Shown here: positions 1 through 64,000 of the stretch, piece by piece | Layout of the letters: every line of letters starts with the position of its first letter | Numbering within the stretch: position 1 is the first letter of the stretch | Origin: Streptacidiphilus sp. PB12-B1b | GTDB lineage: Bacteria; Actinomycetota; Actinomycetes; Streptomycetales; Streptomycetaceae | Assembly (NCBI RefSeq): GCF_014084125.1 | Contig: NZ_CP048405.1 | Coordinates: 744,001-808,000, forward strand | Length of the DNA: 64,000 nt | Direction of reading: 5' to 3' | Program-made: the position numbers and the translations under genes | The notes under the pieces: model-generated | What the model was told of the DNA's origin: nothing | Databases searched by the model: none | The model's input: only the letters and a program-made list of their open reading frames with translations

Positions 1-1
1 C

Positions 2-535
2 GGCGCGGTCGGCATCGCCCGCCCGGGCGGCCCCGGCGCCGCCGGGCAGCAGCTGCTGGCGCAACTGCTGGTGCACGAGTTCCAGCACGTGAAGCTGGGG
101 GCGGTGCTGGACTTCCACGACCTGTACGACCCGCAGGACGACCGGCTGTTCTACGCCCCCTGGCGGCCGGACCCGCGCCCGCTGGAGATGCTGCTGCAGG
201 GGACGTACGCGCACCTGGCGGTGGTCGAGTTCTGGCGCGCGGTGCTGTGCTCGCAGGCCGGGGCCGGGAGCGGCGTGGACGCCGAGGCGGCCCGGCAGGC
301 GGCGTTCAACTTCGCCTACTGGCGCAGCTGCACCGCCGAGGCGGCGCAGACCCTGGCCGATTCCGGCTCGCTGACGCCCCTGGGTCTGCGCTTCGCTGTC
401 GGCCTGCGCGATCGGGTGGCACCCTGGCTGGACGAGTCGGTCGAGAGCGGTGCTCTGATCGCGGCGCAGCGCTCGCTGGAGGCGACCAGGGCGGACTGGT
501 CGGCCCGGACCGGCGCGGGCACGGCACGGCTCTGA
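2..535 (+). CDS. HExxH-motif peptide-modification protein, 3' part only
   Basis: The reading frame is open from the first bases of the window and ends at TGA 533-535, so only the C-terminal 177 residues are visible. An HEFQH zinc/iron-type motif lies at bases 74-88, followed by a conserved-looking DLYDP and an APWRPDPRP segment. This is the pattern of the HExxH family associated with FxSxx-COOH RiPP clusters, where it occurs either alone or as the C-terminal domain of the radical SAM/SPASM maturase FxsB. Members of this family are reported to act as peptide beta-hydroxylases. Which form is present here cannot be decided, because the N-terminus is missing. The next genes (AAC(3), FxsC, FxsT) support the assignment. 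Confidence 0.8.
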   Translation, partial: GAVGIARPGGPGAAGQQLLAQLLVHEFQHVKLGAVLDFHDLYDPQDDRLFYAPWRPDPRPLEMLLQGTYAHLAVVEFWRAVLCSQAGAGSGVDAEAARQAAFNFAYWRSCTAEAAQTLADSGSLTPLGLRFAVGLRDRVAPWLDESVESGALIAAQRSLEATRADWSARTGAGTARL

Positions 536-549
536 GCCGGGAGGCTGCC

Positions 550-1413
550 ATGACAGATGCCACCCACGACGCCACCACCGATGCCGGGGCAGGCGCCGGG
601 CCGGACGCCGGGGCGGAGCGCACCGAGGCGGAGCTGGTCTCCGACCTGGCCGCGCTGGGCGTGCGCCCGGGCGACACGCTCATGGTCCAGGCGTCGCTGC
701 GCGGCATCGGCCCGGTCCGGGGCGGATCGGCGGCCGTGGCCGCCGCGCTGCGCCGGGCGCTGGGCCCCACCGGGACGCTGGTGGCGTACGCGGCCACGCC
801 GGAGAACTCCGACACCTCCCGGCAGTTCCGGGCGGCGACGGCGGGCCTGGACCCGGCGTCGGTGCAGCGCTACCGGGCGTCGCTGCCCGCCTTCGACCCG
901 CGGAGCACGCCGTGCTCGCCGACGGTCGGCCGGCTCTCCGAGGAGATCCGCACCCTGGACGGCGCCCTGCGCAGCGCCCACCCGCAGACCTCGTTCACGG
1001 CGGTCGGCCCGGACGCCGAGGAGATCACCCGCGACCACCGGCCGGAGTGCCACCTGGGCGAGGAGTCGCCGCTGGGGCGGCTCTACAAGCTGGGCGGCTC
1101 GGTGCTGCTGGCGGGCCTTCCGGACTGGCTGTGCACCGCCTACCATCTCGCCGAGTACCAGGTCGACTGGCGTCCGCTGCGCCGCTACGGCTGCGCGGTC
1201 CGCGACGCCGGCGGCGCCCGCCGCTGGCTGGAGTTCACCGGGCTGGACCTGGACGACCGGCACTTCCCGCGGCTGGGCGCGGCGGTCCGGGCCAGGGTCG
1301 AGTTCGGGCGCGGACTGCTGGGCGCGGCGGAATGTTTTCGCGTTCCGGTGGTGGAGGCGGTGGATGCGGCGAGAGGATGGCTGTCCGATCCTTCGAACCG
1401 GGCGCTCTTTTAG
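550..1413 (+). CDS. AAC(3)-like aminoglycoside N(3)-acetyltransferase family protein
   Basis: The 287-residue product has the antibiotic N-acetyltransferase fold signature. It starts after an Ala/Asp-rich tail with a VRPGDTLMVQASLR segment, then HPQTSF (His about residue 144) and GEESPLGRLYKLGG, the hallmark motifs of acetyl-CoA-dependent AAC(3) enzymes. ATG 550 is preceded by GGGAGG with five bases of spacing, and the gene begins 14 bp after the HExxH gene, so the two are probably co-transcribed. The family normally acetylates the 3-amino group of aminoglycosides. Inside an FxSxx-COOH cluster the substrate is more plausibly a peptide or cluster metabolite, but that is inference. True aminoglycoside resistance is not shown by the sequence. 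Confidence 0.85.
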   Translation: MTDATHDATTDAGAGAGPDAGAERTEAELVSDLAALGVRPGDTLMVQASLRGIGPVRGGSAAVAAALRRALGPTGTLVAYAATPENSDTSRQFRAATAGLDPASVQRYRASLPAFDPRSTPCSPTVGRLSEEIRTLDGALRSAHPQTSFTAVGPDAEEITRDHRPECHLGEESPLGRLYKLGGSVLLAGLPDWLCTAYHLAEYQVDWRPLRRYGCAVRDAGGARRWLEFTGLDLDDRHFPRLGAAVRARVEFGRGLLGAAECFRVPVVEAVDAARGWLSDPSNRALF

Positions 1414-1449
1414 GTCACCGCCCGTCAGAATCCGATGAAGCACGCCTGG

Positions 1450-1479
1450 TTGACGGACATTCTGCCCGCGGGTTCGAAT
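1450..1479 (+). promoter_or_regulatory. Candidate housekeeping promoter for fxsC-fxsT
   Basis: TTGACG (1450-1455) and TCGAAT (1474-1479) are separated by 18 bp in the 95-bp gap after the AAC(3) gene. They match five and four of six consensus positions. Transcription would start near 1486, about 33 bp before the preferred GTG of fxsC. This suggests that fxsC-fxsT can be transcribed independently of the upstream modification genes. Confidence 0.45.
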
Positions 1480-1518
1480 GGGTGCGACAAGGCGTGATGG
1501 TCCACGGGGGTGGCGCGA

Positions 1519-2967
1519 GTGACTGACCCGGGAAGACTGGGCGAGAATGCCCGGCCGTACTTCTTCCTGAGCTATGCGCACACTCCGGGAACGGGTTCGT
1601 CAGGGCACGATCCGAACCTCTGGGTGCACCGTCTCTACGACGACCTCTGTGAAGCGATCATGGAGATCACACCGCACCCCGAAGGCGTCCCGGTCGGCTT
1701 CATGGACCGCGGCATGCACCTGGGCGAGGGCTGGGTCGGCCGGCTGTCCGAGGCGCTGGCGCGCTGCCGGGTGTTCGTGCCGCTGTACTCGCCCCGCTAC
1801 TTCCGCAGCGAGCCCTGCGGCCAGGAGTGGCGCGGCTTCGCCACCCGCCGGGTGGTCTCCCGGTACGGCGGCGACCACCACACCGGCATCGTCCCGGTCT
1901 GGTGGGTGCGGGTGCCCCGGGAGAACCTGCCCTCGGTCGCCAGCAGCCTGCAGTTCAACCACAGCGACTTCGGCACGGACTACCTCAACGAGGGCATGCT
2001 GGCGCTGAGCAAGCTGGGCTACTTCCGGCAGTCGTACGAGCTGGCGGTGCACCGGCTGGCGCACCGCATCGTCCAGGTCGCCGAGTCGGTGTACATCGAA
2101 CCGGGCACCACCGACGACTTCCTGACCCTGCAGAGCGCCTTCGAGCCGCCCGAGCCCGCCCGCCAGCTGCGGATCTCGGTGCTCGCCTGCGACGTGCGGA
2201 AGCTGCCGCCGGGGCGGGCGGCGCACGCGTACGGCTCCTCAGCGCTGGACTGGCAGCCCTACCGGCGGGAGAGCGACCTGTCGCTGGTCCGGCACGCGCA
2301 GGGGGTGGTCAGCAAGCTCAACTTCCACACCAGCGTCCACCTGTTCGAGGACGAGGCGGAGAAGTTACTCGGCCCGCCCGGCGAGCCCGGCGCCGACGGC
2401 GCGGCCGGCACCGCGGCGGACGGCGAGGACGGCGCGGACGCCGGGGGCGACGCCGGGGGCGGCGAGGAGCCCAGCGCGCCCGGGGTGCTGCTGCTGGACC
2501 GCTGGGCCCTGCTCGACCCGGCCCGGCAGGCGCTGGTGAAACGGTTCGACGAGCGCAACCCCAGCTGGATCAGCATCCTGGAGCCGTGGGCCGAGGACGA
2601 CCCCGACTGCCGCGCGGCCGGTCCCGACCTGGGCGGCCTGGCCGACGAGACCCTCAGCCGCAGCCGCGGCGAGCTGCGGCCCACCTTCCGCGGCGTGCAG
2701 GACGGCCTGCCCACGCTGTCGGCCTTCGATCGGGAACTGCCGGTGGCCGCGTTCCGGGCCATGTCGGGCTTTGTCGACCGCACCCGGCCGCAGCCCCCGG
2801 CCGAGGAGGCGAGCCGCCCCCGGCCCAATCTGCGGGAGGCCCTCACCGGCGGCACCGCCAAGGGGGACAGGCCGCCGCGCGGCCCCACCGGTCACGAGCA
2901 GCAGGACACCTGGAACGGCAGCGCACACCCTGGCAGCGGCGAGGCGGACCCGGCGGAGGGGACCTGA
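1519..2967 (+). CDS. fxsC: TIR-like protein FxsC of the FxSxx-COOH system
   Basis: About 482 residues. The N-terminal 180 residues form a TIR-like domain: FFLSYAHTP strand/loop, GVPVGFMDRG, LARCRVFVPLYSPRYF, then SEPCGQEW, where the Glu matches the position of the catalytic Glu of NADase TIR domains. The C-terminal half is an uncharacterised domain with an acidic Gly/Ala/Asp linker (bases about 2370-2470) and a Pro-rich tail. GTG 1519 is preferred because GGGGGTGG precedes it at good spacing; GTG 1510 is the alternative. A TTA leucine codon at 2365-2367 is the only in-frame TTA noticed in the window and predicts bldA tRNA dependence. The gene overlaps fxsT by one base (TGATG). Confidence 0.85.
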   Translation: MTDPGRLGENARPYFFLSYAHTPGTGSSGHDPNLWVHRLYDDLCEAIMEITPHPEGVPVGFMDRGMHLGEGWVGRLSEALARCRVFVPLYSPRYFRSEPCGQEWRGFATRRVVSRYGGDHHTGIVPVWWVRVPRENLPSVASSLQFNHSDFGTDYLNEGMLALSKLGYFRQSYELAVHRLAHRIVQVAESVYIEPGTTDDFLTLQSAFEPPEPARQLRISVLACDVRKLPPGRAAHAYGSSALDWQPYRRESDLSLVRHAQGVVSKLNFHTSVHLFEDEAEKLLGPPGEPGADGAAGTAADGEDGADAGGDAGGGEEPSAPGVLLLDRWALLDPARQALVKRFDERNPSWISILEPWAEDDPDCRAAGPDLGGLADETLSRSRGELRPTFRGVQDGLPTLSAFDRELPVAAFRAMSGFVDRTRPQPPAEEASRPRPNLREALTGGTAKGDRPPRGPTGHEQQDTWNGSAHPGSGEADPAEGT

Positions 2968-5900
2968 TGACGGACATCCGGACAACGGCGGCACCGGCGG
3001 CGGACAGCCGGCCCCCGGGGGGCGACCGGGACGGGCAGATCATCACCTTCTACTCCTACAAGGGCGGCACCGGCCGCACCATGGCGCTCGCCAACACCGC
3101 CTGGATCCTGGCCTCCAACGGCTTCCGGGTGCTCACCGTCGACTGGGACCTGGAGGCCCCCGGGCTGGCCCGGTTCTTCCACCCGTTCCTGGACCCGGCC
3201 GTGCCCGGCGCCAGCACCGGCGTGATCGACCTGATCCAGGAGTACCGCGAGGAGGCCATGCGCGGGCTGGACCGCGCCCCCGACTGGCACCGGGAGTTCG
3301 CCCGGGTCCGGCCGCACGCCGTCTCGCTGAACTGGCCGCTGTTCCCGGGCACCGGCAGCCTGGACTTCCTCTCCGCCGGGCTCACCAACAGCGACTACGC
3401 CACCGCCGTCGCCAGCGTCAACTGGGACCGCTTCTACGAGGACCTCAACGGCGCCCGCTTCTTCGAGGCGATGCGCGAGGACATGCGCCGCCACTACGAC
3501 TACGTGCTGATCGACAGCCGCACCGGCCTGTCCGACATCGCCGAGATCTGCACCGTCGAGATGCCGGACACCCTGGTCGTCTGCTTCACCCTCAGCGGGC
3601 AGAGCATCGAGGGCGCCTCCGCCATCGCCCAGCACATCGCCGACCGCTACCGCAACCGCGGCATCACCATCATGCCGGTGCCCATGCGCATCGACGACGG
3701 CGAGAAGGAAAAGGCCGACGCCGGCCGGGCGCTGGCCCGCAGCCGCTTCAACGGGCTCCCGGCGGGCCTGGACGAGGCCGAACTGCTGCGCTACTGGGGC
3801 TCGGTGGAGATCCCCTACCGGCCGTTCTACGCCTACGAGGAGATCCTGGCGACCTTCGGCGACAAGCCCGGCTCGCCCACCTCCATGCTGGCCGCCTGCG
3901 AGCGGCTCACCGCCGCCATCACCGACAACCGGGTCGCCGGGCTGCCGGCCATGCCCGAGGACGTCCGGCAGCGCTACATCGACTCCTTCACCCGCCGCCG
4001 CCCGGCCGTCCCCACCGACGTGTTCCTGTCGTACGCGCCCGAGGACCGGATGTGGGCCGACTGGATCGAGTCGGTGCTCAGCCGGGCCGGGGTCCGGGTG
4101 GTGCCGCGCGAGGTCGGCGCGGACCCGCGCAGCGAGGCCGAACGCGGCGTGGACGCGGCCGCCCGCACCGTCGCCGTGCTCTCCCCGGCGTACGTGCGCT
4201 CCCCGCAGGCCCAGGCCGTCTGGGAGTCGGTGACCGGCGCCGACCCCACCGGCGGCCGGCGCGAGCTGATCCCGGTCCGGGTCGGGGACGTCCGGCTGAC
4301 CACGCCGTTCAGCAACCGCAACGCGGTCGACCTGGTCCGGCTGGACGAGGCCCCGGCCATCGCCGCGCTGCTGCGCGCCCTCGGCCGCGCCGACGCCGAC
4401 CTGGAGCCCATCGCCGGGGACCTGCCCCGGTTCCCGGCCACCCGCCCGGCCATCTGGAACGTCCGGCTGCGCAACCCCGCCTTCACCGGCCGCTCGGCCG
4501 TGCTGGAGCAGCTGCGCGACCAGCTGCGTGGCGGCACCGCCGCGGTGGTGCTGCCCACCCCGCAGACCCTGTACGGGCTCGGCGGCGTCGGCAAGACCCA
4601 GGTGGCGCTGGAGTACGCGCACCGCTTCATGGCCGACTACGACCTGGTGTGGTGGATCGAGGCCGAGCAGTCCGACCAGGTCGTCCTGGCCCTGGCCGAG
4701 CTGGCCCGGCGGCTGGAGCTGCAGGTCGGCGACAACGTCGCGGAGGCGGCCGAGGCCGCCAAGGAGGCGCTGCGCCGGGGCGGCAGGATCGACCGCTGGC
4801 TGCTGATCTTCGACAACGCCGACGACCCGGCCAAGATCGAGCGCTTCTTCCCCGGCGGCCCCGGCCACGTGCTGGTGACCTCGCGGAACCAGGCGTGGTC
4901 CGGGCAGGCGGTCACGCTGGAGGTGGACGTCTTCACCCGCGGCGAGTCCATCGAGCACCTGTGCCGCCGCGCCCAGGGCCTCAGCCGGCACGACGCCAAC
5001 CAGGTCGCCGAGGCCGTCGGCGACCTGCCGCTGGCGGTGGAGATCGCCGCCGCCTGGCTGGAGACCACCGGCACCCCGGTCTCCACCTACGTCGCCGCCC
5101 TCCAGCAGGAGGCCCCGGTGGCGCTGGCCGCCACCCAGGTCGCCGACTACCCCTCGGTCTTCGGCGCCACCTGGAACGTCTCCATCGCCCGGCTGCGCGA
5201 GCAGTCCCCGGCCGCTGCCCGGCTGCTGCAGCTGTGCGCGTTCTTCTCGGCCGACCCGATCTCGATGAGCCTGTTCTACAGCGACCAGATGATCCGGACC
5301 CTGGTCGCCTACGACCCGGACCTCCAGGACAAGTTCATGCTGGGCAAGGTGATCCAGGCGATCGGCCGGTACGGCCTGGCCAAGGTCGACGCCGGCAGCA
5401 ACACCTTCCAGATCCACCGCATGGTCCAGGCCGTCATCCGCTCCGAGCTCGAACCGGAGGAGCGCGACCGCACCATGCACGAGGTGCACCGCATCCTGGT
5501 CGGCGCCCGCCCGCTGGTCGACGACATGGACGACCCGGAGAACTGGCCGCCGTTCGAACGCATCTGGCCGCACCTGGGCCCCTCGCTGGCCGAGGAGTGC
5601 GACGAGCCCGACACCCGGCAGCTGCTGATCGACCGCGTCCGCTACCTGTGGAAGCGCGGCGAGCTGGAGGCCGGCGAGGACCTCGGCCGCCGGCTGCACG
5701 AGCTGTGGATCACCAAGCTGGGCGAGCGCGACCGGCAGACCCTGCTGCTGCGCTTCCAGCTGGCCAACGTGCTGCGCACCCAGGGCCGGTTCGAGGAGGC
5801 CCTGCTGTACGACCAGGACACCCGCGAGCGGCAGCAGCAGGTGCTCTCCCCGGACCACCCGTACACGCTGATGACGGCCGGCTCCATCGGCGCCGACCTG

Positions 5901-6929
5901 CGGGCACTGGGCCGCTTCCAGGAGGCCCTGGATCTGGACCTGGAGACCTACGACAAGTTCAAGGAGATGTTCGGCGAGGAGCACGCGCGCACCATGGCGC
6001 TGGCCCACAACCTGGCCATCGACTACCGCTTCACCGGCCAGTACCGGGAGGCCAGGGACCTCGACCGGGGCAACCTGGACCGCCGCTCCAGCGTGCTGGG
6101 CCCGCTGCACCCGTACACGCTGACCACCAAGGCGGCGCTGGCGGAGGACCTGCGCTCGCTGGGCGACTTCGCCGGATCGGTGGAACTGCTGCAGGAGTTC
6201 CAGGTCGAGTACTCGGCCGTGCCCGGCGTGGACCTGCCGACGCTGCGCTACGCCAAGAGCCTCGCGGTGGCGCTGCGCAAGGCCGGGCGCCAGCAGGAGG
6301 CCCGCAAGATCACCCGCGAGACCTACGACCGCTACCTGGAGCGCTACGGCGCCAACTTCCCGGACGCGCTGGCCTGCGCGCTGAACCTGGCCGCGGACTT
6401 CAGCGCCTCCGGCGACAAGGAGGCGGCCCGGGACGCCGCCCAGGAGGTCTACCAGGGCTACCTGGGTTCCCTCGGCCCGCGCCACCCGTTCACCCTGGCC
6501 TGCGCCAACAACCTGGGCATCTACCTGCGCGGCAGTGGCGCGGTGGACGACGCGGTGGAGCTCGGCGAGCGCACCCTGGCCGAGCTGCGCGAGGTGCTCG
6601 GCTCGATGCACCACTACTCGCTGATCGCCATGGTCAACCTGGGCAACGGCTACGGCGAGCAGGGCGCCTTCGAACTGTCCGAGGAACTGCTCGGCGAGGC
6701 CATCGCCGGGCTCTCGCACAACTACACCGACCTGCACCCGGACACCGTGGTGGCCCGGGCCAACCTGGCCGTGACGCTGCGCGAGTCCGGGCGGCGGGCG
6801 GAGGCGCAGGAGCTGCGCACGCCGGTGCTGGAGGAGATGGTGCGGCAGTTCGGCGAGGAGCACCCGACCACCCAGTCCTGCCGGGCCTGGCGCCGGATCA
6901 ACCGGGACCTGGAGCTGCAGCCGGTGTAG
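2967..6929 (+). CDS. fxsT: FxSxx-COOH system tetratricopeptide repeat protein FxsT (ParA-TIR-NB-ARC-TPR)
   Basis: A 1320-residue multidomain protein. Residues about 25-330 are a ParA/MinD-like ATPase with the deviant Walker A KGGTGRT near residue 32 and an LIDSRTG switch. Residues about 350-480 are a second TIR-like domain starting DVFLSYAPEDR. Residues about 510-800 are an NB-ARC/STAND NTPase with GLGGVGKT near 540 and Walker B LLIFDNAD near 613. The C-terminal 400 residues are tandem tetratricopeptide repeats of the NLG/NLA...A..GR..EA kind. ATG 2967 overlaps the fxsC stop, indicating translational coupling. The layout is that of a STAND signalling ATPase in which repeats sense a partner and TIR is the output. 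Its real ligand and activity in this system are unknown. Confidence 0.88.
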   Translation: MTDIRTTAAPAADSRPPGGDRDGQIITFYSYKGGTGRTMALANTAWILASNGFRVLTVDWDLEAPGLARFFHPFLDPAVPGASTGVIDLIQEYREEAMRGLDRAPDWHREFARVRPHAVSLNWPLFPGTGSLDFLSAGLTNSDYATAVASVNWDRFYEDLNGARFFEAMREDMRRHYDYVLIDSRTGLSDIAEICTVEMPDTLVVCFTLSGQSIEGASAIAQHIADRYRNRGITIMPVPMRIDDGEKEKADAGRALARSRFNGLPAGLDEAELLRYWGSVEIPYRPFYAYEEILATFGDKPGSPTSMLAACERLTAAITDNRVAGLPAMPEDVRQRYIDSFTRRRPAVPTDVFLSYAPEDRMWADWIESVLSRAGVRVVPREVGADPRSEAERGVDAAARTVAVLSPAYVRSPQAQAVWESVTGADPTGGRRELIPVRVGDVRLTTPFSNRNAVDLVRLDEAPAIAALLRALGRADADLEPIAGDLPRFPATRPAIWNVRLRNPAFTGRSAVLEQLRDQLRGGTAAVVLPTPQTLYGLGGVGKTQVALEYAHRFMADYDLVWWIEAEQSDQVVLALAELARRLELQVGDNVAEAAEAAKEALRRGGRIDRWLLIFDNADDPAKIERFFPGGPGHVLVTSRNQAWSGQAVTLEVDVFTRGESIEHLCRRAQGLSRHDANQVAEAVGDLPLAVEIAAAWLETTGTPVSTYVAALQQEAPVALAATQVADYPSVFGATWNVSIARLREQSPAAARLLQLCAFFSADPISMSLFYSDQMIRTLVAYDPDLQDKFMLGKVIQAIGRYGLAKVDAGSNTFQIHRMVQAVIRSELEPEERDRTMHEVHRILVGARPLVDDMDDPENWPPFERIWPHLGPSLAEECDEPDTRQLLIDRVRYLWKRGELEAGEDLGRRLHELWITKLGERDRQTLLLRFQLANVLRTQGRFEEALLYDQDTRERQQQVLSPDHPYTLMTAGSIGADLRALGRFQEALDLDLETYDKFKEMFGEEHARTMALAHNLAIDYRFTGQYREARDLDRGNLDRRSSVLGPLHPYTLTTKAALAEDLRSLGDFAGSVELLQEFQVEYSAVPGVDLPTLRYAKSLAVALRKAGRQQEARKITRETYDRYLERYGANFPDALACALNLAADFSASGDKEAARDAAQEVYQGYLGSLGPRHPFTLACANNLGIYLRGSGAVDDAVELGERTLAELREVLGSMHHYSLIAMVNLGNGYGEQGAFELSEELLGEAIAGLSHNYTDLHPDTVVARANLAVTLRESGRRAEAQELRTPVLEEMVRQFGEEHPTTQSCRAWRRINRDLELQPV

Positions 6930-6933
6930 CGCC

Positions 6934-6950
6934 CGGCGCGCTGCGCGCCG
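6934..6950. terminator. Hairpin between convergent fxsT and the hydrolase gene
   Basis: CGGCGCG (6934-6940) and CGCGCCG (6944-6950) form a 7-bp stem with a 3-nt loop just after the fxsT stop. A second imperfect inverted repeat follows. There is no U-tract on either strand. The position between convergent genes suggests a shared, U-less actinobacterial terminator. Confidence 0.4.
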
Positions 6951-6998
6951 CGTCCGGCCCGACCGCACAGCACCGGGTCGGACGGGCTCGGCGTGCCG

Positions 6999-7868
6999 TC
7001 AGTGCGCCGCCCAGCGCAGGATGCCGGGCATGATCCGGAACGCCGCGAAGTGCGCCGCACCCGGCTCCAGCACCATCTTGGCGCCCGGTATCCGGTCGGC
7101 GAGCCAGCGGGTGTGCTCGACCGGCGAGAAGGTGTCGTCCTGGCCGTGCCAGAGCAGCACCGGGCGGCGGATGTCGGCCGGGTCGAAGCCCCACTGCCGC
7201 CGGAACGCCAGCGCGTCGTCGATCCAGCCCCCGGCGTCGTGCCGCAGCGCCTCGCTGTAGTTCAGCTCCAGCATCTGCCGCAGCATCGGGTCGGCGACGA
7301 TCCGCCGGTCCGACTCGGTGAGCTCCCGGCGCAGTTCGGCGATCAGCCGGGACGGGTCCGCCCGGATGTCCCGGGAGCGCAGCTGGAGCGTCGCGGCGAT
7401 GCCGGAGCTGCCGCGCTTGTCGTCGGCGGTGTAGGCGCGGACGTTGGACTCGGCCATGCCCGCGTACCAGTCCAGGCCGGGCGCGTCCCGGGGGGCCAGG
7501 CTGATCAGCGCGGCGACCCGGGTGACCCGCTCGGGCAGCAGCGCGGCGCAGGCCAGGGCGTGCGGCGCGCCGCCGGAGCGGCCGACCACGGCGAACCGGG
7601 TCAGCCCGAGGTCGTCGGCGACGGTGGCGACGTCCTCGGCCGCGTCGGCGATCCGGCGGCCCGGGCGGCGGTCGGAGTCGCCGTACCCGGGCCGGTCGAA
7701 GGTGATCAGGTGGATGCCGAGCCAGTTCAGCACCGGGCTGCGCGGGGCCTGGCCGAGCCTGCTGCCGGGGGTGCCGTGGAGCAGGAACACCGGCACGCCT
7801 TCGGGATCGCCCCAGCTCTCCGCTGCGATCGCCCGTCCGTCGGCTGCTTTGACGAGCCGTGTCGTCAC
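6999..7868 (-). CDS. alpha/beta hydrolase
   Basis: 289 residues with the standard alpha/beta-hydrolase layout. The oxyanion segment LLHGTPGSR starts at residue 29, and FDRPGYGDSD follows. The nucleophile elbow is GRSGG with Ser98. The acidic residue is Asp244 or Asp245 in HGQDD, and the catalytic His is His273 in GAAH. It starts at GTG 7868, preceded by GGGAGGAAA. It lies 105 bp downstream of the DUF4231 gene on the same strand, so it may share its transcript. The substrate cannot be predicted. The segment order resembles small esterases or epoxide-hydrolase-like enzymes without a diagnostic cap. Confidence 0.85.
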   Translation of the reverse strand: MTTRLVKAADGRAIAAESWGDPEGVPVFLLHGTPGSRLGQAPRSPVLNWLGIHLITFDRPGYGDSDRRPGRRIADAAEDVATVADDLGLTRFAVVGRSGGAPHALACAALLPERVTRVAALISLAPRDAPGLDWYAGMAESNVRAYTADDKRGSSGIAATLQLRSRDIRADPSRLIAELRRELTESDRRIVADPMLRQMLELNYSEALRHDAGGWIDDALAFRRQWGFDPADIRRPVLLWHGQDDTFSPVEHTRWLADRIPGAKMVLEPGAAHFAAFRIMPGILRWAAH

Positions 7869-7973
7869 GCGGTTTCCTCCCGTTGGGTGGGTGGTTCCGT
7901 GCCGTTCGGTGCCTGGTGCGCCTGCGTGTCCGGTGCGCCCGTGTGCCTCGGGTGCCCTCCTCCGGGCCGGGGC

Positions 7974-8891
7974 TCAGACCCGGCGGTCGCGCCGGGCCCG
8001 CCAGATGGTGTGCTCGCGGGAGACGGCGTCCTCGGCGTCCCGGGCCAGCCGGGACCAGGACTCCTCGGCGTCCGCCGAGGCCGGGTCGAGGCGGCTCAAC
8101 TGGACCTCTATCAGGTCGAGTTCGGTACCGGCCAGGCGGTAGGCCGAGGCCAGCGGGCCGAACTGCTTGAGCTGGGTCCAGGCGGTGACCGAGGCGGCGA
8201 CGGTGGTGAACATGCCCAGCACGTGCCAGGGCACCACGTTGAAGATCTGCAGCACCGCGAAGCCGCCGCCGACGATGATCGCGGCGATGGACACCAGCTG
8301 CCACTTGGCCGTCTCGTTGTCGCACATGTCGGCCCGGGACAGGTACCAGGTCCGCTGCGCGCGCACGCGCTCCTGCAGGTAGAGGTCCCGGCGCACGGTC
8401 AGCGGGGTGGCCCGCAGCCGCCGCATCTCGTCGGTGATCGCGGGCCGGGAGTCGGGCGGGATCACCGGGCTGTCCCGGAACGCCTGGAACACCTCGCCCA
8501 TCTGCAGCTCGTAGGCGCTGTCGGCCTCCGGCGACTCGGCCGGGCCCGCGAACGGCCGGGCCCGCACCACGTACTTCCAGGCCAGGGTCTTCACCGACTC
8601 GGCCGCCGCGCGGCCCTCGTACCAGCGGGCCTGCGGGTTCTCCGAGCGCAGCCGGTCCCAGAAGTACCAGGCGCCGACGAAGGCCAGCACCGACAGCGCC
8701 GGGGCGAGGTTCAGCCCCTTGGCGTGGATGGTGAAGACGCCCACCACGGCGGCGAGGAGCAGCATCGATATCTGGCCGATGTACCAGCGCAGTGCCAGCC
8801 CTTGGCCGGCCAGCGAGGCCTCGTCCGCAGTCCAGAAGGGCTCGGGTAAGAGCTGCCGCTCCCGATTGCCGGGCGGTTCCTTGCGGACCAT
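7974..8891 (-). CDS. DUF4231 (SLATT-like) four-helix membrane protein
   Basis: About 305 residues with two pairs of hydrophobic helices. One pair is near the N-terminus (ISMLLLAAVVGVF and PALSVLAFVGAWYFW) and one near residues 200-255 (LVSIAAIIVGGGFAVL and VLGMFTTVAASVTAW). Charged amphipathic segments lie between and after them. This is the DUF4231 pattern, a family related to the SLATT two-helix effectors of nucleotide-signalling conflict systems. ATG 8891 is chosen because GAGGGGG lies six bases upstream; ATG 8924 has no ribosome site. An unusual leader with a tiny ORF and a terminator lies upstream. Proximity to TIR/NB-ARC proteins fits a defence or signalling role, but that is inference. 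Confidence 0.75.
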   Translation of the reverse strand: MVRKEPPGNRERQLLPEPFWTADEASLAGQGLALRWYIGQISMLLLAAVVGVFTIHAKGLNLAPALSVLAFVGAWYFWDRLRSENPQARWYEGRAAAESVKTLAWKYVVRARPFAGPAESPEADSAYELQMGEVFQAFRDSPVIPPDSRPAITDEMRRLRATPLTVRRDLYLQERVRAQRTWYLSRADMCDNETAKWQLVSIAAIIVGGGFAVLQIFNVVPWHVLGMFTTVAASVTAWTQLKQFGPLASAYRLAGTELDLIEVQLSRLDPASADAEESWSRLARDAEDAVSREHTIWRARRDRRV

Positions 8892-8954
8892 CGACATCCC
8901 CCTCGTGTCGTCGCGTACGTCCACGACCAGTGTGACGCGACGGCGGGGAAAAGG

Positions 8955-8972
8955 GACAGCCCCCGGGCTGTC
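8955..8972 (-). terminator. Rho-independent hairpin in the DUF4231 leader
   Basis: GACAGCC and GGCTGTC pair (7 bp, 4-nt loop). On the minus strand they are followed by CCTTTT (U-tract from bases 8952-8949). A second 7-bp hairpin (8974-8992) stands immediately upstream in the transcript. The terminator sits about 60 nt before the DUF4231 start, the position expected for an attenuator. Confidence 0.55.
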
Positions 8973-9072
8973 TCCCGTCCGCGCAGGACGGGCGCCGGAG
9001 GACGGCCGGCGGGCCCGGGGGCCGGGTGGCTAGCTGTGGATTGCCACACAGTCCGAAGAACTGATTGGGCTG

Positions 9073-9111
9073 CTAGGCAGCAGCCACCTCACTGGTCCCA
9101 GAGAAACTCAT
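9073..9111 (-). CDS. 12-residue leader peptide MSFSGTSEVAAA
   Basis: ATG 9111 opens a 12-codon ORF ending at TAG (9073-9075). It has an exceptional Shine-Dalgarno sequence (9117-9131) and a good promoter (9144-9173), so translation is very likely despite the small size. Between it and the DUF4231 gene lie two hairpins, the second with a U-tract. The arrangement (promoter, short 5' end, tiny ORF, terminator, gene) resembles a ribosome-dependent attenuator. No run of regulatory codons is obvious; the peptide ends in three alanines. It is not an FxsA precursor, because it lacks the F-x-S-x-x C-terminus. Confidence 0.5.
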   Translation of the reverse strand: MSFSGTSEVAAA

Positions 9112-9116
9112 ACTCC

Positions 9117-9131
9117 GGATCACCTCCTTTC
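9117..9131 (-). promoter_or_regulatory. Extended 15-nt Shine-Dalgarno sequence
   Basis: The plus strand reads GGATCACCTCCTTTC, the 3'-terminal sequence of actinobacterial 16S rRNA. The minus-strand transcript is therefore complementary to the anti-Shine-Dalgarno tail over 15 consecutive bases. Ordinary sites match over five to eight bases. It ends about five bases before the ATG at 9111. Confidence 0.65.
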
Positions 9132-9143
9132 GCGTGTGCCGCC

Positions 9144-9173
9144 ACTGTAGGCACGCCCCTCGCCCGGGGGCAA
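9144..9173 (-). promoter_or_regulatory. Promoter of the DUF4231 leader transcript
   Basis: Read on the minus strand, TTGCCC (9173-9168) and TACAGT (9149-9144) are separated by 18 bp. This is a reasonable HrdB-type promoter. Transcription would start near 9137, leaving a 5' end of about 26 nt before the leader ORF. Confidence 0.5.
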
Positions 9174-9313
9174 CGACTTTTGTCGCGGCCTGCACACCCC
9201 GGCTCCCCTCCGGGGGATTTTTGACGGAAATCGCTGTAACCGGCTTGGTGTGCGAGTTGAATGGCCTACGGCTCGGAACCCGCACGGCTCGGAACCGCCA
9301 GGAGGTGCGCGCT

Positions 9314-10729
9314 GTGGACGCCCAAGGACCGGTGGTACGCGTCGACGCGGACACCCGGCTGCTCGCCGTCCTGCTCGACGGCATGGAGGTCGGCCTCGCC
9401 GCGATGGACGTCGACGGCGTGCTCACGCACTGGAACCGCGAGGCGACCCGGCTGCTCGGCTGGACCGCCGCCGAGGCGGTGGGCCGCAGCGGGCTCGACG
9501 GCTGGGCGCTGCGCCCCGGCGACGCCGAGTCCGTCCGCGCCCAGCTGCTGGCCGGAGCGGGGGACGCCCCCGGCGAGCCGCCCGGCGGCCGGGTGCACGA
9601 GTTCGCGCTGCTGACCCGGGACGGCCGCCGGGTGCTGGTGCGCGCCCAGGCGCACCGGGTCACCGCGGCGGACGGCAGCCCGCTGGGGCTCTACTTCGCC
9701 TTCTCCGAGGCCGGTGCGCAGGTCGAGCTGGAACGCTCGCTGGGCCTGGCCGAGGCCATGCTGGACGAGGCCCCGACCGGGGTGGTGCTGGTCGACGCCG
9801 ACCTGCGCCCGGCGGCCGTCGGCGAGTCCGCCGCGCGCTGGCTGGACTGCGACCGCACCGCCCTGCTCGGCCACCCGCTGGGGGAGGTCCTGGGCGACGG
9901 CGTGCAGGAGCTGGAGGCCGCGCTGCAGCACGTGCTGGCGACCGGCAAGCCGCTCAGCGGGGTCAAGCTGTGGGCCGCGCTGCGGGCCGATCCGGGCCGC
10001 CGCCGCTGCTGGCGCAGCGAGTTCGTCCGGCTGGGCTCCCCGCTCGGCGAGGAGCCGGTGCCGCTCGGCGTGGCCTGGTTCTTCGAGGACGTCACGCTGC
10101 ACGAGCAGGCCGAGCAGGAGGGCACGGTGCTGCGCTTCCGCGCCTCGCAGCTGCGCCGGGCCGGGCAGGCGGCGGCCGAGTGCGAGGACCCGATGGAGGG
10201 CGCGGTCGGCTACCTGGACTACGTCCTGGCCGGTTTCGCCGACCAGGCCCTGCTGGACCTGCTCCAGCCCGGGGACGGCCCGGACGGTTCGGACGGCGCG
10301 GACGGTGCGGACGGTTCGGCGGGTGGCGGCGCGGACGGCGACGGCGGCCTGGTGCGGGCGGCGGTGTCGCCGGTCGGCGGCCTCGGCGACGACGCCGGTG
10401 CGGCCCTGGAGCCGACCGGCATCCCGGTCCGCTACGGCGAGGTCCACCCCGCGCGCCGGGCGGCGCAGCAGGGGAGCACGGTGGCGCTGTCCGACACCGG
10501 CCTGCCGCGGGCGCCCGAGTGGGCGGCGCTGCGCTGCTGGCCCGCCGGGACGGTCCACGCGCTGTGCACCCCGCTGCGCAGCCGGGGCCGGACGGTGGGC
10601 GTGCTGACCTTCCTGCGCGGCCCCAGCCGGCACCGCTTCGACCGGGCGGACACCGCCTACGCCGAGGACGTCGCCGCCCGGGTGGCGGTCGCGGTGGACC
10701 TGGCCGCGCAGACCGGCCACCAGGCGTGA
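9314..10729 (+). CDS. PAS-PAS-GAF sensor protein without an output domain
   Basis: 471 residues from GTG 9314, which has AGGAGGT seven bases upstream; longer in-frame starts lack a ribosome site. Residues about 15-115 are a PAS domain (GLAAMDVDGVLTHWNREATRLLGW). Residues about 155-265 are a second PAS domain (GVVLVDADLRPAAVGESAARW). Residues about 330-470 are GAF-like, separated by a low-complexity Gly/Asp/Ala linker with a repeated GADGADGS pattern. Similar N-termini in Streptomyces are usually fused to SpoIIE phosphatase or ATPase output domains, but none is present here. It may signal through a partner or bind a small ligand. A TTGACG element lies near 9224, but no convincing -10 was seen. 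Confidence 0.75.
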   Translation: MDAQGPVVRVDADTRLLAVLLDGMEVGLAAMDVDGVLTHWNREATRLLGWTAAEAVGRSGLDGWALRPGDAESVRAQLLAGAGDAPGEPPGGRVHEFALLTRDGRRVLVRAQAHRVTAADGSPLGLYFAFSEAGAQVELERSLGLAEAMLDEAPTGVVLVDADLRPAAVGESAARWLDCDRTALLGHPLGEVLGDGVQELEAALQHVLATGKPLSGVKLWAALRADPGRRRCWRSEFVRLGSPLGEEPVPLGVAWFFEDVTLHEQAEQEGTVLRFRASQLRRAGQAAAECEDPMEGAVGYLDYVLAGFADQALLDLLQPGDGPDGSDGADGADGSAGGGADGDGGLVRAAVSPVGGLGDDAGAALEPTGIPVRYGEVHPARRAAQQGSTVALSDTGLPRAPEWAALRCWPAGTVHALCTPLRSRGRTVGVLTFLRGPSRHRFDRADTAYAEDVAARVAVAVDLAAQTGHQA

Positions 10730-10733
10730 CTGC

Positions 10734-11483
10734 TCAGAAGCTGTAGAAGATCCGCTCGCGGTGGTCGGCCATCAGCTTGGCGTTCCAGGCCATGCCGCCG
10801 TCGACGTTGCCGGAGCGGAACAGCGGCGGGTTGAGGCCCTCGTCGGCGAGTCGGCCGACGGCGGTGGCCACCACCGCCTGCATCAGCGCGACGGTGGTGA
10901 TGGTGGACGCCGGGCCGAAGGTGGTGTCGGCGCCGGGGGCGGTCAGTTCGCCGTCGCCGACCGCGATCTTGTTGTCCAGGACGATGTCGCACTGGTCCTT
11001 CAGGTACGTCCCGGAGGGGTGCCCGGAGCTGACCGCCGCCGGGTACGCCAGCGAGGTCACCCCGATCACGGTCAGGCCGCGCTCGCGGGCGTGCATGGCC
11101 AGCTCCACCGGCATCACCTGGCGTCCGGAGAGCGAGATCACGAACAGCAGGTCGCCGCTGCGGGCCGGGCCCGCGTCCAGGGTGGTGCTGGCCAGGCCGG
11201 GCACCCGCTCCAGGGCGCTGCCCAGGTGCGCCGGGATGACGTCCACGCCGGTCACGCCGGGGACGGCGAGCAGGTTCATCACCACCAGGCCGCCGGCCCG
11301 GTAGACGACGTCCTGGGCGGCGAGCGAGGAGTGCCCGGCGCCGAAGGCGAAGATCCGGCCGCCCTCGCGCACCGTCCGGGCCAGGGCCTCGGCCGCGCGC
11401 CCGATCGGCTCGGCCTCCTCGTCGCGGACCCGCTGCAACAGGGAGATCGCTGCGTCGATGTACTGCCCGGCCAGATCGCTCAT
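10734..11483 (-). CDS. SIS-domain protein, UPF0309 family
   Basis: 249 residues from ATG 11483. An upstream ATG at 11549 would add 22 residues and has AGGGG nearby. The sugar-isomerase (SIS) fold is indicated by the phosphosugar-binding region (FAFGAGHSSLAAQD near residue 45-60) and the VISLSGRQVMPVE strand-loop typical of SIS sites. The family is close to SCO4393 of S. coelicolor, whose neighbour is dmdR1; the same divergent arrangement is seen here. It probably binds or isomerises a phosphosugar such as an aminosugar phosphate in the cytoplasm, but no reaction has been assigned from sequence. Confidence 0.85.
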   Translation of the reverse strand: MSDLAGQYIDAAISLLQRVRDEEAEPIGRAAEALARTVREGGRIFAFGAGHSSLAAQDVVYRAGGLVVMNLLAVPGVTGVDVIPAHLGSALERVPGLASTTLDAGPARSGDLLFVISLSGRQVMPVELAMHARERGLTVIGVTSLAYPAAVSSGHPSGTYLKDQCDIVLDNKIAVGDGELTAPGADTTFGPASTITTVALMQAVVATAVGRLADEGLNPPLFRSGNVDGGMAWNAKLMADHRERIFYSF

Positions 11484-11713
11484 CGAAGGTGCGCTCGCTT
11501 TCGGTGTCGAAGTACGGGTGGCTATGGGTGCCTGTGGGATGGTTGGCATGACGATTGGCCCCTGGTGCGGCCGAGCCGTGCACCCGAGGCACGGTGCTGC
11601 CTGGGAGGGCCGCTGTCAACCGTGCCCCGAGCCGCAGCGGCCGGGAATGTCGGCGGTATGCGTCAGACTTGCACTGCGACGACGCTGGACGACGAGGAAC
11701 GGAGCCCGCGGCG

Positions 11714-12403
11714 ATGTCAGGTCACCTGATCGACACGACTGAGATGTACTTGCGCACCATCTTCGAGTTGGAGGAAGAGGGCGTCATGCCCATGCGCGCC
11801 CGGATCGCGGAGCGCCTGGAGCAGAGCGGGCCCACCGTGAGCCAGACGGTGGCCCGGATGGAGCGCGACGGCCTGCTCCAGGTCGCCGACGACCGACACC
11901 TGGAGCTCACCGAGTCCGGCCGCAAGCTGGCCATCCGCGTCATGCGCAAGCACCGCATCGCGGAGTGCCTGCTGGTGGACGTCATCGGCCTGGAGTGGGA
12001 GCAGGTCCACGCCGAGGCCTGCCGCTGGGAGCACGTGATGAGCGAGGCCGTGGAGCGGCGCGTGCTCGAACTGCTGCGCCACCCGACCGAATCCCCGTAC
12101 GGCAACCCCATCCCCGGTCTGGAGGAGCTCGGCGAGGCCCCCGGCGAGGGCGACGACGAGGTCGTCGTCAGCCTGGACGGCCTGGCCTCCGGCGCCGAGG
12201 GCAGGAACGTGGTGGTGCGGCGGATCGGCGAGCCGATCCAGACCGACGCCCAGCTGATGTACACGCTGCGGCGGGCCGGCGTGCAGCCGGGCGCGGTGGT
12301 CAGCGTGACCTCCTCCCCGGGCGGCGTGCTGGTCAGCAGCGGCGGCGAGGCGGCCGAGCTGGACAAGGACATCGCGGCGCACGTCTTCGTCGCCACCACC
12401 TGA
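11714..12403 (+). CDS. dmdR1: DtxR/IdeR-family iron-dependent regulator (DmdR1 type)
   Basis: 229 residues with an N-terminal winged helix (residues 5-65, recognition helix around SGPTVSQTVARMERDGLL), the metal-binding dimerisation domain (about 70-140) and an SH3-like C-terminal domain. Metal-site residues of the family are all present: Met11, Cys103, Glu106, His107 and His80, Glu84, His99. In the family Fe2+ binding activates repression of siderophore and iron-uptake genes. ATG 11714 matches the family start. The gene is divergent from the SIS gene, as in S. coelicolor. No iron box was recognised in the intergenic region, so autoregulation is not supported. Confidence 0.92.
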   Translation: MSGHLIDTTEMYLRTIFELEEEGVMPMRARIAERLEQSGPTVSQTVARMERDGLLQVADDRHLELTESGRKLAIRVMRKHRIAECLLVDVIGLEWEQVHAEACRWEHVMSEAVERRVLELLRHPTESPYGNPIPGLEELGEAPGEGDDEVVVSLDGLASGAEGRNVVVRRIGEPIQTDAQLMYTLRRAGVQPGAVVSVTSSPGGVLVSSGGEAAELDKDIAAHVFVATT

Positions 12404-12431
12404 TCGGGCCCGACCTGGCCGCTCCGGTGGT

Positions 12432-12476
12432 CGGGTGTGGACCGGGACTTTTCCCCGAGCACCTGGTCCACACCCG
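12432..12476 (+). terminator. dmdR1 terminator hairpin
   Basis: A perfect 12-bp inverted repeat (12432-12443 with 12465-12476) lies 28 bp after the dmdR1 stop. The 21-nt loop contains a small GGGA/TCCC hairpin and a CTTTT stretch. There is no U-tract after the outer stem. Confidence 0.6.
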
Positions 12477-12705
12477 TCCCCCGGTTCCGTCTCCCCCGCA
12501 CCCCGGCCCCGGCTTCCCCTCCGGGTGCTTCCCCCTGCCTGCCGTCTCCCTTCGTGGCCCCTGCCGTGGACGCTTACGTCCGGATTTCTCCCCTCGGCCG
12601 GAGCGGCCAATCCTTGAGCGCTGTCACTCGAACGTGGGGCTTTTCCACTCGTCCGCGCGGGTAGTGATCACACTTTTCGCACGACGGCCCGACGGGCAGA
12701 GCGAC

Positions 12706-12743
12706 GGCCCGGTCCGGCTCCTGTCGGAAAGCCGGACCGGGCC
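12706..12743 (-). terminator. Terminator hairpin of the primase-like gene
   Basis: A perfect 14-bp inverted repeat (12706-12719 with 12730-12743) with a 10-nt loop lies 13 bp beyond the stop of the minus-strand gene. No U-tract follows, as is common in Streptomyces. Confidence 0.6.
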
Positions 12744-12756
12744 TGCACAGGGCGCC

Positions 12757-13518
12757 CTACTGCACCGCGGCGGGCATCGGCGCGGCGGCGGAGAGCGACG
12801 GCGAGAGCGGCACCGAGGAGGACAGCGGGGCCTCCCGGCCGCAGGCGTAGGCGATGGGGTTGATCAGCTCGGTCGCCTCCGGCAGCCAGCGGTTGAGCGC
12901 GGTGGGCTCCCGGGCCCACTGGGCGAAGCCGTGCACGCCCACCCGGGTCGGCGGCGCGATCACCCAGTCGCCCTCGCCGTGCCCGACCAGGTCCAGCCGC
13001 CCGGGGCCCCAGCCGAGCCGGCGCAGCAGCTCCGGCAGCTTGGGCAGCGAGCCCGGCAGCACCAGGAACACCAGCCGCCGCCCGCGCCCCGGCCCGCCCG
13101 GGCCGTCCCCGGGAACCGCCAGCACCGGGCCCAGCTGCAGGCCCATCCGCTCCATCCGGGCCAGCGCCAGGCATCCGGCGATCTCCGGGACGTCGATGGC
13201 GTCGAAGGTGCGGCCGGTCGGCAGCAGCACCGAGGCGAGCGGGTTGTCCGTCCACCACCGGCGGACCACGCCGGGCCCGGCGCTGGCCTTGCGGGCCCAG
13301 TCCCGGGTGGCCGGGTGCGCGCCGGGCGCGGGGCATCCGGCGTCGCCGCAGGAGCAGCGCAGCGGGCCGTCGTCCTCGATCAGCCAGGTCCCCGGAGAGA
13401 CCTCCCAGTGTCGTTCTTCGGCGTACCGCACCGCCGCGTCGACGAGCAGGTCACGAGCGGCTTGCTGCACCGGGCCGGCCGGCCGGGTGGCTCCCAGGGT
13501 GTCTTCCACGCCGTGCAC
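12757..13518 (-). CDS. Bifunctional DNA primase/polymerase (Prim-Pol)-like protein
   Basis: 253 residues from GTG 13518; GTG 13509 fits the usual family start (VEDTLG-like) and gives 250. It begins with the AAVRYAEERHWEVSPGTWL segment, followed by a CSCGDAGCPAPGAHP metal-binding-like cluster of Cys and His. Later segments include a hydrophobic core with DAIDVPE and an APPTR motif. This is the single-domain Prim-Pol-like family found throughout Streptomyces. Whether it is catalytically active is uncertain, because only part of the archaeo-eukaryotic primase motif set is visible. It is transcribed divergently from the next regulator gene. Confidence 0.75.
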   Translation of the reverse strand: MHGVEDTLGATRPAGPVQQAARDLLVDAAVRYAEERHWEVSPGTWLIEDDGPLRCSCGDAGCPAPGAHPATRDWARKASAGPGVVRRWWTDNPLASVLLPTGRTFDAIDVPEIAGCLALARMERMGLQLGPVLAVPGDGPGGPGRGRRLVFLVLPGSLPKLPELLRRLGWGPGRLDLVGHGEGDWVIAPPTRVGVHGFAQWAREPTALNRWLPEATELINPIAYACGREAPLSSSVPLSPSLSAAAPMPAAVQ

Positions 13519-13755
13519 AACTGGCGGCGGCGGGGCGGGTTACGGGTGATCGGCAAAATCGGCCACAGGGGGCGCGTCGGTGCATGGACGGGGGCGCACA
13601 CGGGGTGCCGGGCCGTGCGGCGGGTATCCCTTCACCGGGGCGGATCGCTACCCTGGATAGATTGTCTCAATTGCCATGGCACTACGAGGGATTCACGCGT
13701 GTAGCGGCCTGCTCCCCGCGTGGTGCCGGGCACGTTCGAGGGGGAGGCATCCTCA

Positions 13756-15135
13756 ATGGCCGCCAGACCACTGGTCGCACGACAGCCCAATGAACGGCTC
13801 CAGTCGCTGATCCAGGAGGCCGGGTGCTCCAACGCGGGGCTCGCCCGCAGGGTCAACCTCTGCGGGGCCGAGCACGGGCTGGACCTGCGCTACGACAAGA
13901 CCTCGGTGGCCCGCTGGCTGCGCGGCCAGCAGCCCCGCGGACAGGCCCCGGCGGTGATCGCCGAGGCCATCGGACGCAAGCTGGGACGCCCGGTGACCGT
14001 CGACGAGATCGGCATGGCCGACGGCAAGAACCTCTCGTCCAGCATCGGCCTGCACTTCTCGGCCAGCCTGGCCGGCGCGGTGGAGCAGGTGTGCGAACTG
14101 TGGCGCAGCGACGTCGGCCGCCGCGACTTCCTCACCGGGGCCTCGGTGGCGGCGTCCGCGCTGGTGGAGCCGAGCCGGGACTGGCTGATCACCGGCGCCG
14201 ACCCGCAGGTGGCCCGCAACTCCGGTGCCCGGGTGGGCCCGGCGGACGTCGAGGCGGTGCACGCGACCACCGCCATGCTGGTCGAGCTGGACCACCGCTT
14301 CGGCAGCGGGCATGTGCGCCCGGTCGTGGTGCACTACCTCAACAGCGTGGTGTCCGGGCTGCTCGCGGGCTCCTACCGGGAGGACACCGGGCGGAGGTTG
14401 TTCGCGGCGGTGGCCCGACTCACCGAGCTGGCCGGGTACATGGCCATCGACACCGGCCAACCCGGGCTGGCCCAGCGGTACTACATCCAGGCGCTGCGGC
14501 TGGCCCAGGCAGCGGGCGACCGCGCCTACGGGGCCTATGTGCTGGCGGCCTCGATGAGCCACCTCGCGGCCAGCCTCGGCAACCCCCGGGAGATCGCCCA
14601 ACTGGCCCGTGCGGCCCAGGAGGGCGCGCGCGGCTCGGCCACGCCCACGGCCATGTCGCTGTTCTACGTCGCCGAGGCGCGCGGGCACGCGCTGCTGGGC
14701 GACGTCCGCTCCTGCGAGTCGGTGGCCGCCCGGGCGGCCGAGGCCATGGAGCACAGCTGTCCGGAGGAGGACCCGGACTGGATCGGCCACTTCGACCGGG
14801 CCTACCTGGCCGACGAACTGGCGCACTGCCACCGGGACTTGGAGCAGCCCCGGCAGTCCGCCCGGTACGCCGAGGAGGCTCTGAAGACCCACCCGGAGAC
14901 GCGGGTGCGCAGGCGCGCGGTGGATCTGGTGCTGCTGGCGACGGCCCAGTTGCAGCTGCGTGACCTGGAACAGGCGTGCGAGACGGGCGCGCTCGCGGTC
15001 GAGCTGATGTCGGGGCTGCGCTCGGCGCGCGGAGCGGAGTACCTGGATGACTTCCGGCGGAGGCTGGAGCCCTACCGTGAACAGCGGGCGGTACGCGAGT
15101 TCCAGGCGCGGACGCTGGCCGAGGCGGCGGCCTGA
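13756..15135 (+). CDS. Helix-turn-helix regulator with TPR-like C-terminus (NsdA/SCO4441-like)
   Basis: 459 residues. Residues about 8-90 form an unusual N-terminal DNA-binding region (NERLQSLIQEAGCSNAGLARRVN ... KTSVARWLRGQQPRG). Residues about 140-450 are helical repeats with GYMAIDTGQPGLAQRYYIQALRLA-type helices. Families with this layout include NsdA, a regulator affecting development and antibiotic production in Streptomyces; the present protein is nearest in style to SCO4441. A basic DFLTGASVAASAL segment near residue 130 resembles the linker of these proteins. ATG 13756 has GGGGGAGG upstream. Targets are unknown. Confidence 0.78.
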   Translation: MAARPLVARQPNERLQSLIQEAGCSNAGLARRVNLCGAEHGLDLRYDKTSVARWLRGQQPRGQAPAVIAEAIGRKLGRPVTVDEIGMADGKNLSSSIGLHFSASLAGAVEQVCELWRSDVGRRDFLTGASVAASALVEPSRDWLITGADPQVARNSGARVGPADVEAVHATTAMLVELDHRFGSGHVRPVVVHYLNSVVSGLLAGSYREDTGRRLFAAVARLTELAGYMAIDTGQPGLAQRYYIQALRLAQAAGDRAYGAYVLAASMSHLAASLGNPREIAQLARAAQEGARGSATPTAMSLFYVAEARGHALLGDVRSCESVAARAAEAMEHSCPEEDPDWIGHFDRAYLADELAHCHRDLEQPRQSARYAEEALKTHPETRVRRRAVDLVLLATAQLQLRDLEQACETGALAVELMSGLRSARGAEYLDDFRRRLEPYREQRAVREFQARTLAEAAA

Positions 15136-15282
15136 GCCGCGGAGGGAGCGGAATCGGTCAATCCACTGGGGTCGTGGCCACTCGTGAGGATGAACCGGTA
15201 GCGTGGGCCGCTGTCGTGATCAGTGGTCCCGCGCCGATGCGGGGGCAGTGCCGCCCGAGCCGGGCGGAAGTGAGGAATCGCG

Positions 15283-16548
15283 TTGAACCACCGCCGCCCC
15301 AACTTCGATGAGTTGACCCCGGACGACCTGTTCCGCCCCGAGCCCGTGGACCCGGGCCGGGCGGCCACCGGCGGAACGATCGCCGGTGAGGTGCTGTACT
15401 CCTCGCGCGAGCCGCTGCCGCAGCCCTGGCAGGAGCAGGGCCCGGGCATGGGCCAGGGCCCGGGTCTGGGCCAGGCCACCGAGAGCACCGGTCAGCCGGA
15501 GTACTTCGGCGAGGCCACCGGCGTGGCGCCGACGGTCGGCCCGATGGCCGGGGCGCCGGTCGCCGAGGCGTCCACCCAGTTCCTGCCGCCGTTCCCGGCC
15601 GCGCCCGCCGATCCGGCCCCGACCGCGGTCGGCCAGTGGCAGCCGCAGCAGACCGGCTACGGCTACCAGCAGCCGCAGGGCTACGACCAGGGCTACCAGC
15701 AGCAGCCCGGCCAGCAGCAGGGCCACCAGCCGCAGGGCTACGACCAGCAGGGCTACGACCAGCCCGGCTACGCCCAGCAGCCGCCGTACGGGCAGCAGGC
15801 CCAGCCCTCCTACGGCGGCCACCAGCCCGGGTACGGCGGCGGGCCGGCGGCAGGCGGGTACGGCGGCGGACAGCAGGGCGGTCGGCCCGGCCCCGGCGCG
15901 GGCTCGGGCGGCTCGGGGGGCTCGCTGCGGGGGCGCTTCTCCAACCGCGCCATCGCCCTGGCCGCCATCGCCGCCTGCGCCGTCGTCGGCGTGGGCGCCG
16001 CAGCCCTGGCCGCCGGCGGCGGCAGCGGCACCAAGACCGGCACCACGGCGTCCAGCAGCGTCGCGCCCTCGGGCTCGGCCGCCGCCGGGGCGAGCCAGGC
16101 GACGGTGCAGGCGCAGGCCCTGTCCGATCTGCTCGCCACCGCCGCCAACGGCCGCTCGGCCGTGATCGCCGCCGTCGGCAACATCAAGGACTGCCAGAGC
16201 CTGGACCAGTCCCGGCAGGACCTGACCACCGCGGCCGGGCTGCGCAAGCAGCTCGTCCAGCAGCTCGACCTGCTGCAGACCGACAAGCTCACCGACGGGA
16301 CCGAGCTGGTGAGCGCGCTGCGCCAGGGCTGGCAGGCGTCCGCCGACGCGGACTCGCACTATGCCGCCTGGGCCTCCGCGTCCAAGGAGAGCTGCGCCCA
16401 CACGCACAAGCCCAAGGGCGGCGGCCAGCTGGCCGAGGGCGACGCCGCCAGCGGCACCGCGACGACCGCCAAGGCCAAGGCGTCCCGGCTGTGGAACGTG
16501 ATCGCCGGGGCGACCGGCATGCCCAAGCGCTCCGGGAGCCAGCTCTGA
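15283..16548 (+). CDS. Single-pass membrane protein with Gln/Gly/Tyr-rich cytoplasmic region
   Basis: 421 residues from TTG 15283, which has TGAGGA upstream. Residues about 1-120 are acidic and Pro-rich. Residues about 120-205 are low-complexity repeats built from QQPQGYDQ, QPGY and YGGG units. One transmembrane helix follows (AIALAAIAACAVVGVGAAALAAGG, about 225-248). The extracytoplasmic part of roughly 170 residues is helical with one Cys pair (about 305 and 370). This layout is common in actinobacterial envelope proteins whose unstructured arm interacts with partners. No function is recognised. Confidence 0.7.
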   Translation: MNHRRPNFDELTPDDLFRPEPVDPGRAATGGTIAGEVLYSSREPLPQPWQEQGPGMGQGPGLGQATESTGQPEYFGEATGVAPTVGPMAGAPVAEASTQFLPPFPAAPADPAPTAVGQWQPQQTGYGYQQPQGYDQGYQQQPGQQQGHQPQGYDQQGYDQPGYAQQPPYGQQAQPSYGGHQPGYGGGPAAGGYGGGQQGGRPGPGAGSGGSGGSLRGRFSNRAIALAAIAACAVVGVGAAALAAGGGSGTKTGTTASSSVAPSGSAAAGASQATVQAQALSDLLATAANGRSAVIAAVGNIKDCQSLDQSRQDLTTAAGLRKQLVQQLDLLQTDKLTDGTELVSALRQGWQASADADSHYAAWASASKESCAHTHKPKGGGQLAEGDAASGTATTAKAKASRLWNVIAGATGMPKRSGSQL

Positions 16549-16671
16549 GCGTCACGCCCGGGCGGGCGGCCTTCGTGCGGGAACGTAGTATCGACCCTCA
16601 TGCAGGATTCACCGCGCGGTTTGCAGCAGGCTCCCTCCAGGTCTTCTCGAACGGGCACCCGTTCCGCCAGC

Positions 16672-17121
16672 ATGGGCGCTATGCCGCTCACTGACATCCC
16701 CTGGTGGCGCTGGCGGGCCCGCGTCCGTTCAGCCCTGCACATGCTCGGCGACCCCGCGTTCCAGCAGGAGTGCTGGGTCCTCGGCCGGGACGGGTACGGC
16801 GACGTCACCGACGCCGTCTACCGCCTGGTCGAGGACACCTGGCTGGACCGCTGGTCCGCCGAGAAGTACGTCGGCTCGATATTCCGGGACGCCGCCGAGG
16901 CCGGGCTGGTCGACGCGGCGGTCCTGCGGGTGCTGCGGATCCTGCACCAGGTCGGCCCGGACGCCCCCTCCAGCGCCTACCTGCAGCACCACGCCTGGCC
17001 GGAGGCGGTGCGGGCCTGCCGCGACGCCCACGCGCTGCTCAGCGCCAACGACGGCGAGGACCCGGAGCTGCCGCCGCGCTCGCTGGCGGTGCTCGGCATC
17101 CTGCTGCGCACCAGCGCCTGA
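16672..17121 (+). CDS. SCO4402-family protein
   Basis: 149 residues starting at ATG 16672, chosen because the conserved family begins M-G-x-M-P-L-x-D-x-P-W-W-R-W. An in-frame ATG at 16600 lacks a ribosome site. The protein is rich in Trp and acidic helices (DVTDAVYRLVEDTWLDRWSA, then VGSIFRDAAEAGLVD). It has no signal peptide or membrane segment and no known catalytic motif. The family is strongly conserved in Streptomyces but has no assigned role. It precedes purU by 118 bp. Confidence 0.85.
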   Translation: MGAMPLTDIPWWRWRARVRSALHMLGDPAFQQECWVLGRDGYGDVTDAVYRLVEDTWLDRWSAEKYVGSIFRDAAEAGLVDAAVLRVLRILHQVGPDAPSSAYLQHHAWPEAVRACRDAHALLSANDGEDPELPPRSLAVLGILLRTSA

Positions 17122-17239
17122 GGCCCGGCGCGGGCGCGCCGCGACCGGGGCGGCCGCCGGGTGAGACGCGCGGACCCGGCACCCGCCCGCTGTGGCACCC
17201 TGGTCCCTCTGACATGCGAGGACCGAGAGGACACCCCCG

Positions 17240-18109
17240 GTGGCACAGCAGCAGCCCGGCCCGGACCAGTACGTACTGACCCTGTCCTGCCCCGACAAGC
17301 AGGGCATCGTCCACGCCGTGTCCAGCTACCTGTTCCGGACGGGCTGCAACATCGTCGACAGCCAGCAGTTCGGCGACGGCGACTCGGGGCTGTTCTTCAT
17401 GCGGGTGCACTTCTCCGCCGAGGCGCCGGTCACCCTGGAGAAGCTGCACGCGAGCTTCGCCGCCACCGGCGACGCCTTCCGGATGGACTGGCAGATCCAC
17501 CCCTCGGCGGAGCGCACCCGGGTGCTGCTGCTGGTCAGCAAGTTCGGCCACTGCCTGAACGACCTGCTGTTCCGGGCGAGCAGCGGGGCGCTGCCGGTGG
17601 ACGTCGTCGGGGTGGCGTCCAACCACACCGACTTCCAGGACCTGGCCGCGTCGTACGGCGTGCCGTTCCACCACATCCCGGTGACCCCGGACACCAAGCC
17701 CGAGGCCGAGGCCGCGCTGCTGGAGATCATCAAGCGGGAGCAGGTGGACCTGGTGGTCCTGGCCCGCTACATGCAGGTGCTCTCGGACGAGCTGTGCCAG
17801 GCCCTCGCCGGGCGGGCGATCAACATCCACCACTCGTTCCTGCCGAGCTTCAAGGGCGCCAAGCCGTACCACCAGGCGCACGCCCGGGGCGTGAAGCTGA
17901 TCGGCGCGACGGCGCACTACGTCACCGCGCGGCTGGACGAGGGCCCGATCATCGAGCAGGAGGTGGTCCGGGTCAGCCACGACGTCTCGCCCGAGGGGTT
18001 GGTGGCGCTGGGCCGGGACGCCGAGTGCCAGGCGCTGGCCCGCGCGGTCAAGTGGCACGCCGAGCACCGCGTCCTGCTCAACGGCACCCGCACCGTCGTC
18101 TTCGCCTGA
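17240..18109 (+). CDS. purU: Formyltetrahydrofolate deformylase
   Basis: 289 residues. The N-terminal ACT domain (about 10-85, CPDKQGIVHAVSSYL) is followed by a formyltransferase-like catalytic domain. Catalytic signatures are INIHHSFLPSFKGA (Asn and His), and GATAHYVTARLDEGPIIEQ, which supplies the catalytic Asp. The enzyme hydrolyses 10-formyltetrahydrofolate to formate and tetrahydrofolate, feeding formate to purine synthesis and balancing one-carbon pools. GTG 17240 has GAGAGGA at about nine bases. It is convergent with the anti-sigma gene. Confidence 0.95.
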   Translation: MAQQQPGPDQYVLTLSCPDKQGIVHAVSSYLFRTGCNIVDSQQFGDGDSGLFFMRVHFSAEAPVTLEKLHASFAATGDAFRMDWQIHPSAERTRVLLLVSKFGHCLNDLLFRASSGALPVDVVGVASNHTDFQDLAASYGVPFHHIPVTPDTKPEAEAALLEIIKREQVDLVVLARYMQVLSDELCQALAGRAINIHHSFLPSFKGAKPYHQAHARGVKLIGATAHYVTARLDEGPIIEQEVVRVSHDVSPEGLVALGRDAECQALARAVKWHAEHRVLLNGTRTVVFA

Positions 18110-18142
18110 CCGCGCCCCGCCGGGCTGCCCGGGTGCCCCGGC

Positions 18143-19282
18143 TCAGGGGCGGGAGAGCAGGCGGGTGGCGTGCAGGACGTCGTGGGCGGTGGCGCGGTCG
18201 CCGGTGATGCCGCAGGGGAGCCGGTCCGGATCGCGCCGGGCCGCCGCCAGGAAGCAGAACTCGACGCCGTCCAGCGCCAGGGTGGCCACCGGCGGCGTGC
18301 CGGGCGGCGGGGGCGGGGCGTCCGGCTCCAGCGGGATCAGCCACTCGCTCTCGCCCCGGCCCTCGATGACCAGCTTCACCGCGCGGTGGCCGCGCGCCTC
18401 GTCCGGCCCGGGGGCGGCCGTGGCCTGGCCCGCGCCGCGCAGTGCGGCCAGGGCCGTGGGCAGCGCCCGGGCCGCGACCCCGATCAACCGCCGCAGGTGC
18501 ACGCCGCGCGGCGGCCCGTAGGGGTAGCCGACGGCCTCGGCGATGTCCACCGCGTGGATCCAGCACTCGAAGGCCCGGTCCAGGAATGCCTCCCGCAGCG
18601 GGGCCCGGAACAGGCCGTAGTCCACCTCGGTGTCGCCGGTGGTGTCGCCCCCGGCGGCCTCCGCACCGGCCTCGGCGAGCGCCGCGGTCTCCACCAGGGC
18701 CCGGGTCTGCGCCCGCCACAGGGCGCGTATCGCCTCCGGCGAGCGGTGCCGCAGCTCCGCGCTCAGCCGCTCGGTGCGTTCCACCAGGTCGCTGCCGGAC
18801 GTCGGGTCGGGCAGGCCGAGGGCGACCGCGAGCAGGCCGTCCACGGCGGCGAGGTGGCACAGCACCTCGGCGGGGCTCAGCCGTTCCGCGCCGCCGTGCC
18901 AGCGCAGCTCCGCGGACTCCTGCCAGTCCAGGTCGCCGAGGTCGCGCAGGAGCGCGTCCAGCCGGGCGGTCTCGGCGGCGTAGGCCGCGCTGTAGTCGGG
19001 CACCGGGACGGTTGCGGGGCGGCGGGTCAGCGCCCAGGCGATGACGGAGCCGCGCAGCGCCGGGGCCGGGTCCAGCGGGTCGTCGGTGGAGAGCCAGCCC
19101 GCGGCGTCCCGCAGCCGTACGGCCTCCTCGGCGCAGGCCGGGCAGCCGGCCAGGTGCCGTTCCACCCCGGCGGCCTCGCGCGGGGTGCAGGCGTCCAGGG
19201 CCCAGGCGCCGATCAGCCCGCGCAGCGTCTCGTGGTCGGCCGCCGGGGCGCCCGGGTCGGGGCCGGCGTCGGGGGCGGTCAC
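18143..19282 (-). CDS. Zinc-finger anti-sigma factor fused to a maleylpyruvate-isomerase-like domain
   Basis: 379 residues from GTG 19282, overlapping the sigma-factor stop by four bases (GTGA). Residues about 15-60 form the ZAS anti-sigma domain (an early His and the HLAGCPAC motif, HxxxCxxC). Residues about 95-250 match the mycothiol-dependent maleylpyruvate isomerase N-terminal fold (ERLSPAEVLCHLAAVDGLL). The last 120 residues are a related C-terminal domain. The gene follows its ECF sigma factor, so it should bind and silence it. The ZAS motif suggests release on zinc or thiol redox change, and the DinB-like domain suggests a link to mycothiol, but both are inference. Confidence 0.83.
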   Translation of the reverse strand: MTAPDAGPDPGAPAADHETLRGLIGAWALDACTPREAAGVERHLAGCPACAEEAVRLRDAAGWLSTDDPLDPAPALRGSVIAWALTRRPATVPVPDYSAAYAAETARLDALLRDLGDLDWQESAELRWHGGAERLSPAEVLCHLAAVDGLLAVALGLPDPTSGSDLVERTERLSAELRHRSPEAIRALWRAQTRALVETAALAEAGAEAAGGDTTGDTEVDYGLFRAPLREAFLDRAFECWIHAVDIAEAVGYPYGPPRGVHLRRLIGVAARALPTALAALRGAGQATAAPGPDEARGHRAVKLVIEGRGESEWLIPLEPDAPPPPPGTPPVATLALDGVEFCFLAAARRDPDRLPCGITGDRATAHDVLHATRLLSRP

Positions 19283-19839
19283 GGCGCGGACCCGGTCGAG
19301 AGCGCGGCGGCCAGCAGTTGCAGGCCGAGCCGCATCCGGTGCTTGGCGGTGGCGGCGCCGACGCCGAGCTCCTGGGCGGCCTGCTGGTAGGTGCGGCCGC
19401 CGAGGCAGGTGAGCAGCAGCACCTCCTGCAGCGCCTGCGGCAGCGAGGCGACCACGGACTGGACGTGGGCGGCGGTGGCCTGGGCCACGACCTCCTCCTC
19501 CAGGCAGGCGGGCTCGATCGGGCGGCTGTCGGGCTGCGGCTCGTCGCCCTCGCCCTGGGCGCCGCGCAGGCGTTCGACGGCGCGCCGGTGGGTCAGCGTC
19601 CCGATCCAGGAGCGCATGGAGCCGCAGGCCGGATCGAACTCGTCGGGGTGCTCCCAGACGTGGGCGAAGACGTCCCGGGTGACCTGCTCGGCGGCGTGGG
19701 TGTCGTTGAGCACGCGCTGGGCCAGGCCGTGCACCAACGGGGCGAACTGGTCGTAGAGTTCGCCGAGGGCGGACTCCTCGCCGCGTTCGAGGCGGCGCTG
19801 GATCTGCCGGTCCCAGCGCAGCGGGGCAGGCGTGGCCAT
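19279..19839 (-). CDS. ECF RNA polymerase sigma factor
   Basis: 186 residues with the two domains of ECF sigma factors. Region 2 covers about 20-95 (ALGELYDQFAPLVHGLAQRVL, then VFAHVWEHPDEFDP and SWIGTLTHRRAVERLR). Region 4 covers about 115-175 (SLPQALQEVLLLTCLGGRTYQQAAQELGV, a helix-turn-helix). ATG 19839 has GGGAGGGTG upstream. The next gene overlaps it and encodes its predicted anti-sigma factor. An autoregulatory promoter was looked for upstream but none was convincing. Confidence 0.9.
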   Translation of the reverse strand: MATPAPLRWDRQIQRRLERGEESALGELYDQFAPLVHGLAQRVLNDTHAAEQVTRDVFAHVWEHPDEFDPACGSMRSWIGTLTHRRAVERLRGAQGEGDEPQPDSRPIEPACLEEEVVAQATAAHVQSVVASLPQALQEVLLLTCLGGRTYQQAAQELGVGAATAKHRMRLGLQLLAAALSTGSAP

Positions 19840-19952
19840 GGCGCATCACCCTCCCCGGGAGCATCCGCTGCGCGTGCCGTGGGTGCGAATGTATCGCCCG
19901 GTCAGGTGACCGCGCATCCACTTGTCCGAACTGCGCCGGTAACCTGATCGGA

Positions 19953-19972
19953 CGTCACGGCGGTTCGTGACG
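19953..19972. promoter_or_regulatory. Inverted repeat between divergent sigma and STAS genes
   Basis: CGTCAC (19953-19958) and GTGACG (19967-19972) form a 6-bp inverted repeat with an 8-bp spacer in the 178-bp divergent gap. It could be an operator serving either gene. Its half-site order is the reverse of the TGACG-N3-CGTCA element found in the catabolic cluster. Confidence 0.3.
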
Positions 19973-20017
19973 GTTCCCGACCGGTCCTGTTCCGACAAGC
20001 GAGAATCGCGGCAGAGC

Positions 20018-20425
20018 GTGACGACACTGACGATGAGTTCCGAGGGGTTCCAGGGCTGGGCGGTGCTGCGGGTCGCTGGTGAGATCGACCTGGTGACGGG
20101 CGGGCAGATCCGGGCGGAGGTGCACCGGATGGTCGCCGAGGGCCGCCGCCGGGTGGTGCTGGACCTGGCCGCGGTGCGCTTCTGCGACTCCAGCGGGGTG
20201 GGCGTGCTGATCGCGGCCCGGCGGCTGCTGCGCTCCTGCTCCGGCGAGCTGCGGCTGGTGCTGCCGCCGAGCGCCCCGGCGGTCGCGCCGCCCCCGTCGG
20301 GTCCGCACGGCGCGGGCGGCGGGCATGTGCACCGGGTGTTCACCGCGCTGGGCATCCGCCGCCTCTTCGACATCTACCCCGACGTGCCCTCCGCGGTGGC
20401 CCCGCCGCTGGCCCGCCCGGCCTGA
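20018..20425 (+). CDS. STAS-domain anti-sigma factor antagonist
   Basis: 135 residues from GTG 20018; ATG 20033 is an alternative. It has the compact STAS fold: WAVLRVAGEIDLVTGGQIR, VVLDLAAVRFCDSSGVGVLIAARR with the phosphorylatable Ser-Ser pair, and a C-terminal helix. Antagonists of this type are switched by a kinase of the RsbW family and bind it when unphosphorylated. The protein has an unusual Pro/Ala/His insertion (about residues 90-105) before the last helix. Its kinase partner is not adjacent; an RsbW-like ATPase lies 10 kb away at 30.4 kb. Confidence 0.85.
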   Translation: MTTLTMSSEGFQGWAVLRVAGEIDLVTGGQIRAEVHRMVAEGRRRVVLDLAAVRFCDSSGVGVLIAARRLLRSCSGELRLVLPPSAPAVAPPPSGPHGAGGGHVHRVFTALGIRRLFDIYPDVPSAVAPPLARPA

Positions 20426-20456
20426 GCGTTCCGGCCGACCAGTAGGCTCGGGGACC

Positions 20457-22646
20457 GTGAACGCAGTGGAGCTCAGCATCGTCCTGCCCGTGTACGGCGT
20501 CGCGGACTACCTGCCGCGCTGCCTGGACTCCGTCCTCGCGGCGGACGCCCCGGAGCGGGTGCGGCTGCAGGTCGTGGCGGTGGACGACGCCTCGCCGGAC
20601 GGCAGCGGCGCGATCCTGGACGAGTACGCCGCCCGCGATCCCCGGCTGACCGTGCTGCACCTCGCCGAGAACCGGGGCCTGGGCGGCGCCCGCGAGGCCG
20701 GTCTGGCCGCGGCGACCGGCGGGTACGTCTGGTTCGTCGACAGCGACGACTGGCTCGCGGACGGCGCGGTGGAGGCCGTCGCCGAGCGGCTGGCCGCCGT
20801 CCGGCCGGATGTGCTGATCACCGGCTTCGCCCGGGTCTACCCCGACGGCAGCACCGAGCCGGACACCTGGCGGCGGCTGATCGAGGGCGTTCCCGAGGCG
20901 TTCACCCTGGCCGAGCGGCCGGGCCTGCTGCAGATGATCCTGTCGGCCTGGAACAAGGTGGTCCGCCGGGAGTTCCTGCTCGGCCTGGGCGTCCGCTTCG
21001 GCGACGGCTACTACGAGGACATCTCGGTCACCTATCCGCTGCTGGTCGCCGCCGAGCGGCTCAGCTACCTGGACCAGGACGTCTACTTCTACCGGCGGCA
21101 GCGCGAGGGCGCGATCACCAACACCGCCTCGGCCCGGCACGCGGACGCCTTCGCCCAGTACGACGCGGTGTTCGCGTTCCTGAACCGGCGCCCGCAGACC
21201 CCGGAGGCGCTGCGCCGGCTGGTCTTCGACCGGACGGTCAAGCAGGCGGTCACCATCCTGGACAGCCCCGGGCTGGTCCCGGAGGAGCTGCGCGGCGACT
21301 TCTTCCACCGCGCGTCCGACCACTTCCGCCGGCACCGCCCGGCGGGCTACGCGCACCCGGGCGGGCTGCGCGGCGTGCAGTACCGGCTGGTGGAGCGGGA
21401 CGCCTGGGGCGCGTACCAGCAGCTGCGGCCGCTCCAGGCGCTGCCGCGCACGGTGAAGCGCGCCCTGCGGCAGGGGCTGGACGGGGGCCGCCGGGGCGCC
21501 CGCAAGGCCGTCCGCGGGGCCGGGCGGCGCGGGCTGTACGAGGCGTACCGGCGGCGGCCGATGGACGAAGAGCTCGCGGTCTACGCCGCGTACTGGTACC
21601 GGGGCTACGCCTGCAACCCGGCCGCAATCTACGAGAAGGCCCGGGAGCTGGCGCCGGGCGTGCGCGGGGTGTGGGTGGTGGAGACCCGGGCGCAGGCGGC
21701 CGCGCTGCCGCCGGGCGTCCCGTACGTGATCGCCAACACGCCGGGCTACCTCAAGGCCATGGCCACCGCCAAGTACCTGGTCAACAACGTCAACTTTCCG
21801 CACACCATGACCAAGCGGCCGGGCTCGGTGCACGTGCAGACGCAGCACGGGACGCCGCTGAAGCTGCTCGGGCTCGACCTGCGGGAGCGCCCGGAGGCGG
21901 GCGGCGACATGGACTTCGAGCGGATGCTGGAGCACGTGGCCCGCTGGGACTACCTGGTGTCGCCCAACCCGCACTCCACCGAGGCGTTCGGCAGCGCCTA
22001 CCCGGGCCGGTACCGGGTGCTGGAGACCGGCTATCCGCGCAACGACCGCCTGGCGCAGGCCGGTCCGGAGCAGGGCGCGGCGGTCCGGGAGAGCCTGGGC
22101 GTTCCCGAGGGGCAGACGGTGGTGCTGTACGCGCCCACCCACCGGGAGCAGCACGCGGGTTACGTGCCGGCGCTGGACCTGGCCGCGCTGGCGCAGGCGC
22201 TGGGCCCGCAGTTCACGCTGCTGGTCCGCACCCACTACTTCTACGCGGACGGCGGCCGGGATCTGGGCGCGGGCGCCGGGCAGGTGATCGACGTCTCCGC
22301 CCACCCGGCGGTGGAGGACCTGTACCTGGCGGCCGACGTCCTGGTCACCGACTACTCCTCGTCGATGTTCGACTATGCGGTGCTGGACCGGCCGGTGGTG
22401 GTCTTCGCCCCGGACTGGGCGGAGTACCAGCGCATCCGCGGGGTCTACTTCGACCTGCGGGCCGAGCCGCCGGGCCTGTTCACCACCGAGCCGGAGGAGT
22501 TGGCGCGGGTGCTGGCGGACGGCTCGGCGGCGGGCCCGGAGGCGGCGGAGCTGCGGGCCGCCTTCCGCAAGCGCTTCTGCCCCTGGGACGACGGGCACGC
22601 CGCCGAGCGCGTGGTGCGCGAGGTGTTCCCGGTGGCCCGGGACTGA
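20457..22646 (+). CDS. Two-domain glycosyltransferase family 2 / CDP-glycerol glycerophosphotransferase
   Basis: 729 residues. Residues about 4-240 are a GT-A family 2 transferase (LSIVLPVYGVADYLPRCLDS, VDSDDW with the metal-binding DSD at 95-97). Residues about 380-729 are a TagB/TagF-like glycerophosphotransferase domain: QHGTPLKLLG near 461, PTHREQH, and TDYSSSMFDYAVLDRP near 630. The fusion suggests synthesis of a wall teichoic-acid-like or glycosylated polyol-phosphate polymer at the inner face of the membrane. GTG 20457 is the first start consistent with the GT2 fold; its ribosome site is weak. There is no membrane helix. Confidence 0.88.
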   Translation: MNAVELSIVLPVYGVADYLPRCLDSVLAADAPERVRLQVVAVDDASPDGSGAILDEYAARDPRLTVLHLAENRGLGGAREAGLAAATGGYVWFVDSDDWLADGAVEAVAERLAAVRPDVLITGFARVYPDGSTEPDTWRRLIEGVPEAFTLAERPGLLQMILSAWNKVVRREFLLGLGVRFGDGYYEDISVTYPLLVAAERLSYLDQDVYFYRRQREGAITNTASARHADAFAQYDAVFAFLNRRPQTPEALRRLVFDRTVKQAVTILDSPGLVPEELRGDFFHRASDHFRRHRPAGYAHPGGLRGVQYRLVERDAWGAYQQLRPLQALPRTVKRALRQGLDGGRRGARKAVRGAGRRGLYEAYRRRPMDEELAVYAAYWYRGYACNPAAIYEKARELAPGVRGVWVVETRAQAAALPPGVPYVIANTPGYLKAMATAKYLVNNVNFPHTMTKRPGSVHVQTQHGTPLKLLGLDLRERPEAGGDMDFERMLEHVARWDYLVSPNPHSTEAFGSAYPGRYRVLETGYPRNDRLAQAGPEQGAAVRESLGVPEGQTVVLYAPTHREQHAGYVPALDLAALAQALGPQFTLLVRTHYFYADGGRDLGAGAGQVIDVSAHPAVEDLYLAADVLVTDYSSSMFDYAVLDRPVVVFAPDWAEYQRIRGVYFDLRAEPPGLFTTEPEELARVLADGSAAGPEAAELRAAFRKRFCPWDDGHAAERVVREVFPVARD

Positions 22647-22681
22647 CCGGCCCGGCCCGGGCGGTGACGGCGCGGCCCGGC

Positions 22682-23803
22682 TCAGGCGGTGATCTGCTGG
22701 GACAGCCAGACCAGCGACTCGGGCAGCATGGTCTGGAACACCGCGGTGGTGTGGTCGCCCTTGTCGAGCACCATCACCTTGCTCGGACCGGGGTGCTTCA
22801 GCGCGCCGACCAGGGCCCGGGCGTCCGGCACCGTGCCCGGGTCCTGCAGCGAACCGGCCGCCAGCAGCACGATGTCCGGCTGCTGCCTGGCCTTCTTCAG
22901 CAGCAGGTACGGGTTGTTGGCGGCGGCCAGCGCCGGGTTCTTCAGGACGATCGCCGCGTCGGGCGCGTTGTAGCCGGACATGGTCACGGCCGCGTGGAAG
23001 GAGCCGGGGTACTGGACGGTGAGGTTGGCCGAGCAGTAGCCGCCGGCCGAGTAGCCCATGATCGCCCACTGCCTGGCGTCGGTCGAGGCCCGGAAGTTCT
23101 TCTTGACCAGCGCCGGGACGTCCTTGGCCAGCCAGGTCGCGGTCTGGTAGCTGCCGGGCAGGTTGGCGCAGCCGGAGTCGTTGCCGCCGCCGAACATGTT
23201 GAGCGTGGCCGAGACCAGGATCATCGGCTTGGCCTTGCCCTCGGCCATGAGCCGCTCCAGCTCGGTGTGGGCCTTCATGGTGCCGAACCACGCCTGCGGG
23301 GTGCCGGGGGTGCCGGGCAGCAGCTCGACCACCGGGAAGTTCGTGTGGGCGTACTGCGGCTGGTTGTACTGCGGGGGCACCCAGACGTACAGGCTGCCCT
23401 GGATGCGCGACAGCGGGCCGACGGCCTTGGTCTTCAGCACGCCCTTGGTGTAGGTGGTGAAGGTCAGCTTCTCGGCGGCGTCGGTCGCGGCCGTGTTCCC
23501 GCCGCCCCCGCCGACGACCGCGCCGGTGCTGCCCGCCGCGCCGTTGCCGCCGGTGAGCTGCACGGTGGCGTCGTTGCCGAACAGGTCGCCCCAGCTGTCG
23601 TAGAACGGGCCCATGCTGTTGTTGACGTACACCAGCACCATCAGCACGGCTGCGGCCTGGCTGAGCAGCGTCATCCCGATCCGTCCGGTGAACCGGACCG
23701 CCGGGGGCCCGGGTATGCGGTTCCAGATCGCAACCATGCCGACGACGGCCGCCACCACCAGCGCGATGGTGAGCACGAAGAACGGCGCTCCTGTGAGACT
23801 CAT
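22682..23803 (-). CDS. Membrane-anchored esterase (alpha/beta hydrolase, antigen-85/esterase D-like)
   Basis: 373 residues. Two N-terminal hydrophobic helices (about 8-25 and 42-61) anchor the protein; a Gly/Asn/Thr-rich linker follows. The hydrolase domain has the nucleophile elbow GYSAGGY (Ser about 250) and a DKGDHTTAVF motif supplying the catalytic His. It resembles esterases of the PF00756 family that act on the outer face of the membrane. ATG 23803 has GGAAGGG five bases upstream. A 227-bp AT-richer region follows upstream, with GGTAACCTCAAGGTAAG on the minus strand near 23950, a possible promoter or operator. It is convergent with the glycosyltransferase gene. Confidence 0.82.
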   Translation of the reverse strand: MSLTGAPFFVLTIALVVAAVVGMVAIWNRIPGPPAVRFTGRIGMTLLSQAAAVLMVLVYVNNSMGPFYDSWGDLFGNDATVQLTGGNGAAGSTGAVVGGGGGNTAATDAAEKLTFTTYTKGVLKTKAVGPLSRIQGSLYVWVPPQYNQPQYAHTNFPVVELLPGTPGTPQAWFGTMKAHTELERLMAEGKAKPMILVSATLNMFGGGNDSGCANLPGSYQTATWLAKDVPALVKKNFRASTDARQWAIMGYSAGGYCSANLTVQYPGSFHAAVTMSGYNAPDAAIVLKNPALAAANNPYLLLKKARQQPDIVLLAAGSLQDPGTVPDARALVGALKHPGPSKVMVLDKGDHTTAVFQTMLPESLVWLSQQITA

Positions 23804-24030
23804 CGGTGACCCTTCCGGATTCTCCCGCCGTCGACTGCTGCCGCCAGGTGGGCGGAGGCCGGACGGAATCCGCAGGTGAGGACGCAGTTCAGGGCCGCCA
23901 GGTTGCGACCTCCGACAGCATCACAGCCGTGCGGGGCGATTCCGGGAGGCGAGCTTACCTTGAGGTTACCTGGGAGATCATCGGGTTTTTCATACCAATG
24001 GATGACGCTGGAATGGCCGTATGGCGGGGA

Positions 24031-25683
24031 TCACCCCAACGCCCCCGGATCGGTCCACGGCAGGTGCGCGAACAGCTCCCGCAGCTCGTGCTTGAGCACC
24101 TTGCGGAGTGTTTCGTTGCGCGGGAGTGCGTCCACGATCTCCAGTTGCTCGGGAATCTTCTGCGCCATGAGCCCGGCCGCGCGCAGCCGTGTGGCGAGGT
24201 CGGCCAGCGTCGGCGGCTCCTGGCCGGGGCGGCGCTCCACCACGGCGCACACCCGCTCGCCGCGGACCGGGTCCGGCAGGCCGACCACGGCGACCGCGCC
24301 GACCCGGGGGTCCTGGTAGATGAGGTCCTCGATCTCCTGCGGGGCGATGTTCTCGCCCTTGCGGATGATCAGGTCCTTGAGCCGCCCGGTGAGCACCACA
24401 TGGCCGTCGGCCCGGATCCGGCCCAGGTCGCCGGTGCGGAACCAGTCGCCGGGGGCGAATGCCCGGGCGGTCAGCTCGGGGTCGGTGTAGCCGCGGCAGA
24501 CCATCGGGCCGCGCAGCCACACCTCGCCGACCTCGTCGGTGGCGGCCTCGGCGCCGTCCGGCCGGACCACCCGCAGCTCGGCCCCGGCCACCGGGCGGCC
24601 CTCGGTGTGCGCCAGCTGCTCGGGGGTGTCCCCGGGTGAGCCCATGCAGATGGCCGGGGCCTCGGTCATCCCGTAGCCGTGCGCCAGGACGCACCCCAGC
24701 TCCTCGGCGACCTCGCGGTACATCTCCGGCGGCCGGGGCGCGCCGCCGCCGGAGATGATCCGCAGGCCGGGCAGCAGCCGTTCCCCCGGCGGCAGCCTGC
24801 GCTGCTCGGCCAGGAAGGCGGCGTAGAAGGCGGTGCTGCCGCCCGCCATGGTGACCCGGTTGCGCCGGTAGGCGGGGAGCACGCCGGGCAGCGCGAACAC
24901 CTCCGCCAGCAGCGCCGGGAAGCCGTGCACCAGCATGGTGACCAGGTAGTCGGGGCCGCCGATGTGGGCGTAGGGGAAGGCGATCGAGCCGACGTCGCCC
25001 GGGCCCATCCGCAGCGCCTCGCCCAGGCCCACGCCGCCGGCGATCAGGGTGCGGTCGGTGTGCCGGGCGCCCTTGGGCGCGGAGGTGGTGCCGGAGGTGT
25101 AGTAGACCCAGCGGACCGGCGTGCGGGCGTCGGCCAGGTCGGTCCGGGGCGGGGGCGGCAGCTCGGCCGGGTCGCCGACGGGCAGGTCGGCCTCGGCGTA
25201 GGCGGTCAGCACCCTTGGCGGCACCGGCAGTTGGGCGCCCAGCTGCGCGGCGAGCCCCGGGTAGTCGAAGCCGCGCCACACCCCGGGGACCAGGAACAGC
25301 CGGGCGCCGGACTCGCGCAGGATGTGCCCGACCTCGGCGCCCCGGTAGAGGGCGATGACCGGGGTCTGCACCGCGCCCAGCCGGGAGAGCGCCAGCGAGA
25401 CCACCACGGTCTCGATCCGGGTGGGCAGCTGCCAGGCGACCGGGGTGCCGTCGCCGACGCCGTACTCCCGCCGCAGCCCGGCGGCGACGCGCTCGGCCCG
25501 GTCGCGGACCTCGCGGAAGCTGAGGGTGCGGTCCAGCGGCTGCCCCTCGGCGGCGGCCTCCCGCTCCTGGATCAGCATGGGGGCATCCGGGGTCAGCGCC
25601 GCCCGGCGCTCCAGCAGCTCCCAGAGCGTCCGCGCGCCCGCGAGCGTCCGGCTCTCCCCGCCCTGCCCCGGATCGGCGCCCAT
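24031..25683 (-). CDS. Acyl-CoA ligase (AMP-dependent synthetase)
   Basis: 550 residues of the ANL superfamily. The adenylate motif YYTSGTTSAPKG lies near residue 193. Others are GYGMTEAP, GDWFRTGDLG, and a C-terminal NETLRKVLK segment with the catalytic Lys. The enzyme should activate a carboxylic acid to its CoA thioester, the entry step to the beta-oxidation-type genes that follow. ATG 25683 has AAGGAGG at good spacing. A TGACG-N3-CGTCA operator sits 19 bp upstream, tying it to the 25-37 kb regulon. The substrate is unknown; the segment order recalls FadD-type ligases of actinobacterial sterol and terpenoid catabolism. Confidence 0.88.
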   Translation of the reverse strand: MGADPGQGGESRTLAGARTLWELLERRAALTPDAPMLIQEREAAAEGQPLDRTLSFREVRDRAERVAAGLRREYGVGDGTPVAWQLPTRIETVVVSLALSRLGAVQTPVIALYRGAEVGHILRESGARLFLVPGVWRGFDYPGLAAQLGAQLPVPPRVLTAYAEADLPVGDPAELPPPPRTDLADARTPVRWVYYTSGTTSAPKGARHTDRTLIAGGVGLGEALRMGPGDVGSIAFPYAHIGGPDYLVTMLVHGFPALLAEVFALPGVLPAYRRNRVTMAGGSTAFYAAFLAEQRRLPPGERLLPGLRIISGGGAPRPPEMYREVAEELGCVLAHGYGMTEAPAICMGSPGDTPEQLAHTEGRPVAGAELRVVRPDGAEAATDEVGEVWLRGPMVCRGYTDPELTARAFAPGDWFRTGDLGRIRADGHVVLTGRLKDLIIRKGENIAPQEIEDLIYQDPRVGAVAVVGLPDPVRGERVCAVVERRPGQEPPTLADLATRLRAAGLMAQKIPEQLEIVDALPRNETLRKVLKHELRELFAHLPWTDPGALG

Positions 25684-25701
25684 GCCCGGCCTCCTTCGCT
25701 A

Positions 25702-25714
25702 TGACGCAACGTCA
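25702..25714. promoter_or_regulatory. Operator 1, TGACGCAACGTCA
   Basis: A perfect 5-bp inverted repeat with 3-bp spacer, 19 bp upstream of the acyl-CoA ligase start. It is one of six copies of TGACG-N3-CGTCA in 25.7-39.4 kb and the pattern expected of a TetR-type repressor site. Confidence 0.7.
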
Positions 25715-25751
25715 GATCTTTCGCATGACTGCTGAGTTGCCTGTGCGGTCC

Positions 25752-26384
25752 TCAAGACGCCTGCGCTGCCCAGCAGTCGGCGACGGCGGCGGTGTCGGCG
25801 AGGGTCGCGGTCAGGGCCAGGGTGTGCCGCAGCACCGCTTCGGCGTACTCGGGCGGGGTGCCGGCCACCGCGTCCCGGACGACCACCGCCCGGAAGCCCG
25901 CGCCCACCGCGCCCAGCACCAGCTCCAGCAGCGCCACATTGAGCGACACCCCGACGCAGACCACGGTCCGCGCGCCGAGGTTGCGCAGCACGGTGGCCAG
26001 GCCGGTGTCCTGGAACGGGCCGAGGCCGTGCAGGCGCGGCAGCACCAGGTCGGCCGGGTCCGCGCCGATCCCGGGGTGCAGTGCGGCGGCGTCCGAGCCC
26101 GGCGTCAGGGGGACGGCCGCCCGGGCCGCCGCCGCGAACAGCCGGGCATTGCCGCCCGCGCCGCGACCGTCCGCCCGGCGCAGCGCGGTGCAGTGCAGCA
26201 CCGGCGCCCCGGCGGCCCGGGCCGCAGCGGTCAACCGGCCGATGTGCTGGACGAGTTCGGCCTTCCGGGCGGCCTCGGCCAGGGCCGGGAAGACCGCCGG
26301 CTCGCCGAGCACGCCGTTCTGGCACTCGCAGGTCACCAGCGCGGCCCGGCCCGGCCGCAGCAGCTCGTCCAGTGGTACGGCCAC
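25752..26384 (-). CDS. Isochorismatase-like hydrolase with altered catalytic site
   Basis: 210 residues with the isochorismatase (cysteine hydrolase) fold: ALVTCECQNGV at the N-terminus, a middle strand with DLVLPRLHG, then VVCVGVSLNVALLELVLGA and VVVRDAVAG. In active family members the segment after the GVSTN-like turn carries the nucleophilic Cys; here the aligned position reads NVAL, with Ala. The first Asp of the usual DxQ is also replaced by Glu in CECQN. The protein may therefore use another chemistry or be a binding protein. It is divergent from the amidohydrolase and shares its operator region. Confidence 0.8.
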   Translation of the reverse strand: MAVPLDELLRPGRAALVTCECQNGVLGEPAVFPALAEAARKAELVQHIGRLTAAARAAGAPVLHCTALRRADGRGAGGNARLFAAAARAAVPLTPGSDAAALHPGIGADPADLVLPRLHGLGPFQDTGLATVLRNLGARTVVCVGVSLNVALLELVLGAVGAGFRAVVVRDAVAGTPPEYAEAVLRHTLALTATLADTAAVADCWAAQAS

Positions 26385-26420
26385 GGTGCCGCCTTTCCGC
26401 GCGCTCGCCCGGCCGGGCGC

Positions 26421-26449
26421 TTGCCGCCCGTTCCCCGGCTCACTAGTCT
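26421..26449 (+). promoter_or_regulatory. Promoter of the amidohydrolase/acyl-CoA dehydrogenase operon
   Basis: TTGCCG (26421-26426) and TAGTCT (26444-26449) are separated by 17 bp. The predicted start, near 26456, falls inside operator 2. Binding at that site would block initiation or clearance. Confidence 0.5.
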
Positions 26450-26454
26450 GAATC

Positions 26455-26467
26455 TGACGGAGCGTCA
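26455..26467. promoter_or_regulatory. Operator 2, TGACGGAGCGTCA
   Basis: A perfect inverted repeat with 3-bp spacer, extended to CTGACG-GAG-CGTCAG. It lies in the 122-bp gap between the divergent isochorismatase-like and amidohydrolase genes, just after the predicted -10 element, so one site could control both. Confidence 0.75.
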
Positions 26468-26506
26468 GGTAAAGGGTTCGGGCAGCCGGACCTGGAGGGA
26501 GTCCCG

Positions 26507-27730
26507 ATGGACCTGCCCATGGTGGTCAGCGTCGACGACCACGTGATCGAACCCGCGCACCTCTTCGAGACCTGGCTGCCCGTCAGATACCGTGACCGGG
26601 GACCGAAGCCGCTGCGCGCGGGGATCGGCGAACTCGCCTACGTCGGCGGCAGGTACCGGATCACCATGGACCCGGCCGGGCCGCCCACCGACTGGTGGAT
26701 CTACGAGGACCTGCAGTTCCCGTACAAGCGCAACATCGCCGCCGTCGGCTTCGACCGGGACGAGATGACCCTCGAGGGCATCACCCGCGAGGAGATGCGC
26801 CGGGGCTGCTGGGATCCCAAGGCCCGGCTGGACGACATGCAGGGCAACCACGTCGAAGCCTCGCTGTGCTTCCCGACCTTCCCGCGCTTCTGCGGCCAGA
26901 CCTTCGCCGAGGCGCACGACAAGGAGGTGGCCCTGGCCTGCGTCCGCGCCTACAACGACTGGATGGTCGAGGAGTGGTGCGGCGACAGCGGCGGGCGGCT
27001 CATCCCGCTCTGCCTGATCCCGCTGTGGGACGTGGAGTTGGCCGCCGCCGAGATCCGCCGCAACGCCGCGCGCGGGGTCCGGGCGGTCTGCTTCAGCGAG
27101 ATCCCCACCTACCTGGGCCTGCCCAGCATCCACAGCGGCTACTGGGATCCGTTCTTCGCCGAGTGCCAGGCCACCGGCACGGTCGTCTGCATGCACATCG
27201 GCTCCTCCTCGCAGATGCCCGCCGCCTCCCCGGACGCGCCGCCCGCCGTGCAGGCCACGCTCAGCTTCAACAACGCCATGGCGTCGATGACCGACTTCCT
27301 CTTCTCCGGCGTGCTGGTGCGCTTCCCGAGCCTCACCCTCGCCTACAGCGAGGGGCAGATGGGCTGGATCCCGTACGCGCTGGAGCGCGCCGACGACGTC
27401 TGGCGGGAGCACCGGGCCTGGGGCGGGGTGCGGGACATCGTCCCCGAGCCGCCGTCCAGCTACTACTACCGTCAGATCTTCGCCTGCTTCTTCCGCGACC
27501 GGCACGGCGTCGCCTCGCTGGACACGGTCGGCGTGGACAACGTCACCTTCGAGACCGACTACCCGCACGTCGACTCGACCTGGCCGGACACCGAGGCCGT
27601 CGCCCGGGAGCACGTCGCGGGGCTGCCGCCGGACGTCGTCTACAAGATCATGCGCGGCAACGCCATCCGGATGCTCGGCCTGGACCTCGACCGCCACCTG
27701 GACGCCTGCGGACGCCCGCTGCGGCCCTGA
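26507..27730 (+). CDS. Amidohydrolase-family metal enzyme (ACMSD/LigW-like)
   Basis: 407 residues of the TIM-barrel amidohydrolase superfamily. The first strand motif reads VSVDDHVIEP in place of the usual DxHxxxP, then MHIGSSS (metal-ligand His) and TDYPHVDSTWP (final Asp/His). Proteins of this subgroup act as decarboxylases or hydrolases on cyclic acids. Within a cluster of acyl-CoA dehydrogenases it probably opens or decarboxylates a ring intermediate; that is inference. ATG 26507 has GGAGGGAG upstream. It leads an operon with the following acyl-CoA dehydrogenases, 50 bp apart, under operator 2. Confidence 0.88.
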   Translation: MDLPMVVSVDDHVIEPAHLFETWLPVRYRDRGPKPLRAGIGELAYVGGRYRITMDPAGPPTDWWIYEDLQFPYKRNIAAVGFDRDEMTLEGITREEMRRGCWDPKARLDDMQGNHVEASLCFPTFPRFCGQTFAEAHDKEVALACVRAYNDWMVEEWCGDSGGRLIPLCLIPLWDVELAAAEIRRNAARGVRAVCFSEIPTYLGLPSIHSGYWDPFFAECQATGTVVCMHIGSSSQMPAASPDAPPAVQATLSFNNAMASMTDFLFSGVLVRFPSLTLAYSEGQMGWIPYALERADDVWREHRAWGGVRDIVPEPPSSYYYRQIFACFFRDRHGVASLDTVGVDNVTFETDYPHVDSTWPDTEAVAREHVAGLPPDVVYKIMRGNAIRMLGLDLDRHLDACGRPLRP

Positions 27731-27780
27731 CCCCGGCCGCCGCGACCGTACATGCCGAGCGACGCCAAGGAGGCACCGCC

Positions 27781-28986
27781 GTGGAGCTGAGCGACACGCC
27801 CGCCGAGGCGGCGTTCCGGCGCGGGCTGCGCGCGTGGCTCGGCAAGACCCTGCCGGAGCTGCCGCCGCCGCCCGACCCGGCCGACTGGCCCGCCCGCCGC
27901 GCCTACGACACCGGCTGGCAGCGCAGGCTGTACGACGCCGGATACGCCGGGGTGCACTGGCCCGCCGAGGCGGGCGGCCGGGGGGCGGGCCCGGTCGAGC
28001 ACCTGATCTTCCTGGAGGAGACCGAGCGCGCCGGAGCCCCCTACGTCGGCGCCAACTTCGTCGGCCTGCTGCACGCCGGGCCGACCCTCGCCGCCGAGGG
28101 CACCCCCGAGCAGCGCCGCCGCCACCTGCCGCCGATCCTGCGCGGCGAGGAGGTCTGGTGCCAGGGCTTCAGCGAGCCCGGCGCCGGCTCCGACCTGGCC
28201 GCGCTGCGCACCCGGGCGGTCCGCGACGGCGACGCCTACGTGGTCAGCGGCAGCAAGATCTGGACCTCCCACGCCGAGGCCGCCGACTGGTGCGAGCTGC
28301 TGGTCCGCACCGACCCGGACGCCCCCCGGCACCGGGGCATCAGCTGGCTGGTGCTGCCCATGGACGCGCCCGGGGTGACCGTCCGCCCGCTGCGCACCCT
28401 GGCCGGGACGACCGAGTTCGCCGAACTCTTCCTGGACGAGGTGCGCGTCCCGGTCGGCAACCGCGTCGGCGCCGAGAACGACGGCTGGCGGGTGACCATG
28501 GTGACGCTGTCGTTCGAGCGCGGCACGGCGTTCGCGGGCGAGGTGGTGGCCGGCCGCCGGGCGCTGGCCCGGCTGGCGCGGCTGGCCGATGCCGAGGGCG
28601 CCTGGCAGGACGCCGGGCTGCGCCGCCGGATCGGCGCGCTGGCGGGGGAGTTCACCGCGCTGTGGCGGCTGGTGCAGTGGAACGTCTCGCAGGCGGCGGC
28701 GGCCGGGCCGGGCAGCGTGCCCGGAGCCGGGGCCTCGGTGTTCAAACTGCGCTTCTCCGAGGCCCGGCAGCAGCTGTACGACCTCGCGGCGGAGGTGCTC
28801 GGCCCGGCCGCGCTGCTCCTGCCCGATGCCGGGGCCGGAGCCGGTGCCGACGGCGATTGGGTTCCGCAGCGGCTCCAGGGCCTGGCGTACACCATCGCCG
28901 CAGGCACCTCGCAGATCCAGCGGACCATCGTGGCGCAGCGGGTGCTCGGCCTGCCGAAGCCTCGGACGACGGTCGGGGGCGGCTGA
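27781..28986 (+). CDS. Acyl-CoA dehydrogenase, first subunit of a pair
   Basis: 401 residues with the acyl-CoA dehydrogenase fold: the FAD/substrate motif WCQGFSEPGAGSDLAAL, a SKIWTSHA flavin-loop segment, and the C-terminal GTSQIQRTIVAQRVLGLP signature. GTG 27781 has AAGGAGG eight bases upstream. The start of the next gene overlaps its stop (28986), so the two are translationally coupled. In actinobacterial sterol-type pathways such adjacent pairs form alpha2beta2 enzymes with one active site per heterodimer. The partner is interrupted by a frameshift (see next entry). Confidence 0.9.
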   Translation: MELSDTPAEAAFRRGLRAWLGKTLPELPPPPDPADWPARRAYDTGWQRRLYDAGYAGVHWPAEAGGRGAGPVEHLIFLEETERAGAPYVGANFVGLLHAGPTLAAEGTPEQRRRHLPPILRGEEVWCQGFSEPGAGSDLAALRTRAVRDGDAYVVSGSKIWTSHAEAADWCELLVRTDPDAPRHRGISWLVLPMDAPGVTVRPLRTLAGTTEFAELFLDEVRVPVGNRVGAENDGWRVTMVTLSFERGTAFAGEVVAGRRALARLARLADAEGAWQDAGLRRRIGALAGEFTALWRLVQWNVSQAAAAGPGSVPGAGASVFKLRFSEARQQLYDLAAEVLGPAALLLPDAGAGAGADGDWVPQRLQGLAYTIAAGTSQIQRTIVAQRVLGLPKPRTTVGGG

Positions 28987-30040
28987 TGGACTTCCGGCTG
29001 ACGCAGGACCAGCGCGATCTGCGCGCGGGCATCGCCGCGCTGCTGGCGGGCCGCTTCGACCGGGCCCGGCTGCGCGCGGCCGTGGACGCCGGCGGGGCCT
29101 TCGACCCGGCGCTGTGGGCCGAGCTGCGCGCGGCGGGCGTGTTCTCGCTGCGGGTGCCGGAGGCGGCCGGGGGTTGGGCCTGGGGCTGGCCGAGGCGGTG
29201 CTGGTCTTCGAGGAGTTGGGCCGCGCGCTGCTGCCCGGCCCGCTGGTCGCCGCCGAACTCGCCTCGGCCGTGGGAGCGTCAGCCCCGGGAGGCTCGGCCG
29301 TGGGAGCGTCGGCCGCGCCCGGGCCGGTGGCGGCGCTGGTGCGGCTGCCGCACGGGCGCGGGCCGCTGCTGGTCGCGCAGGCGTCCGCGCTGGAGCTGCT
29401 GCTGGTGCTGGACGCGGACGCCGGTGAGCTGCGCGCGGTCGATCCGGCCGGGCTGTCCGGCCTGCTGCGGCCGGTGCGCTCGGTCGATCCGCTGACCCCG
29501 CTGTGGGAGCTCACCGGCTCGCCGCCGCACGGGGTTCCGGTGCCGGGCGCGGACGCCGGGCGGGTCTGGGCCGAGGGCACGCTGCTGACGGCCGCGTTCC
29601 AGCTGGGCCTGGCCGGGCGGGCGCTGGACTCGGCGGTGGCGTACGCCCGGCAGCGCGAGCAGTTCGGGCAGCCGATCGGGGCGTTCCAGGCCGTGCAGCA
29701 CCTCTGCGCGCAGCTGCCGGCCCGGTTGGAGCCGGCCCGGGCCGCCGTCCGCGCCGCCGCCGTCCTCCTGGACGCGGGCGGGCGCGCGGGCGGGCCGCCG
29801 GACGGCCCCGGGTCGGACGACGCCCTGGCCGAGGCCGCCGGGGCGAAGCTGCTGGCGGACGAGGCGGCGGTGTGCGGCGCGCGCGACTGCCTCCAGGTGC
29901 ACGGCGGCATGGGCTTCACCTGGGAGGCCGATGTGCACCTGCTGCTGAAGCGGGCCTGGGTGGGGCAGCAGGGCTTCGCCGGTCCGGTGGAGTGCGCCGA
30001 GGCCCTGGCCGGGCGGCTGCTGGCGGGGGGTCTGGTGTGA
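28986..30040 (+). pseudogene. Acyl-CoA dehydrogenase, second subunit, frameshifted
   Basis: The product begins MDFRLTQDQRDLRAGIAALL in frame from ATG 28986 and runs to base 29168. The conserved continuation (GLGLGLAEAVLVFEELGRALLPG, then AYARQREQFGQPIGAFQAVQH and VHGGMGFTWE) is in the frame one base back. A single G is missing from the run GGGGG at 29169-29173: the conserved reading needs six G. The interval of 1055 bp becomes divisible by three with one added base and would give 351 residues, a normal length for this subunit. It is either a sequencing error in a homopolymer or a recent inactivating deletion. Confidence 0.8.
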
Positions 30041-30450
30041 AGGGGCTGTGGACACTTGTAGGAAGGGTGGTTTTGCCGGGACGTCAGCAGGTTGCCGCTG
30101 ATCCGCGAACGGTTCGGTTACGCTCCACGAGTGCGGACGGATCGGAAGCCGGATCACCGGCAGCGGGGACGCTGGCGTCCTCCCGCGCGGGCTGTCACCC
30201 CGCGCGCCATGACGCCCGCCCGCCCCTGCCGGGGACCGTGACGACGGCATGGTGGAGGCCCTCGGGGGCAGTATGCACCCCCGGACCGCCTCCTCGGTGG
30301 AATATGCCCGAAGCGCTTGCCTTGGTTGGCGTGGGCGAATCATCCTGGGTCAGTTCCGTGGAGAAGCGGCGTCGGCGCTGTCGGTGTCCTCGTCGGCCCC
30401 ACGCCCTCTCCCGGGCACAACTGATCCCGCAAGTACGGGTGGTGTGAGCG
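30041..30450. other. Gene-free 410 bp upstream of the ATPase gene
   Basis: No ORF with convincing codon bias was found. It holds a GCAGCGGGGACGCTGGCG-like imperfect hairpin near 30163 and a TTGCCT element near 30320 without a clear -10. It separates the acyl-CoA dehydrogenase operon from the next gene and probably contains that gene's promoter. Confidence 0.5.
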
Positions 30451-30924
30451 GTGCAGGTGCTTCAGGTGCAGATTGCCGTACAGGCCGATCCGGCCGAGGT
30501 CGGGCGGGCCCGCAGATGGACGCGGTTGCGCCTGCAGGGGTGCGGGGTGGACCTCGATGCGCCGCTCGCCGAGACCCTGGTGCTGGTGGTCTCCGAACTG
30601 GTGACCAACGCGGTGGTGCACACCGGCTCACCGGCCGTGCTGCGGCTGGTCTTCCCGGTCGGCGCGGACGCCGACCGGCGCCCGGTGCGGGTCGAGGTCG
30701 CCGACGCCAGCGACCAGCCGCCGCAGCGCCGGAGCACGGCCAGCGAGGCGACCAGCGGGCGCGGCCTGGAGATGGTGGACTGCCTGACCGACCGCTGGGG
30801 CTGGTACCCGGACGGCGCGGGCAAGCGCGTGTGGTGCGAGATCGAGCCCGGCCAGGCCGGTGCCCCCGCCGGTGCCCCCGGTGACGCCGCCGCGCTTGAC
30901 CTGCACCGGCTGCTAGTGGGCTGA
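30451..30924 (+). CDS. RsbW-like ATP-binding (HATPase) regulatory protein
   Basis: 157 residues of the small histidine-kinase-type ATPase family. The N box is LVVSELVTNAVVHTG (about 47-61), G1 is VEVADASDQPP, and G2 is SGRGLEMVDCLTDRWG. Such proteins act as anti-sigma factors or as serine kinases for STAS antagonists. There are many in Streptomyces. GTG 30451 is the start consistent with the fold, and the ribosome site is weak. It interrupts the catabolic cluster and has no operator of the TGACG type in front of it, so it is probably unrelated to that pathway. Confidence 0.82.
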   Translation: MQVLQVQIAVQADPAEVGRARRWTRLRLQGCGVDLDAPLAETLVLVVSELVTNAVVHTGSPAVLRLVFPVGADADRRPVRVEVADASDQPPQRRSTASEATSGRGLEMVDCLTDRWGWYPDGAGKRVWCEIEPGQAGAPAGAPGDAAALDLHRLLVG

Positions 30925-30991
30925 GCCCCCGACCGTCGCAGCCGCCGCCTCCGCGTGAATGGCGCGGAACAGGCCGATTGCGCGCATCACT

Positions 30992-31032
30992 CGGGAAATT
31001 GGCGTCAATGTCCCTATCGTGACGATTTCCCG
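30992..31032. repeat. Interrupted 41-bp palindrome
   Basis: CGGGAAAT (30992-30999) pairs with ATTTCCCG (31025-31032). Inside it CGTCA (31003-31007) pairs with TGACG (31020-31024), leaving a 3-nt bulge and a 12-nt loop. The sequence is AT-richer than its surroundings. It could be an RNA hairpin or a protein-binding site. Confidence 0.45.
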
Positions 31033-31483
31033 TGTCCGTCGCCGCATACCACGGCGCCGGTATTCCCGGCCACAATTCGGTCTCGCCGAGAAAACGCCCT
31101 GATAACCCCAAGCGGTCCCGGTCGGCCCCGGATCGCGCCCCGGCGGCGGCCCGGCGGGGTTGCTGCGGCGTGCCGGACGGGTGGGGCGGGTGTGACCGGG
31201 CGAGCGCCGGGCCCGGCCGCCGCTCGCCCCGGGCAGCCGCCGCCGACGTCCTTCGTTGACGCAGCAACCCCCCGTTGACCTGCGGCGACGTTGGGTGTCC
31301 GGGCCCGGCGCCGATCTCCGCCGCCGGGCTGCGGCGGGCTGCGGCCGCCGCCGTGAGCCGGTCCCGGGCCGCCCGCGCCGGGCATTCGGCGGCCCCCGTG
31401 AACAGTTCGCACCCAGGGGTGAATTCCGGTCAGCGGATCGTCCGCGAGCCGACCGAAAGCGCACGCAACCAATCCGAATCACG

Positions 31484-31521
31484 GATCAGCCATTGACGTG
31501 GCGTGTCCGGCTGATCACTCT
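31484..31521 (+). promoter_or_regulatory. Promoter candidate inside an inverted repeat
   Basis: GATCAGCC (31484-31491) and GGCTGATC (31509-31516) form a perfect 8-bp inverted repeat with 17-bp spacer. The spacer contains TTGACG (31493-31498), and CACTCT follows at 17-bp spacing (31516-31521). A dimeric repressor bound here would occlude the promoter. No gene is recognised downstream on this strand before the cyclase stop. Confidence 0.35.
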
Positions 31522-31734
31522 TGGAGCCGTCGGCCTGTTGCGAGGGGACGTTGAGGGCGCGTACGGCCGTCGGTCGTGGGAGCGTGTCCTTGGCGAGGGC
31601 AGGTCGATCCGGCGCGAAACAGGGTGGAGCCCCGGGGGGTTCGCGGCGTCGAGGCCGGGTGGCGGGGTTCCGAGCAGTGCGTGCAGCGCTGTGCGGTGTC
31701 CCGCTACCCGGTCTTTCTGTCAGGGCGGGCGGCC

Positions 31735-32673
31735 CTACTTGACCGCCACCGGGACGACCGGTGCCCCCACGCCCCCGGTGAACGGCTCCGGCGGCGCGGA
31801 GAGCAGGAAGGCGTAGCGCCCGTCCTCGGCGCAGTCCGCCGCCAGCGCCTCCAGGTTCCAGTTCTGGCCCTGCATCATGCCCATCTCCACCAGGTCCAGC
31901 GCGTGCACCGGCAGGAACAGGCCGTCGATCTCGGGCGGGAAGACCTCGAAGGTGAGCGTGTCGTCGGCGACGGCGGCCACGTCCCGGGCGTGGAACCAGG
32001 CCGGGGTGTGCAGCGACAGCCCGGGGGAGGGGAAGGCGTACGCCTCCCGGTCGCCGCCGAGGTAGAGCTGGATCTGGCCGGTGCGCACCAGCACGATGTC
32101 CCCGGCCCGCACCCGGGTCCGCGCCAGCTCCTGCGCGGCGTCCAGGTCGTCCGGGGTGACCACGTGGCCGGGCGGCAGTCGTCCGACGCCGCGCGCCCGG
32201 GCGACGTCCAGCAGCACGCCGCGCCCGAGCACCGGCCCGGGCTTCTCGATGCCGCTGCGCAGGGCGCCCTCGTGCGCGGTGAGGGCGGCGTCGGCCGGGC
32301 GGTTGTTGTAGATCCGGTTGCCGTGGCTGACGTGGCCGAGGCCATCCCAGTGGGTGGCCGCCTGGAGCCCCATGGTCACCGTGTCGTCGCTGGTGGCGAC
32401 AGCGCCCGGGCCGAACATCTCCCAGTTCAGCGCGGTCATGGTGTGCAGCGGGTTGGTCCGGCCGGGGATCAGGCCGCTCTGCACGCCCTGCTGCTGCAAG
32501 GGCAGCGCCAGCGAGAGGCGGCGGCCGCTGCGGACGGTGGCCGCCGCCTCCCGGACGCCTTCCGGGGTGATCAGGTTGAGCGTGCCGATCTCGTCGTCGT
32601 CGCCCCAGCGGCCCCAGTTGTTGACCTGCTCGGCGATCTCCCGGAATGCCTCGAAGTCTGCGGGTGCCGGCAC
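31735..32673 (-). CDS. Cyclase-family protein (kynurenine formamidase-like)
   Basis: 312 residues from GTG 32673, which has GGGAGGG five bases upstream; a TTG at 32706 would extend it without a ribosome site. It has the cyclase/formamidase metal motif, here THWDGLGHVSHG in place of HxGTHxDxPxH, and the later DIVLVRTG and LFLPVHALDLVEMG segments. Family members hydrolyse amide or lactone bonds or catalyse ring closure with Mn or Zn. A near-perfect TGACG-N3-CGTCA operator lies 37 bp upstream, so it belongs to the catabolic regulon, divergent from the SDR gene. Confidence 0.85.
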   Translation of the reverse strand: MPAPADFEAFREIAEQVNNWGRWGDDDEIGTLNLITPEGVREAAATVRSGRRLSLALPLQQQGVQSGLIPGRTNPLHTMTALNWEMFGPGAVATSDDTVTMGLQAATHWDGLGHVSHGNRIYNNRPADAALTAHEGALRSGIEKPGPVLGRGVLLDVARARGVGRLPPGHVVTPDDLDAAQELARTRVRAGDIVLVRTGQIQLYLGGDREAYAFPSPGLSLHTPAWFHARDVAAVADDTLTFEVFPPEIDGLFLPVHALDLVEMGMMQGQNWNLEALAADCAEDGRYAFLLSAPPEPFTGGVGAPVVPVAVK

Positions 32674-32709
32674 GGCGCCCTCCCGGATCTCGGTCCTGCC
32701 CGACAAATC

Positions 32710-32722
32710 TGACGATGCCTCA
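32710..32722. promoter_or_regulatory. Operator 3, TGACGATGCCTCA (one mismatch)
   Basis: Same palindrome with one changed base in the right arm (CCTCA for CGTCA), 37 bp upstream of the cyclase start. It pairs with operator 4, 48 bp away, in the divergent cyclase/SDR promoter region. Confidence 0.55.
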
Positions 32723-32750
32723 GGTCTGGTGCCCCTCCCGACCGCCCTCC

Positions 32751-32756
32751 TAGAAT
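32751..32756 (+). promoter_or_regulatory. -10 element of the SDR operon
   Basis: TAGAAT matches five of six -10 consensus bases and ends one base before operator 4. The -35 is poor (around 32727), which fits a repressible or activator-assisted promoter. The GTG start of the SDR gene follows at 32793 after GGGGAGGGG. Confidence 0.45.
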
Positions 32757-32757
32757 C

Positions 32758-32770
32758 TAACGGTCCGTCA
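32758..32770. promoter_or_regulatory. Operator 4, TAACGGTCCGTCA (one mismatch)
   Basis: The left arm is TAACG for TGACG; the right arm is exact. The flanks C and G extend the symmetry to CTAACG-GTC-CGTCAG. It overlaps the predicted transcription start of the SDR operon. Confidence 0.6.
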
Positions 32771-32792
32771 GATAGTTGGGGAGGGGTACGGC

Positions 32793-33701
32793 GTGGGCGA
32801 GTTCCTGCAGGGCAAGGTGATCGCGGTGACCGGCGCGGGCCGGGGCATCGGCCGCGCGGTCGCCCTCGGCTGCGCCGCCGAGGGCGCCCGCGTGGTCGTC
32901 AACGACTACGGCGTCTCCGCCGACGGCACGGATCCGAGCAGCGAGGTCGCCGCCGCCGTGGTCAAGGAGATCGAGGCGCTCGGCGGGGCCGCCGTCGCCG
33001 TCGCCGACGACGTCTCCACCATGGCCGGCGGCGCGCGCGTCGTCCGCACCGCCGTCGACACCTGGGGACGCCTGGACGCGGCCGTCTGCGTCGCCGGGAT
33101 CCTGCGCGAACGGATGCTGTTCAACATGTCCGAGCAGGAGTGGGACGGCGTGGTCGACACCCACCTCAAGGGCACCTTCACCGTCTTCCGCGCCGCCGCC
33201 GCACTGATGCGCGCCCAGGGCAGCGGCACCCTCGTCGGCTTCACCAGCGGCAACCACACCGGCAGCGTCAGCCAGGCCAACTACAGCGCGGCCAAGGGCG
33301 GCGTCATCTCGCTGGTCCGCAGCGCCGCCCTCGGCCTGCACAAGTACGGCGTCACCGCCAACGGCGTCGCGCCGGTCGCCCGCACCCGGATGTCCGCCGG
33401 GGTGCCCATGGAGCTGACCGAGATCGGCGAGCCCGAGGACGTCGCCGCCCTCGTCGTCTACCTGCTCTCGGACCGGGCCGCCGGGATCACCGGGCAGGTC
33501 TACACCGTCGCCGGGCCCAAGATCGCCGTCTGGGCCCAGCCGCGCGAGCTGCGCGCCATGTACGCCGAGGGCGGGGCCTGGACGCCCGAGCGCATCGCCG
33601 AGGCCCTGCCCGGCGCGATCGGCAGCGATCCCATGCCGATGCTCGCCCAGCTCGACGCGATGGCGAAGGCCGCCGCCGCGAAGCAGCGTCCGAACGCCTG
33701 A
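32793..33701 (+). CDS. Short-chain dehydrogenase/reductase (17beta-HSD4-like)
   Basis: 302 residues. The NAD(P) motif TGAGRGIG lies near residue 13 and the catalytic YSAAK near 170, with a Ser about 13 residues earlier in GFTSGNHTG. It resembles the dehydrogenase domain of multifunctional beta-oxidation enzymes that oxidise 3-hydroxyacyl-CoA or ring hydroxyls. GTG 32793 has GGGGAGGGG upstream. It begins the operon SDR, acyl-CoA dehydrogenase, aldehyde dehydrogenase, alcohol dehydrogenase, with gaps of about 35 bp. Confidence 0.9.
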   Translation: MGEFLQGKVIAVTGAGRGIGRAVALGCAAEGARVVVNDYGVSADGTDPSSEVAAAVVKEIEALGGAAVAVADDVSTMAGGARVVRTAVDTWGRLDAAVCVAGILRERMLFNMSEQEWDGVVDTHLKGTFTVFRAAAALMRAQGSGTLVGFTSGNHTGSVSQANYSAAKGGVISLVRSAALGLHKYGVTANGVAPVARTRMSAGVPMELTEIGEPEDVAALVVYLLSDRAAGITGQVYTVAGPKIAVWAQPRELRAMYAEGGAWTPERIAEALPGAIGSDPMPMLAQLDAMAKAAAAKQRPNA

Positions 33702-33737
33702 CGGGCGCGCGGACCGCAGGAAGGGACCGGCCCGGAG

Positions 33738-34919
33738 ATGGACTTCTCCTTCAGCACCGACGACGAGGCGTTCCGCGCGCGGGCCCGGCAGTGGCTGGCG
33801 GAGCGGCTCGAGGCCCCCGGCGCGCCCTTCGCCGACCTGCGCCCCACCACCGGCGGCGAGCCGCCCGGCCATCGGCGCCGGCTGGAGTGGGAGCGGGAGC
33901 TGGGCGCGGGCGGCTGGATCGGCCTCGGCTGGGCCGAGGGCACGCTCACCCGGCAGGTCGTCTGGGCCGAGGAGTACGCCCGGGCCCAGGCCCCGGCCTC
34001 GCTCGGCGTCGTCGGCGAGCACCTGCTCGCGCCCACCCTGCTGCGCCACGGCAGCCCAGCCCAGCAGCAGCGCTTCCTGCCCGGGATCGCCAGCGGCGAG
34101 GAGATCTGGTGCCAGGGCTACAGCGAGCCCGGCGCCGGCTCCGACCTGGCCTCGGTCCGCACCACCGCCGCGCCGGACGGCGACGGCTGGCGCGTCGACG
34201 GCCAGAAGACCTGGACCTCGCTCTCCCAGTGGGCCCACCGCTGCTTCGTGCTGGCCCGCACCGAGCCCGGCTCGCACCGGCACCACGGCCTGAGCCTGCT
34301 GCTGCTGCCCATGGACCAGCCGGGCCGGGTCGAGGTGCGCCCGATCCGGCAGTTGGACGGCCACTGCGACTTCAGCGAGGTCTTCTTCGACGGTGCCCGC
34401 GCCGACCACGTGGTCGGCCGCCCCGGCGACGGCTGGCGGGTGGCGATGACCCTGCTCTCCTTCGAGCGCGGCGCGGGCATGCTCGGCCGCCAGATCGGCT
34501 TCGCCCGCGAGCTCGACACCGTGCTCGCCGAGGCGGCCCGCACCGGCGCGGCCGACGACCCGGTCGTCCGCGAGCGGCTCACCCGGCAGTGGGCCGAGCT
34601 GCACACCATGCGCTGCAACGCGCTGCGGACCCTGGGCACGGCCGAGCCGGGCTCGGCGGCCGTGGCCAAGCTGCTCTGGGGCGGCTGGCACCAGCGCCTG
34701 GGCGAGCTGGCCGTCCGCGTCCTCGGGCCGGAGGGCGCCACCGTGCCCGGCCACCTGCACTCCGATGTCTATGCGGTGACGGAGGCTCAGCAGCGGATGC
34801 TGTTCTCCCGCGCGGACACCGTCTACGGCGGCAGCGACCAGATCCAGCGCAACCTGATCGCCGAGCGCGTCCTCGGCCTGCCCCGCGAACCGCGCCCGGC
34901 CCGGCCGCAGCGCCCCTGA
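33738..34919 (+). CDS. Acyl-CoA dehydrogenase
   Basis: 393 residues beginning MDFSFSTDDEAFRARARQWL. The FAD motif WCQGYSEPGAGSDLASV and the flavin-loop QKTWTSLSQWA are present. The C-terminal signature is YGGSDQIQRNLIAERVLGLP. It has an ordinary length for one subunit and no adjacent partner. The gene follows the SDR by 36 bp and leads the aldehyde dehydrogenase by 35 bp, so all are one transcript. It should introduce a double bond in an acyl-CoA intermediate and pass electrons to the ETF chain. ATG 33738 has GGAAGGGA upstream and an immediate GGAG. Confidence 0.9.
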   Translation: MDFSFSTDDEAFRARARQWLAERLEAPGAPFADLRPTTGGEPPGHRRRLEWERELGAGGWIGLGWAEGTLTRQVVWAEEYARAQAPASLGVVGEHLLAPTLLRHGSPAQQQRFLPGIASGEEIWCQGYSEPGAGSDLASVRTTAAPDGDGWRVDGQKTWTSLSQWAHRCFVLARTEPGSHRHHGLSLLLLPMDQPGRVEVRPIRQLDGHCDFSEVFFDGARADHVVGRPGDGWRVAMTLLSFERGAGMLGRQIGFARELDTVLAEAARTGAADDPVVRERLTRQWAELHTMRCNALRTLGTAEPGSAAVAKLLWGGWHQRLGELAVRVLGPEGATVPGHLHSDVYAVTEAQQRMLFSRADTVYGGSDQIQRNLIAERVLGLPREPRPARPQRP

Positions 34920-34954
34920 ACCCGCCTTCGCCACAGCTCATGTGAGGGACAGTC

Positions 34955-36438
34955 ATGGCAAGCACAGCCCACCGGCTCTACATCGACGGCGCCTGGCGCG
35001 AGGGCGGCGACGGCAGCTACGCCGTGGTCGACCCCGCCACCGAACAGGTCGTCGGCCACGCCCCCGAGGCGTCCGCCGCCGACGTCGCGGACGCCGTCGC
35101 CGCCGCCCGCCGGGCCCAGGACGGCTGGTCCCGCACCAGCCCGGCCGAGCGCGCCGCCGTGCTGGACCGGATCGCCGACGCGGTGCTGGCGCACGCCGAG
35201 GAGTGGGTGCCGCTGCTCCAGGCCGAGACCGGGGCGACGATCCGGGTGGCGTCGTCCATGCAGCTGCCGGTGGTCGCGGAGCGCTTCCGCCGCTACGCCC
35301 GGGGCGCGCTGGAGCCGGTGCTGGCCCCGCTCGCGCCGCAGCCGGTGCCGCCCTCGGCGCTCGCCCCGGCGGGCTGACCAGCGCCGTCACCGCGCGCCGA
35401 CCGGTGGGCGTGGTCGGCTGCGTCACCTCCTACAACTTCCCGATCGTGAACCTCGCCGGCAAGCTCGCGCCCGCGCTGGCCATGGGCAACACCGTGGTCG
35501 CCAAGCCGGCCCCGCAGGACCCGCTGACCTGCCTGCGGCTCGGCGAGGTCTTCGAGGAGGCCGGTGCGCCCCCCGGCATCCTCAACATCGTCACCGGCTC
35601 CGGCGCGGCGCCGGGCGCGGCCCTGGTCGCCTCCCCGGACGTCGACATGATCAGCTTCACCGGCTCGACCGCCGTCGGCCGCCGCATCGCCGCCGACGGC
35701 GGCGCGACCATGAAGCGCCTGCTGCTGGAGCTGGGCGGCAAGGGCGCGGGCATCGTCCTCGCGGACGCCGACGCGGACGCCGCCGTCGCCGCCATCGGCT
35801 CCACCTGGGCGTTCCACTCCGGGCAGATCTGCACCGCGCCCACCCGCGCCCTGGTCCACCGCTCCCGCTACGACGAGGTCGTCGCCGGGCTGGCCCGCTT
35901 CGCCTCGGCGCTGCCGGTCGGCGACCCGCGGCTGCCCGGCACCGTCGTCGGCCCGGTGATCAGCGCCGTCCACCGGGACCGGGTCGAGGCGTACATCGCC
36001 GGGGCGCTCGCCGACGGCGCGCGCCTGGTCACCGGCGGCACCCGCAAGGAGCACGCGCCGGACGCGCCGGCCCTGCCCGACACCGGCTTCTACGTCGCTC
36101 CGACCCTGCTCGCCGACGCCACCCCGCAGATGGCCGTCGCCCGCGAGGAGGTCTTCGGCCCGGTCGTCGTCGTGCTGCCCTTCGACGACGAGGAGGAGGC
36201 GGTGGCGCTGGCCAACTCCACCGACTACGGCCTGTACGACTACGTCTTCTCCCGCGACACCGCCCGCGCCTACGCCCTCGCCGGGCGGCTGCGCAGCGGC
36301 AGCGTCGGCATCAACACCGCCCAGCGCCACGGCGAGGCCCCCTTCGGCGGCTTCAAGCAGAGCGGCGTCAACCGCGACTGCGGCTCCCATGCGCTGCACG
36401 CCTACAGCGAACTCCAGTCCCTGGTCTGGCAGTCCTAA
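34955..36438 (+). pseudogene. NAD-dependent aldehyde dehydrogenase, frameshifted
   Basis: From ATG 34955 the frame encodes a normal N-terminus (LYIDGAWREGGDGSYAVVDPATEQ) but ends at TGA 35375-35377. The remainder is in the next frame: TSYNFPIVN with the conserved Asn, LELGGKGAGIV with the catalytic Glu, FHSGQICTAPTR with the catalytic Cys. One C appears to be missing from the run CCCC at 35364-35367. The 1484-bp interval plus one base gives 494 residues, the usual family length. It is the second single-base deletion in a homopolymer within this cluster. It would oxidise an aldehyde to an acid if intact. Confidence 0.82.
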
Positions 36439-36439
36439 C

Positions 36440-36452
36440 TGACGTAGCGTCA
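36440..36452. promoter_or_regulatory. Operator 5, TGACGTAGCGTCA
   Basis: A perfect palindrome with 3-bp spacer, immediately after the aldehyde dehydrogenase stop and 27 bp before the alcohol dehydrogenase start. It suggests the last gene has its own repressible promoter. Confidence 0.7.
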
Positions 36453-36479
36453 CATCGCGCCGACAACTGAGGAGTCACC

Positions 36480-37556
36480 ATGAAAGGCGTCATCTTCGAC
36501 GGCAAGTCGGCTCAGGTGGTGGACGATCTCGCGGTCCGCGCCCCCGAGCCGGGTGAGGTGCTGGTGCGGATCGCCGCCGCCGGGCTGTGCCACAGCGACC
36601 TCTCGGTGATCGACGGCACCATCCCCTTCCCGGTGCCGGTCGTGCTCGGCCACGAGGGCGCGGGCACGGTCGAGGCCGTCGGCCCCGGCGTCACCCATGT
36701 CGTCCCCGGGGACCACGTGGCGCTGTCCACCATCGCCAACTGCGGCACCTGCGCCGAGTGCGGGCGCGGGCGGCCGACCATGTGCCGCAAGGCCATCGGC
36801 TACCCCGGCAAGCCCTTCACCCGCGCCTCGGAGCCGCGCACCCCGATCCACAACTTCGCCTCCGCCTCGGTCTTCGCCGAACGCACCGTGGTCAAGGCCG
36901 TGCAGGCGGTGCGGATCGATCCGGAGATCCCGTTCACCTCGGCCGCGCTCATCGGGTGCAGCGTGGTCACCGGGGTCGGCGCGGCGCTGAACCGGGCCCG
37001 GATCCGGATGGGCGACAGCGTCGCCGTCATCGGCTGCGGCGGCATCGGCCTCAACGTGATCCAGGGCGCGCGGATCGCCGGGGCGTCCAGGATCATCGCC
37101 GTGGACGCGGTCGCCGCCAAGGAGCCGCTGGCACGGACCTTCGGCGCCACCGACTTCGTGGACGCCCGCGCGGCGGCCTCCACCGTCGACGCCGTCCGCG
37201 CGCTGCTGCCGCACGGCGTGGACCACGCCTTCGAGTGCGTCGGCCACACCGGCCTGATCCGCCAGGCCGTCGACCTGCTCGACCGGCACGGACAGGCCGT
37301 GCTGCTCGGCATGGTCCCGGTCACCGCCGAGGCGTCGTTCCGCCCGGCCGAACTCTTCCTGGACAAGTCCATCCTGGGCTGCCGCTACGGCTCCTCCCGC
37401 CCGCAGGACGACATCGCCCGCTATGCCGGGCTCTACCGCTCCGGGCAGCTGCTGCTGGACGAACTCGTCACCGCTGTGTATCCGGTGGACGACTTCGAGC
37501 GCGCCGCCGACGACACCCACCACGCCCGGGTGGCCCGCGCCGTCCTCACCTTCTGA
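36480..37556 (+). CDS. Zinc-dependent alcohol dehydrogenase (class III-like)
   Basis: 358 residues of the medium-chain dehydrogenase family. Catalytic-zinc ligands are in GLCHSD and GHEGAG, structural zinc in CGTCAECGRGRPTMC, and the NAD-binding glycines in VIGCGGIGLNVIQG. The enzyme should oxidise a primary alcohol to an aldehyde, the substrate for the neighbouring aldehyde dehydrogenase. ATG 36480 has GAGGAG eight bases upstream, and operator 5 lies in front. Its 3' end overlaps the next, oppositely oriented gene by 11 bp. Confidence 0.92.
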   Translation: MKGVIFDGKSAQVVDDLAVRAPEPGEVLVRIAAAGLCHSDLSVIDGTIPFPVPVVLGHEGAGTVEAVGPGVTHVVPGDHVALSTIANCGTCAECGRGRPTMCRKAIGYPGKPFTRASEPRTPIHNFASASVFAERTVVKAVQAVRIDPEIPFTSAALIGCSVVTGVGAALNRARIRMGDSVAVIGCGGIGLNVIQGARIAGASRIIAVDAVAAKEPLARTFGATDFVDARAAASTVDAVRALLPHGVDHAFECVGHTGLIRQAVDLLDRHGQAVLLGMVPVTAEASFRPAELFLDKSILGCRYGSSRPQDDIARYAGLYRSGQLLLDELVTAVYPVDDFERAADDTHHARVARAVLTF

Positions 37557-37938
37557 CCGCGCTGCCGCTGCTGCTCCGGCCGGCGGCCTGGAGGTACTCG
37601 GCGTACCGCTCGCCGAGCAGCTGCCGCATGTCGTCGCGGGCGGCGGACAGCAGCCGCAGCGGTAGCTGCGGGTTGCGGTCCCGGCCCTCGGCCTGAGCGG
37701 CCAGATCCAGGAAGTACGCCAACACCTCGCCGACGCGCGGCTGTTCGGTGCGGCTGCTCAGGTACGGCATGGGATAGGTCGCGTTCAGCGGCATCCTGGC
37801 TGCGTCGTCCCGTCCCGAGGGCCACCCCTCGACCAGCGTCACCGCCCATCCGTCCGGGTAGTGCCGGTGCTCGGCGAGGTAGATCGTGATGCGGTCCCGG
37901 TCGGCCAGCTGCTGGAGCCTGTCTGAGTGAGGCGACAT
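37546..37938 (-). CDS. Hypothetical 130-residue protein
   Basis: A 130-residue ORF with Streptomyces codon bias, rich in Tyr, Asp and Arg. Segments such as ITIYLAEHRHYPDGWAVTLVEG suggest a small alpha/beta protein. No domain, signal peptide or membrane helix was recognised. Its start has no good ribosome site, and the gene overlaps the convergent alcohol dehydrogenase by 11 bp. It is probably real but its function is unknown. Confidence 0.5.
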   Translation of the reverse strand: MSPHSDRLQQLADRDRITIYLAEHRHYPDGWAVTLVEGWPSGRDDAARMPLNATYPMPYLSSRTEQPRVGEVLAYFLDLAAQAEGRDRNPQLPLRLLSAARDDMRQLLGERYAEYLQAAGRSSSGSAVRR

Positions 37939-38174
37939 TTGTCCATACTTGCAATGTCCGCGTCAAAAGTCGAGCCCGCTCCAGGGAGCCTCAGGCCGGG
38001 CCCGTCGCCGCCTGACGGGTTGCCCTGTAAGGGAGTTGGGACATGCTGGAGGTCGACCTGCCGAGGGCGACCGAATGGACGTCATCGAGGCGGGTGGCCC
38101 CGGCCGGGCGTCACCCGAGCCGGGTCGGTGGACGGGCGGGCCCTGGGGACGCGAAGGCCCCCAGGGGGCGCCGC

Positions 38175-39236
38175 TCAGGCCGTGGGAAACTCGCCGGCCT
38201 TCACCGCCGCCACGAACGCGCGGAACGCGTCCGTTGAGACCGACAGGATGGGGCTCGCGTCGCCGAGGGTCGTGTCCACGATGGGGACTATGCCCTGTGG
38301 CAGGTGTGTACGGGACACCCCGACGCAGTTTCCCTCTGCGTCAGCAGAGTAGGAGGACTTGAAGATTTTCAGATCGCTGTACCTGATCGGGCTTCGCATG
38401 TTGATCATTTCTCTCAGGATGTCACGGATCAGCTTCCGCGACTCGGATACAGACAGCGCACAGCCCGCCGTCTGCTGATAGATGTGGGCGTGGTCTAGGA
38501 CTTCCGAGGGAGCATCGACGAAGAAAGCTGCGCTGAGCGCCTCGGAGTAGAACCACTGCTCGCCGTCGGCAAGGTTCAGGAGCGCCATAAGAGTGCCCGG
38601 GGGAACTGCGGGTCGGGGAAAGAGTGGCACAACTTGGATCACGACATTGGGCAGTTGGGACATTCTGAGCAGATGGGTGAGCTGTTCCACCATGGTCTGA
38701 AGCCCGCCCACTTGGCGCCGCAGTACGCCCTCGTCCATGAGCACGGACAACCTTAGGGCGCTGGGCCCGTAGAGCCGTCTCTGTCGGTTCAGGCGGATCT
38801 CGATGAGCTCCTCGATGCGCTTGGCGGCGTGGCCGCGTCTGGTGAACAGAGCGCGCATGTGTGCTTCGGTCTGGAGCAGTCCCGATACGTTGTAGGGATC
38901 CCACTCACGAAGGGTGACTGCCTCGGACTCAAGCAGCAGGTAGCGATCAAACCAGTCGGGCCTTCTGCCCAGTGCCCGGACTCGCCAGTCGATCCGTGCG
39001 TAGAGCGTCGCAAGGGTGCCGCCGGTGTGCAATTCCTGGTCGCATGCTGTCACGAATGCGAGCGATGGTTTGCGTCGATCCGCCTCAACATGGGTGACGT
39101 ATGACCTGTCGAACTGGATGCGCTCCGCCAGCGCATCTGCGGTGAGGGATGTGGACTCGCGGATGGTTCGCAGAAGCAGGCCGAACACTGCGCCTGGCGT
39201 CTCCACCAGGTCGGATTGTTCACTGCGGCGAGCCAT
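38175..39236 (-). CDS. XRE/DUF5753 regulator fused to a DUF397 domain
   Basis: 353 residues. Residues about 15-75 form an XRE helix-turn-helix (LTADALAERIQFDRSYVTHVE), and about 85-285 the DUF5753 ligand-binding-like domain (VSGLLQTEAHMRALF, VIQVVPLFPRPAVPPG). The last 65 residues match DUF397 (FKSSYSADAEGNCVGV ... FRAFVAAVKAGEFPT), which is normally a separate small protein encoded next to such regulators. ATG 39236 has AAGGAG seven bases upstream. Codons such as CTA, AGG, TTG and ACT are frequent and the GC content is clearly below the neighbours, suggesting recent acquisition. It resembles WhiJ/BldB-type loci. Confidence 0.85.
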   Translation of the reverse strand: MARRSEQSDLVETPGAVFGLLLRTIRESTSLTADALAERIQFDRSYVTHVEADRRKPSLAFVTACDQELHTGGTLATLYARIDWRVRALGRRPDWFDRYLLLESEAVTLREWDPYNVSGLLQTEAHMRALFTRRGHAAKRIEELIEIRLNRQRRLYGPSALRLSVLMDEGVLRRQVGGLQTMVEQLTHLLRMSQLPNVVIQVVPLFPRPAVPPGTLMALLNLADGEQWFYSEALSAAFFVDAPSEVLDHAHIYQQTAGCALSVSESRKLIRDILREMINMRSPIRYSDLKIFKSSYSADAEGNCVGVSRTHLPQGIVPIVDTTLGDASPILSVSTDAFRAFVAAVKAGEFPTA

Positions 39237-39342
39237 CGGCCACTCCTTCGCTGGGTGCGAACTGACGTTCAAAGCGATAGGGACAGAGTTGTCTGTCCCA
39301 CAGCGGCTCTTTCCCGAGCGCCTGGGCATCGCAATCCTAGGA

Positions 39343-39355
39343 TGACGCACCGTCA
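39343..39355. promoter_or_regulatory. Operator 6, TGACGCACCGTCA
   Basis: A sixth perfect copy of TGACG-N3-CGTCA in the divergent gap between the XRE-DUF397 gene and the small-gene operon, overlapping the last base pairs of a TAGGAT -10-like element on the plus strand. On the minus strand TTGACG is also an acceptable -35, so part of the match could be coincidental. Confidence 0.45.
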
Positions 39356-39396
39356 ATGCCAGCGGTGCTGAAGATGTCAGAGAAAGGCACGGCAGG

Positions 39397-39636
39397 ATGA
39401 CGGATGCTGTAAGGGGAAATGTGCGGCCCCCTCGGGGAGCGCTGGTGCTGGACGCGGGGTCCGGCCGGGTGGGGCGGGTGATGGACTTCCGCTGCGGGAA
39501 GGTGCAACTGCGGCCGCCGGGGGGCGGGTTGGAGTGGTGCGCCAGGCTCGGGGACCTGCGGATTGCGGACTCGCGGGAAGAACTGTCCAACCGCGTTGGC
39601 GAGTTGAATGCCGCGAGTCGGACGGGGCTGCTGTGA
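39397..39636 (+). CDS. Small conserved-type protein 1 of a three-gene operon
   Basis: 79 residues from ATG 39397. GTG 39421, with AAGGGGA just upstream, would give 71 residues and may be the true start. It has a compact beta-rich pattern (ALVLDAGSGRVGRVMDFRCGKVQLRPPGGGLEW) seen in small Streptomyces proteins adjacent to XRE/DUF397 loci. The stop overlaps the next gene by GTGA. The function is unknown. Confidence 0.65.
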   Translation: MTDAVRGNVRPPRGALVLDAGSGRVGRVMDFRCGKVQLRPPGGGLEWCARLGDLRIADSREELSNRVGELNAASRTGLL

Positions 39637-39821
39637 GGCGCAGTCGGGCCACCGACGAGTTCCAGCACTTTCCGCCTCCGCCGCCGCAGCCCGTGCCCGG
39701 GTGCGCGGAGTGCGCGGACTTCACGGCCGCAGAGAACTCCGCCCTGGACGTCTTCGACCACTCCGCAGCCACGGACGCCCGCGTCCGCCTGCGCCGGCAT
39801 CTGGAGGGGGTGCACGCATGA
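39633..39821 (+). CDS. Small protein 2 of a three-gene operon
   Basis: 62 residues from GTG 39633, overlapping the preceding stop (GTGA) and the following start (ATGA). It has a Pro-rich segment, a CAECADF motif with two closely spaced Cys, and an acidic helix ending in RLRRHLEGVHA. The C-x2-C plus the C-terminal His could bind zinc. Tight coupling to both neighbours supports it as a real gene. Confidence 0.6.
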   Translation: MRRSRATDEFQHFPPPPPQPVPGCAECADFTAAENSALDVFDHSAATDARVRLRRHLEGVHA

Positions 39822-40072
39822 ACGCCTACCGTGTCGTCCCGGACCCTTCCCGCCCCTCGGCGTACGAGGGGGTCTGTATGAGCGAGCGCGACCCGGGCGA
39901 TCCGGACGGTCCGAGGTGCGCGCAGGTCTCCGGGGAACTGCGCAGCTCCGAGGCGGTGGACCGGTGGATCGCCGCGCACGCGTCGGAGACCGCGCATGTC
40001 CGCTACCACCGCTCGGCGCGCGGGCCGGTCCGCGTGGAGTGGCGGCCGGGGCGGGACGATCCGCCTGCCTGA
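39818..40072 (+). CDS. Small DUF7848-like protein 3 of a three-gene operon
   Basis: 84 residues from ATG 39818 (ATGA overlap). It has a Cys (EGVCMSERDPGDPDGPRCAQVSGE), a conserved-looking EAVDRWIAAHASETAH helix and an RYHRSARGPVRVEW strand, the pattern of short DUF7848-type proteins that accompany XRE/DUF397 loci in Streptomyces. It has no known activity. Confidence 0.62.
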   Translation: MNAYRVVPDPSRPSAYEGVCMSERDPGDPDGPRCAQVSGELRSSEAVDRWIAAHASETAHVRYHRSARGPVRVEWRPGRDDPPA

Positions 40073-40248
40073 GGCCGGAGTTCGGCGTGCATCGGGCGGA
40101 TGCACGCCGAACCCCCACTCAGCGCGACCCCCTGCTGCCGTATGGGCGAATGCCCGGTGTGGCACCACCGCGATCCCGCATGCGGCGTGCGGCGGAGCCC
40201 TAGCGTCGGCGAGGTCACTGCCGTACCCCTAGGGAAGGATCCCACGCC

Positions 40249-40602
40249 ATGCGGAAGACGTTCGGCGTCATCGCCGTCACCGCCCTGGTCGCCGCTGCCG
40301 GAACCGCCGCCACGGCCGGCACCAGCCAGGCCGCGACCCGGGCCTACGGTGCCACGCACATCGTGACCGCGACGATGACCACCAACCGCACGGACTTCGC
40401 CAAGGCGACCGCGCACTGCCCGAGCGGGGAGCAGGTCGTCACCGGCGGCGTCTCCACCAACACCACGGCCGGGGTGTTCGTGATGGCGTCCAGCCCGACC
40501 CCGGACGGCACCGGCTGGTACGGCTCGACGCAGAACAGCTACGGCAACAGCAAGTCGTACACCCTGACCGTGACTGCGGTCTGCGCCGCGCCCTCCTACT
40601 GA
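40249..40602 (+). CDS. Small secreted protein
   Basis: 117 residues. A Sec signal peptide is clear: basic MRKTF, hydrophobic VIAVTALVAAAGTAATAG, and a likely cleavage after TSQA near residue 29. The mature 88 residues are Thr/Ser/Gly-rich with two Cys (CPSG and the C-terminal CAAP), which could form one disulfide. The segment GEQVVTGGVSTN is typical of small exported actinobacterial beta proteins. ATG 40249 has GGAAGGA upstream. The role is unknown. A strong hairpin follows. Confidence 0.75.
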   Translation: MRKTFGVIAVTALVAAAGTAATAGTSQAATRAYGATHIVTATMTTNRTDFAKATAHCPSGEQVVTGGVSTNTTAGVFVMASSPTPDGTGWYGSTQNSYGNSKSYTLTVTAVCAAPSY

Positions 40603-40648
40603 GCCGCAGACCGCAGACCGCGGACGGGACCGCGGACAGCGGACAGAG

Positions 40649-40678
40649 CCGGGGCGGCGGGTGCAGTCGCCGCCCCGG
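40649..40678 (+). terminator. Terminator hairpin after the secreted protein
   Basis: CCGGGGCGGCG (40649-40659) pairs perfectly with CGCCGCCCCGG (40668-40678), an 11-bp stem with an 8-nt loop, 47 bp after the stop. There is no U-tract. Confidence 0.65.
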
Positions 40679-40750
40679 AGACCGCCCGCCGACGGGCGAC
40701 ACGCGGGCCGGACACCTGACAAGCGGGTGATCACGGTCCGCTTTTCTGCG

Positions 40751-40780
40751 TTGACATGACACTTATGAGCGGAAGATACT
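40751..40780 (+). promoter_or_regulatory. Promoter of the PucR-type regulator gene
   Basis: TTGACA (perfect -35, 40751-40756) and GATACT (40775-40780) are separated by 18 bp, the best housekeeping promoter seen in the window. The start would be near 40787, leaving a 5' leader of about 145 nt. The surrounding sequence is AT-rich for this genome. The rest of the gap 40603-40930 holds only the hairpin above. Confidence 0.65.
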
Positions 40781-40930
40781 GCCACCCAAGCATCGGGATT
40801 AAACGATTGCGACGTAATTCTGCGCGGGTTTTTTCGCTGGGGGGATCTTCATTTCCGGAATGTGCCAGTCATTGATGGCAATGGCACGACGTCATTCGCG
40901 CGGGCGTTCCGGACCGGCGAAGGAGATCGA

Positions 40931-42217
40931 TTGGCCGCATTGACGCGGGGGAATGTGCTCGTACCGAGGGAGGCGCCCGAGTGCGCCCTGCGGGACCGGC
41001 CGTGGGCGGTGCTGCCGGCGGGCTTCGCCGCCGTCGCGGCGGCCGAGAACACCCGGCTCGGGCCCGAGATCGTACGCGAGATACGCCGCCGGATACCCGA
41101 GTACGCCCGACCCCTGGACGGCCGGTTCGGCGCCGGAATCCAGCGCGGCGCGGCCCGCGCGCTGGCCCAGTTCGCGGAACTGATCGCGGACGACCGGGCC
41201 GCGCCCGAGGATGCGCTGCGGGTCTACCGCTCGCTGGGGCGCGGCGAGTGGCGCGAGGGCCGCAGCCTCGATGCGTTGCAGGCCGCCTACCGGCTCGGCG
41301 CGCGCATCGCCTGGCGGCGCTACGCCCAGGCGGCCAGGCAGGCGGGCATGCCACCCGCCGCGATGACGCTGCTGGCCGACGCCATCTTCGTGCACGTGGA
41401 CGAGATGGCCGCGGCCTCCGTCGAGGGCTATGCCCAGGCCCGCGCCCGCGACGGCGCCGCCCGGGTGGACCCGGTCGCGGACCTGCTGCGGAACCGGGAG
41501 CGCCTGGTCCGGGTGCTGGCTGCGGGCGGCACCGAGCAGCGGCTGAACGAGGCCGCCAACGCCGGGCGCTGGGCCGTGCCGGAACGTATCGCCGGCGTCG
41601 CGCTGCTGCCCGGCGGCTCCCACCCGGAGACGCCCGGCCCGGCCGGTTCCGCCGCCGCGCGGCTGCTGCGGGCGCTGCCCTCCGCCGTGGCCGCCCTCGA
41701 CGGCCCCGAGCCCTGCCTGTTCCTGGCCGACCCGGACGCCCTCGGCCGCGCCGACCGGCTGGCCCGGGCGCTGGCCGGGCGCACCGTGGTCGTCGGCCCG
41801 GCCGTCCCGGTCGGGCGGGCCGCGCAGTCGCTGCGCTGGGCCCGCACCGTGGCCGCCCGGCTGCCCGCCGACGCCGAGCCCGGAGTGGTGCACTGCGACC
41901 GGCAGTTGGCGTCGGTGCTGCTGCTCGCCGACGAGGATCTGGTCCGGCTGCTGGCCGAGCGCCGGCTGGGGCCCCTCGACGGCATGCCGCCCAAGCGTCG
42001 GCAACGGCTGGAGGAGACGCTGCTGGCCTGGCTGGAGACCTGCCGGGGCAGCGCGCCCGAGGTCGCCCAGCGGCTGGGGCTGCACCCGCAGACGGTCCGT
42101 CAGCGGATGCGGCAGATCGACGCGCTGTTCGGCGCGGCCCTGGTCGAGCCGGACGCCCGGTTCGAGATCGAGGTGGCGCTGCGCGGCCGGCTGCTGCTCG
42201 CCGGACGCACCGGCTGA
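40931..42217 (+). CDS. PucR-type transcriptional regulator
   Basis: 428 residues from TTG 40931, chosen because AAGGAG lies six bases upstream; GTG 40862 would add 23 residues without a ribosome site. The N-terminal half is helical (ALRVYRSLGRGEWREGRSLDALQAAYRLG). The centre is a GGDEF-like degenerate fold. The C-terminal PucR helix-turn-helix is clear: SAPEVAQRLGLHPQTVRQRMRQIDALFG (about 370-400). The family often controls purine, amino-acid or antibiotic-related genes in actinomycetes. Targets are unknown. Confidence 0.82.
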   Translation: MAALTRGNVLVPREAPECALRDRPWAVLPAGFAAVAAAENTRLGPEIVREIRRRIPEYARPLDGRFGAGIQRGAARALAQFAELIADDRAAPEDALRVYRSLGRGEWREGRSLDALQAAYRLGARIAWRRYAQAARQAGMPPAAMTLLADAIFVHVDEMAAASVEGYAQARARDGAARVDPVADLLRNRERLVRVLAAGGTEQRLNEAANAGRWAVPERIAGVALLPGGSHPETPGPAGSAAARLLRALPSAVAALDGPEPCLFLADPDALGRADRLARALAGRTVVVGPAVPVGRAAQSLRWARTVAARLPADAEPGVVHCDRQLASVLLLADEDLVRLLAERRLGPLDGMPPKRRQRLEETLLAWLETCRGSAPEVAQRLGLHPQTVRQRMRQIDALFGAALVEPDARFEIEVALRGRLLLAGRTG

Positions 42218-42236
42218 GACAGAGGGGGCCAAAGGC

Positions 42237-42273
42237 AGAGGGCCCGTCGTCCGTACTGCGACGCGGGCCCTCT
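42237..42273. terminator. Bidirectional terminator between pucR-type and cold-shock genes
   Basis: AGAGGGCCCG (42237-42246) pairs with CGGGCCCTCT (42264-42273), a perfect 10-bp stem. TT follows on the plus strand, and CCTTT occurs three bases after it on the minus strand. It lies between two convergent genes. Confidence 0.6.
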
Positions 42274-42353
42274 TGGGGCGGTGCTGGACGAGCCACCGGA
42301 GACTCAGGCGACCTGATCGGAAGGGATCAGGGGCGGTTCATCAGTGTTGGGAT

Positions 42354-42557
42354 TCAGATCGCGGTGACGTTCTCCGCCTGGGGGCCCTTCGGGCCCTGCG
42401 TGACGTCGAACTCCACCGGCTGGTTCTCCTCCAGCGAGCGGAAGCCGTTCGCGTTGATGGCGGAGTAGTGGACGAAGACGTCGGGGCCGCCGCCGTCCTG
42501 GGCGATGAAGCCGAAGCCCTTTTCGGCGTTGAACCACTTGACGGTTCCGGTCGCCAT
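42354..42557 (-). CDS. Cold-shock protein, CspA family
   Basis: 67 residues of the single cold-shock domain, with both RNA-binding motifs: [12 protein letters not shown] (RNP1-like) and DVFVHYSAI (RNP2-like). It is an RNA chaperone of the cytoplasm. ATG 42557 has AAGGAG seven bases upstream. As is usual for the family, a long leader precedes it. In S. coelicolor a cold-shock gene also sits next to mqnA, so the order is conserved. Confidence 0.95.
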
Positions 42558-42670
42558 AACCGTTCTCCTTGCGAGGGACGTAATGGACGCCACACCTCGT
42601 GACGCCCGGTCCGCTGCGCTGATCGCCCCGCCTTCAGGTACTTCGTGTGACAAAGCTCTGAAAACTACAC

Positions 42671-42699
42671 AAGCCCGCGGTCACATGCTCCGCAGGCTT
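42671..42699 (-). other. Hairpin in the cold-shock gene leader
   Basis: AAGCCCGCGG (42671-42680) and CCGCAGGCTT (42690-42699) form a 10-bp stem with one mismatch, followed on the minus strand by GTGTAGTTTT. It may be a structured part of the cold-shock 5' leader or a terminator for transcription coming from mqnA's side. No promoter was convincingly placed in 42558-42805. Confidence 0.35.
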
Positions 42700-42742
42700 G
42701 AGTACTGCATGGGAAATCAAACTGCAACTGCGGAAACCCTAG

Positions 42743-43744
<1,002 letters not shown>

Positions 43745-43863
43745 CACCTCCGGCGGCGGGCACGGCGGCGGACGGTCGGGGCCGGACGGCCGGGGGCACT
43801 GGCGTAGTCTGAGCAGCGTCTACGTCCACGCGGTAGACAGAGCCGAGATGAGAGGACGCCGAG

Positions 43864-45081
43864 GTGCTTGAGACCGCCCTGCCCCACGAGACGGATCTGC
43901 AGGCTGTCCTCGACCGTGCCGCCGCCGGGGGCAGGATCACGCCGGAGGAGGCGCTCGACGTCTACCGGCACGCCCCCCTGCACGCCCTCGGTGCCGCCGC
44001 CGACGCCGCCCGACGCCGCCGCTACGCCGGTACCGAGCACATTGCGACGTACATCATCGAGCGGAACATCAACTACACCAACGTCTGCGTCACCGCCTGC
44101 AAGTTCTGCGCCTTCTACGCCGCCCCCAAGGACACCGCCAAGGGCTGGTCGCGCGATCTGGACGAGATCCTGCGCCGCTGCGCGGAGACCGTCGAGCTGG
44201 GCGGCACGCAGATCATGTTCCAGGGCGGGCACCACCCGGACTACGGGGTGGAGTACTACGAGCGGGCCTTCTCCGCCATCAAGAAGGACTACCCGCAGCT
44301 GGTCATCCACTCGCTGGGCGCCTCCGAGATCGAGCACATGTCGCGGATCTCCGGCGTCACCGCCGAGGAGGCCATCCGCCGGATCCACGCCGCCGGGCTC
44401 GACTCCTTCGCCGGCGCCGGCGCGGAGCTGCTGCCCGCGCGCCCCCGCAAGGCCATCGCGCCGCTCAAGGAGTCCGGCGAGCGCTGGCTGGAGATCATGG
44501 AGATCGCCCACGGGCTGGGCGTCGAATCCACCTCCACCATGCTCATGGGCACCGGCGAGACCAACGCCGAGCGGATCGAGCACCTGCGCATGATCCGGGA
44601 CGTGCAGGACCGCACCGGCGGCTTCCGCGCCTTCATCCCGTACACGTACCAGCCCGAGAACAACCACCTCAAGGGCCGCACCCAGGCCACCCTGTTCGAG
44701 TACCTGCGGCTGATCGCCGTCGCCCGGCTGTTCCTCGACAACGTCGCGCACATCCAGGGCTCCTGGCTGACGGTCGGCAAGGAGATGGGGCAGCTCACGC
44801 TGCACTACGGCGCGGACGACCTGGGCTCGGTCATGCTGGAGGAGAACGTCGTCTCCTCCGCCGGGGCCAAGCACCGCTCCAACCGGATGGAGCTGATCAA
44901 CCTGATCCGCTCGGCCGGACGCGTCCCCGCGCAGCGCGCCACCACCTACGAGCACCTGGTCATCCACGACGACCCGGCCAACGACCCGGTCGACGACCGC
45001 GTCGTCTCCCACATCGCCTCCACCGCCATCGCCGGCGGCACCGCGCACCCCGAGTTGAAGCTCCTCAACGCGGCCGACTGA
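43864..45081 (+). CDS. mqnC: Cyclic dehypoxanthinyl futalosine synthase (radical SAM)
   Basis: 405 residues. The radical SAM cluster motif is CVTACKFC (CxxxCxxC) near residue 77-84. Family signatures MFQGGHHPDYG, SLGASEIEHMSRISG and FIPYTYQPENNHLKG follow. The enzyme cyclises dehypoxanthine futalosine in menaquinone synthesis. GTG 43864 has GAGAGGA about eight bases upstream. The 119-bp gap to mqnA contains no terminator, so they may be co-transcribed. The next ORF starts five bases after its stop. Confidence 0.95.
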   Translation: MLETALPHETDLQAVLDRAAAGGRITPEEALDVYRHAPLHALGAAADAARRRRYAGTEHIATYIIERNINYTNVCVTACKFCAFYAAPKDTAKGWSRDLDEILRRCAETVELGGTQIMFQGGHHPDYGVEYYERAFSAIKKDYPQLVIHSLGASEIEHMSRISGVTAEEAIRRIHAAGLDSFAGAGAELLPARPRKAIAPLKESGERWLEIMEIAHGLGVESTSTMLMGTGETNAERIEHLRMIRDVQDRTGGFRAFIPYTYQPENNHLKGRTQATLFEYLRLIAVARLFLDNVAHIQGSWLTVGKEMGQLTLHYGADDLGSVMLEENVVSSAGAKHRSNRMELINLIRSAGRVPAQRATTYEHLVIHDDPANDPVDDRVVSHIASTAIAGGTAHPELKLLNAAD

Positions 45082-45086
45082 CCGCC

Positions 45087-45491
45087 GTGCTCACCATCCA
45101 CGCCACCCCCGGCCTCGCGGTGGCCGTCGAGGGCGACCGCGTCGTCGCCCTCGGCCCGGCCGGGCAGCTGGAGCAGGCGTACCCGCAGGCGCGGGTGCGG
45201 CAGTGGCAGGGCGTGATCGGCCCCGGCCTGCTGCACCGGGGGCCGCTGCCGCCCGCGCCCAGCGCGCGCGAGCGCGTGCACGCCCTGCTGCGCCTCGGTG
45301 CGACCGCCGCCCAGCCGGACCAGCTGGCTGATCCGGTGCTGCGCGCCGCCGCGCACCGCAACGGCCTGGCCGTGTCCGACCGATCGCCGGTGCTGGAGGT
45401 CGGCGCCCGGGCCGACCTGGCGGTGTTCGCGGCGGACGGCAGCTGCGTCGCCACCGTCCTCGCGGGCCGCCTGGTCCACCGCCGGGCCTGA
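45087..45491 (+). CDS. Imidazolonepropionase-like domain protein
   Basis: 134 residues from GTG 45087, five bases after mqnC. It looks like the outer beta-sandwich part of an amidohydrolase: an N-terminal strand set ([25 protein letters not shown]), GPGLLHRG, and a C-terminal [17 protein letters not shown] typical of the end of amidohydrolases. The metal-binding TIM barrel is absent, so hydrolase activity is unlikely. Its position between mqnC and menG is conserved in Streptomyces. The role is unknown. Confidence 0.75.
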
Positions 45492-45526
45492 CCGGTCGCA
45501 CCGTCGCCCTACCGAAGGTGAACAAT

Positions 45527-46225
45527 GTGAGCGTGACCCGAGCCTCCCTGGACAAGCAGCCGCACGAAGTCGCCTCCATGTTCGACGACGTGGCGGCCAA
45601 GTACGACCTCACCAACGACGTCCTCTCGCTGGGCCAGACCCGGCTCTGGCGGCGGGCCGTCGCCCGCGCGGTGGACGCCCGGCCCGGCGAGTACGTGCTC
45701 GACCTGGCCGCCGGCACCGCCACCTCCTCGCTGCCCTTCGCCGAGGCCGGAGCCACCGTCGTGCCCTGCGACTTCTCCCTCGGCATGCTCCGCGAGGGCA
45801 AGCGCCGCCACCCGGAACTGCCGCTGACGGCCGGGGACGCCACCCGGCTGCCCTTCGCCGACGCCGTGTTCGACGCCGTCACCATCTCCTTCGGGCTGCG
45901 CAACGTCCAGGACACGGACGCGGCCCTGCGCGAGCTGCTGCGGGTCACCAAGCCCGGCGGCCGGGTCGTGATCTGCGAGTTCAGCCACCCCACCTGGACG
46001 CCGTTCCGCACCGTCTACACCGAGTACCTGATGCGGGCGCTGCCGCCGGTCGCCACCGCCGTCAGCAGCAACCCCGACGCGTACGTCTACCTCGCCGACT
46101 CCATCCGGGCCTGGCCCGACCAACCGGCCCTGGCCGCCCGGCTGCAGGCCGCCGGCTGGTCCGCCGTCGCCTGGCGGAACCTGACCGGCGGCATCGTGGC
46201 GCTGCACCGGGGCGTCCGGACGTAG
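45527..46225 (+). CDS. menG: Demethylmenaquinone methyltransferase
   Basis: 232 residues. A UbiE/MenG SAM-dependent methyltransferase: [29 protein letters not shown], motif [21 protein letters not shown], and EFSHPTW. It methylates demethylmenaquinone in the last biosynthetic step. GTG 45527 is preferred, with GAAGGTGA six bases upstream; GTG 45518 is the alternative. It follows the imidazolonepropionase-like gene by 35 bp and is convergent with the SLOG-like gene. Confidence 0.95.
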
Positions 46226-46233
46226 GAGCCGGC

Positions 46234-46647
46234 TCAGGCCCGGCCCGAGCCCTCGGGCCAGACCGTGTGCACGTACAGGCCGGCGGCGCGGGCCCGGGCG
46301 ACCGCGTCGGCGACCGCGCCGCCGGGCTCGCCGTCCCAGACCGCGACCAGCTCGTCCACCAGGCCCAGCAGCGCGGCCGTCCGGTCCAGGCCGGGGGCGA
46401 GCCGGTGGACGGCCCGGGCCCGGCGCATCAGCCCGGGGGAGGGGCGCTCCGGGTCGCCGAGGACCTCCAGCGCGCCGCCGTGCTCCAGCACGGCCTCGGC
46501 GAACCAGGTCTCCGGCCCCTCGCCCAGCGGGCTGACGCCGACCAGGCCGTAGGTCTGGTAGCCGGTGACCAGCCGCCACAGCTCGCCCCGGACCAGCATC
46601 TCGGTGATGTCGGACAGGCCCCGGTGTCCCATGACGCCGATGTGCAT
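46234..46647 (-). CDS. SLOG-like Rossmann-fold small protein
   Basis: 137 residues. It begins MHIGVMGHRGLSD, a Rossmann-like strand with a GxRG-type loop, and ends with ELVAVWDGEPGGAVADAVARARAAG and VHTVWPEG. This is the pattern of DprA/LOG (SLOG)-type or TIR-related nucleotide-binding proteins (strand-GxPGG-helix). ATG 46647 has GAGGGGA five bases upstream. It is embedded in the quinone genes on the opposite strand. A ligand such as a nucleotide is likely, but nothing more can be said. Confidence 0.6.
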   Translation of the reverse strand: MHIGVMGHRGLSDITEMLVRGELWRLVTGYQTYGLVGVSPLGEGPETWFAEAVLEHGGALEVLGDPERPSPGLMRRARAVHRLAPGLDRTAALLGLVDELVAVWDGEPGGAVADAVARARAAGLYVHTVWPEGSGRA

Positions 46648-46765
46648 GCGGTCCCCTCGTGAACTGACGCGGCTGCCGGTGGTGGATCCGGTTCAGGGTA
46701 GGCGCATCTCCTAGACTGCGCAGTGGCCCCCAAGGGCCTTCCGACGAGAGCAGCAGGAGTCCAGG

Positions 46766-48076
46766 GTGTCGCAGGTGACGCAGCAGACCGCAACCGTCGA
46801 GGCTGAGGCCGATGTGATCGTGGTCGGGGCGGGCCCTGCGGGCGCGGCCACCGCCTACCACCTGGCCCGGGCGGGCCTGGACGTGCTGCTGCTGGAGAAG
46901 TCGCAGTTCCCGCGCGAGAAGGTCTGCGGCGACGGCCTGACCCCGCGCGCCACCAAGCAGCTGGTGGACATGGGCATCGACATCTCCGAGGAGGCCGGCT
47001 GGCTGCGCAACAAGGGCCTGCGGATCATCGGCGGCGGCGTCCGGCTGGAGCTGGACTGGCCCGAGCTGGCGAGCTTCCCCGACTACGGCCTGGTCCGCAA
47101 GCGCGCCGACTTCGACGAACTGCTGGCCCGGCAGGCCGAGAAGGCCGGGGCCAAGCTGCACGAGCAGTGCACCGTCACCGGCCCGGTGCTGGACGAGCGC
47201 ACCGGCCGGGTGGTCGGCGTCACCGCCAGGATCGGCGAGGGCGCCGCCAAGGACCGCCGCGAGGTGGAGTTCCGGGCGCCGCTGGTGGTCGCCGCCGACG
47301 GCAACTCCACCCGGCTGTCGCTGGCCATGGGCCTGCACCGGCGCGAGGACCGGCCGATGGGCGTCGCCTACCGCACCTACTTCACCTCGCCCCGCAGCAA
47401 CGACGACTACCTGGAGTCCTGGCTGGAGCTGTGGGACCGGCGCGGCGGCCAGGAGAAGCTGCTGCCCGGCTACGGCTGGATCTTCGGCATGGGCGACGGC
47501 ACCAGCAACGTCGGCCTCGGACTGCTGAACACCACCGCCGCCTTCAAGGACATCGACTACCGCGAGCTGCTCAAGGTGTGGTGCGCGGGCATGCCCGAGG
47601 AGTGGGGCTACACCCCGGAGAACATGACCGAGCCGATCCGGGGCGCGGCGCTGCCGATGGCGTTCAACCGGCAGCCGCACTACACCCGGGGCTTCCTGCT
47701 GGTCGGCGACGCGGGCGGGATGGTCAACCCGTTCAACGGCGAGGGCATCGCCTATGCGATGGAATCCGGGCAGATCGCGGCGGGCGTCATCGTCCAGGCG
47801 CTGGCCCGGCAGACCGATCTCGGCCGGGAGCGGGCGCTGGAGGCGTACCCGAAGATCCTCAAGGAGGTCTACGGCGGCTACTACTCGCTCGGCCGGGCCT
47901 TCGTGAAGGCCATCGGCAACCCGCTGGTGATGCGGATGGCGGCGCAGCACGGCCTCACCCACCCGATGCTGATGCGCTTCGTGCTGAAGCTGCTGGCCAA
48001 CCTCACCGACCCGCAGGGCGGCGACGCGATGGACCGGATCATCAACGGCCTGGCCAAGGTGGCGCCCCGCGCCTGA
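46766..48076 (+). CDS. Geranylgeranyl-reductase-family flavoprotein (MenJ-like)
   Basis: 436 residues. FAD-binding VVGAGPAGAATAYHL is at residues 19-33, EKVCGDGLTPRA follows, and GDAGGMVNPFNGEGIAYAMESG is the second FAD motif. The family reduces isoprenoid double bonds; the mycobacterial member MenJ saturates one isoprene unit of menaquinone. Actinomycete menaquinones are partly hydrogenated, and the position after menG and before nuoA fits this role. GTG 46766 has AGGAG seven bases upstream. A strong terminator follows. Confidence 0.88.
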   Translation: MSQVTQQTATVEAEADVIVVGAGPAGAATAYHLARAGLDVLLLEKSQFPREKVCGDGLTPRATKQLVDMGIDISEEAGWLRNKGLRIIGGGVRLELDWPELASFPDYGLVRKRADFDELLARQAEKAGAKLHEQCTVTGPVLDERTGRVVGVTARIGEGAAKDRREVEFRAPLVVAADGNSTRLSLAMGLHRREDRPMGVAYRTYFTSPRSNDDYLESWLELWDRRGGQEKLLPGYGWIFGMGDGTSNVGLGLLNTTAAFKDIDYRELLKVWCAGMPEEWGYTPENMTEPIRGAALPMAFNRQPHYTRGFLLVGDAGGMVNPFNGEGIAYAMESGQIAAGVIVQALARQTDLGRERALEAYPKILKEVYGGYYSLGRAFVKAIGNPLVMRMAAQHGLTHPMLMRFVLKLLANLTDPQGGDAMDRIINGLAKVAPRA

Positions 48077-48100
48077 GGGCTGCCGGAAGGACACGACCGA

Positions 48101-48127
48101 GGGGGCGCCGCAGTGTGCGGCGCCCCC
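48101..48127 (+). terminator. Terminator after the MenJ-like gene
   Basis: GGGGGCGCCGCA (48101-48112) pairs perfectly with TGCGGCGCCCCC (48116-48127): 12 bp, 3-nt loop, followed by TTCGTC. It isolates the quinone genes from the nuo operon. Confidence 0.8.
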
Positions 48128-48317
48128 TTCGTCATGCCCGGGCGCCGCGGAACGGCGTTCGCACGCCGTCGCGTCAACCGCCCGCAGGGCAGGCCACCCG
48201 GGCGGGGGGTGTTTCTCTAGCACGGCCAGTCGGGATCGGCAAAAGTTGCCGTGGATCAGGCACATCTGGTAGCGCGCACACGTTTCACCAGCAGGAACAG
48301 GGTGTTCTGCTACCCCT

Positions 48318-48333
48318 TGTGAACGAAAGCACA
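48318..48333. promoter_or_regulatory. Weak Rex-like site
   Basis: TGTGAACGAAAGCACA keeps the outer TGTGAA and CACA of the Rex consensus with two mismatches in the inner right arm. It lies about 120 bp upstream of the predicted nuo promoter. Confidence 0.3.
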
Positions 48334-48389
48334 CGGGTGGTGGCTGATTTTGCCCCTTCATTACTTCTTGATCATTCGTCAGGTGGCGT

Positions 48390-48431
48390 AGATCACATTG
48401 AAGGGGCTGACGCCCGTGTCGCAGATCACAT
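48390..48431 (+). repeat. Direct repeat AGATCACAT
   Basis: AGATCACAT occurs at 48390-48398 and 48423-48431, 33 bp apart. With one-base indels the similarity extends to AGATCACAT(A)TGAA(C)GGG. The second copy ends just before the nuo -10. Tandem activator sites are one reading; a local duplication is another. Confidence 0.5.
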
Positions 48432-48442
48432 ATGAACGGGCA

Positions 48443-48448
48443 TAGGAT
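48443..48448 (+). promoter_or_regulatory. -10 element of the nuo promoter
   Basis: TAGGAT matches four of six consensus bases. No good -35 lies at 17-18 bp, where the second AGATCACAT copy is found, which suggests activator help. The start would be near 48455, just upstream of the Rex-type site. Confidence 0.45.
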
Positions 48449-48465
48449 GCAGCCGTCTTGGGAGC

Positions 48466-48483
48466 TTGTGAACCGCCTCACAT
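48466..48483. promoter_or_regulatory. Rex operator upstream of nuoA
   Basis: TTGTGAACCGCCTCACAT differs from the Rex palindrome TGTGAA-N4-TTCACA at one position. The nuo operon is an established Rex target in S. coelicolor. Rex leaves DNA when NADH/NAD rises, so complex I would be induced by reducing conditions. The site lies about 11-28 bp after the predicted start. Confidence 0.65.
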
Positions 48484-48569
48484 GAGCGGATCACGCCCGC
48501 AAGCAGTAAGGACCCGCAGTAACTGACAGGGACAGGCGCCGCCGCAACTGCCTGGGAGGTCGTTCGGTA

Positions 48570-48929
48570 ATGAACGCATATGCGCCGATTCTGGTACTTG
48601 GCGCCCTCGCGGCCGCCTTCGCGGTCGGCTCCGTGGCGATGGCCGCGCTGACCGGCCCCAAGCGGTACAACCGCGCCAAGTTGGACGCCTACGAGTGCGG
48701 CATCGAGCCCACTCCGCAGCCCGTGGGGGGCGGCCGCTTCCCCATCAAGTACTACCTGACGGCGATGCTCTTCATCGTCTTCGACATCGAGATCGTCTTC
48801 CTCTACCCGTGGGCCGTCACCTTCGACGCCCTGGGGATCTTCGGCCTGGTCGAGATGGTGCTCTTCATCGCCACCGTCTTCGTCGCGTACGCGTACGTGT
48901 GGCGGCGCGGGGGGCTGGAGTGGGACTGA
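48570..48929 (+). CDS. nuoA: NADH-quinone oxidoreductase subunit A
   Basis: 119 residues with three membrane helices. The family motifs are YECGIEP on the quinone-side loop and [12 protein letters not shown] in the second helix. It belongs to the membrane arm of complex I near the quinone site. ATG 48570 has GGGAGG ten bases upstream. It begins a 14-gene operon. nuoB follows after 43 bp; most later genes in the operon overlap. Confidence 0.97.
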
Positions 48930-48972
48930 CCTGCGGAGACCCGCGGACCGCCGAGAGCTGAGAGGACACCAG

Positions 48973-49527
48973 ATGGGTATTGAGGAGAAGCTGCCCAGCG
49001 GCTTCCTGCTCACCTCGGTCGAGCAGGCAGCCGGGTGGGTCAGGAAGAGTTCGCTCTTCCCGGCCACCTTCGGACTGGCCTGCTGCGCCATCGAGATGAT
49101 GACGACCGGCGCAGGCCGCTACGACCTCGCCCGCTTCGGCATGGAGGTGTTCCGGGGCTCGCCGCGCCAGGCCGACCTGATGATCGTCGCCGGGCGGGTC
49201 AGCCAGAAGATGGCCCCGGTGGTGCGGCAGGTCTACGACCAGATGGCCAACCCCAAGTGGGTCATCTCCATGGGCGTCTGCGCCTCCTCGGGCGGGATGT
49301 TCAACAACTACGCGATCGTCCAGGGCGTCGACCACGTCATCCCGGTCGACATCTACCTCCCCGGGTGCCCCCCGCGCCCGGAGATGCTGATGGACGCGAT
49401 CCTCAAGCTGCACGAGCAGATCCGCCACGAGAAGCTCGGCGCCCAGCGCGTCCGGGCCGAGGCGGAGGCCGAGGAGCAGGCGCTGAAGGCGGTCCCCACC
49501 AGCGAGATGAAGGGGCTGCTCCGGTGA
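48973..49527 (+). CDS. nuoB: NADH-quinone oxidoreductase subunit B
   Basis: 184 residues. The ligands of terminal cluster N2 are present: the tandem Cys37-Cys38 (LACCAIE), Cys103 (MGVCASSGG) and Cys132 (LPGCPPRPE). It transfers electrons to menaquinone at the junction of the two arms. A short Glu/Ala-rich C-terminal tail follows the core. The stop overlaps the nuoC start (GTGA). Confidence 0.98.
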
Positions 49528-50270
49528 GCGACGACAGCACCACAGCAGGCAACCAGGACAGCGGCGTGCCCACCCCGCGCGAGGGCACCGAGCTGGAGAT
49601 CGTCGGCGTCCGCCACGGCATGTTCGGCGGCGACGCCGGAGTCGGCGGCGGCAGCGGCGACACCTCCGGCTACGGCCGGCTGGTCAGCCCGATCGTCCTG
49701 CCCGGCGCCACCCCCCGCCCCTACGGCGGCGACTGGTTCGACGAGGTCGCCGACGAGCTGGAGGGCGCCCTGGAGGAACAGGGCCTGGCGGTCGGCGAGG
49801 TGATCGACAAGACCGTCGTGGACCGCGGCGAGATCACCTTCCACATCGAGCGCGAACACCTGCCGCAGGTGATGCGCACCCTGCGGGACGACCCCGCGCT
49901 GCGCTTCGAGCTGTGCACCGGCGTCAGCGGCGTGCACTACCCCGGCGAGAAGGGCCGGGAGCTGCACGCCGTCTACCACCTGCGCTCGATCACCCACAAC
50001 CGGCTGATCCGGGTGGAGACCACCGCCCCCGACGCCGACCCGCACATCCCGTCGACGTTCGACGTCTACCCGACCAACGACTGGCACGAGCGCGAGACCT
50101 ACGACTTTTTCGGCATCGTCTTCGACGGACACTCGGCGCTGACGCGGATCATGATGCCGGACGACTGGCTGGGCCACCCGCAGCGCAAGGACTACCCCCT
50201 CGGCGGCATCCCCGTCGAGTACAAGGGCGCGCAGATTCCGGCTCCCGACCAGCGGAGGTCGTACAACTGA
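49524..50270 (+). CDS. nuoC: NADH-quinone oxidoreductase subunit C
   Basis: 248 residues. The 30-kDa subunit signature [21 protein letters not shown] and [18 protein letters not shown] identifies it. An N-terminal extension of about 75 residues, Gly-rich ([17 protein letters not shown]), precedes the conserved domain, as in other actinobacterial NuoC. It is a peripheral structural subunit. It starts at GTG 49524 overlapping nuoB and ends at the nuoD start. Confidence 0.97.
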
Positions 50271-51616
50271 TGGCTGCTACACACGGAACGGGCCAGGCCG
50301 AGGCGCCCGGCCGGGAGACCACCGAGGGCCGGGTCTACACGGTCACCGGCGGCGACTGGGACGAGGTGGTCACCGCCGCGGCCAAGGCCGACGACGAGCG
50401 GATCATCGTCAACATGGGCCCGCAGCACCCGTCCACGCACGGCGTGCTGCGGCTGATCCTGGAGATCGACGGCGAGACCGTCACCGAGGCCCGGTGCGGG
50501 ATCGGCTACCTGCACACCGGCATCGAGAAGAACATGGAGTTCCGGAACTGGACCCAGGGCACGACCTTCGTGACCCGCATGGACTACCTGACTCCGCTGT
50601 TCAACGAGACCGCCTACTGCCTCGCGGTCGAGCGGCTGCTCGGCATCACCGAGGACGTCCCCGAGCGGGCCAGCGTCATCCGGGTGCTGATGATGGAGCT
50701 CAACCGGATCTCCTCGCACCTGGTCTGCCTGGCCACCGGCGGCATGGAGATCGGCTCCACCACGCTGATGATCTACGGCTTCCGCGACCGCGAGATCATC
50801 CTCGACATCTTCGAACTGGTCACCGGCCTGCGGATGAACCACGCCTACGTCCGCCCCGGCGGCCTGGCGCAGGACCTCCCGCCGGGCGCGCTGGACCAGA
50901 TCCGCGAGGGCATCAAGACCCTGCGCTCGCGGATGCCCGAGTACGACAAGCTCGCCACCAACAACCCGGTCTTCAAGGCCCGCCTGGTCGACGTCGGCTA
51001 CCTGGACCTCGCCGGATGCATGGCGCTCGGCGCCACCGGCCCGATCCTGCGCTCCACCGGCCTGCCGCACGACCTGCGCAAGTCCCAGCCGTACTGCGGC
51101 TACGAGCAGTACGACTTCGAGGTGCCGGTCGCCGACAGCTGCGACTCCTACGGGCGCTTCCTGATCCGGCTGGCGGAGATGGAGCAGTCGCTGCGGATCG
51201 TCGAGCAGTGCCTGGACCGGCTGCGCGGCGGCTCCGGCCGGGTCATGGTCGCCGACAAGAAGATCGCCTGGCCCGCGCAGCTGTCGCTGGGCCCGGACGG
51301 CATGGGCAACTCGCTGGACCACATCAGGAAGATCATGGGCGAGTCGATGGAAGCCCTGATCCACCACTTCAAGCTGGTCACCGAAGGCTTCCGGGTCCCC
51401 CCCGGCCAGGCGTACGAGGCCGTGGAGTCGCCCAAGGGCGAGCTCGGCGTGCACGTCGTCAGCGACGGCGGCACCCGCCCCTACCGGGTGCACTTCCGCG
51501 ACCCCAGCTTCACCAACCTGCAGTCCATGGCGGCGATGTGCGAGGGCGGCCAGGTCGCGGACGTCATCGTCGCCGTGGCCGGGATCGACCCCGTGATGGG
51601 AGGCGTGGACCGGTGA
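50270..51616 (+). CDS. nuoD: NADH-quinone oxidoreductase subunit D
   Basis: 448 residues, the 49-kDa subunit related to [NiFe] hydrogenase large subunits. Key segments are [28 protein letters not shown] and [14 protein letters not shown], which line the quinone pocket with NuoB. The C-terminus ends [12 protein letters not shown] 50270 shares a base with the nuoC stop and GTGA couples it to nuoE. Confidence 0.98.
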
Positions 51617-52596
51617 CCACCGAAGAGAGCACCGCCCCGACGATGCTGGGGCTGCCCGAACTGCCCGCGCCGGCGTACCCGGCAGCGGCCCGGGCCCGGC
51701 TGGACCAGGACGCCCAGGAGCTGATCGACCGCTACCCGCAGAGCCGCTCGGCGCTGCTGCCGCTGCTGCACCTGGTGCAGGCCGAGGAGGGCTACGTCAG
51801 CCGCACCGGCATCCGGTACTGCGCCGAGCAGTTGGGCCTGACCACGGCCGAGGTGACCGCCGTCGCCACCTTCTACACCATGTACCGGCGGCGCCCGGCC
51901 GGGGAGTACCACGTCGGCGTGTGCACCAACACGCTGTGCGCCGTCCTCGGCGGCGACCAGATCTTCGCCGAACTCCAGCAGCACCTCGGCATCGGCAACA
52001 ACGAGACCACCGAGGACGGCCGGGTCTCGCTGGAGCACATCGAGTGCAACGCCGCCTGCGACTACGCCCCGGTGGTCATGGTGAACTGGGAGTTCTTCGA
52101 CGACCAGACCCCGGAGAGCGCCAAGCAGCTGGTCGACGAGCTGCGCGCGGGCCGCGGCGAGCAGGTGCGCCCCACCCGTGGCGCGCGGCTGTGCAGCTTC
52201 AAGGACACCGCGCGCATCCTCGCCGGGTTCCCCGACGAGCGCCCCGGCGCGGTGGACGAGTCCGGCGCGGGCGGCGCGGCCACCCTGGCCGGGCTGCGGC
52301 TCGCGCGCGGCGAGACCCTGTCCGGCGCGGGCGGTGCCACCCGGGTGGTCGCCCCCCGGCACGAGAAGCCGCCGCGCGACGGGCAGCCCCCGGCGGACGC
52401 TCCCGCCGACGCCCCCGCCGACGCCTCCGCGCCCGGCCCGGCCCGCACCCCCAGCGCCCACGACGCCGAACCCCCGGCGGACACCTCCGCCTCCGACCCG
52501 GCCCACCCCGCCGGACCGGTCCCGGACGCCACCGGCCCCGACACTGCGGGCTCCGACGCCGCGGGCTCCGACGACCAGGAAGGGGCGGCCGAATGA
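51613..52596 (+). CDS. nuoE: NADH-quinone oxidoreductase subunit E
   Basis: 327 residues. The thioredoxin-like 24-kDa domain (about 35-190) has [2Fe-2S] N1a ligands in CTNTLC and CNAACD. Behind it is a tail of about 130 residues that is Pro, Ala and Asp-rich and low in complexity (repeated ADAPADA and [10 protein letters not shown]). The tail is not part of the standard subunit and is likely disordered. It starts at GTG 51613 and ends in an ATGA overlap with nuoF. Confidence 0.96.
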
Positions 52597-53969
52597 CCGC
52601 CGAGTCCCCGGAGAAGCTGCTCTCCCCGGTCCTGTCCGCCACTTGGGACGAGGACCGCCCCTGGACGCTGGAGACCTACCGCGCCCACGACGGCTACCAG
52701 GGCCTGCGCGCCGCCCTGGCGATGCCCCCGGACGACGTCATCGCCCTGGTCAAGGACGCCGGACTGCGCGGCCGCGGCGGCGCCGGCTTCCCCACCGGCA
52801 TGAAGTGGCAGTTCATCCCGCAGGGCGACGACAAGCCGCACTACCTGGTCGTCAACGCCGACGAGTCCGAGCCGGGCACCTGCAAGGACATCCCGCTGCT
52901 GTTCGCCAACCCGCACGCGCTGATCGAGGGCATGGTCATCGCCAGCTACGCGATCCGCTGCGCGCACGCCTTCATCTACCTGCGCGGCGAGACCGTGCCG
53001 GTGCTGCGGCGGCTGCACGCCGCCGTCGCCGAGGCGTACGCCGCCGGCTTCCTCGGCCAGGACGTCCTCGGCTCCGGCTTCGACCTGGACATCACCGTCC
53101 ACGCCGGAGCGGGCGCCTACATCTGCGGCGAGGAGACCGCGCTGCTGGACTCGCTGGAGGGCAGGCGCGGACAGCCCCGGCTGCGCCCGCCGTTCCCCGC
53201 CATCGCCGGCCTGTACGCCTGCCCGACCGTGGTCAACAACGTCGAGTCCATCGCCTCCGTGCCCAGCATCCTGCACCGCGGCAAGGACTGGTTCCGCTCC
53301 ATGGGCAGCGAGAAGTCCCCCGGCTTCACCCTGTACTCGCTGTCCGGGCACGTCACCAACCCCGGCCAGTACGAGGCCCCGCTCGGCGTCACGCTGCGCC
53401 AGCTGCTGGAGGTCAGCGGCGGCGTCCGGGCCGGCCACCGGCTCAAGTTCTGGACCCCGGGCGGCTCCTCCACCCCGATGTTCACCGACGAGCACCTGGA
53501 CGTGCCGCTCGACTACGAGGGCGTCGGCGCCGCCGGCTCCATGCTCGGCACCAAGGCCCTCCAGGTCTTCGACGAGACCACCTGCGTGGTCCGCGCGGTC
53601 ACCCGCTGGACCGAGTTCTACGCGCACGAGTCCTGCGGCAAGTGCACCCCCTGCCGCGAGGGCACCTACTGGCTGGTCCAGCTGCTGCGCCGGATCGAGG
53701 CCGGACAGGGCGTCCCCGGCGACCTGGAGAAGCTCAACGACATCGCCGACAACATCAACGGCAAGTCGTTCTGCGCCCTCGGCGACGGCGCCGCCAGCCC
53801 CATCTTCTCCTCGCTGCAGTACTTCCGCGAGGAGTACCAGGCCCACCTCGACCAGGGCCGCTGCCCGTTCGACCCGGCCGCCGCCACGGTCTGGGCGGAC
53901 GGCCGCCCCCGCGGCGGCTCAGCCGCCTCCACCCACCAGACCGCCCAGGAGAAGGAGGTGCACGCGTGA
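52593..53969 (+). CDS. nuoF: NADH-quinone oxidoreductase subunit F
   Basis: 458 residues. The FMN and NADH-binding region has [25 protein letters not shown] and [19 protein letters not shown]. The [4Fe-4S] cluster N3 ligands are [12 protein letters not shown] and [13 protein letters not shown] is oxidised here and electrons pass to NuoE and NuoG. ATG 52593 overlaps nuoE, and nuoG starts with GTGA. Confidence 0.98.
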
Positions 53970-56524
53970 CCGTCACCTCACAGGCTCCCGGCGCGGGTGC
54001 CGCCCCGCCGCCGCAGACCCCCGCCGCCGAGGACCTGCTCGCCGTCACCATCGACGGCGTCCAGGTGCAGGTTCCCAAGGGCACGCTGATCATCCGCGCA
54101 GCCGAGATGATCGGCGTGCAGATCCCGCGCTTCTGCGACCACCCGCTGCTGGACCCGGTCGGGGCCTGCCGCCAGTGCATCGTCGAGGTCGAGGGCCAGC
54201 GCAAGCCGGTCGCGTCGTGCACCATGACCGTCACCGACGGCATGGTCGTCCGCACCCAGGTCAGCTCGCCGGTGGCGGAGAAGGCGCAGCACGGCGTGAT
54301 GGAGCTGCTGCTGATCAACCACCCGCTGGACTGCCCGGTCTGCGACAAGGGCGGCGAGTGCCCGCTGCAGAACCAGGCGCTGTCGCACGGGCAGGCCGAG
54401 AGCCGCTTCGAGGGCGTCAAGCGCACCTACGAGAAGCCGCTGCCGATCTCCACCCAGGTGCTGCTGGACCGCGAGCGCTGCGTGCTGTGCGCCCGCTGCA
54501 CCCGCTTCAGCGAGCAGATCGCCGGCGACCCCTTCATCGAACTGCTGGAGCGCGGCGCGCTGGAGCAGGTCGGCATCGGGGAGGGCGACGAGTTTCGCTC
54601 CTACTTCTCCGGCAACACCATCCAGATCTGCCCGGTGGGCGCGCTGACCTCGGCCGCCTACCGGTTCCGCTCCCGCCCGTTCGACCTGGTCTCCTCGCCG
54701 GGCGTGTGCGAGCACTGCTCCTCGGGCTGCGCGGTGCGCACCGACCACCGGCGCGGCAAGGTGCTGCGCCGCCTGGCCGGGGACGACCCGGCGGTGAACG
54801 AGGAGTGGTCCTGCGACAAGGGCCGCTTCGGCTTCCGCTACGCCCAGGCCCCCGACCGGCTGACCACCCCGCTGGTCCGGGACGGCAGCGGCGCCCTGGT
54901 CCCGGCCTCCTGGCCCGAGGCGCTGGCCGCGGCCGCCGCCGGGCTGGCCGCCGCGCACGGCAAGGCAGCGGTGCTGGTCGGCGGCCGCTCCACGGTCGAG
55001 GACGCCTACGCCTACGCCAAGTTCGCACGGGTCGCGCTCGGCACCAACGACGTCGACTTCCGGGCCCGGGTGCACAGCGGCGAGGAGGCCGACTTCCTGG
55101 CCGCCGCCGTCGCCGGACGCGGCGTGGACCTGGACGGCACCGGCGTCAGCTACGCCCTGCTGGAGGCCGCCCCGGCCGCACTGCTGGTCGGCTTCGAGCC
55201 GGAGGAGGAGTCGCCGATCGTCTTCCTGCGGCTCCGCAAGGCCGCCCGGACCAAGGGCCTGAAGGTCTACGCGATCGCCACCCACCGCTCGCGCGGCCTG
55301 GGCAAGCTCGGCGGCGCGCTGCTCCCGGCCGCCCCCGGCACCGAGACCGAGTGGCTGGAGGCCCTGGCCGAGGGCGATCCGCTGGACGGCGACGCCGGGC
55401 GCGCCGCCGAGGAGCTGCGCCGCCCCGGCGCGGTGCTGCTGCTCGGCGAGCGGCTGGCGGGCACCCCGGGCGCGCTCAGCGCCGCGGTCCGGCTGGCCCG
55501 CGCCACCGGCGCCCGGCTGGCGTGGATCCCACGCCGGGCGGGCGAGCGCGGCGCGGTCGAGGCCGGGGCGCTGCCGGGCCTGCTGCCCGGCGGGCGCCCG
55601 GTGACCGACCCCACCGCCCGCGAGCAGACCGCCGCCGCCTGGAACATCGCGCAGATCCCGGCCCGCTTCGGCCGCGACACCGACGGCATCCTCACCGCCG
55701 CCGCCAACGGCGACCTGGAGGCGCTGGTGGTCGGCGGCGTGGACACCGCGGACCTGCCCGACCCGGCCGCCGCCGAGGCCGCCCTGGACCGGGTCGGCTT
55801 CCTGGTCAGCCTGGAGCTGAGGCCCAGCGCCGTCACCGAGCGGGCCGACGTGGTCTTCCCGGTGGCCGCCGTCGCCGAGAAGGCCGGGACCTTCCTCGAC
55901 TGGGAGGGGAGGGTCCGGCTGTTCGAGCCGGCCATCAAGGCCGACCAGATGAGCCGCCGCCACCTCGGCAGCGATCTGCGGGTGCTGCACATGCTCGCGG
56001 ACGCCCTCGACCGCCACCTCGGCCTGCCGGACCTCGCCGCCGCCCGCCGCGAGCTGGACGCCCTCGGCGGCTGGCGCGGCGAGCGCCCGGACGCCCCGAG
56101 CGAGCAGGCCCGCCCGCTGCCGCGCCCCGGCGCCGGCGAGGCCGTCCTCGGCGGCTGGCGGCAGCTGCTCGACCACGGCTCGCTGCAGCAGGGCGACCAG
56201 GCCCTGGCCGGGACCAGGCACCCGGCCGTGGCCCGGCTGTCGCCCGCGACCGCCGCCGAGGTCGGCATCGCCGACGGCGCGCCGCTGTCGGTCTCCGGGC
56301 CCGGCGGCAGCCTCACCCTGCCGCTGCAGATCACCCCGGACCTGCCCGACCGGGTGGTGTGGCTCCCGCTCAACTCCACGCCCGGCGGCGCGGCCCGCGC
56401 GCTGGGCCTGCTCCCCGGCCGGGTCGTCGGCCTGGCCCAGGCCGCCCTGCCCGAGGCCCCGGACGCGCCCGGCGCGGCCCCGGCCGCCGGGAACGCCGCC
56501 ACCACCCATGGAGGGGGTAACTGA
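53966..56524 (+). CDS. nuoG: NADH-quinone oxidoreductase subunit G
   Basis: 852 residues. In order: a ferredoxin-like [2Fe-2S] N1b region ([16 protein letters not shown]), the His-ligated N5 region ([14 protein letters not shown]), N4 (CVLCARC ... CPVG) and the extra N7 motif CEHCSSGC. The molybdopterin-type oxidoreductase fold follows, without cofactor function in complex I. GTG 53966 has AAGGAGG at ideal spacing. An Ala/Pro-rich tail precedes the stop, which overlaps the nuoH ATG. Confidence 0.97.
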
Positions 56525-57861
56525 TGGCCCCGCACGGAGTGCTCCTCGCCGCCACCGAGGACCTGTCGGTGTTCGGCACCGACCCCTGGTGGCTGGTCAT
56601 CGTCAAGGCGCTGTTCTGCTTTGTGTTCCTGCTGGTCACCGTGCTGGTGGCGATCGTCTGGGAGCGCAAGGTGGTCGCCTGGATGCAGCTGCGGATCGGC
56701 CCCAACCGGCACGGCCCCTGGGGCATGCTGCAGAGCCTGGCCGACGGCGTGAAGCTGGCCCTCAAGGAGGACCTGGTCGTCACCGCCTCCGACAAGGTGG
56801 TCTACGTCCTGGCCCCGGTCATCTGCGCCATCCCGGCGTTCATGGCCATCGCGGTCATCCCCTTCGGCCCGGCCGACCACCAGATCTCGATCTTCGGCAC
56901 CCGGACGACCATGCAGCTCACCGACTTCCCGGTGGCCATGATCTACATCCTGGCGGTCGCCTCGATCGGCATCTACGGCATCGTCCTGGCCGGTTGGGCG
57001 TCCGGCTCGACCTACCCGCTGCTCGGCGGCCTGCGGTCGGCCGCGCAGATGGTCTCCTACGAGATCGCCATGGGCCTGTCCTTCGCCGCGGTCTTCCTGG
57101 ACGCCGGGACGATGTCCACCTCCGGCATCGTCGCCGCCCAGCAGCACACCTGGTTCGCCTGCCTGCTGCCGGTCAGCTTCATCGTCTACATCGTCTCCAT
57201 GGTCGGCGAGACCAACCGGGCCCCGTTCGACCTGCCCGAGGCCGAGGGCGAGCTGGTCGGCGGCTTCAACACCGAGTACTCCTCGCTGAAGTTCGCCATG
57301 TTCATGCTTGCCGAGTACATCAACATGGTCACCGTCTCGGCCGTCGCCAGCACCCTGTTCCTCGGCGGCTGGCGCGCCCCCTGGCCGGTCACCGCGTTCT
57401 GGGCGGGCGCCAACCACGGCTGGTGGCCGCTGGTGTGGATCATCGTCAAGATCCAGCTGCTGCTGTTCTTCTTCATCTGGCTCCGCGGCACCCTGCCCCG
57501 GCTGCGCTACGACCAGTTCATGAAGCTGGGCTGGAAGATCCTGATCCCGGTCTCGCTGGTGTGGCTGGTGATGGTCGCCACCGTGCGCGCGCTGCGCAAC
57601 CGCGGCGTCGACTACACCAACGTCATCCTGGTCGTCCTCGGGGCGGTCCTGGTGGTGGTGCTGCTGTCGGTGCTGTGGGACATGGTGCGCAGCCGCAGGC
57701 AGCCGGAGCCGGAGGCCCCGGCCGCGTTCGACCCGCTCGCGGGCGGTTTCCCGGTGCCCCCGCTGCCGGGCCAGGAGCTGCCGCCCACCCCGCGCCGGCG
57801 CTCCCGGACCCCGCAGACCGTCAACGCAGCAGCACTGAAGGGAGGAGACGACGATGCCTGA
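56524..57861 (+). CDS. nuoH: NADH-quinone oxidoreductase subunit H
   Basis: 445 residues with about eight membrane helices. The quinone-channel segments are [21 protein letters not shown] and the acidic loop [19 protein letters not shown] charged C-terminal extension of about 60 residues (Pro/Arg-rich) ends GGDDDA. It links the quinone site to the proton-pumping arm. The 3' end overlaps nuoI by eight bases. Confidence 0.98.
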
Positions 57862-58474
57862 CATGTTGGGCCCCGCCGCCGGCTTCGGCGTGACCTTCTC
57901 GGCCATGTTCAAGAAGCGGCTCACCGAGCAGTACCCGGAGTACAAGAAGCCCACCGCGCCCCGGTTCCACGGCCGCCACCAGCTGAACCGGCACCCGGAC
58001 GGGCTGGAGAAGTGCATCGGCTGCGAGCTGTGCGCCTGGGCCTGCCCGGCCGACGCCATCTACGTGGAGGGCGCCGACAACACCGAGGAGGAGCGCTACT
58101 CCCCGGGCGAGCGCTACGGCCGCGTCTACCAGATCAACTACGCCCGCTGCATCCTCTGCGGCCTGTGCATCGAGGCGTGCCCCACCCGGGCGCTGACGAT
58201 GACCAACGAGTACGAACTGGCCGACAGCAGCCGCGAATCGCTGATCTACACCAAGGAGCAGCTGCTGGCCGGCCTGACCGAGGGCATGGTCGAGTCCCCG
58301 CACTCGATCTTCCCCGGCATGGACGAGGGCGACTACTACCGGGGCGCGGTCACCGAGGCCGCCCCCGGCACCGTCCGGCAGACCGCCGTCAGCAAGGGCG
58401 AGACGCCCGAGGGCGCCGAGGGCGCGGACGCCGCCGACGGTCCGGCCGAGCAGAACGGGGAGGTGCCGGTATGA
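57854..58474 (+). CDS. nuoI: NADH-quinone oxidoreductase subunit I
   Basis: 206 residues. Two ferredoxin-type [4Fe-4S] motifs, [12 protein letters not shown] and [12 protein letters not shown], bind N6a and N6b, which feed N2. ATG 57854 has AAGGGAGGAG upstream within the end of nuoH. The C-terminal 50 residues are acidic and Ala/Gly-rich. An ATGA overlap couples it to nuoJ. Confidence 0.98.
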
Positions 58475-59358
58475 CCTACCTCGCCACCCCGCTGACCGGG
58501 GCCGCCTCCACCGGTGAGGCCGTGCAGTTCTGGGTGCTGGCCGTGGTGGCCGTCGCCGGGGCGCTGGGGATGGTGCTCTGCCGCAAGGCGGTGCACTCGG
58601 CCCTGTGCCTGGCGGCGACCATGCTGGCGCTGGCCGTCTGCTACATGGCCCAGGGCGCGGTGTTCCTGGGCGTCGTGCAGATCGTCGTCTACACCGGCGC
58701 GATCATGATGCTCTTCCTGTTCGTGGTGATGCTGGTCGGCGTCACCGCCGAGGACGCGGTCAAGGAGCCGCTCCGGGGCCAGCGCTGGGCCGCGGTCCTG
58801 GGCGGCCTGGGCTTCGGGGTGCTGCTGATCGCCGGTATCGCCAACGCCCACCTGCGCACCTTCAGCGGCCTGTCGTCGGCCAACTCCGGCGGCAACGTCC
58901 AGGGCCTGGCCCGGCTGATCTTCACCCAGTACGTCTGGGCGTTCGAGGTCACCGGCGCGCTGCTGATCACCGCCGCCATCGGCGCGATGGTGCTGACCCA
59001 CCGCGAGCACACCGAGGTCCGGCAGTCGCAGCGCGAGCTGGCCGAGCAGCGGGTCCGGCTCGGGCAGCAGATCACCCCGCTGCCCGCGCCCGGCGTGTAC
59101 GCCCGGCACAACGCCGTGGACATCCCCGGGCTGCTGCCCGACGGCACGGTCTCCGAGCTGTCGGTCAACCCGACGCTGCGGGCCCGCGGCCAGATGCGGG
59201 ACGTCAGCGGCGAGATGCTGCGGCGGATGGACGAGCTGGAGACCGGCACCGCCGACTGGCTCGACCGCAGGACGCCCGAACCGCGCCGCTCCGCCGAACT
59301 GGCGAAGCCCGCGCCGACACCGGCCGCACCCGAGCAGGCAGAGGAGTCGTCCGAATGA
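58471..59358 (+). CDS. nuoJ: NADH-quinone oxidoreductase subunit J
   Basis: 295 residues. Five membrane helices occupy the first 175 residues; the third contains [16 protein letters not shown], the conserved NuoJ helix. A cytoplasmic C-terminal domain of about 115 residues ([22 protein letters not shown] and later a Pro/Ala-rich end) is longer than in E. coli. ATGA overlaps connect it to nuoI and nuoK. Confidence 0.96.
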
Positions 59359-59654
59359 ACCCCGTCAACTACCTCTACCTGGCCGCGCTGCTGTTCACCA
59401 TCGGCGCCGTCGGCGTCCTGGTGCGGCGCAACGCCATCGTGCTGTTCATGTGCGTGGAGCTGATGCTCAACGCCTCCAACCTGGCCCTGGTCACCTTCTC
59501 CCGGCTGCACGGCAACCTGGACGGCCAGATCATCGCCTTCTTCACCATGGTGGTCGCCGCGGCCGAGGTCGTCGTCGGCCTGGCGATCATCGTGAGCGTC
59601 TTCCGCACCCGTCACTCGGCCTCGGTCGACGACACCAACCTCATGAAGCTGTAG
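59355..59654 (+). CDS. nuoK: NADH-quinone oxidoreductase subunit K
   Basis: 99 residues, three membrane helices. The conserved Glu in [14 protein letters not shown] and a second Glu in [13 protein letters not shown] belong to the proton channel E-shaped axis. ATG 59355 overlaps nuoJ (ATGA). nuoL follows after 19 bp. Confidence 0.98.
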
Positions 59655-59673
59655 CGGCGGAGGCTGACTGACC

Positions 59674-61569
59674 GTGGACAATCTCATCCCCGTACTGGTC
59701 GCGGTGCCCCTGGCCGGAGCCGCCGTGCTCCTGCTGGGCGGACGCCGCCTGGACGCCTTCGGCCACTGGCTGGGCGTCCTCGCCTCCACCGCGTCGTTCG
59801 CCGTGGGGCTCGTGCTGTTCTTCCACATGCTCGGGCAGCCGGTGGCCGCCCGGGCGGAGCACACCACCCTGTTCACCTGGGTGCCGGTGGGCTCCTTCCG
59901 GGCGCCGGTGGGCTTCCAACTCGACCAGCTGTCGGTCGTGTTCGTGCTGCTGATCACCGGCGTCGGCTCGCTGATCCACCTGTACTCGGTGGGCTACATG
60001 GCGCACGACGAGCGTCGCCGCCGCTTCTTCGGCTACCTGAACCTCTTCCTGGCGGCCATGCTGCTGCTGGTCCTCGCCGACAACTACCTTCTGCTGTACG
60101 TGGGTTGGGAGGGCGTCGGGCTCGCCTCGTACCTGCTGATCGGCTTCTGGCAGCACAAGCCGAGCGCCGCCACCGCCGCCAAGAAGGCGTTCCTGGTGAA
60201 CCGGGTCGGCGACATGGGCCTGTCGATCGCCGTCATGCTGATGTTCAGCACCTTCGGCAGCTTCACCTTCGCGCAGGTCTTCCCGCACGCCGGGACGGCC
60301 TCCAAGGCCACGCTGACCGGCATCGGGCTGATGCTGCTGCTGGCCGCCTGCGGCAAGTCGGCGCAGGTGCCGCTGCAGTCCTGGCTGGGCGACGCCATGG
60401 AGGGCCCGACCCCGGTGTCGGCGCTGATCCACGCGGCGACCATGGTCACCGCCGGCGTCTACCTGATCACCCGCTCCAGCGCGATCTTCAACCTGGCGCC
60501 GACCGCGCAGCTGGCCACGGTGTGCGTGGGCGCGGTGACGCTGATCTTCGGTGCGGTCGTCGGTTGCGCCAAGGACGACATCAAGAAGGCGCTGGCCGGT
60601 TCGACCATGTCGCAGATCGGCTACATGGTGATGGCGGCCGGGCTCGGCCCGATCGGCTACGTCTTCGCCATCATGCACCTGGTCACCCACGGCTTCTTCA
60701 AGGCCGGGCTGTTCCTCGGCGCCGGCTCGGTCATGCACGGCATGAACGACGAGGTGGACATGCGCAAGTACGGCGGCCTGCGCAAGTACATGCCGCTGAC
60801 CTTCGTCACCTTCGGCCTGGGCTACCTGGCCATCATCGGCTTCCCGTTCCTGTCCGGCTACTTCTCCAAGGACAAGATCATCGAGGCGGCCTTCGCCAAG
60901 GGCGGCACCGAGGGCTGGATCCTCGGCACCGCCGCCCTGGTCGGCGCCGGCGTCACCGCGTTCTACATGACCCGGGTGATGCTGATGACCTTCTTCGGCG
61001 AGAAGCGCTGGGTGCCGGACGCCGAGGGCCACGAGCCGCACCCGCACGAGTCCCCGAAGATCATGGGCATCCCGATGGTGGTGCTGGCCTTCGGCTCGGT
61101 CTTCGCGGGCGGCCTGTTCGCCGTCAACAACTGCTTCGTGAACTGGCTGACCCCGGTCACCGGCCACGAGGAGGGCAACTCCCCGCTGGGCTCGCTCACC
61201 GTCTCGCTGATCACCCTGGTGATCATCGCCGCGGGCGCGGCCGTCGCCTGGATGATGTACGGCCGCAAGCCGGTCCCGGCCGTCCCGCCGCTGGGCTCGC
61301 TGCTCACCCGCGCCGCCCGCCGCGACCTGCTGCAGGACGACTTCAACCATGTCGTCCTGGTCGGCGGCGGCGAGCACCTCACCCGGTTCCTGGTCTACCT
61401 GGACGCCAAGGGCCTGGACGGCGTCGTCAACGGCGTCGCCGCGCTCGTCGGCGGGGTCTCCGGCCGGGCCCGCAAGCTGCAGAACGGCTACGTCCGCTCC
61501 TACGCCATGTCGATGTTCGGCGGCGCGCTGGTGCTGGTCGCCACGACTCTCCTGATGAGGTCGATGTGA
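59674..61569 (+). CDS. nuoL: NADH-quinone oxidoreductase subunit L
   Basis: 631 residues, a Mrp-antiporter-like proton-pumping subunit. The key Glu is in [17 protein letters not shown], and Lys/His residues are in [15 protein letters not shown] and [15 protein letters not shown]. The C-terminal part contains the long lateral-helix region. GTG 59674 has GGAGG about ten bases upstream. GTGA couples it to nuoM. Confidence 0.98.
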
Positions 61570-63215
61570 GTTCCTTCCCGCTGCTGACCGTCACGGCCGC
61601 CCTCCCGGCCGCCGGCGCGATCCTCACCGCCGCCCTCCCGGCCGCCACCAGTGCCAGGAGGCGCGACCTCAACAAGGGCATCCCGCTGGCGCTGTCGCTG
61701 CTGACGCTGGCGCTGGCCGTCGTCATGGCGGTGCGCTTCAAGCCCGGGGGCGCGCACTACCAGTTCACCGAGTCGCACTCCTGGATCTCGACCTTCGGCA
61801 TCGGCTACACCCTGGGCGTGGACGGCATCGCCGTCGTCCTGATCCTGCTCACCGCCGCGCTGGTGCCGTTCGTGATGCTGGCCTCCTGGCACGACGCCGA
61901 CCCGGTGGCCAACGACTCCGGCACCTTCGAGCGCAGCCGCCGCACCCAGGGCTTCTTCGCCCTGATCCTGGCGGTGGAGGCGATGGTGGTGCTCTCCTTC
62001 GAGGCCACCGACGTCTTCCTGTTCTACGTCTTCTTCGAAGCCATGCTGATCCCGATGTACTTCCTGATCGGCGGCTACGGCGACCGCACCGAGGGCGAGG
62101 ACGCCCGCCAGCGCTCCTACGCCGCGGTCAAGTTCCTGCTGTACAACCTCCTCGGCGGGCTGGTCATGCTGGCCGCCGTCATCGGGCTGTACGTGATCAC
62201 CGCCCAGCAGGGCATCGGCGCGGGCGGCCACGGCACCTTCGACCTGAGCACCATCAGCCAGGCGCTGGCCTCGGGCCGGCTGCACTTCTCCCCGGTCGCG
62301 GAGAACGCCCTGTTCCTCGGCTTCATGTTCGCCTTCGCGGTCAAGGCCCCGTTGTGGCCGCTGCACACCTGGCTGCCCAACGCCATGGGCGAGGCGACGC
62401 CGGGGGTCGCGGTGCTGATCACGGCGGTGGTCGACAAGGTCGGCACCTACGCCATGCTGCGCTTCTGCCTGGAGCTGTTCCCGCAGGCGTCCAAGACCTT
62501 CGCCCCGGCGATCCTGGTCCTGGCACTGATCGGGATCGTCTACGGGGCGCTGCTGGCGGTCGGCCAGAAGGACATCAAGCGGCTGATCGCGTTCGCGTCC
62601 ATCTCCCACTTCGGCTTCATCATCATGGGCATCTTCGCCATGACCACCCAGAGCCAGTCCGGCGCGACGCTGTACATGGTCAACCACGGCGTCTCCACCG
62701 CGCTGCTGCTGCTGGTCGCCGGGTTCCTGATGTCCCGCCGGGGCAGCCGGCTCATCGGCGACTACGGCGGCGTGCAGAAGGTCGCACCGGTGCTGGCCGG
62801 GGCGTTCCTGGTGGGCGGCCTGGCGACGCTGTCACTGCCCGGCCTGGCGCCGTTCGTCAGCGAGTTCCTGGTGCTGGTCGGCACCTTCACCCGCTACCCG
62901 GTGATCGGGATCATCGCCACCGTCGGCATCGTGCTGGCCGCGCTGTACGTGCTGGTGCTCTACCAGCGCACCATGACCGGCCCGGTGAAGGCCGCGGTGC
63001 AGGGCATGCGCGATCTCCACCTGCGCGAACTGGTGGTGGTCACCCCGCTGATCGCGCTGCTGCTGGTGCTCGGCGTCTACCCGAAGCCGATCACCGACAT
63101 CATCGACCCGGCCGTCGGCCACACCCTCTCCAGCGTCCAGCGGACCGACCCCGCGCCCCCGCACCCGGTCGCCGTCACCGCCGCGACCCAGACCACGACC
63201 GGAGGTGGCCAGTGA
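61566..63215 (+). CDS. nuoM: NADH-quinone oxidoreductase subunit M
   Basis: 549 residues, the second antiporter-like subunit. The channel Glu is in [17 protein letters not shown], with [15 protein letters not shown] and [13 protein letters not shown] as conserved helices. It starts at GTG 61566 within the nuoL stop and overlaps nuoN (GTGA). Confidence 0.98.
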
Positions 63216-64000
63216 CCGCCGCCCAGAGCGCCGTCCACAGCCTGTGGACGCTCGCCGACCCTTCCAGCAACGCCACCATCCCCACCCCCCACATCGAGTA
63301 CGCCCAGCTCTCCCCGATGCTGGTGGTCTTCGGCGCGGCCGCGCTGGGCATCCTGGCCGAGGCGTTCGTGCCCCGGCGGGCCCGCTACTGGACCCAGATC
63401 ACCATCGCCCTGGCCGGGCTGGCCGCCGCCTTCGCCGCCATCGTCGCCCTGGCCGCCGACGGCTACGCCGGCCCCAAGGCGCACCTGGCGGCCATGGGCG
63501 CGGTCGCGGTCGACGGGCCCGCGCTGTTCCTGCAGGGCACCATCGTGCTGATCTCCGTGGTCGCCGTCCTCGGCTTCGCCGAGCGTCGGCTGGAGAGCCC
63601 GCGCACCCCCGGCCGCGGCTTCTGGCGGCCCGGCTGGACCGGCGCGCCGGTCGACGCCTTCGCCCCGCAGGCCGCCGCGGTGCCCGGCAGCGACGCCGAG
63701 AAGTCCGCGGTGCGCTCCGGCTTCGCCACCACCGAGGTCTTCCCGCTGACCATGTTCGCCGTGGTCGGGATGCTGCTCTTCCCCGCCGCGGGCGACCTGC
63801 TGACCATGTTCGTGGCGCTGGAGGTCTTCTCGCTGCCGCTCTACCTGCTGTGCGCGCTGGCCCGCCGTCGGCGGCTGCTCTCGCAGGAGGCCGCGGTCAA
63901 GTACTTCCTGCTCGGCGCGTTCTCCTCGGCCTTCTTCCTGTTCGGCCTGGCGCTGGTCTACGGCTACGCCGGTACCGTCTCGCTCAGCGGGATCGCCGCC
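63212..64000 (+). CDS. nuoN: NADH-quinone oxidoreductase subunit N, 5' part
   Basis: The frame opens at GTG 63212, overlapping the nuoM stop (GTGA), and is still open at the window end: 263 residues are seen. The antiporter-like fold is clear: SPMLVVFGAAALGILAEAFVP, then MFVALEVFSLPLYLLCAL with the conserved Glu and VKYFLLGAFSSAFFLFG. It contains a soluble insertion of about 60 residues (ERRLESPRTPGRGF to EKSAVRSGFATTE), as other actinobacterial NuoN proteins do. Confidence 0.95.
   Translation, partial: MTAAQSAVHSLWTLADPSSNATIPTPHIEYAQLSPMLVVFGAAALGILAEAFVPRRARYWTQITIALAGLAAAFAAIVALAADGYAGPKAHLAAMGAVAVDGPALFLQGTIVLISVVAVLGFAERRLESPRTPGRGFWRPGWTGAPVDAFAPQAAAVPGSDAEKSAVRSGFATTEVFPLTMFAVVGMLLFPAAGDLLTMFVALEVFSLPLYLLCALARRRRLLSQEAAVKYFLLGAFSSAFFLFGLALVYGYAGTVSLSGIAA

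Follow-up and report, generated by a model that had tools for sequence, protein, structure and literature searches.

The TGACG-N3-CGTCA palindrome as a candidate operator of a conserved TetR-family regulator in Streptomycetaceae

The palindrome TGACG-N3-CGTCA is real, and we propose that a single conserved TetR-family repressor uses it as its operator; the candidate for this repressor is encoded at 7,131,059-7,131,712, and we put the probability of this reading at roughly three in four. Computation showed the motif with its enrichment and footprints, the geometry of the promoters, the way sites cluster round the TetR gene, the co-occurrence in the phylum sample and the predicted TetR fold, and from these we infer that the TetR protein binds the palindrome, acts as a repressor and responds to a ligand. 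An orphan motif becomes a candidate regulator-operator pair conserved across a whole bacterial family, and the results suggest that in Streptomycetaceae steroid-like catabolism is under a regulator distinct from KstR2. They also pose a puzzle, which is the presence of about 100 exact, apparently selected putative binding sites outside promoters.

The window, which is the whole 64-kb stretch of DNA analysed, contained four exact copies, whereas 100 dinucleotide-preserving shuffles averaged 0.06 and never reached four, in agreement with the first-pass annotation, which had expected less than one copy by chance. With up to two mismatches allowed, the window matches (27) were below those of the shuffles (43), indicating that the signal is confined to the exact copies and some one-mismatch copies. 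The genome contained 150 exact copies, with positions assembled from the full pattern and three sub-patterns, versus three copies of the reversed control pattern. A spacer of 3 alone was enriched, with 62 copies in 847 kb versus 0-3 for each other spacer. The full operator appears to be roughly A-N-C-TGACG-NWN-CGTCA-G-N-T; the conserved operators read CTGACGGA[G/C/T]CGTCAG and CTAACGGTCCGTCAG, and the flanks vary from site to site. Neither the motif nor the candidate TetR was named in any paper among the literature matches listed, which came largely from open-access journals.

All six copies listed by the first-pass annotation were present, four of them exact and two with one mismatch:

25702..25714, exact palindrome, 24 bp upstream of the CoA-ligase start
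26421..26449, + strand, O1 promoter: -35 TTGCCG at 26421-26426, 17-bp spacer, -10 TAGTCT at 26444-26449
26455..26467, O1, exact palindrome TGACGGAGCGTCA in the amidohydrolase promoter; flanked form CTGACGGAGCGTCAG at 26454-26468
32710..32722, O3, one-mismatch operator TGACGATGCCTCA in the promoter of the divergent cyclase gene, with O2 48 bp away
32758..32770, O2, one-mismatch operator TAACGGTCCGTCA in the SDR promoter; -10-like TAGAAT at 32751-32756
36440..36452, exact palindrome in the gap that separates the aldehyde dehydrogenase stop from the alcohol dehydrogenase start
39343..39355, exact palindrome adjoining an XRE-type gene, outside the catabolic genes

Two further one-mismatch copies, absent from that list, lie at 30074 and 42090. 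By position, the copies at 25702, 26455, 32710, 32758 and 36440 are at promoters of the catabolic cluster, as had been claimed. The cluster comprises the following genes:

24031..25683, - strand, acyl-CoA ligase (AMP-binding; PF00501, 1.9e-62)
25752..26384, - strand, isochorismatase-family hydrolase (PF00857, 2.4e-26)
26507..27730, + strand, amidohydrolase_2, the first gene behind O1 (PF04909, 8.3e-46)
27781..30040, + strand, two acyl-CoA dehydrogenase-type genes, 27781-28986 and 29174-30040 (Pfam; for the second, the longer reading)
31735..32673, - strand, putative cyclase behind O3 (PF04199, 2.4e-20; longer reading 31735-32706)
32793..33701, + strand, SDR oxidoreductase behind O2 (PF13561, 4e-37)
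33738..37556, + strand, acyl-CoA dehydrogenase, aldehyde dehydrogenase (split across two frames) and zinc alcohol dehydrogenase (Pfam/NCBIfam)

O1 sits between the divergent isochorismatase and amidohydrolase genes, and O3 and O2 sit between the divergent cyclase and SDR genes. The conservation analysis covered 14 genomes (our own and 13 relatives) from what appears to be the genus Streptacidiphilus, and the gene order of the block at 33738..37556 was identical in all 13 relatives. O1 was exact and in the same place in all 14 genomes, with invariant arms and a centre of GAG, GAC or GAT, and its promoter (CTTGCCGC and TAGTCT) was present in 14/14, with a deviation of the base preceding TAGTCT in G042. 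O2 with its surrounding bases (CTAACGGTCCGTCAG) was unchanged across all 14, and the hexamer before it was TAGAAT in nine and AAGAAT in five. O3 was found at equal spacing and with one mismatch in six genomes (our own, G208, G209, G030, G019 and G002). The 25702 copy was retained in three, being exact in our own genome and carrying one mismatch close to the corresponding start in G030 and G019; in G206, an exact copy lies within the ligase gene in place of that position. For the 36440 copy, which is 7 bp past the preceding gene and 34 bp upstream of the alcohol dehydrogenase start, no exact or one-mismatch counterpart was found in the same gap of the 13 relatives. The gene adjoining 39343 was not found in the relatives' loci, so there was no orthologous place to compare; an exact copy does occur 2-4 kb past the alcohol dehydrogenase in G030, G019, G002 and G206. 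The view of the six copies as equal members is not supported; two copies of the window, 26455, which is behind a consensus promoter, and 32758, look like operators.

The promoter predictions support a placement of O1 at the expected transcription start, and both O1 and O2 are directly behind -10-like hexamers, which supports the earlier claim of two copies over predicted starts. O1 and O2 show a palindromic operator over a predicted core promoter, as would be expected of the operator of a TetR regulator. We propose that a TetR dimer would cover the site where transcription of the amidohydrolase operon begins (26455) and likewise the starts of the divergent cyclase/SDR operons (32710 and 32758), where it would block RNA polymerase until an acyl-CoA of the pathway releases it.

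The window itself contained no TetR_N match, the nearest being at 705,979 and 851,167 (150 of 268 first-look candidates scored), consistent with the view of the first-pass annotation that the regulator, probably TetR-like, is encoded elsewhere. The candidate is:

7,131,059-7,131,712, candidate TetR-family regulator (PF00440 match at 7131155, 26.2 bits, cut-off 24)

All 61 family genomes sampled have it, 60 of them as one gene and the remaining one as two, with 66-97% identity outside our own genome. Among eight orthologues, 63 of the first 69 residues were invariant versus 64 of the other 146. The structural model (pLDDT 90.4) is all-helical, and together with the TetR_N domain this is what a TetR regulator would show. 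EthR of Mycobacterium tuberculosis is the closest solved structure both by sequence (3.5e-6) and, according to the model, by fold (TM ~0.79), with an identity of 17-20% that is far too low for orthology. The operator and targets of EthR differ from those here. BioQ, which binds TGAAC-N3-GTTCA, resembles the present case in its 13-bp palindrome with a 3-bp spacer, and differs in half-site and pathway; other TetR regulators also have odd-centred palindromes of 13-15 bp.

In seven of nine genus relatives, the candidate is on the same contig as the window-type cluster, 13-19 kb past the alcohol dehydrogenase; it is distant from the cluster in our own genome and in G050, and on another contig in G002. 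Proximity to a cluster need not mean control by that regulator, and other regulators may adjoin, such as a GntR-like gene (judged by eye) near the G005 locus. In 20 of the 51 family genomes outside the genus, which were hand-chosen for genus spread and additionally included G008, G044 and G060 for nearby sites already noticed, 23 exact sites were found in the ~20 kb round TetR versus 4.88 expected (P 2.5e-9). When these three were left out together with G035, which was already known to have one site, there were 16 sites versus 4.57 expected (P 2.4e-5). Eight of the 20 loci had no exact site in the ~20-kb region. Paired operators are present in a divergent promoter adjoining our own TetR, and CTGATGTACCGTCAG or a one-base variant occurs at a similar distance from TetR in 6 of the 20 loci. 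Distances from the TetR start, at these loci and for the start-codon site described below, are shifted by ~5 bases due to script offsets; G012 and G018, which gave no start anchor, contributed counts alone.

The first-pass annotation had suggested a look for a TetR gene with the site in its own promoter. None of the 103 TetR_N matches in the genome was preceded by an exact copy at up to 1.8 kb, and other TetR genes were rejected as candidates by proximity; four had an exact copy just past the 3' end. In our own genome, the promoter of the candidate contained two-mismatch sites only and no full operator; one such conserved site, CTGACGGCATGACAG, is at the TetR start codon in 30 of 30 loci, each time preceded by TAAACT or TAAGCT. 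An operator in the own promoter is usual, not obligatory, for TetR-family regulators. The palindrome could instead serve another regulator as operator, or a set of paralogues that share one half-site, with the candidate being a frequent neighbour only. This would fit the promoter of the candidate, the differing flanks and the presence of the candidate in low-copy genomes, but the clustering of exact sites round TetR, its place on the cluster contig in 7/9 relatives, its strongly conserved DNA-binding part and its co-occurrence with the motif outside the family argue against it, and we regard it as quite unlikely.

That co-occurrence was seen among 145 genomes outside the family, seven of which had a TetR homologue, including the three with the top motif counts (13, 12 and 11). 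TetR presence was associated with a higher motif count (Mann-Whitney, 8.4e-4; Fisher, 2.8e-4 at a motif threshold of 10 that was set after the counts were seen), in tests that ignore genome size and relatedness. At eight distant homologue loci, an exact site was located upstream of the aligned start in G186 (78 bp), G084 (680 bp) and G076 (1.3 kb). G156 had 10 motif copies and no TetR match, and TetR was accompanied by only 1-4 motif copies in G076, G099, G158 and G108, the last of which has an internal stop in its homologue. Family genomes with only 11-17 copies also have TetR, indicating that its presence does not set copy number.

The genes near TetR suggest steroid-type catabolism, judging by their sequence relatives. 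In G035, the neighbours include a thiolase and a relative (2.7e-97) of the CoA-transferase alpha subunit 6co6, which we take to be IpdA, and the second catabolic island of our own genome, within which the candidate is placed, encodes a relative (1.5e-98) of 6ok1, presumably Ltp2. These neighbours suggest that the candidate works like KstR2, probably without being KstR2. KstR2, likewise of the TetR type, represses steroid ring catabolism in mycobacteria and rhodococci. It recognizes a 14-bp motif, AnCAAGnnCTTGnT, at three sites per genome; this short palindrome lies in divergent promoters, at a distance of a few tens of bp from the starts, and KstR2 is encoded among the genes that it targets (PMC3068626). 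The present system is similar in its TetR-type candidate, its short palindrome in divergent promoters and, in G035, the neighbours just named, but differs in having 150 copies of TGACG-N3-CGTCA in our genome rather than three of AnCAAGnnCTTGnT. The conserved operators do not carry the KstR2 motif, and none of the 12 PDB matches of the candidate at E 0.001 was a chain named KstR2.

Across the genome, 148 of the 150 exact sites were assigned to classes, which carry error since genes were called by a simple script that misses those of unusual codon use, such as the XRE gene at 38178-39237. Fifty-seven exact copies were in genes and 39 coincided with stop codons; in-gene matches numbered 59, whereas two synonymous shuffles gave 0.2 and 0.7. 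Of the intergenic sites, 33 of 89 (37%) were 8-100 bp upstream of a start versus 36% of random intergenic positions, and the sites are not concentrated at promoters as in a large regulon; 31 of 89 were in convergent gaps versus 15% of random positions. One-mismatch copies were split between intergenic (52) and coding (63) DNA. The first-pass annotation had named many random coding copies as evidence against its regulon; this is partly borne out, since in-gene copies are numerous and exact sites as a whole are no closer to gene starts than random intergenic positions, but the spread within genes is far from random, as the synonymous shuffles show. Genes adjoining the promoter-class sites were catabolic, with the acyl-CoA-type theme that had been suggested. 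Family tallies took in 37 promoter-class proteins (four from the window itself), set against 82 stop/coding proteins of <1,000 residues (one promoter-class duplicate removed) and 80 of 100 drawn controls. The interpretation of the first-pass annotation as a whole is partly supported, and a regulon alone does not explain the majority of exact copies, which fall within genes, on stop codons or in gaps between convergent genes.

These copies would fit the same or another protein binding chromosome-wide, for nucleoid organisation, occlusion or titration, with promoter repression being a part only, as would the central A/T in 27 of the 39 stop-codon sites and one convergent-gap site retained in G208. 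SlmA, Noc and MatP are chromosome-wide palindrome binders, and like them the present system has exact palindromes in large numbers, both within genes and between them. Unlike theirs, the spread is uneven (coefficient of variation of 1.57 for the gaps between copies versus 0.99 for random positions), the copy number varies from 11 to 315 per family genome and promoter operators are conserved; further, the SlmA model matched weakly (26 bits versus a cut-off of 120), and the region of the injection system, which has five sites here, had no exact site in its 21.9-kb counterpart in Streptacidiphilus sp. 4-A2, where three of the five places could be aligned. We consider this explanation unlikely. 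It is doubtful, too, that in Streptacidiphilus and related genera one TetR has a double role, as a repressor at a few dozen steroid/isoprenoid-type promoters and as a chromosome-wide binder; selection would then have acted on at least 100 exact palindromes located within genes, on stop codons or between convergent genes, and their number would have grown lineage by lineage. In the 20-kb L016 region, one of five of our own sites had an exact counterpart in G208, and none was found in G209 and G050, where several places did not align. Sites common to our own and low-copy family genomes were dismissed, since the examined cases were conserved coding sequence or shifted in position (a CobO-type gene start, a stretch close to the start of a divergent gene, and mreB, which differs in position). 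Four loci drawn from the matches to plasmid relatives had no exact site and one one-mismatch site, in the Prescottella locus.

Copies that coincide with stop codons or fall between convergent genes might also be RNA hairpins or bidirectional terminators at gene ends. This was rejected as extremely improbable, since symmetric two-sided changes numbered 19 at spacer 3 versus 36, 59 and 32 at spacers 2, 4 and 5, which gives no covariation signal, and since the best-kept copies are promoter copies and in-gene copies are abundant. The SpdA/sps motif of pIJ101 was discarded for its different sequence. A BldD box (TNACNCWGNGTNA, with inner C-W-G) or another XRE-family box is very unlikely. The motif shares with the BldD consensus its length, the outer T-AC...GT-A and the central A/T, and some sites precede XRE-type genes (39343 and, by eye, L102 and L105), but the inner C (31%) and G (34%) are weak, and XRE-DUF5753 relatives in the loci L055 and L023 had no site within 600 bp. 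An XRE-DUF5753/DUF397 regulon was likewise set aside, as WhiJ9 is reported to bind direct repeats CGXXCTCAAC, unlike the palindrome (PMC10294661). 'CGTCA repeats' and WhiG are mentioned in a review.

The first-pass annotation had named six copies of a TGACG-N3-CGTCA palindrome, at 25702, 26455, 32710, 32758, 36440 and 39343 (32710 and 32758 with one mismatch), and all were present there; its estimate of a chance expectation well below one was borne out, with 4 exact copies in the window versus 0.06 in shuffles. The PB12-B1b genome (7.67 Mb, one contig) contained 150 exact copies, counted as the sum of three sub-patterns (63 + 43 + 44), versus 3 of the reversed pattern. In 847 kb taken mainly from the surroundings of sites, a spacer of 3 gave 62 copies and spacers 0-2 and 4-12 gave 0-3 each. 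One-mismatch copies were also in excess (62 versus 10 at spacer 6, a comparison sharing the codon phase of spacer 3), the second base, G, was altered in only 2 of the 62, and the consensus was (C)TGACG-NWN-CGTCA(G). The motif occurred in 61/61 sampled Streptomycetaceae genomes, with 11 to 315 copies per genome versus 0 to 10 for the control; among 149 genomes of the phylum, counts of at least 36 were limited to this family, the maximum outside it being 13. The PB12-B1b sites were clustered, and 610 kb near the left end (37.8-647.7 kb) were free of exact palindromes.

The regulator gene had been placed outside the window, and indeed no TetR_N match was found in it, the nearest lying at 705,979 and 851,167 (scoring covered 150 of 268 first-look candidates). 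A 215-residue TetR (7,131,059-7,131,712) was found within a second catabolic island that carries exact sites at 7,123,915 and 7,133,990; it was picked for this position and afterwards tested in other genomes. At E 1e-30 it was detected in 61/61 family genomes (single in 60, two copies in one), genus members G206-G209 lying outside this search. In seven relatives (G030, G019, G042, G054, G058, G046 and G037) the TetR gene shared a contig with a window-type cluster; arithmetic from coordinates puts it 13 to 19 kb past the alcohol dehydrogenase. Gene and cluster were on separate contigs in G002 and far apart in G050 and PB12-B1b. Outside the family, 7/145 genomes carried the TetR (E 1e-20 or better), with motif counts of 1, 3, 13, 11, 3, 4 and 12 versus an average of 1.8 for the genomes lacking it (Mann-Whitney 8.4e-4, uncorrected for genome size or relatedness). 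The TetR copy of the genome with a count of 1 contained a stop codon, and one non-family genome without the TetR had 10 copies.

Of the 51 family genomes that belong to other genera, we examined 20 for exact sites in about 20 kb round the TetR gene, and found 23 versus 4.88 predicted from the individual genome densities (P 2.5e-9), with 8/20 neighbourhoods lacking any. When G008, G044, G060 and G035, where a nearby site had already been noticed, were dropped, 16 remained versus 4.57 expected (P 2.4e-5). The consensus near the gene in these 20 genomes was A-N-C-TGACG-N3-CGTCA-G-N-T (87 copies, at most one mismatch). In PB12-B1b a pair of putative operators lay in the divergent promoter adjoining the gene, and CTGATGTACCGTCAG or a one-base variant was found at a similar distance in 6/20 family genomes. 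At 30/30 loci the start codon was overlapped by CTGACGGCATGACAG, preceded by TAAACT or TAAGCT, which by its sequence is a putative half-matching site. Outside the family, exact sites preceded the aligned start by 78 bp (G186), 680 bp (G084) and 1.3 kb (G076); the short stretches taken from the other five loci held no exact site. Besides the start-codon site, 9/10 genus loci (L276-L285) had an everted half-site pair, CGTCAGCCTGACGG, about 70 bp upstream. In G084, G099 and G158 (loci L328, L330 and L332) the frame directly 5' of the TetR homologue ended in similar sequence and by eye resembled an isochorismatase-type hydrolase, of which the window cluster also has one. Four other PB12-B1b TetR genes (923704, 1484755, 2781862 and 4337297) each had an exact palindrome just beyond the 3' end.

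Among eight orthologues of the candidate, 63 of the first 69 residues were invariant versus 64 of the other 146. Its predicted structure (pLDDT 90.4) was nearest to EthR (TM about 0.79), with the fatty-acyl-CoA-binding DesT and FadR ranking below; acyl-CoA is a plausible ligand. The island round the TetR gene in G035 encoded a relative of the CoA-transferase alpha subunit 6co6 (2.7e-97); that of PB12-B1b encoded relatives of the lipid-transfer protein 6ok1 (1.5e-98) and of acyl-CoA dehydrogenases with known structures (7.4e-30). We link the islands to steroids because we take 6co6 to be IpdA and 6ok1 to be Ltp2. Proteins next to promoter-class sites (n=37, 4 of them from the window, including one ligase and one amidohydrolase) comprised acyl-CoA ligases, acyl-CoA dehydrogenases, luciferase-like monooxygenases and SDRs (3/37 each) and amidohydrolases (2/37). 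As plain counts of small numbers, these compare with 2 AMP-binding and 2 acyl-CoA-dehydrogenase domains among 82 stop/coding-class proteins, where SDR or luciferase families were not among the 25 of 130 families listed, and with 2 AMP-binding proteins in 80 controls, where no acyl-CoA dehydrogenase was among the 25 of 128 families listed. A second amidohydrolase with luciferase-type neighbours (L108 824-5134, 7.026-7.030 Mb) had exact palindromes ahead of two genes and two one-mismatch sites ahead of a third. According to PMC3068626, KstR2 is a TetR-type protein that represses steroid-type catabolism and whose short palindrome occurs in divergent promoters. The candidate resembles it in both setting and site arrangement and by analogy would work like it, but was not classed as KstR2 because its putative operator differs. 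Our literature search found no published description of the motif or the candidate among the matches listed.

Of 148 exact sites, 57 were in genes, 39 at stop codons, 28 at promoter positions and 24 elsewhere. Intergenic sites (n=89) lay in convergent gaps in 35% of cases (random 15%) and in divergent gaps in 18% (random 32%), and equalled random in lying 8-100 bp from a start (37% versus 36%). Since TGA is itself a stop codon, lone half-sites share the preference for stop codons, yet a smaller share of them (189/824) than of full sites (38/89) lay 8 bp or less from a gene end. In-gene copies numbered 59 versus 0.2 and 0.7 in synonymous shuffles, and one-mismatch copies 62 versus 19.8; for one in-gene copy the difference from its relative consisted of two synonymous substitutions, with no insertion. 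The in-gene, stop-codon and convergent-gap excess therefore indicates selection for the motif, or its accumulation by other means, far outside promoters, where it may serve titration, roadblocks or a chromosome-wide role. A region with a phage-baseplate/injection-system-like gene (L077/L078, 4.566-4.591 Mb) had five exact palindromes; the counterpart stretch in Streptacidiphilus sp. 4-A2 had none. At L016 3720, CTGACGCTCCGTCAG aligned with CTGATCTGCAGTCAG of G208 (L268), flanks and outer bases being identical and several core positions changed.

The window cluster was retained in 13/13 genus relatives. Upstream of its amidohydrolase, TAGTCTGAATCTGACGGA[G/C/T]CGTCAGGTAAAGGGT was common to 14/14 genomes (PB12-B1b and relatives), CTTGCCGC was kept in the alignment, TTGCCG stood 17 bp ahead of the -10 in PB12-B1b, and exact palindrome 26455 was placed at the predicted transcription start; G208 had a second exact palindrome immediately before this gene. 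Upstream of the SDR, AGAATCTAACGGTCCGTCAGA at 32758 was the same in 14/14 genomes, so this imperfect copy is kept as strongly as perfect copy 26455; the preceding hexamer was TAGAAT in 9 and AAGAAT in 5. Its divergent partner 32710 was retained with one mismatch in 6/14. Site 25702 had one-mismatch counterparts in two relatives and, in G206, an exact palindrome within the ligase gene in its place; 36440 had no exact or one-mismatch counterpart in the corresponding gap of the 13 relatives. Four relatives had an exact palindrome 2 to 4 kb past the alcohol dehydrogenase that may or may not correspond to 39343, and no counterpart of the XRE gene adjoining 39343 was found at the loci of the relatives. 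That XRE gene was missed by the gene caller used here, and its families are presumably DUF5753 and DUF397. It is listed with an Rfam match elsewhere in the window:

38178-39237, XRE-type regulator gene, DUF5753-like middle and DUF397-like end in one frame
8951-9137, - strand, Ms_IGR-5 (RF02471), 86.5 bits versus a threshold of 45

The aldehyde dehydrogenase at 34955-36438 was split into two frames in PB12-B1b, which is either a sequencing error or a decayed gene; in the three relatives checked (G209, G208 and G030) the spacing of its parts fitted one open frame.
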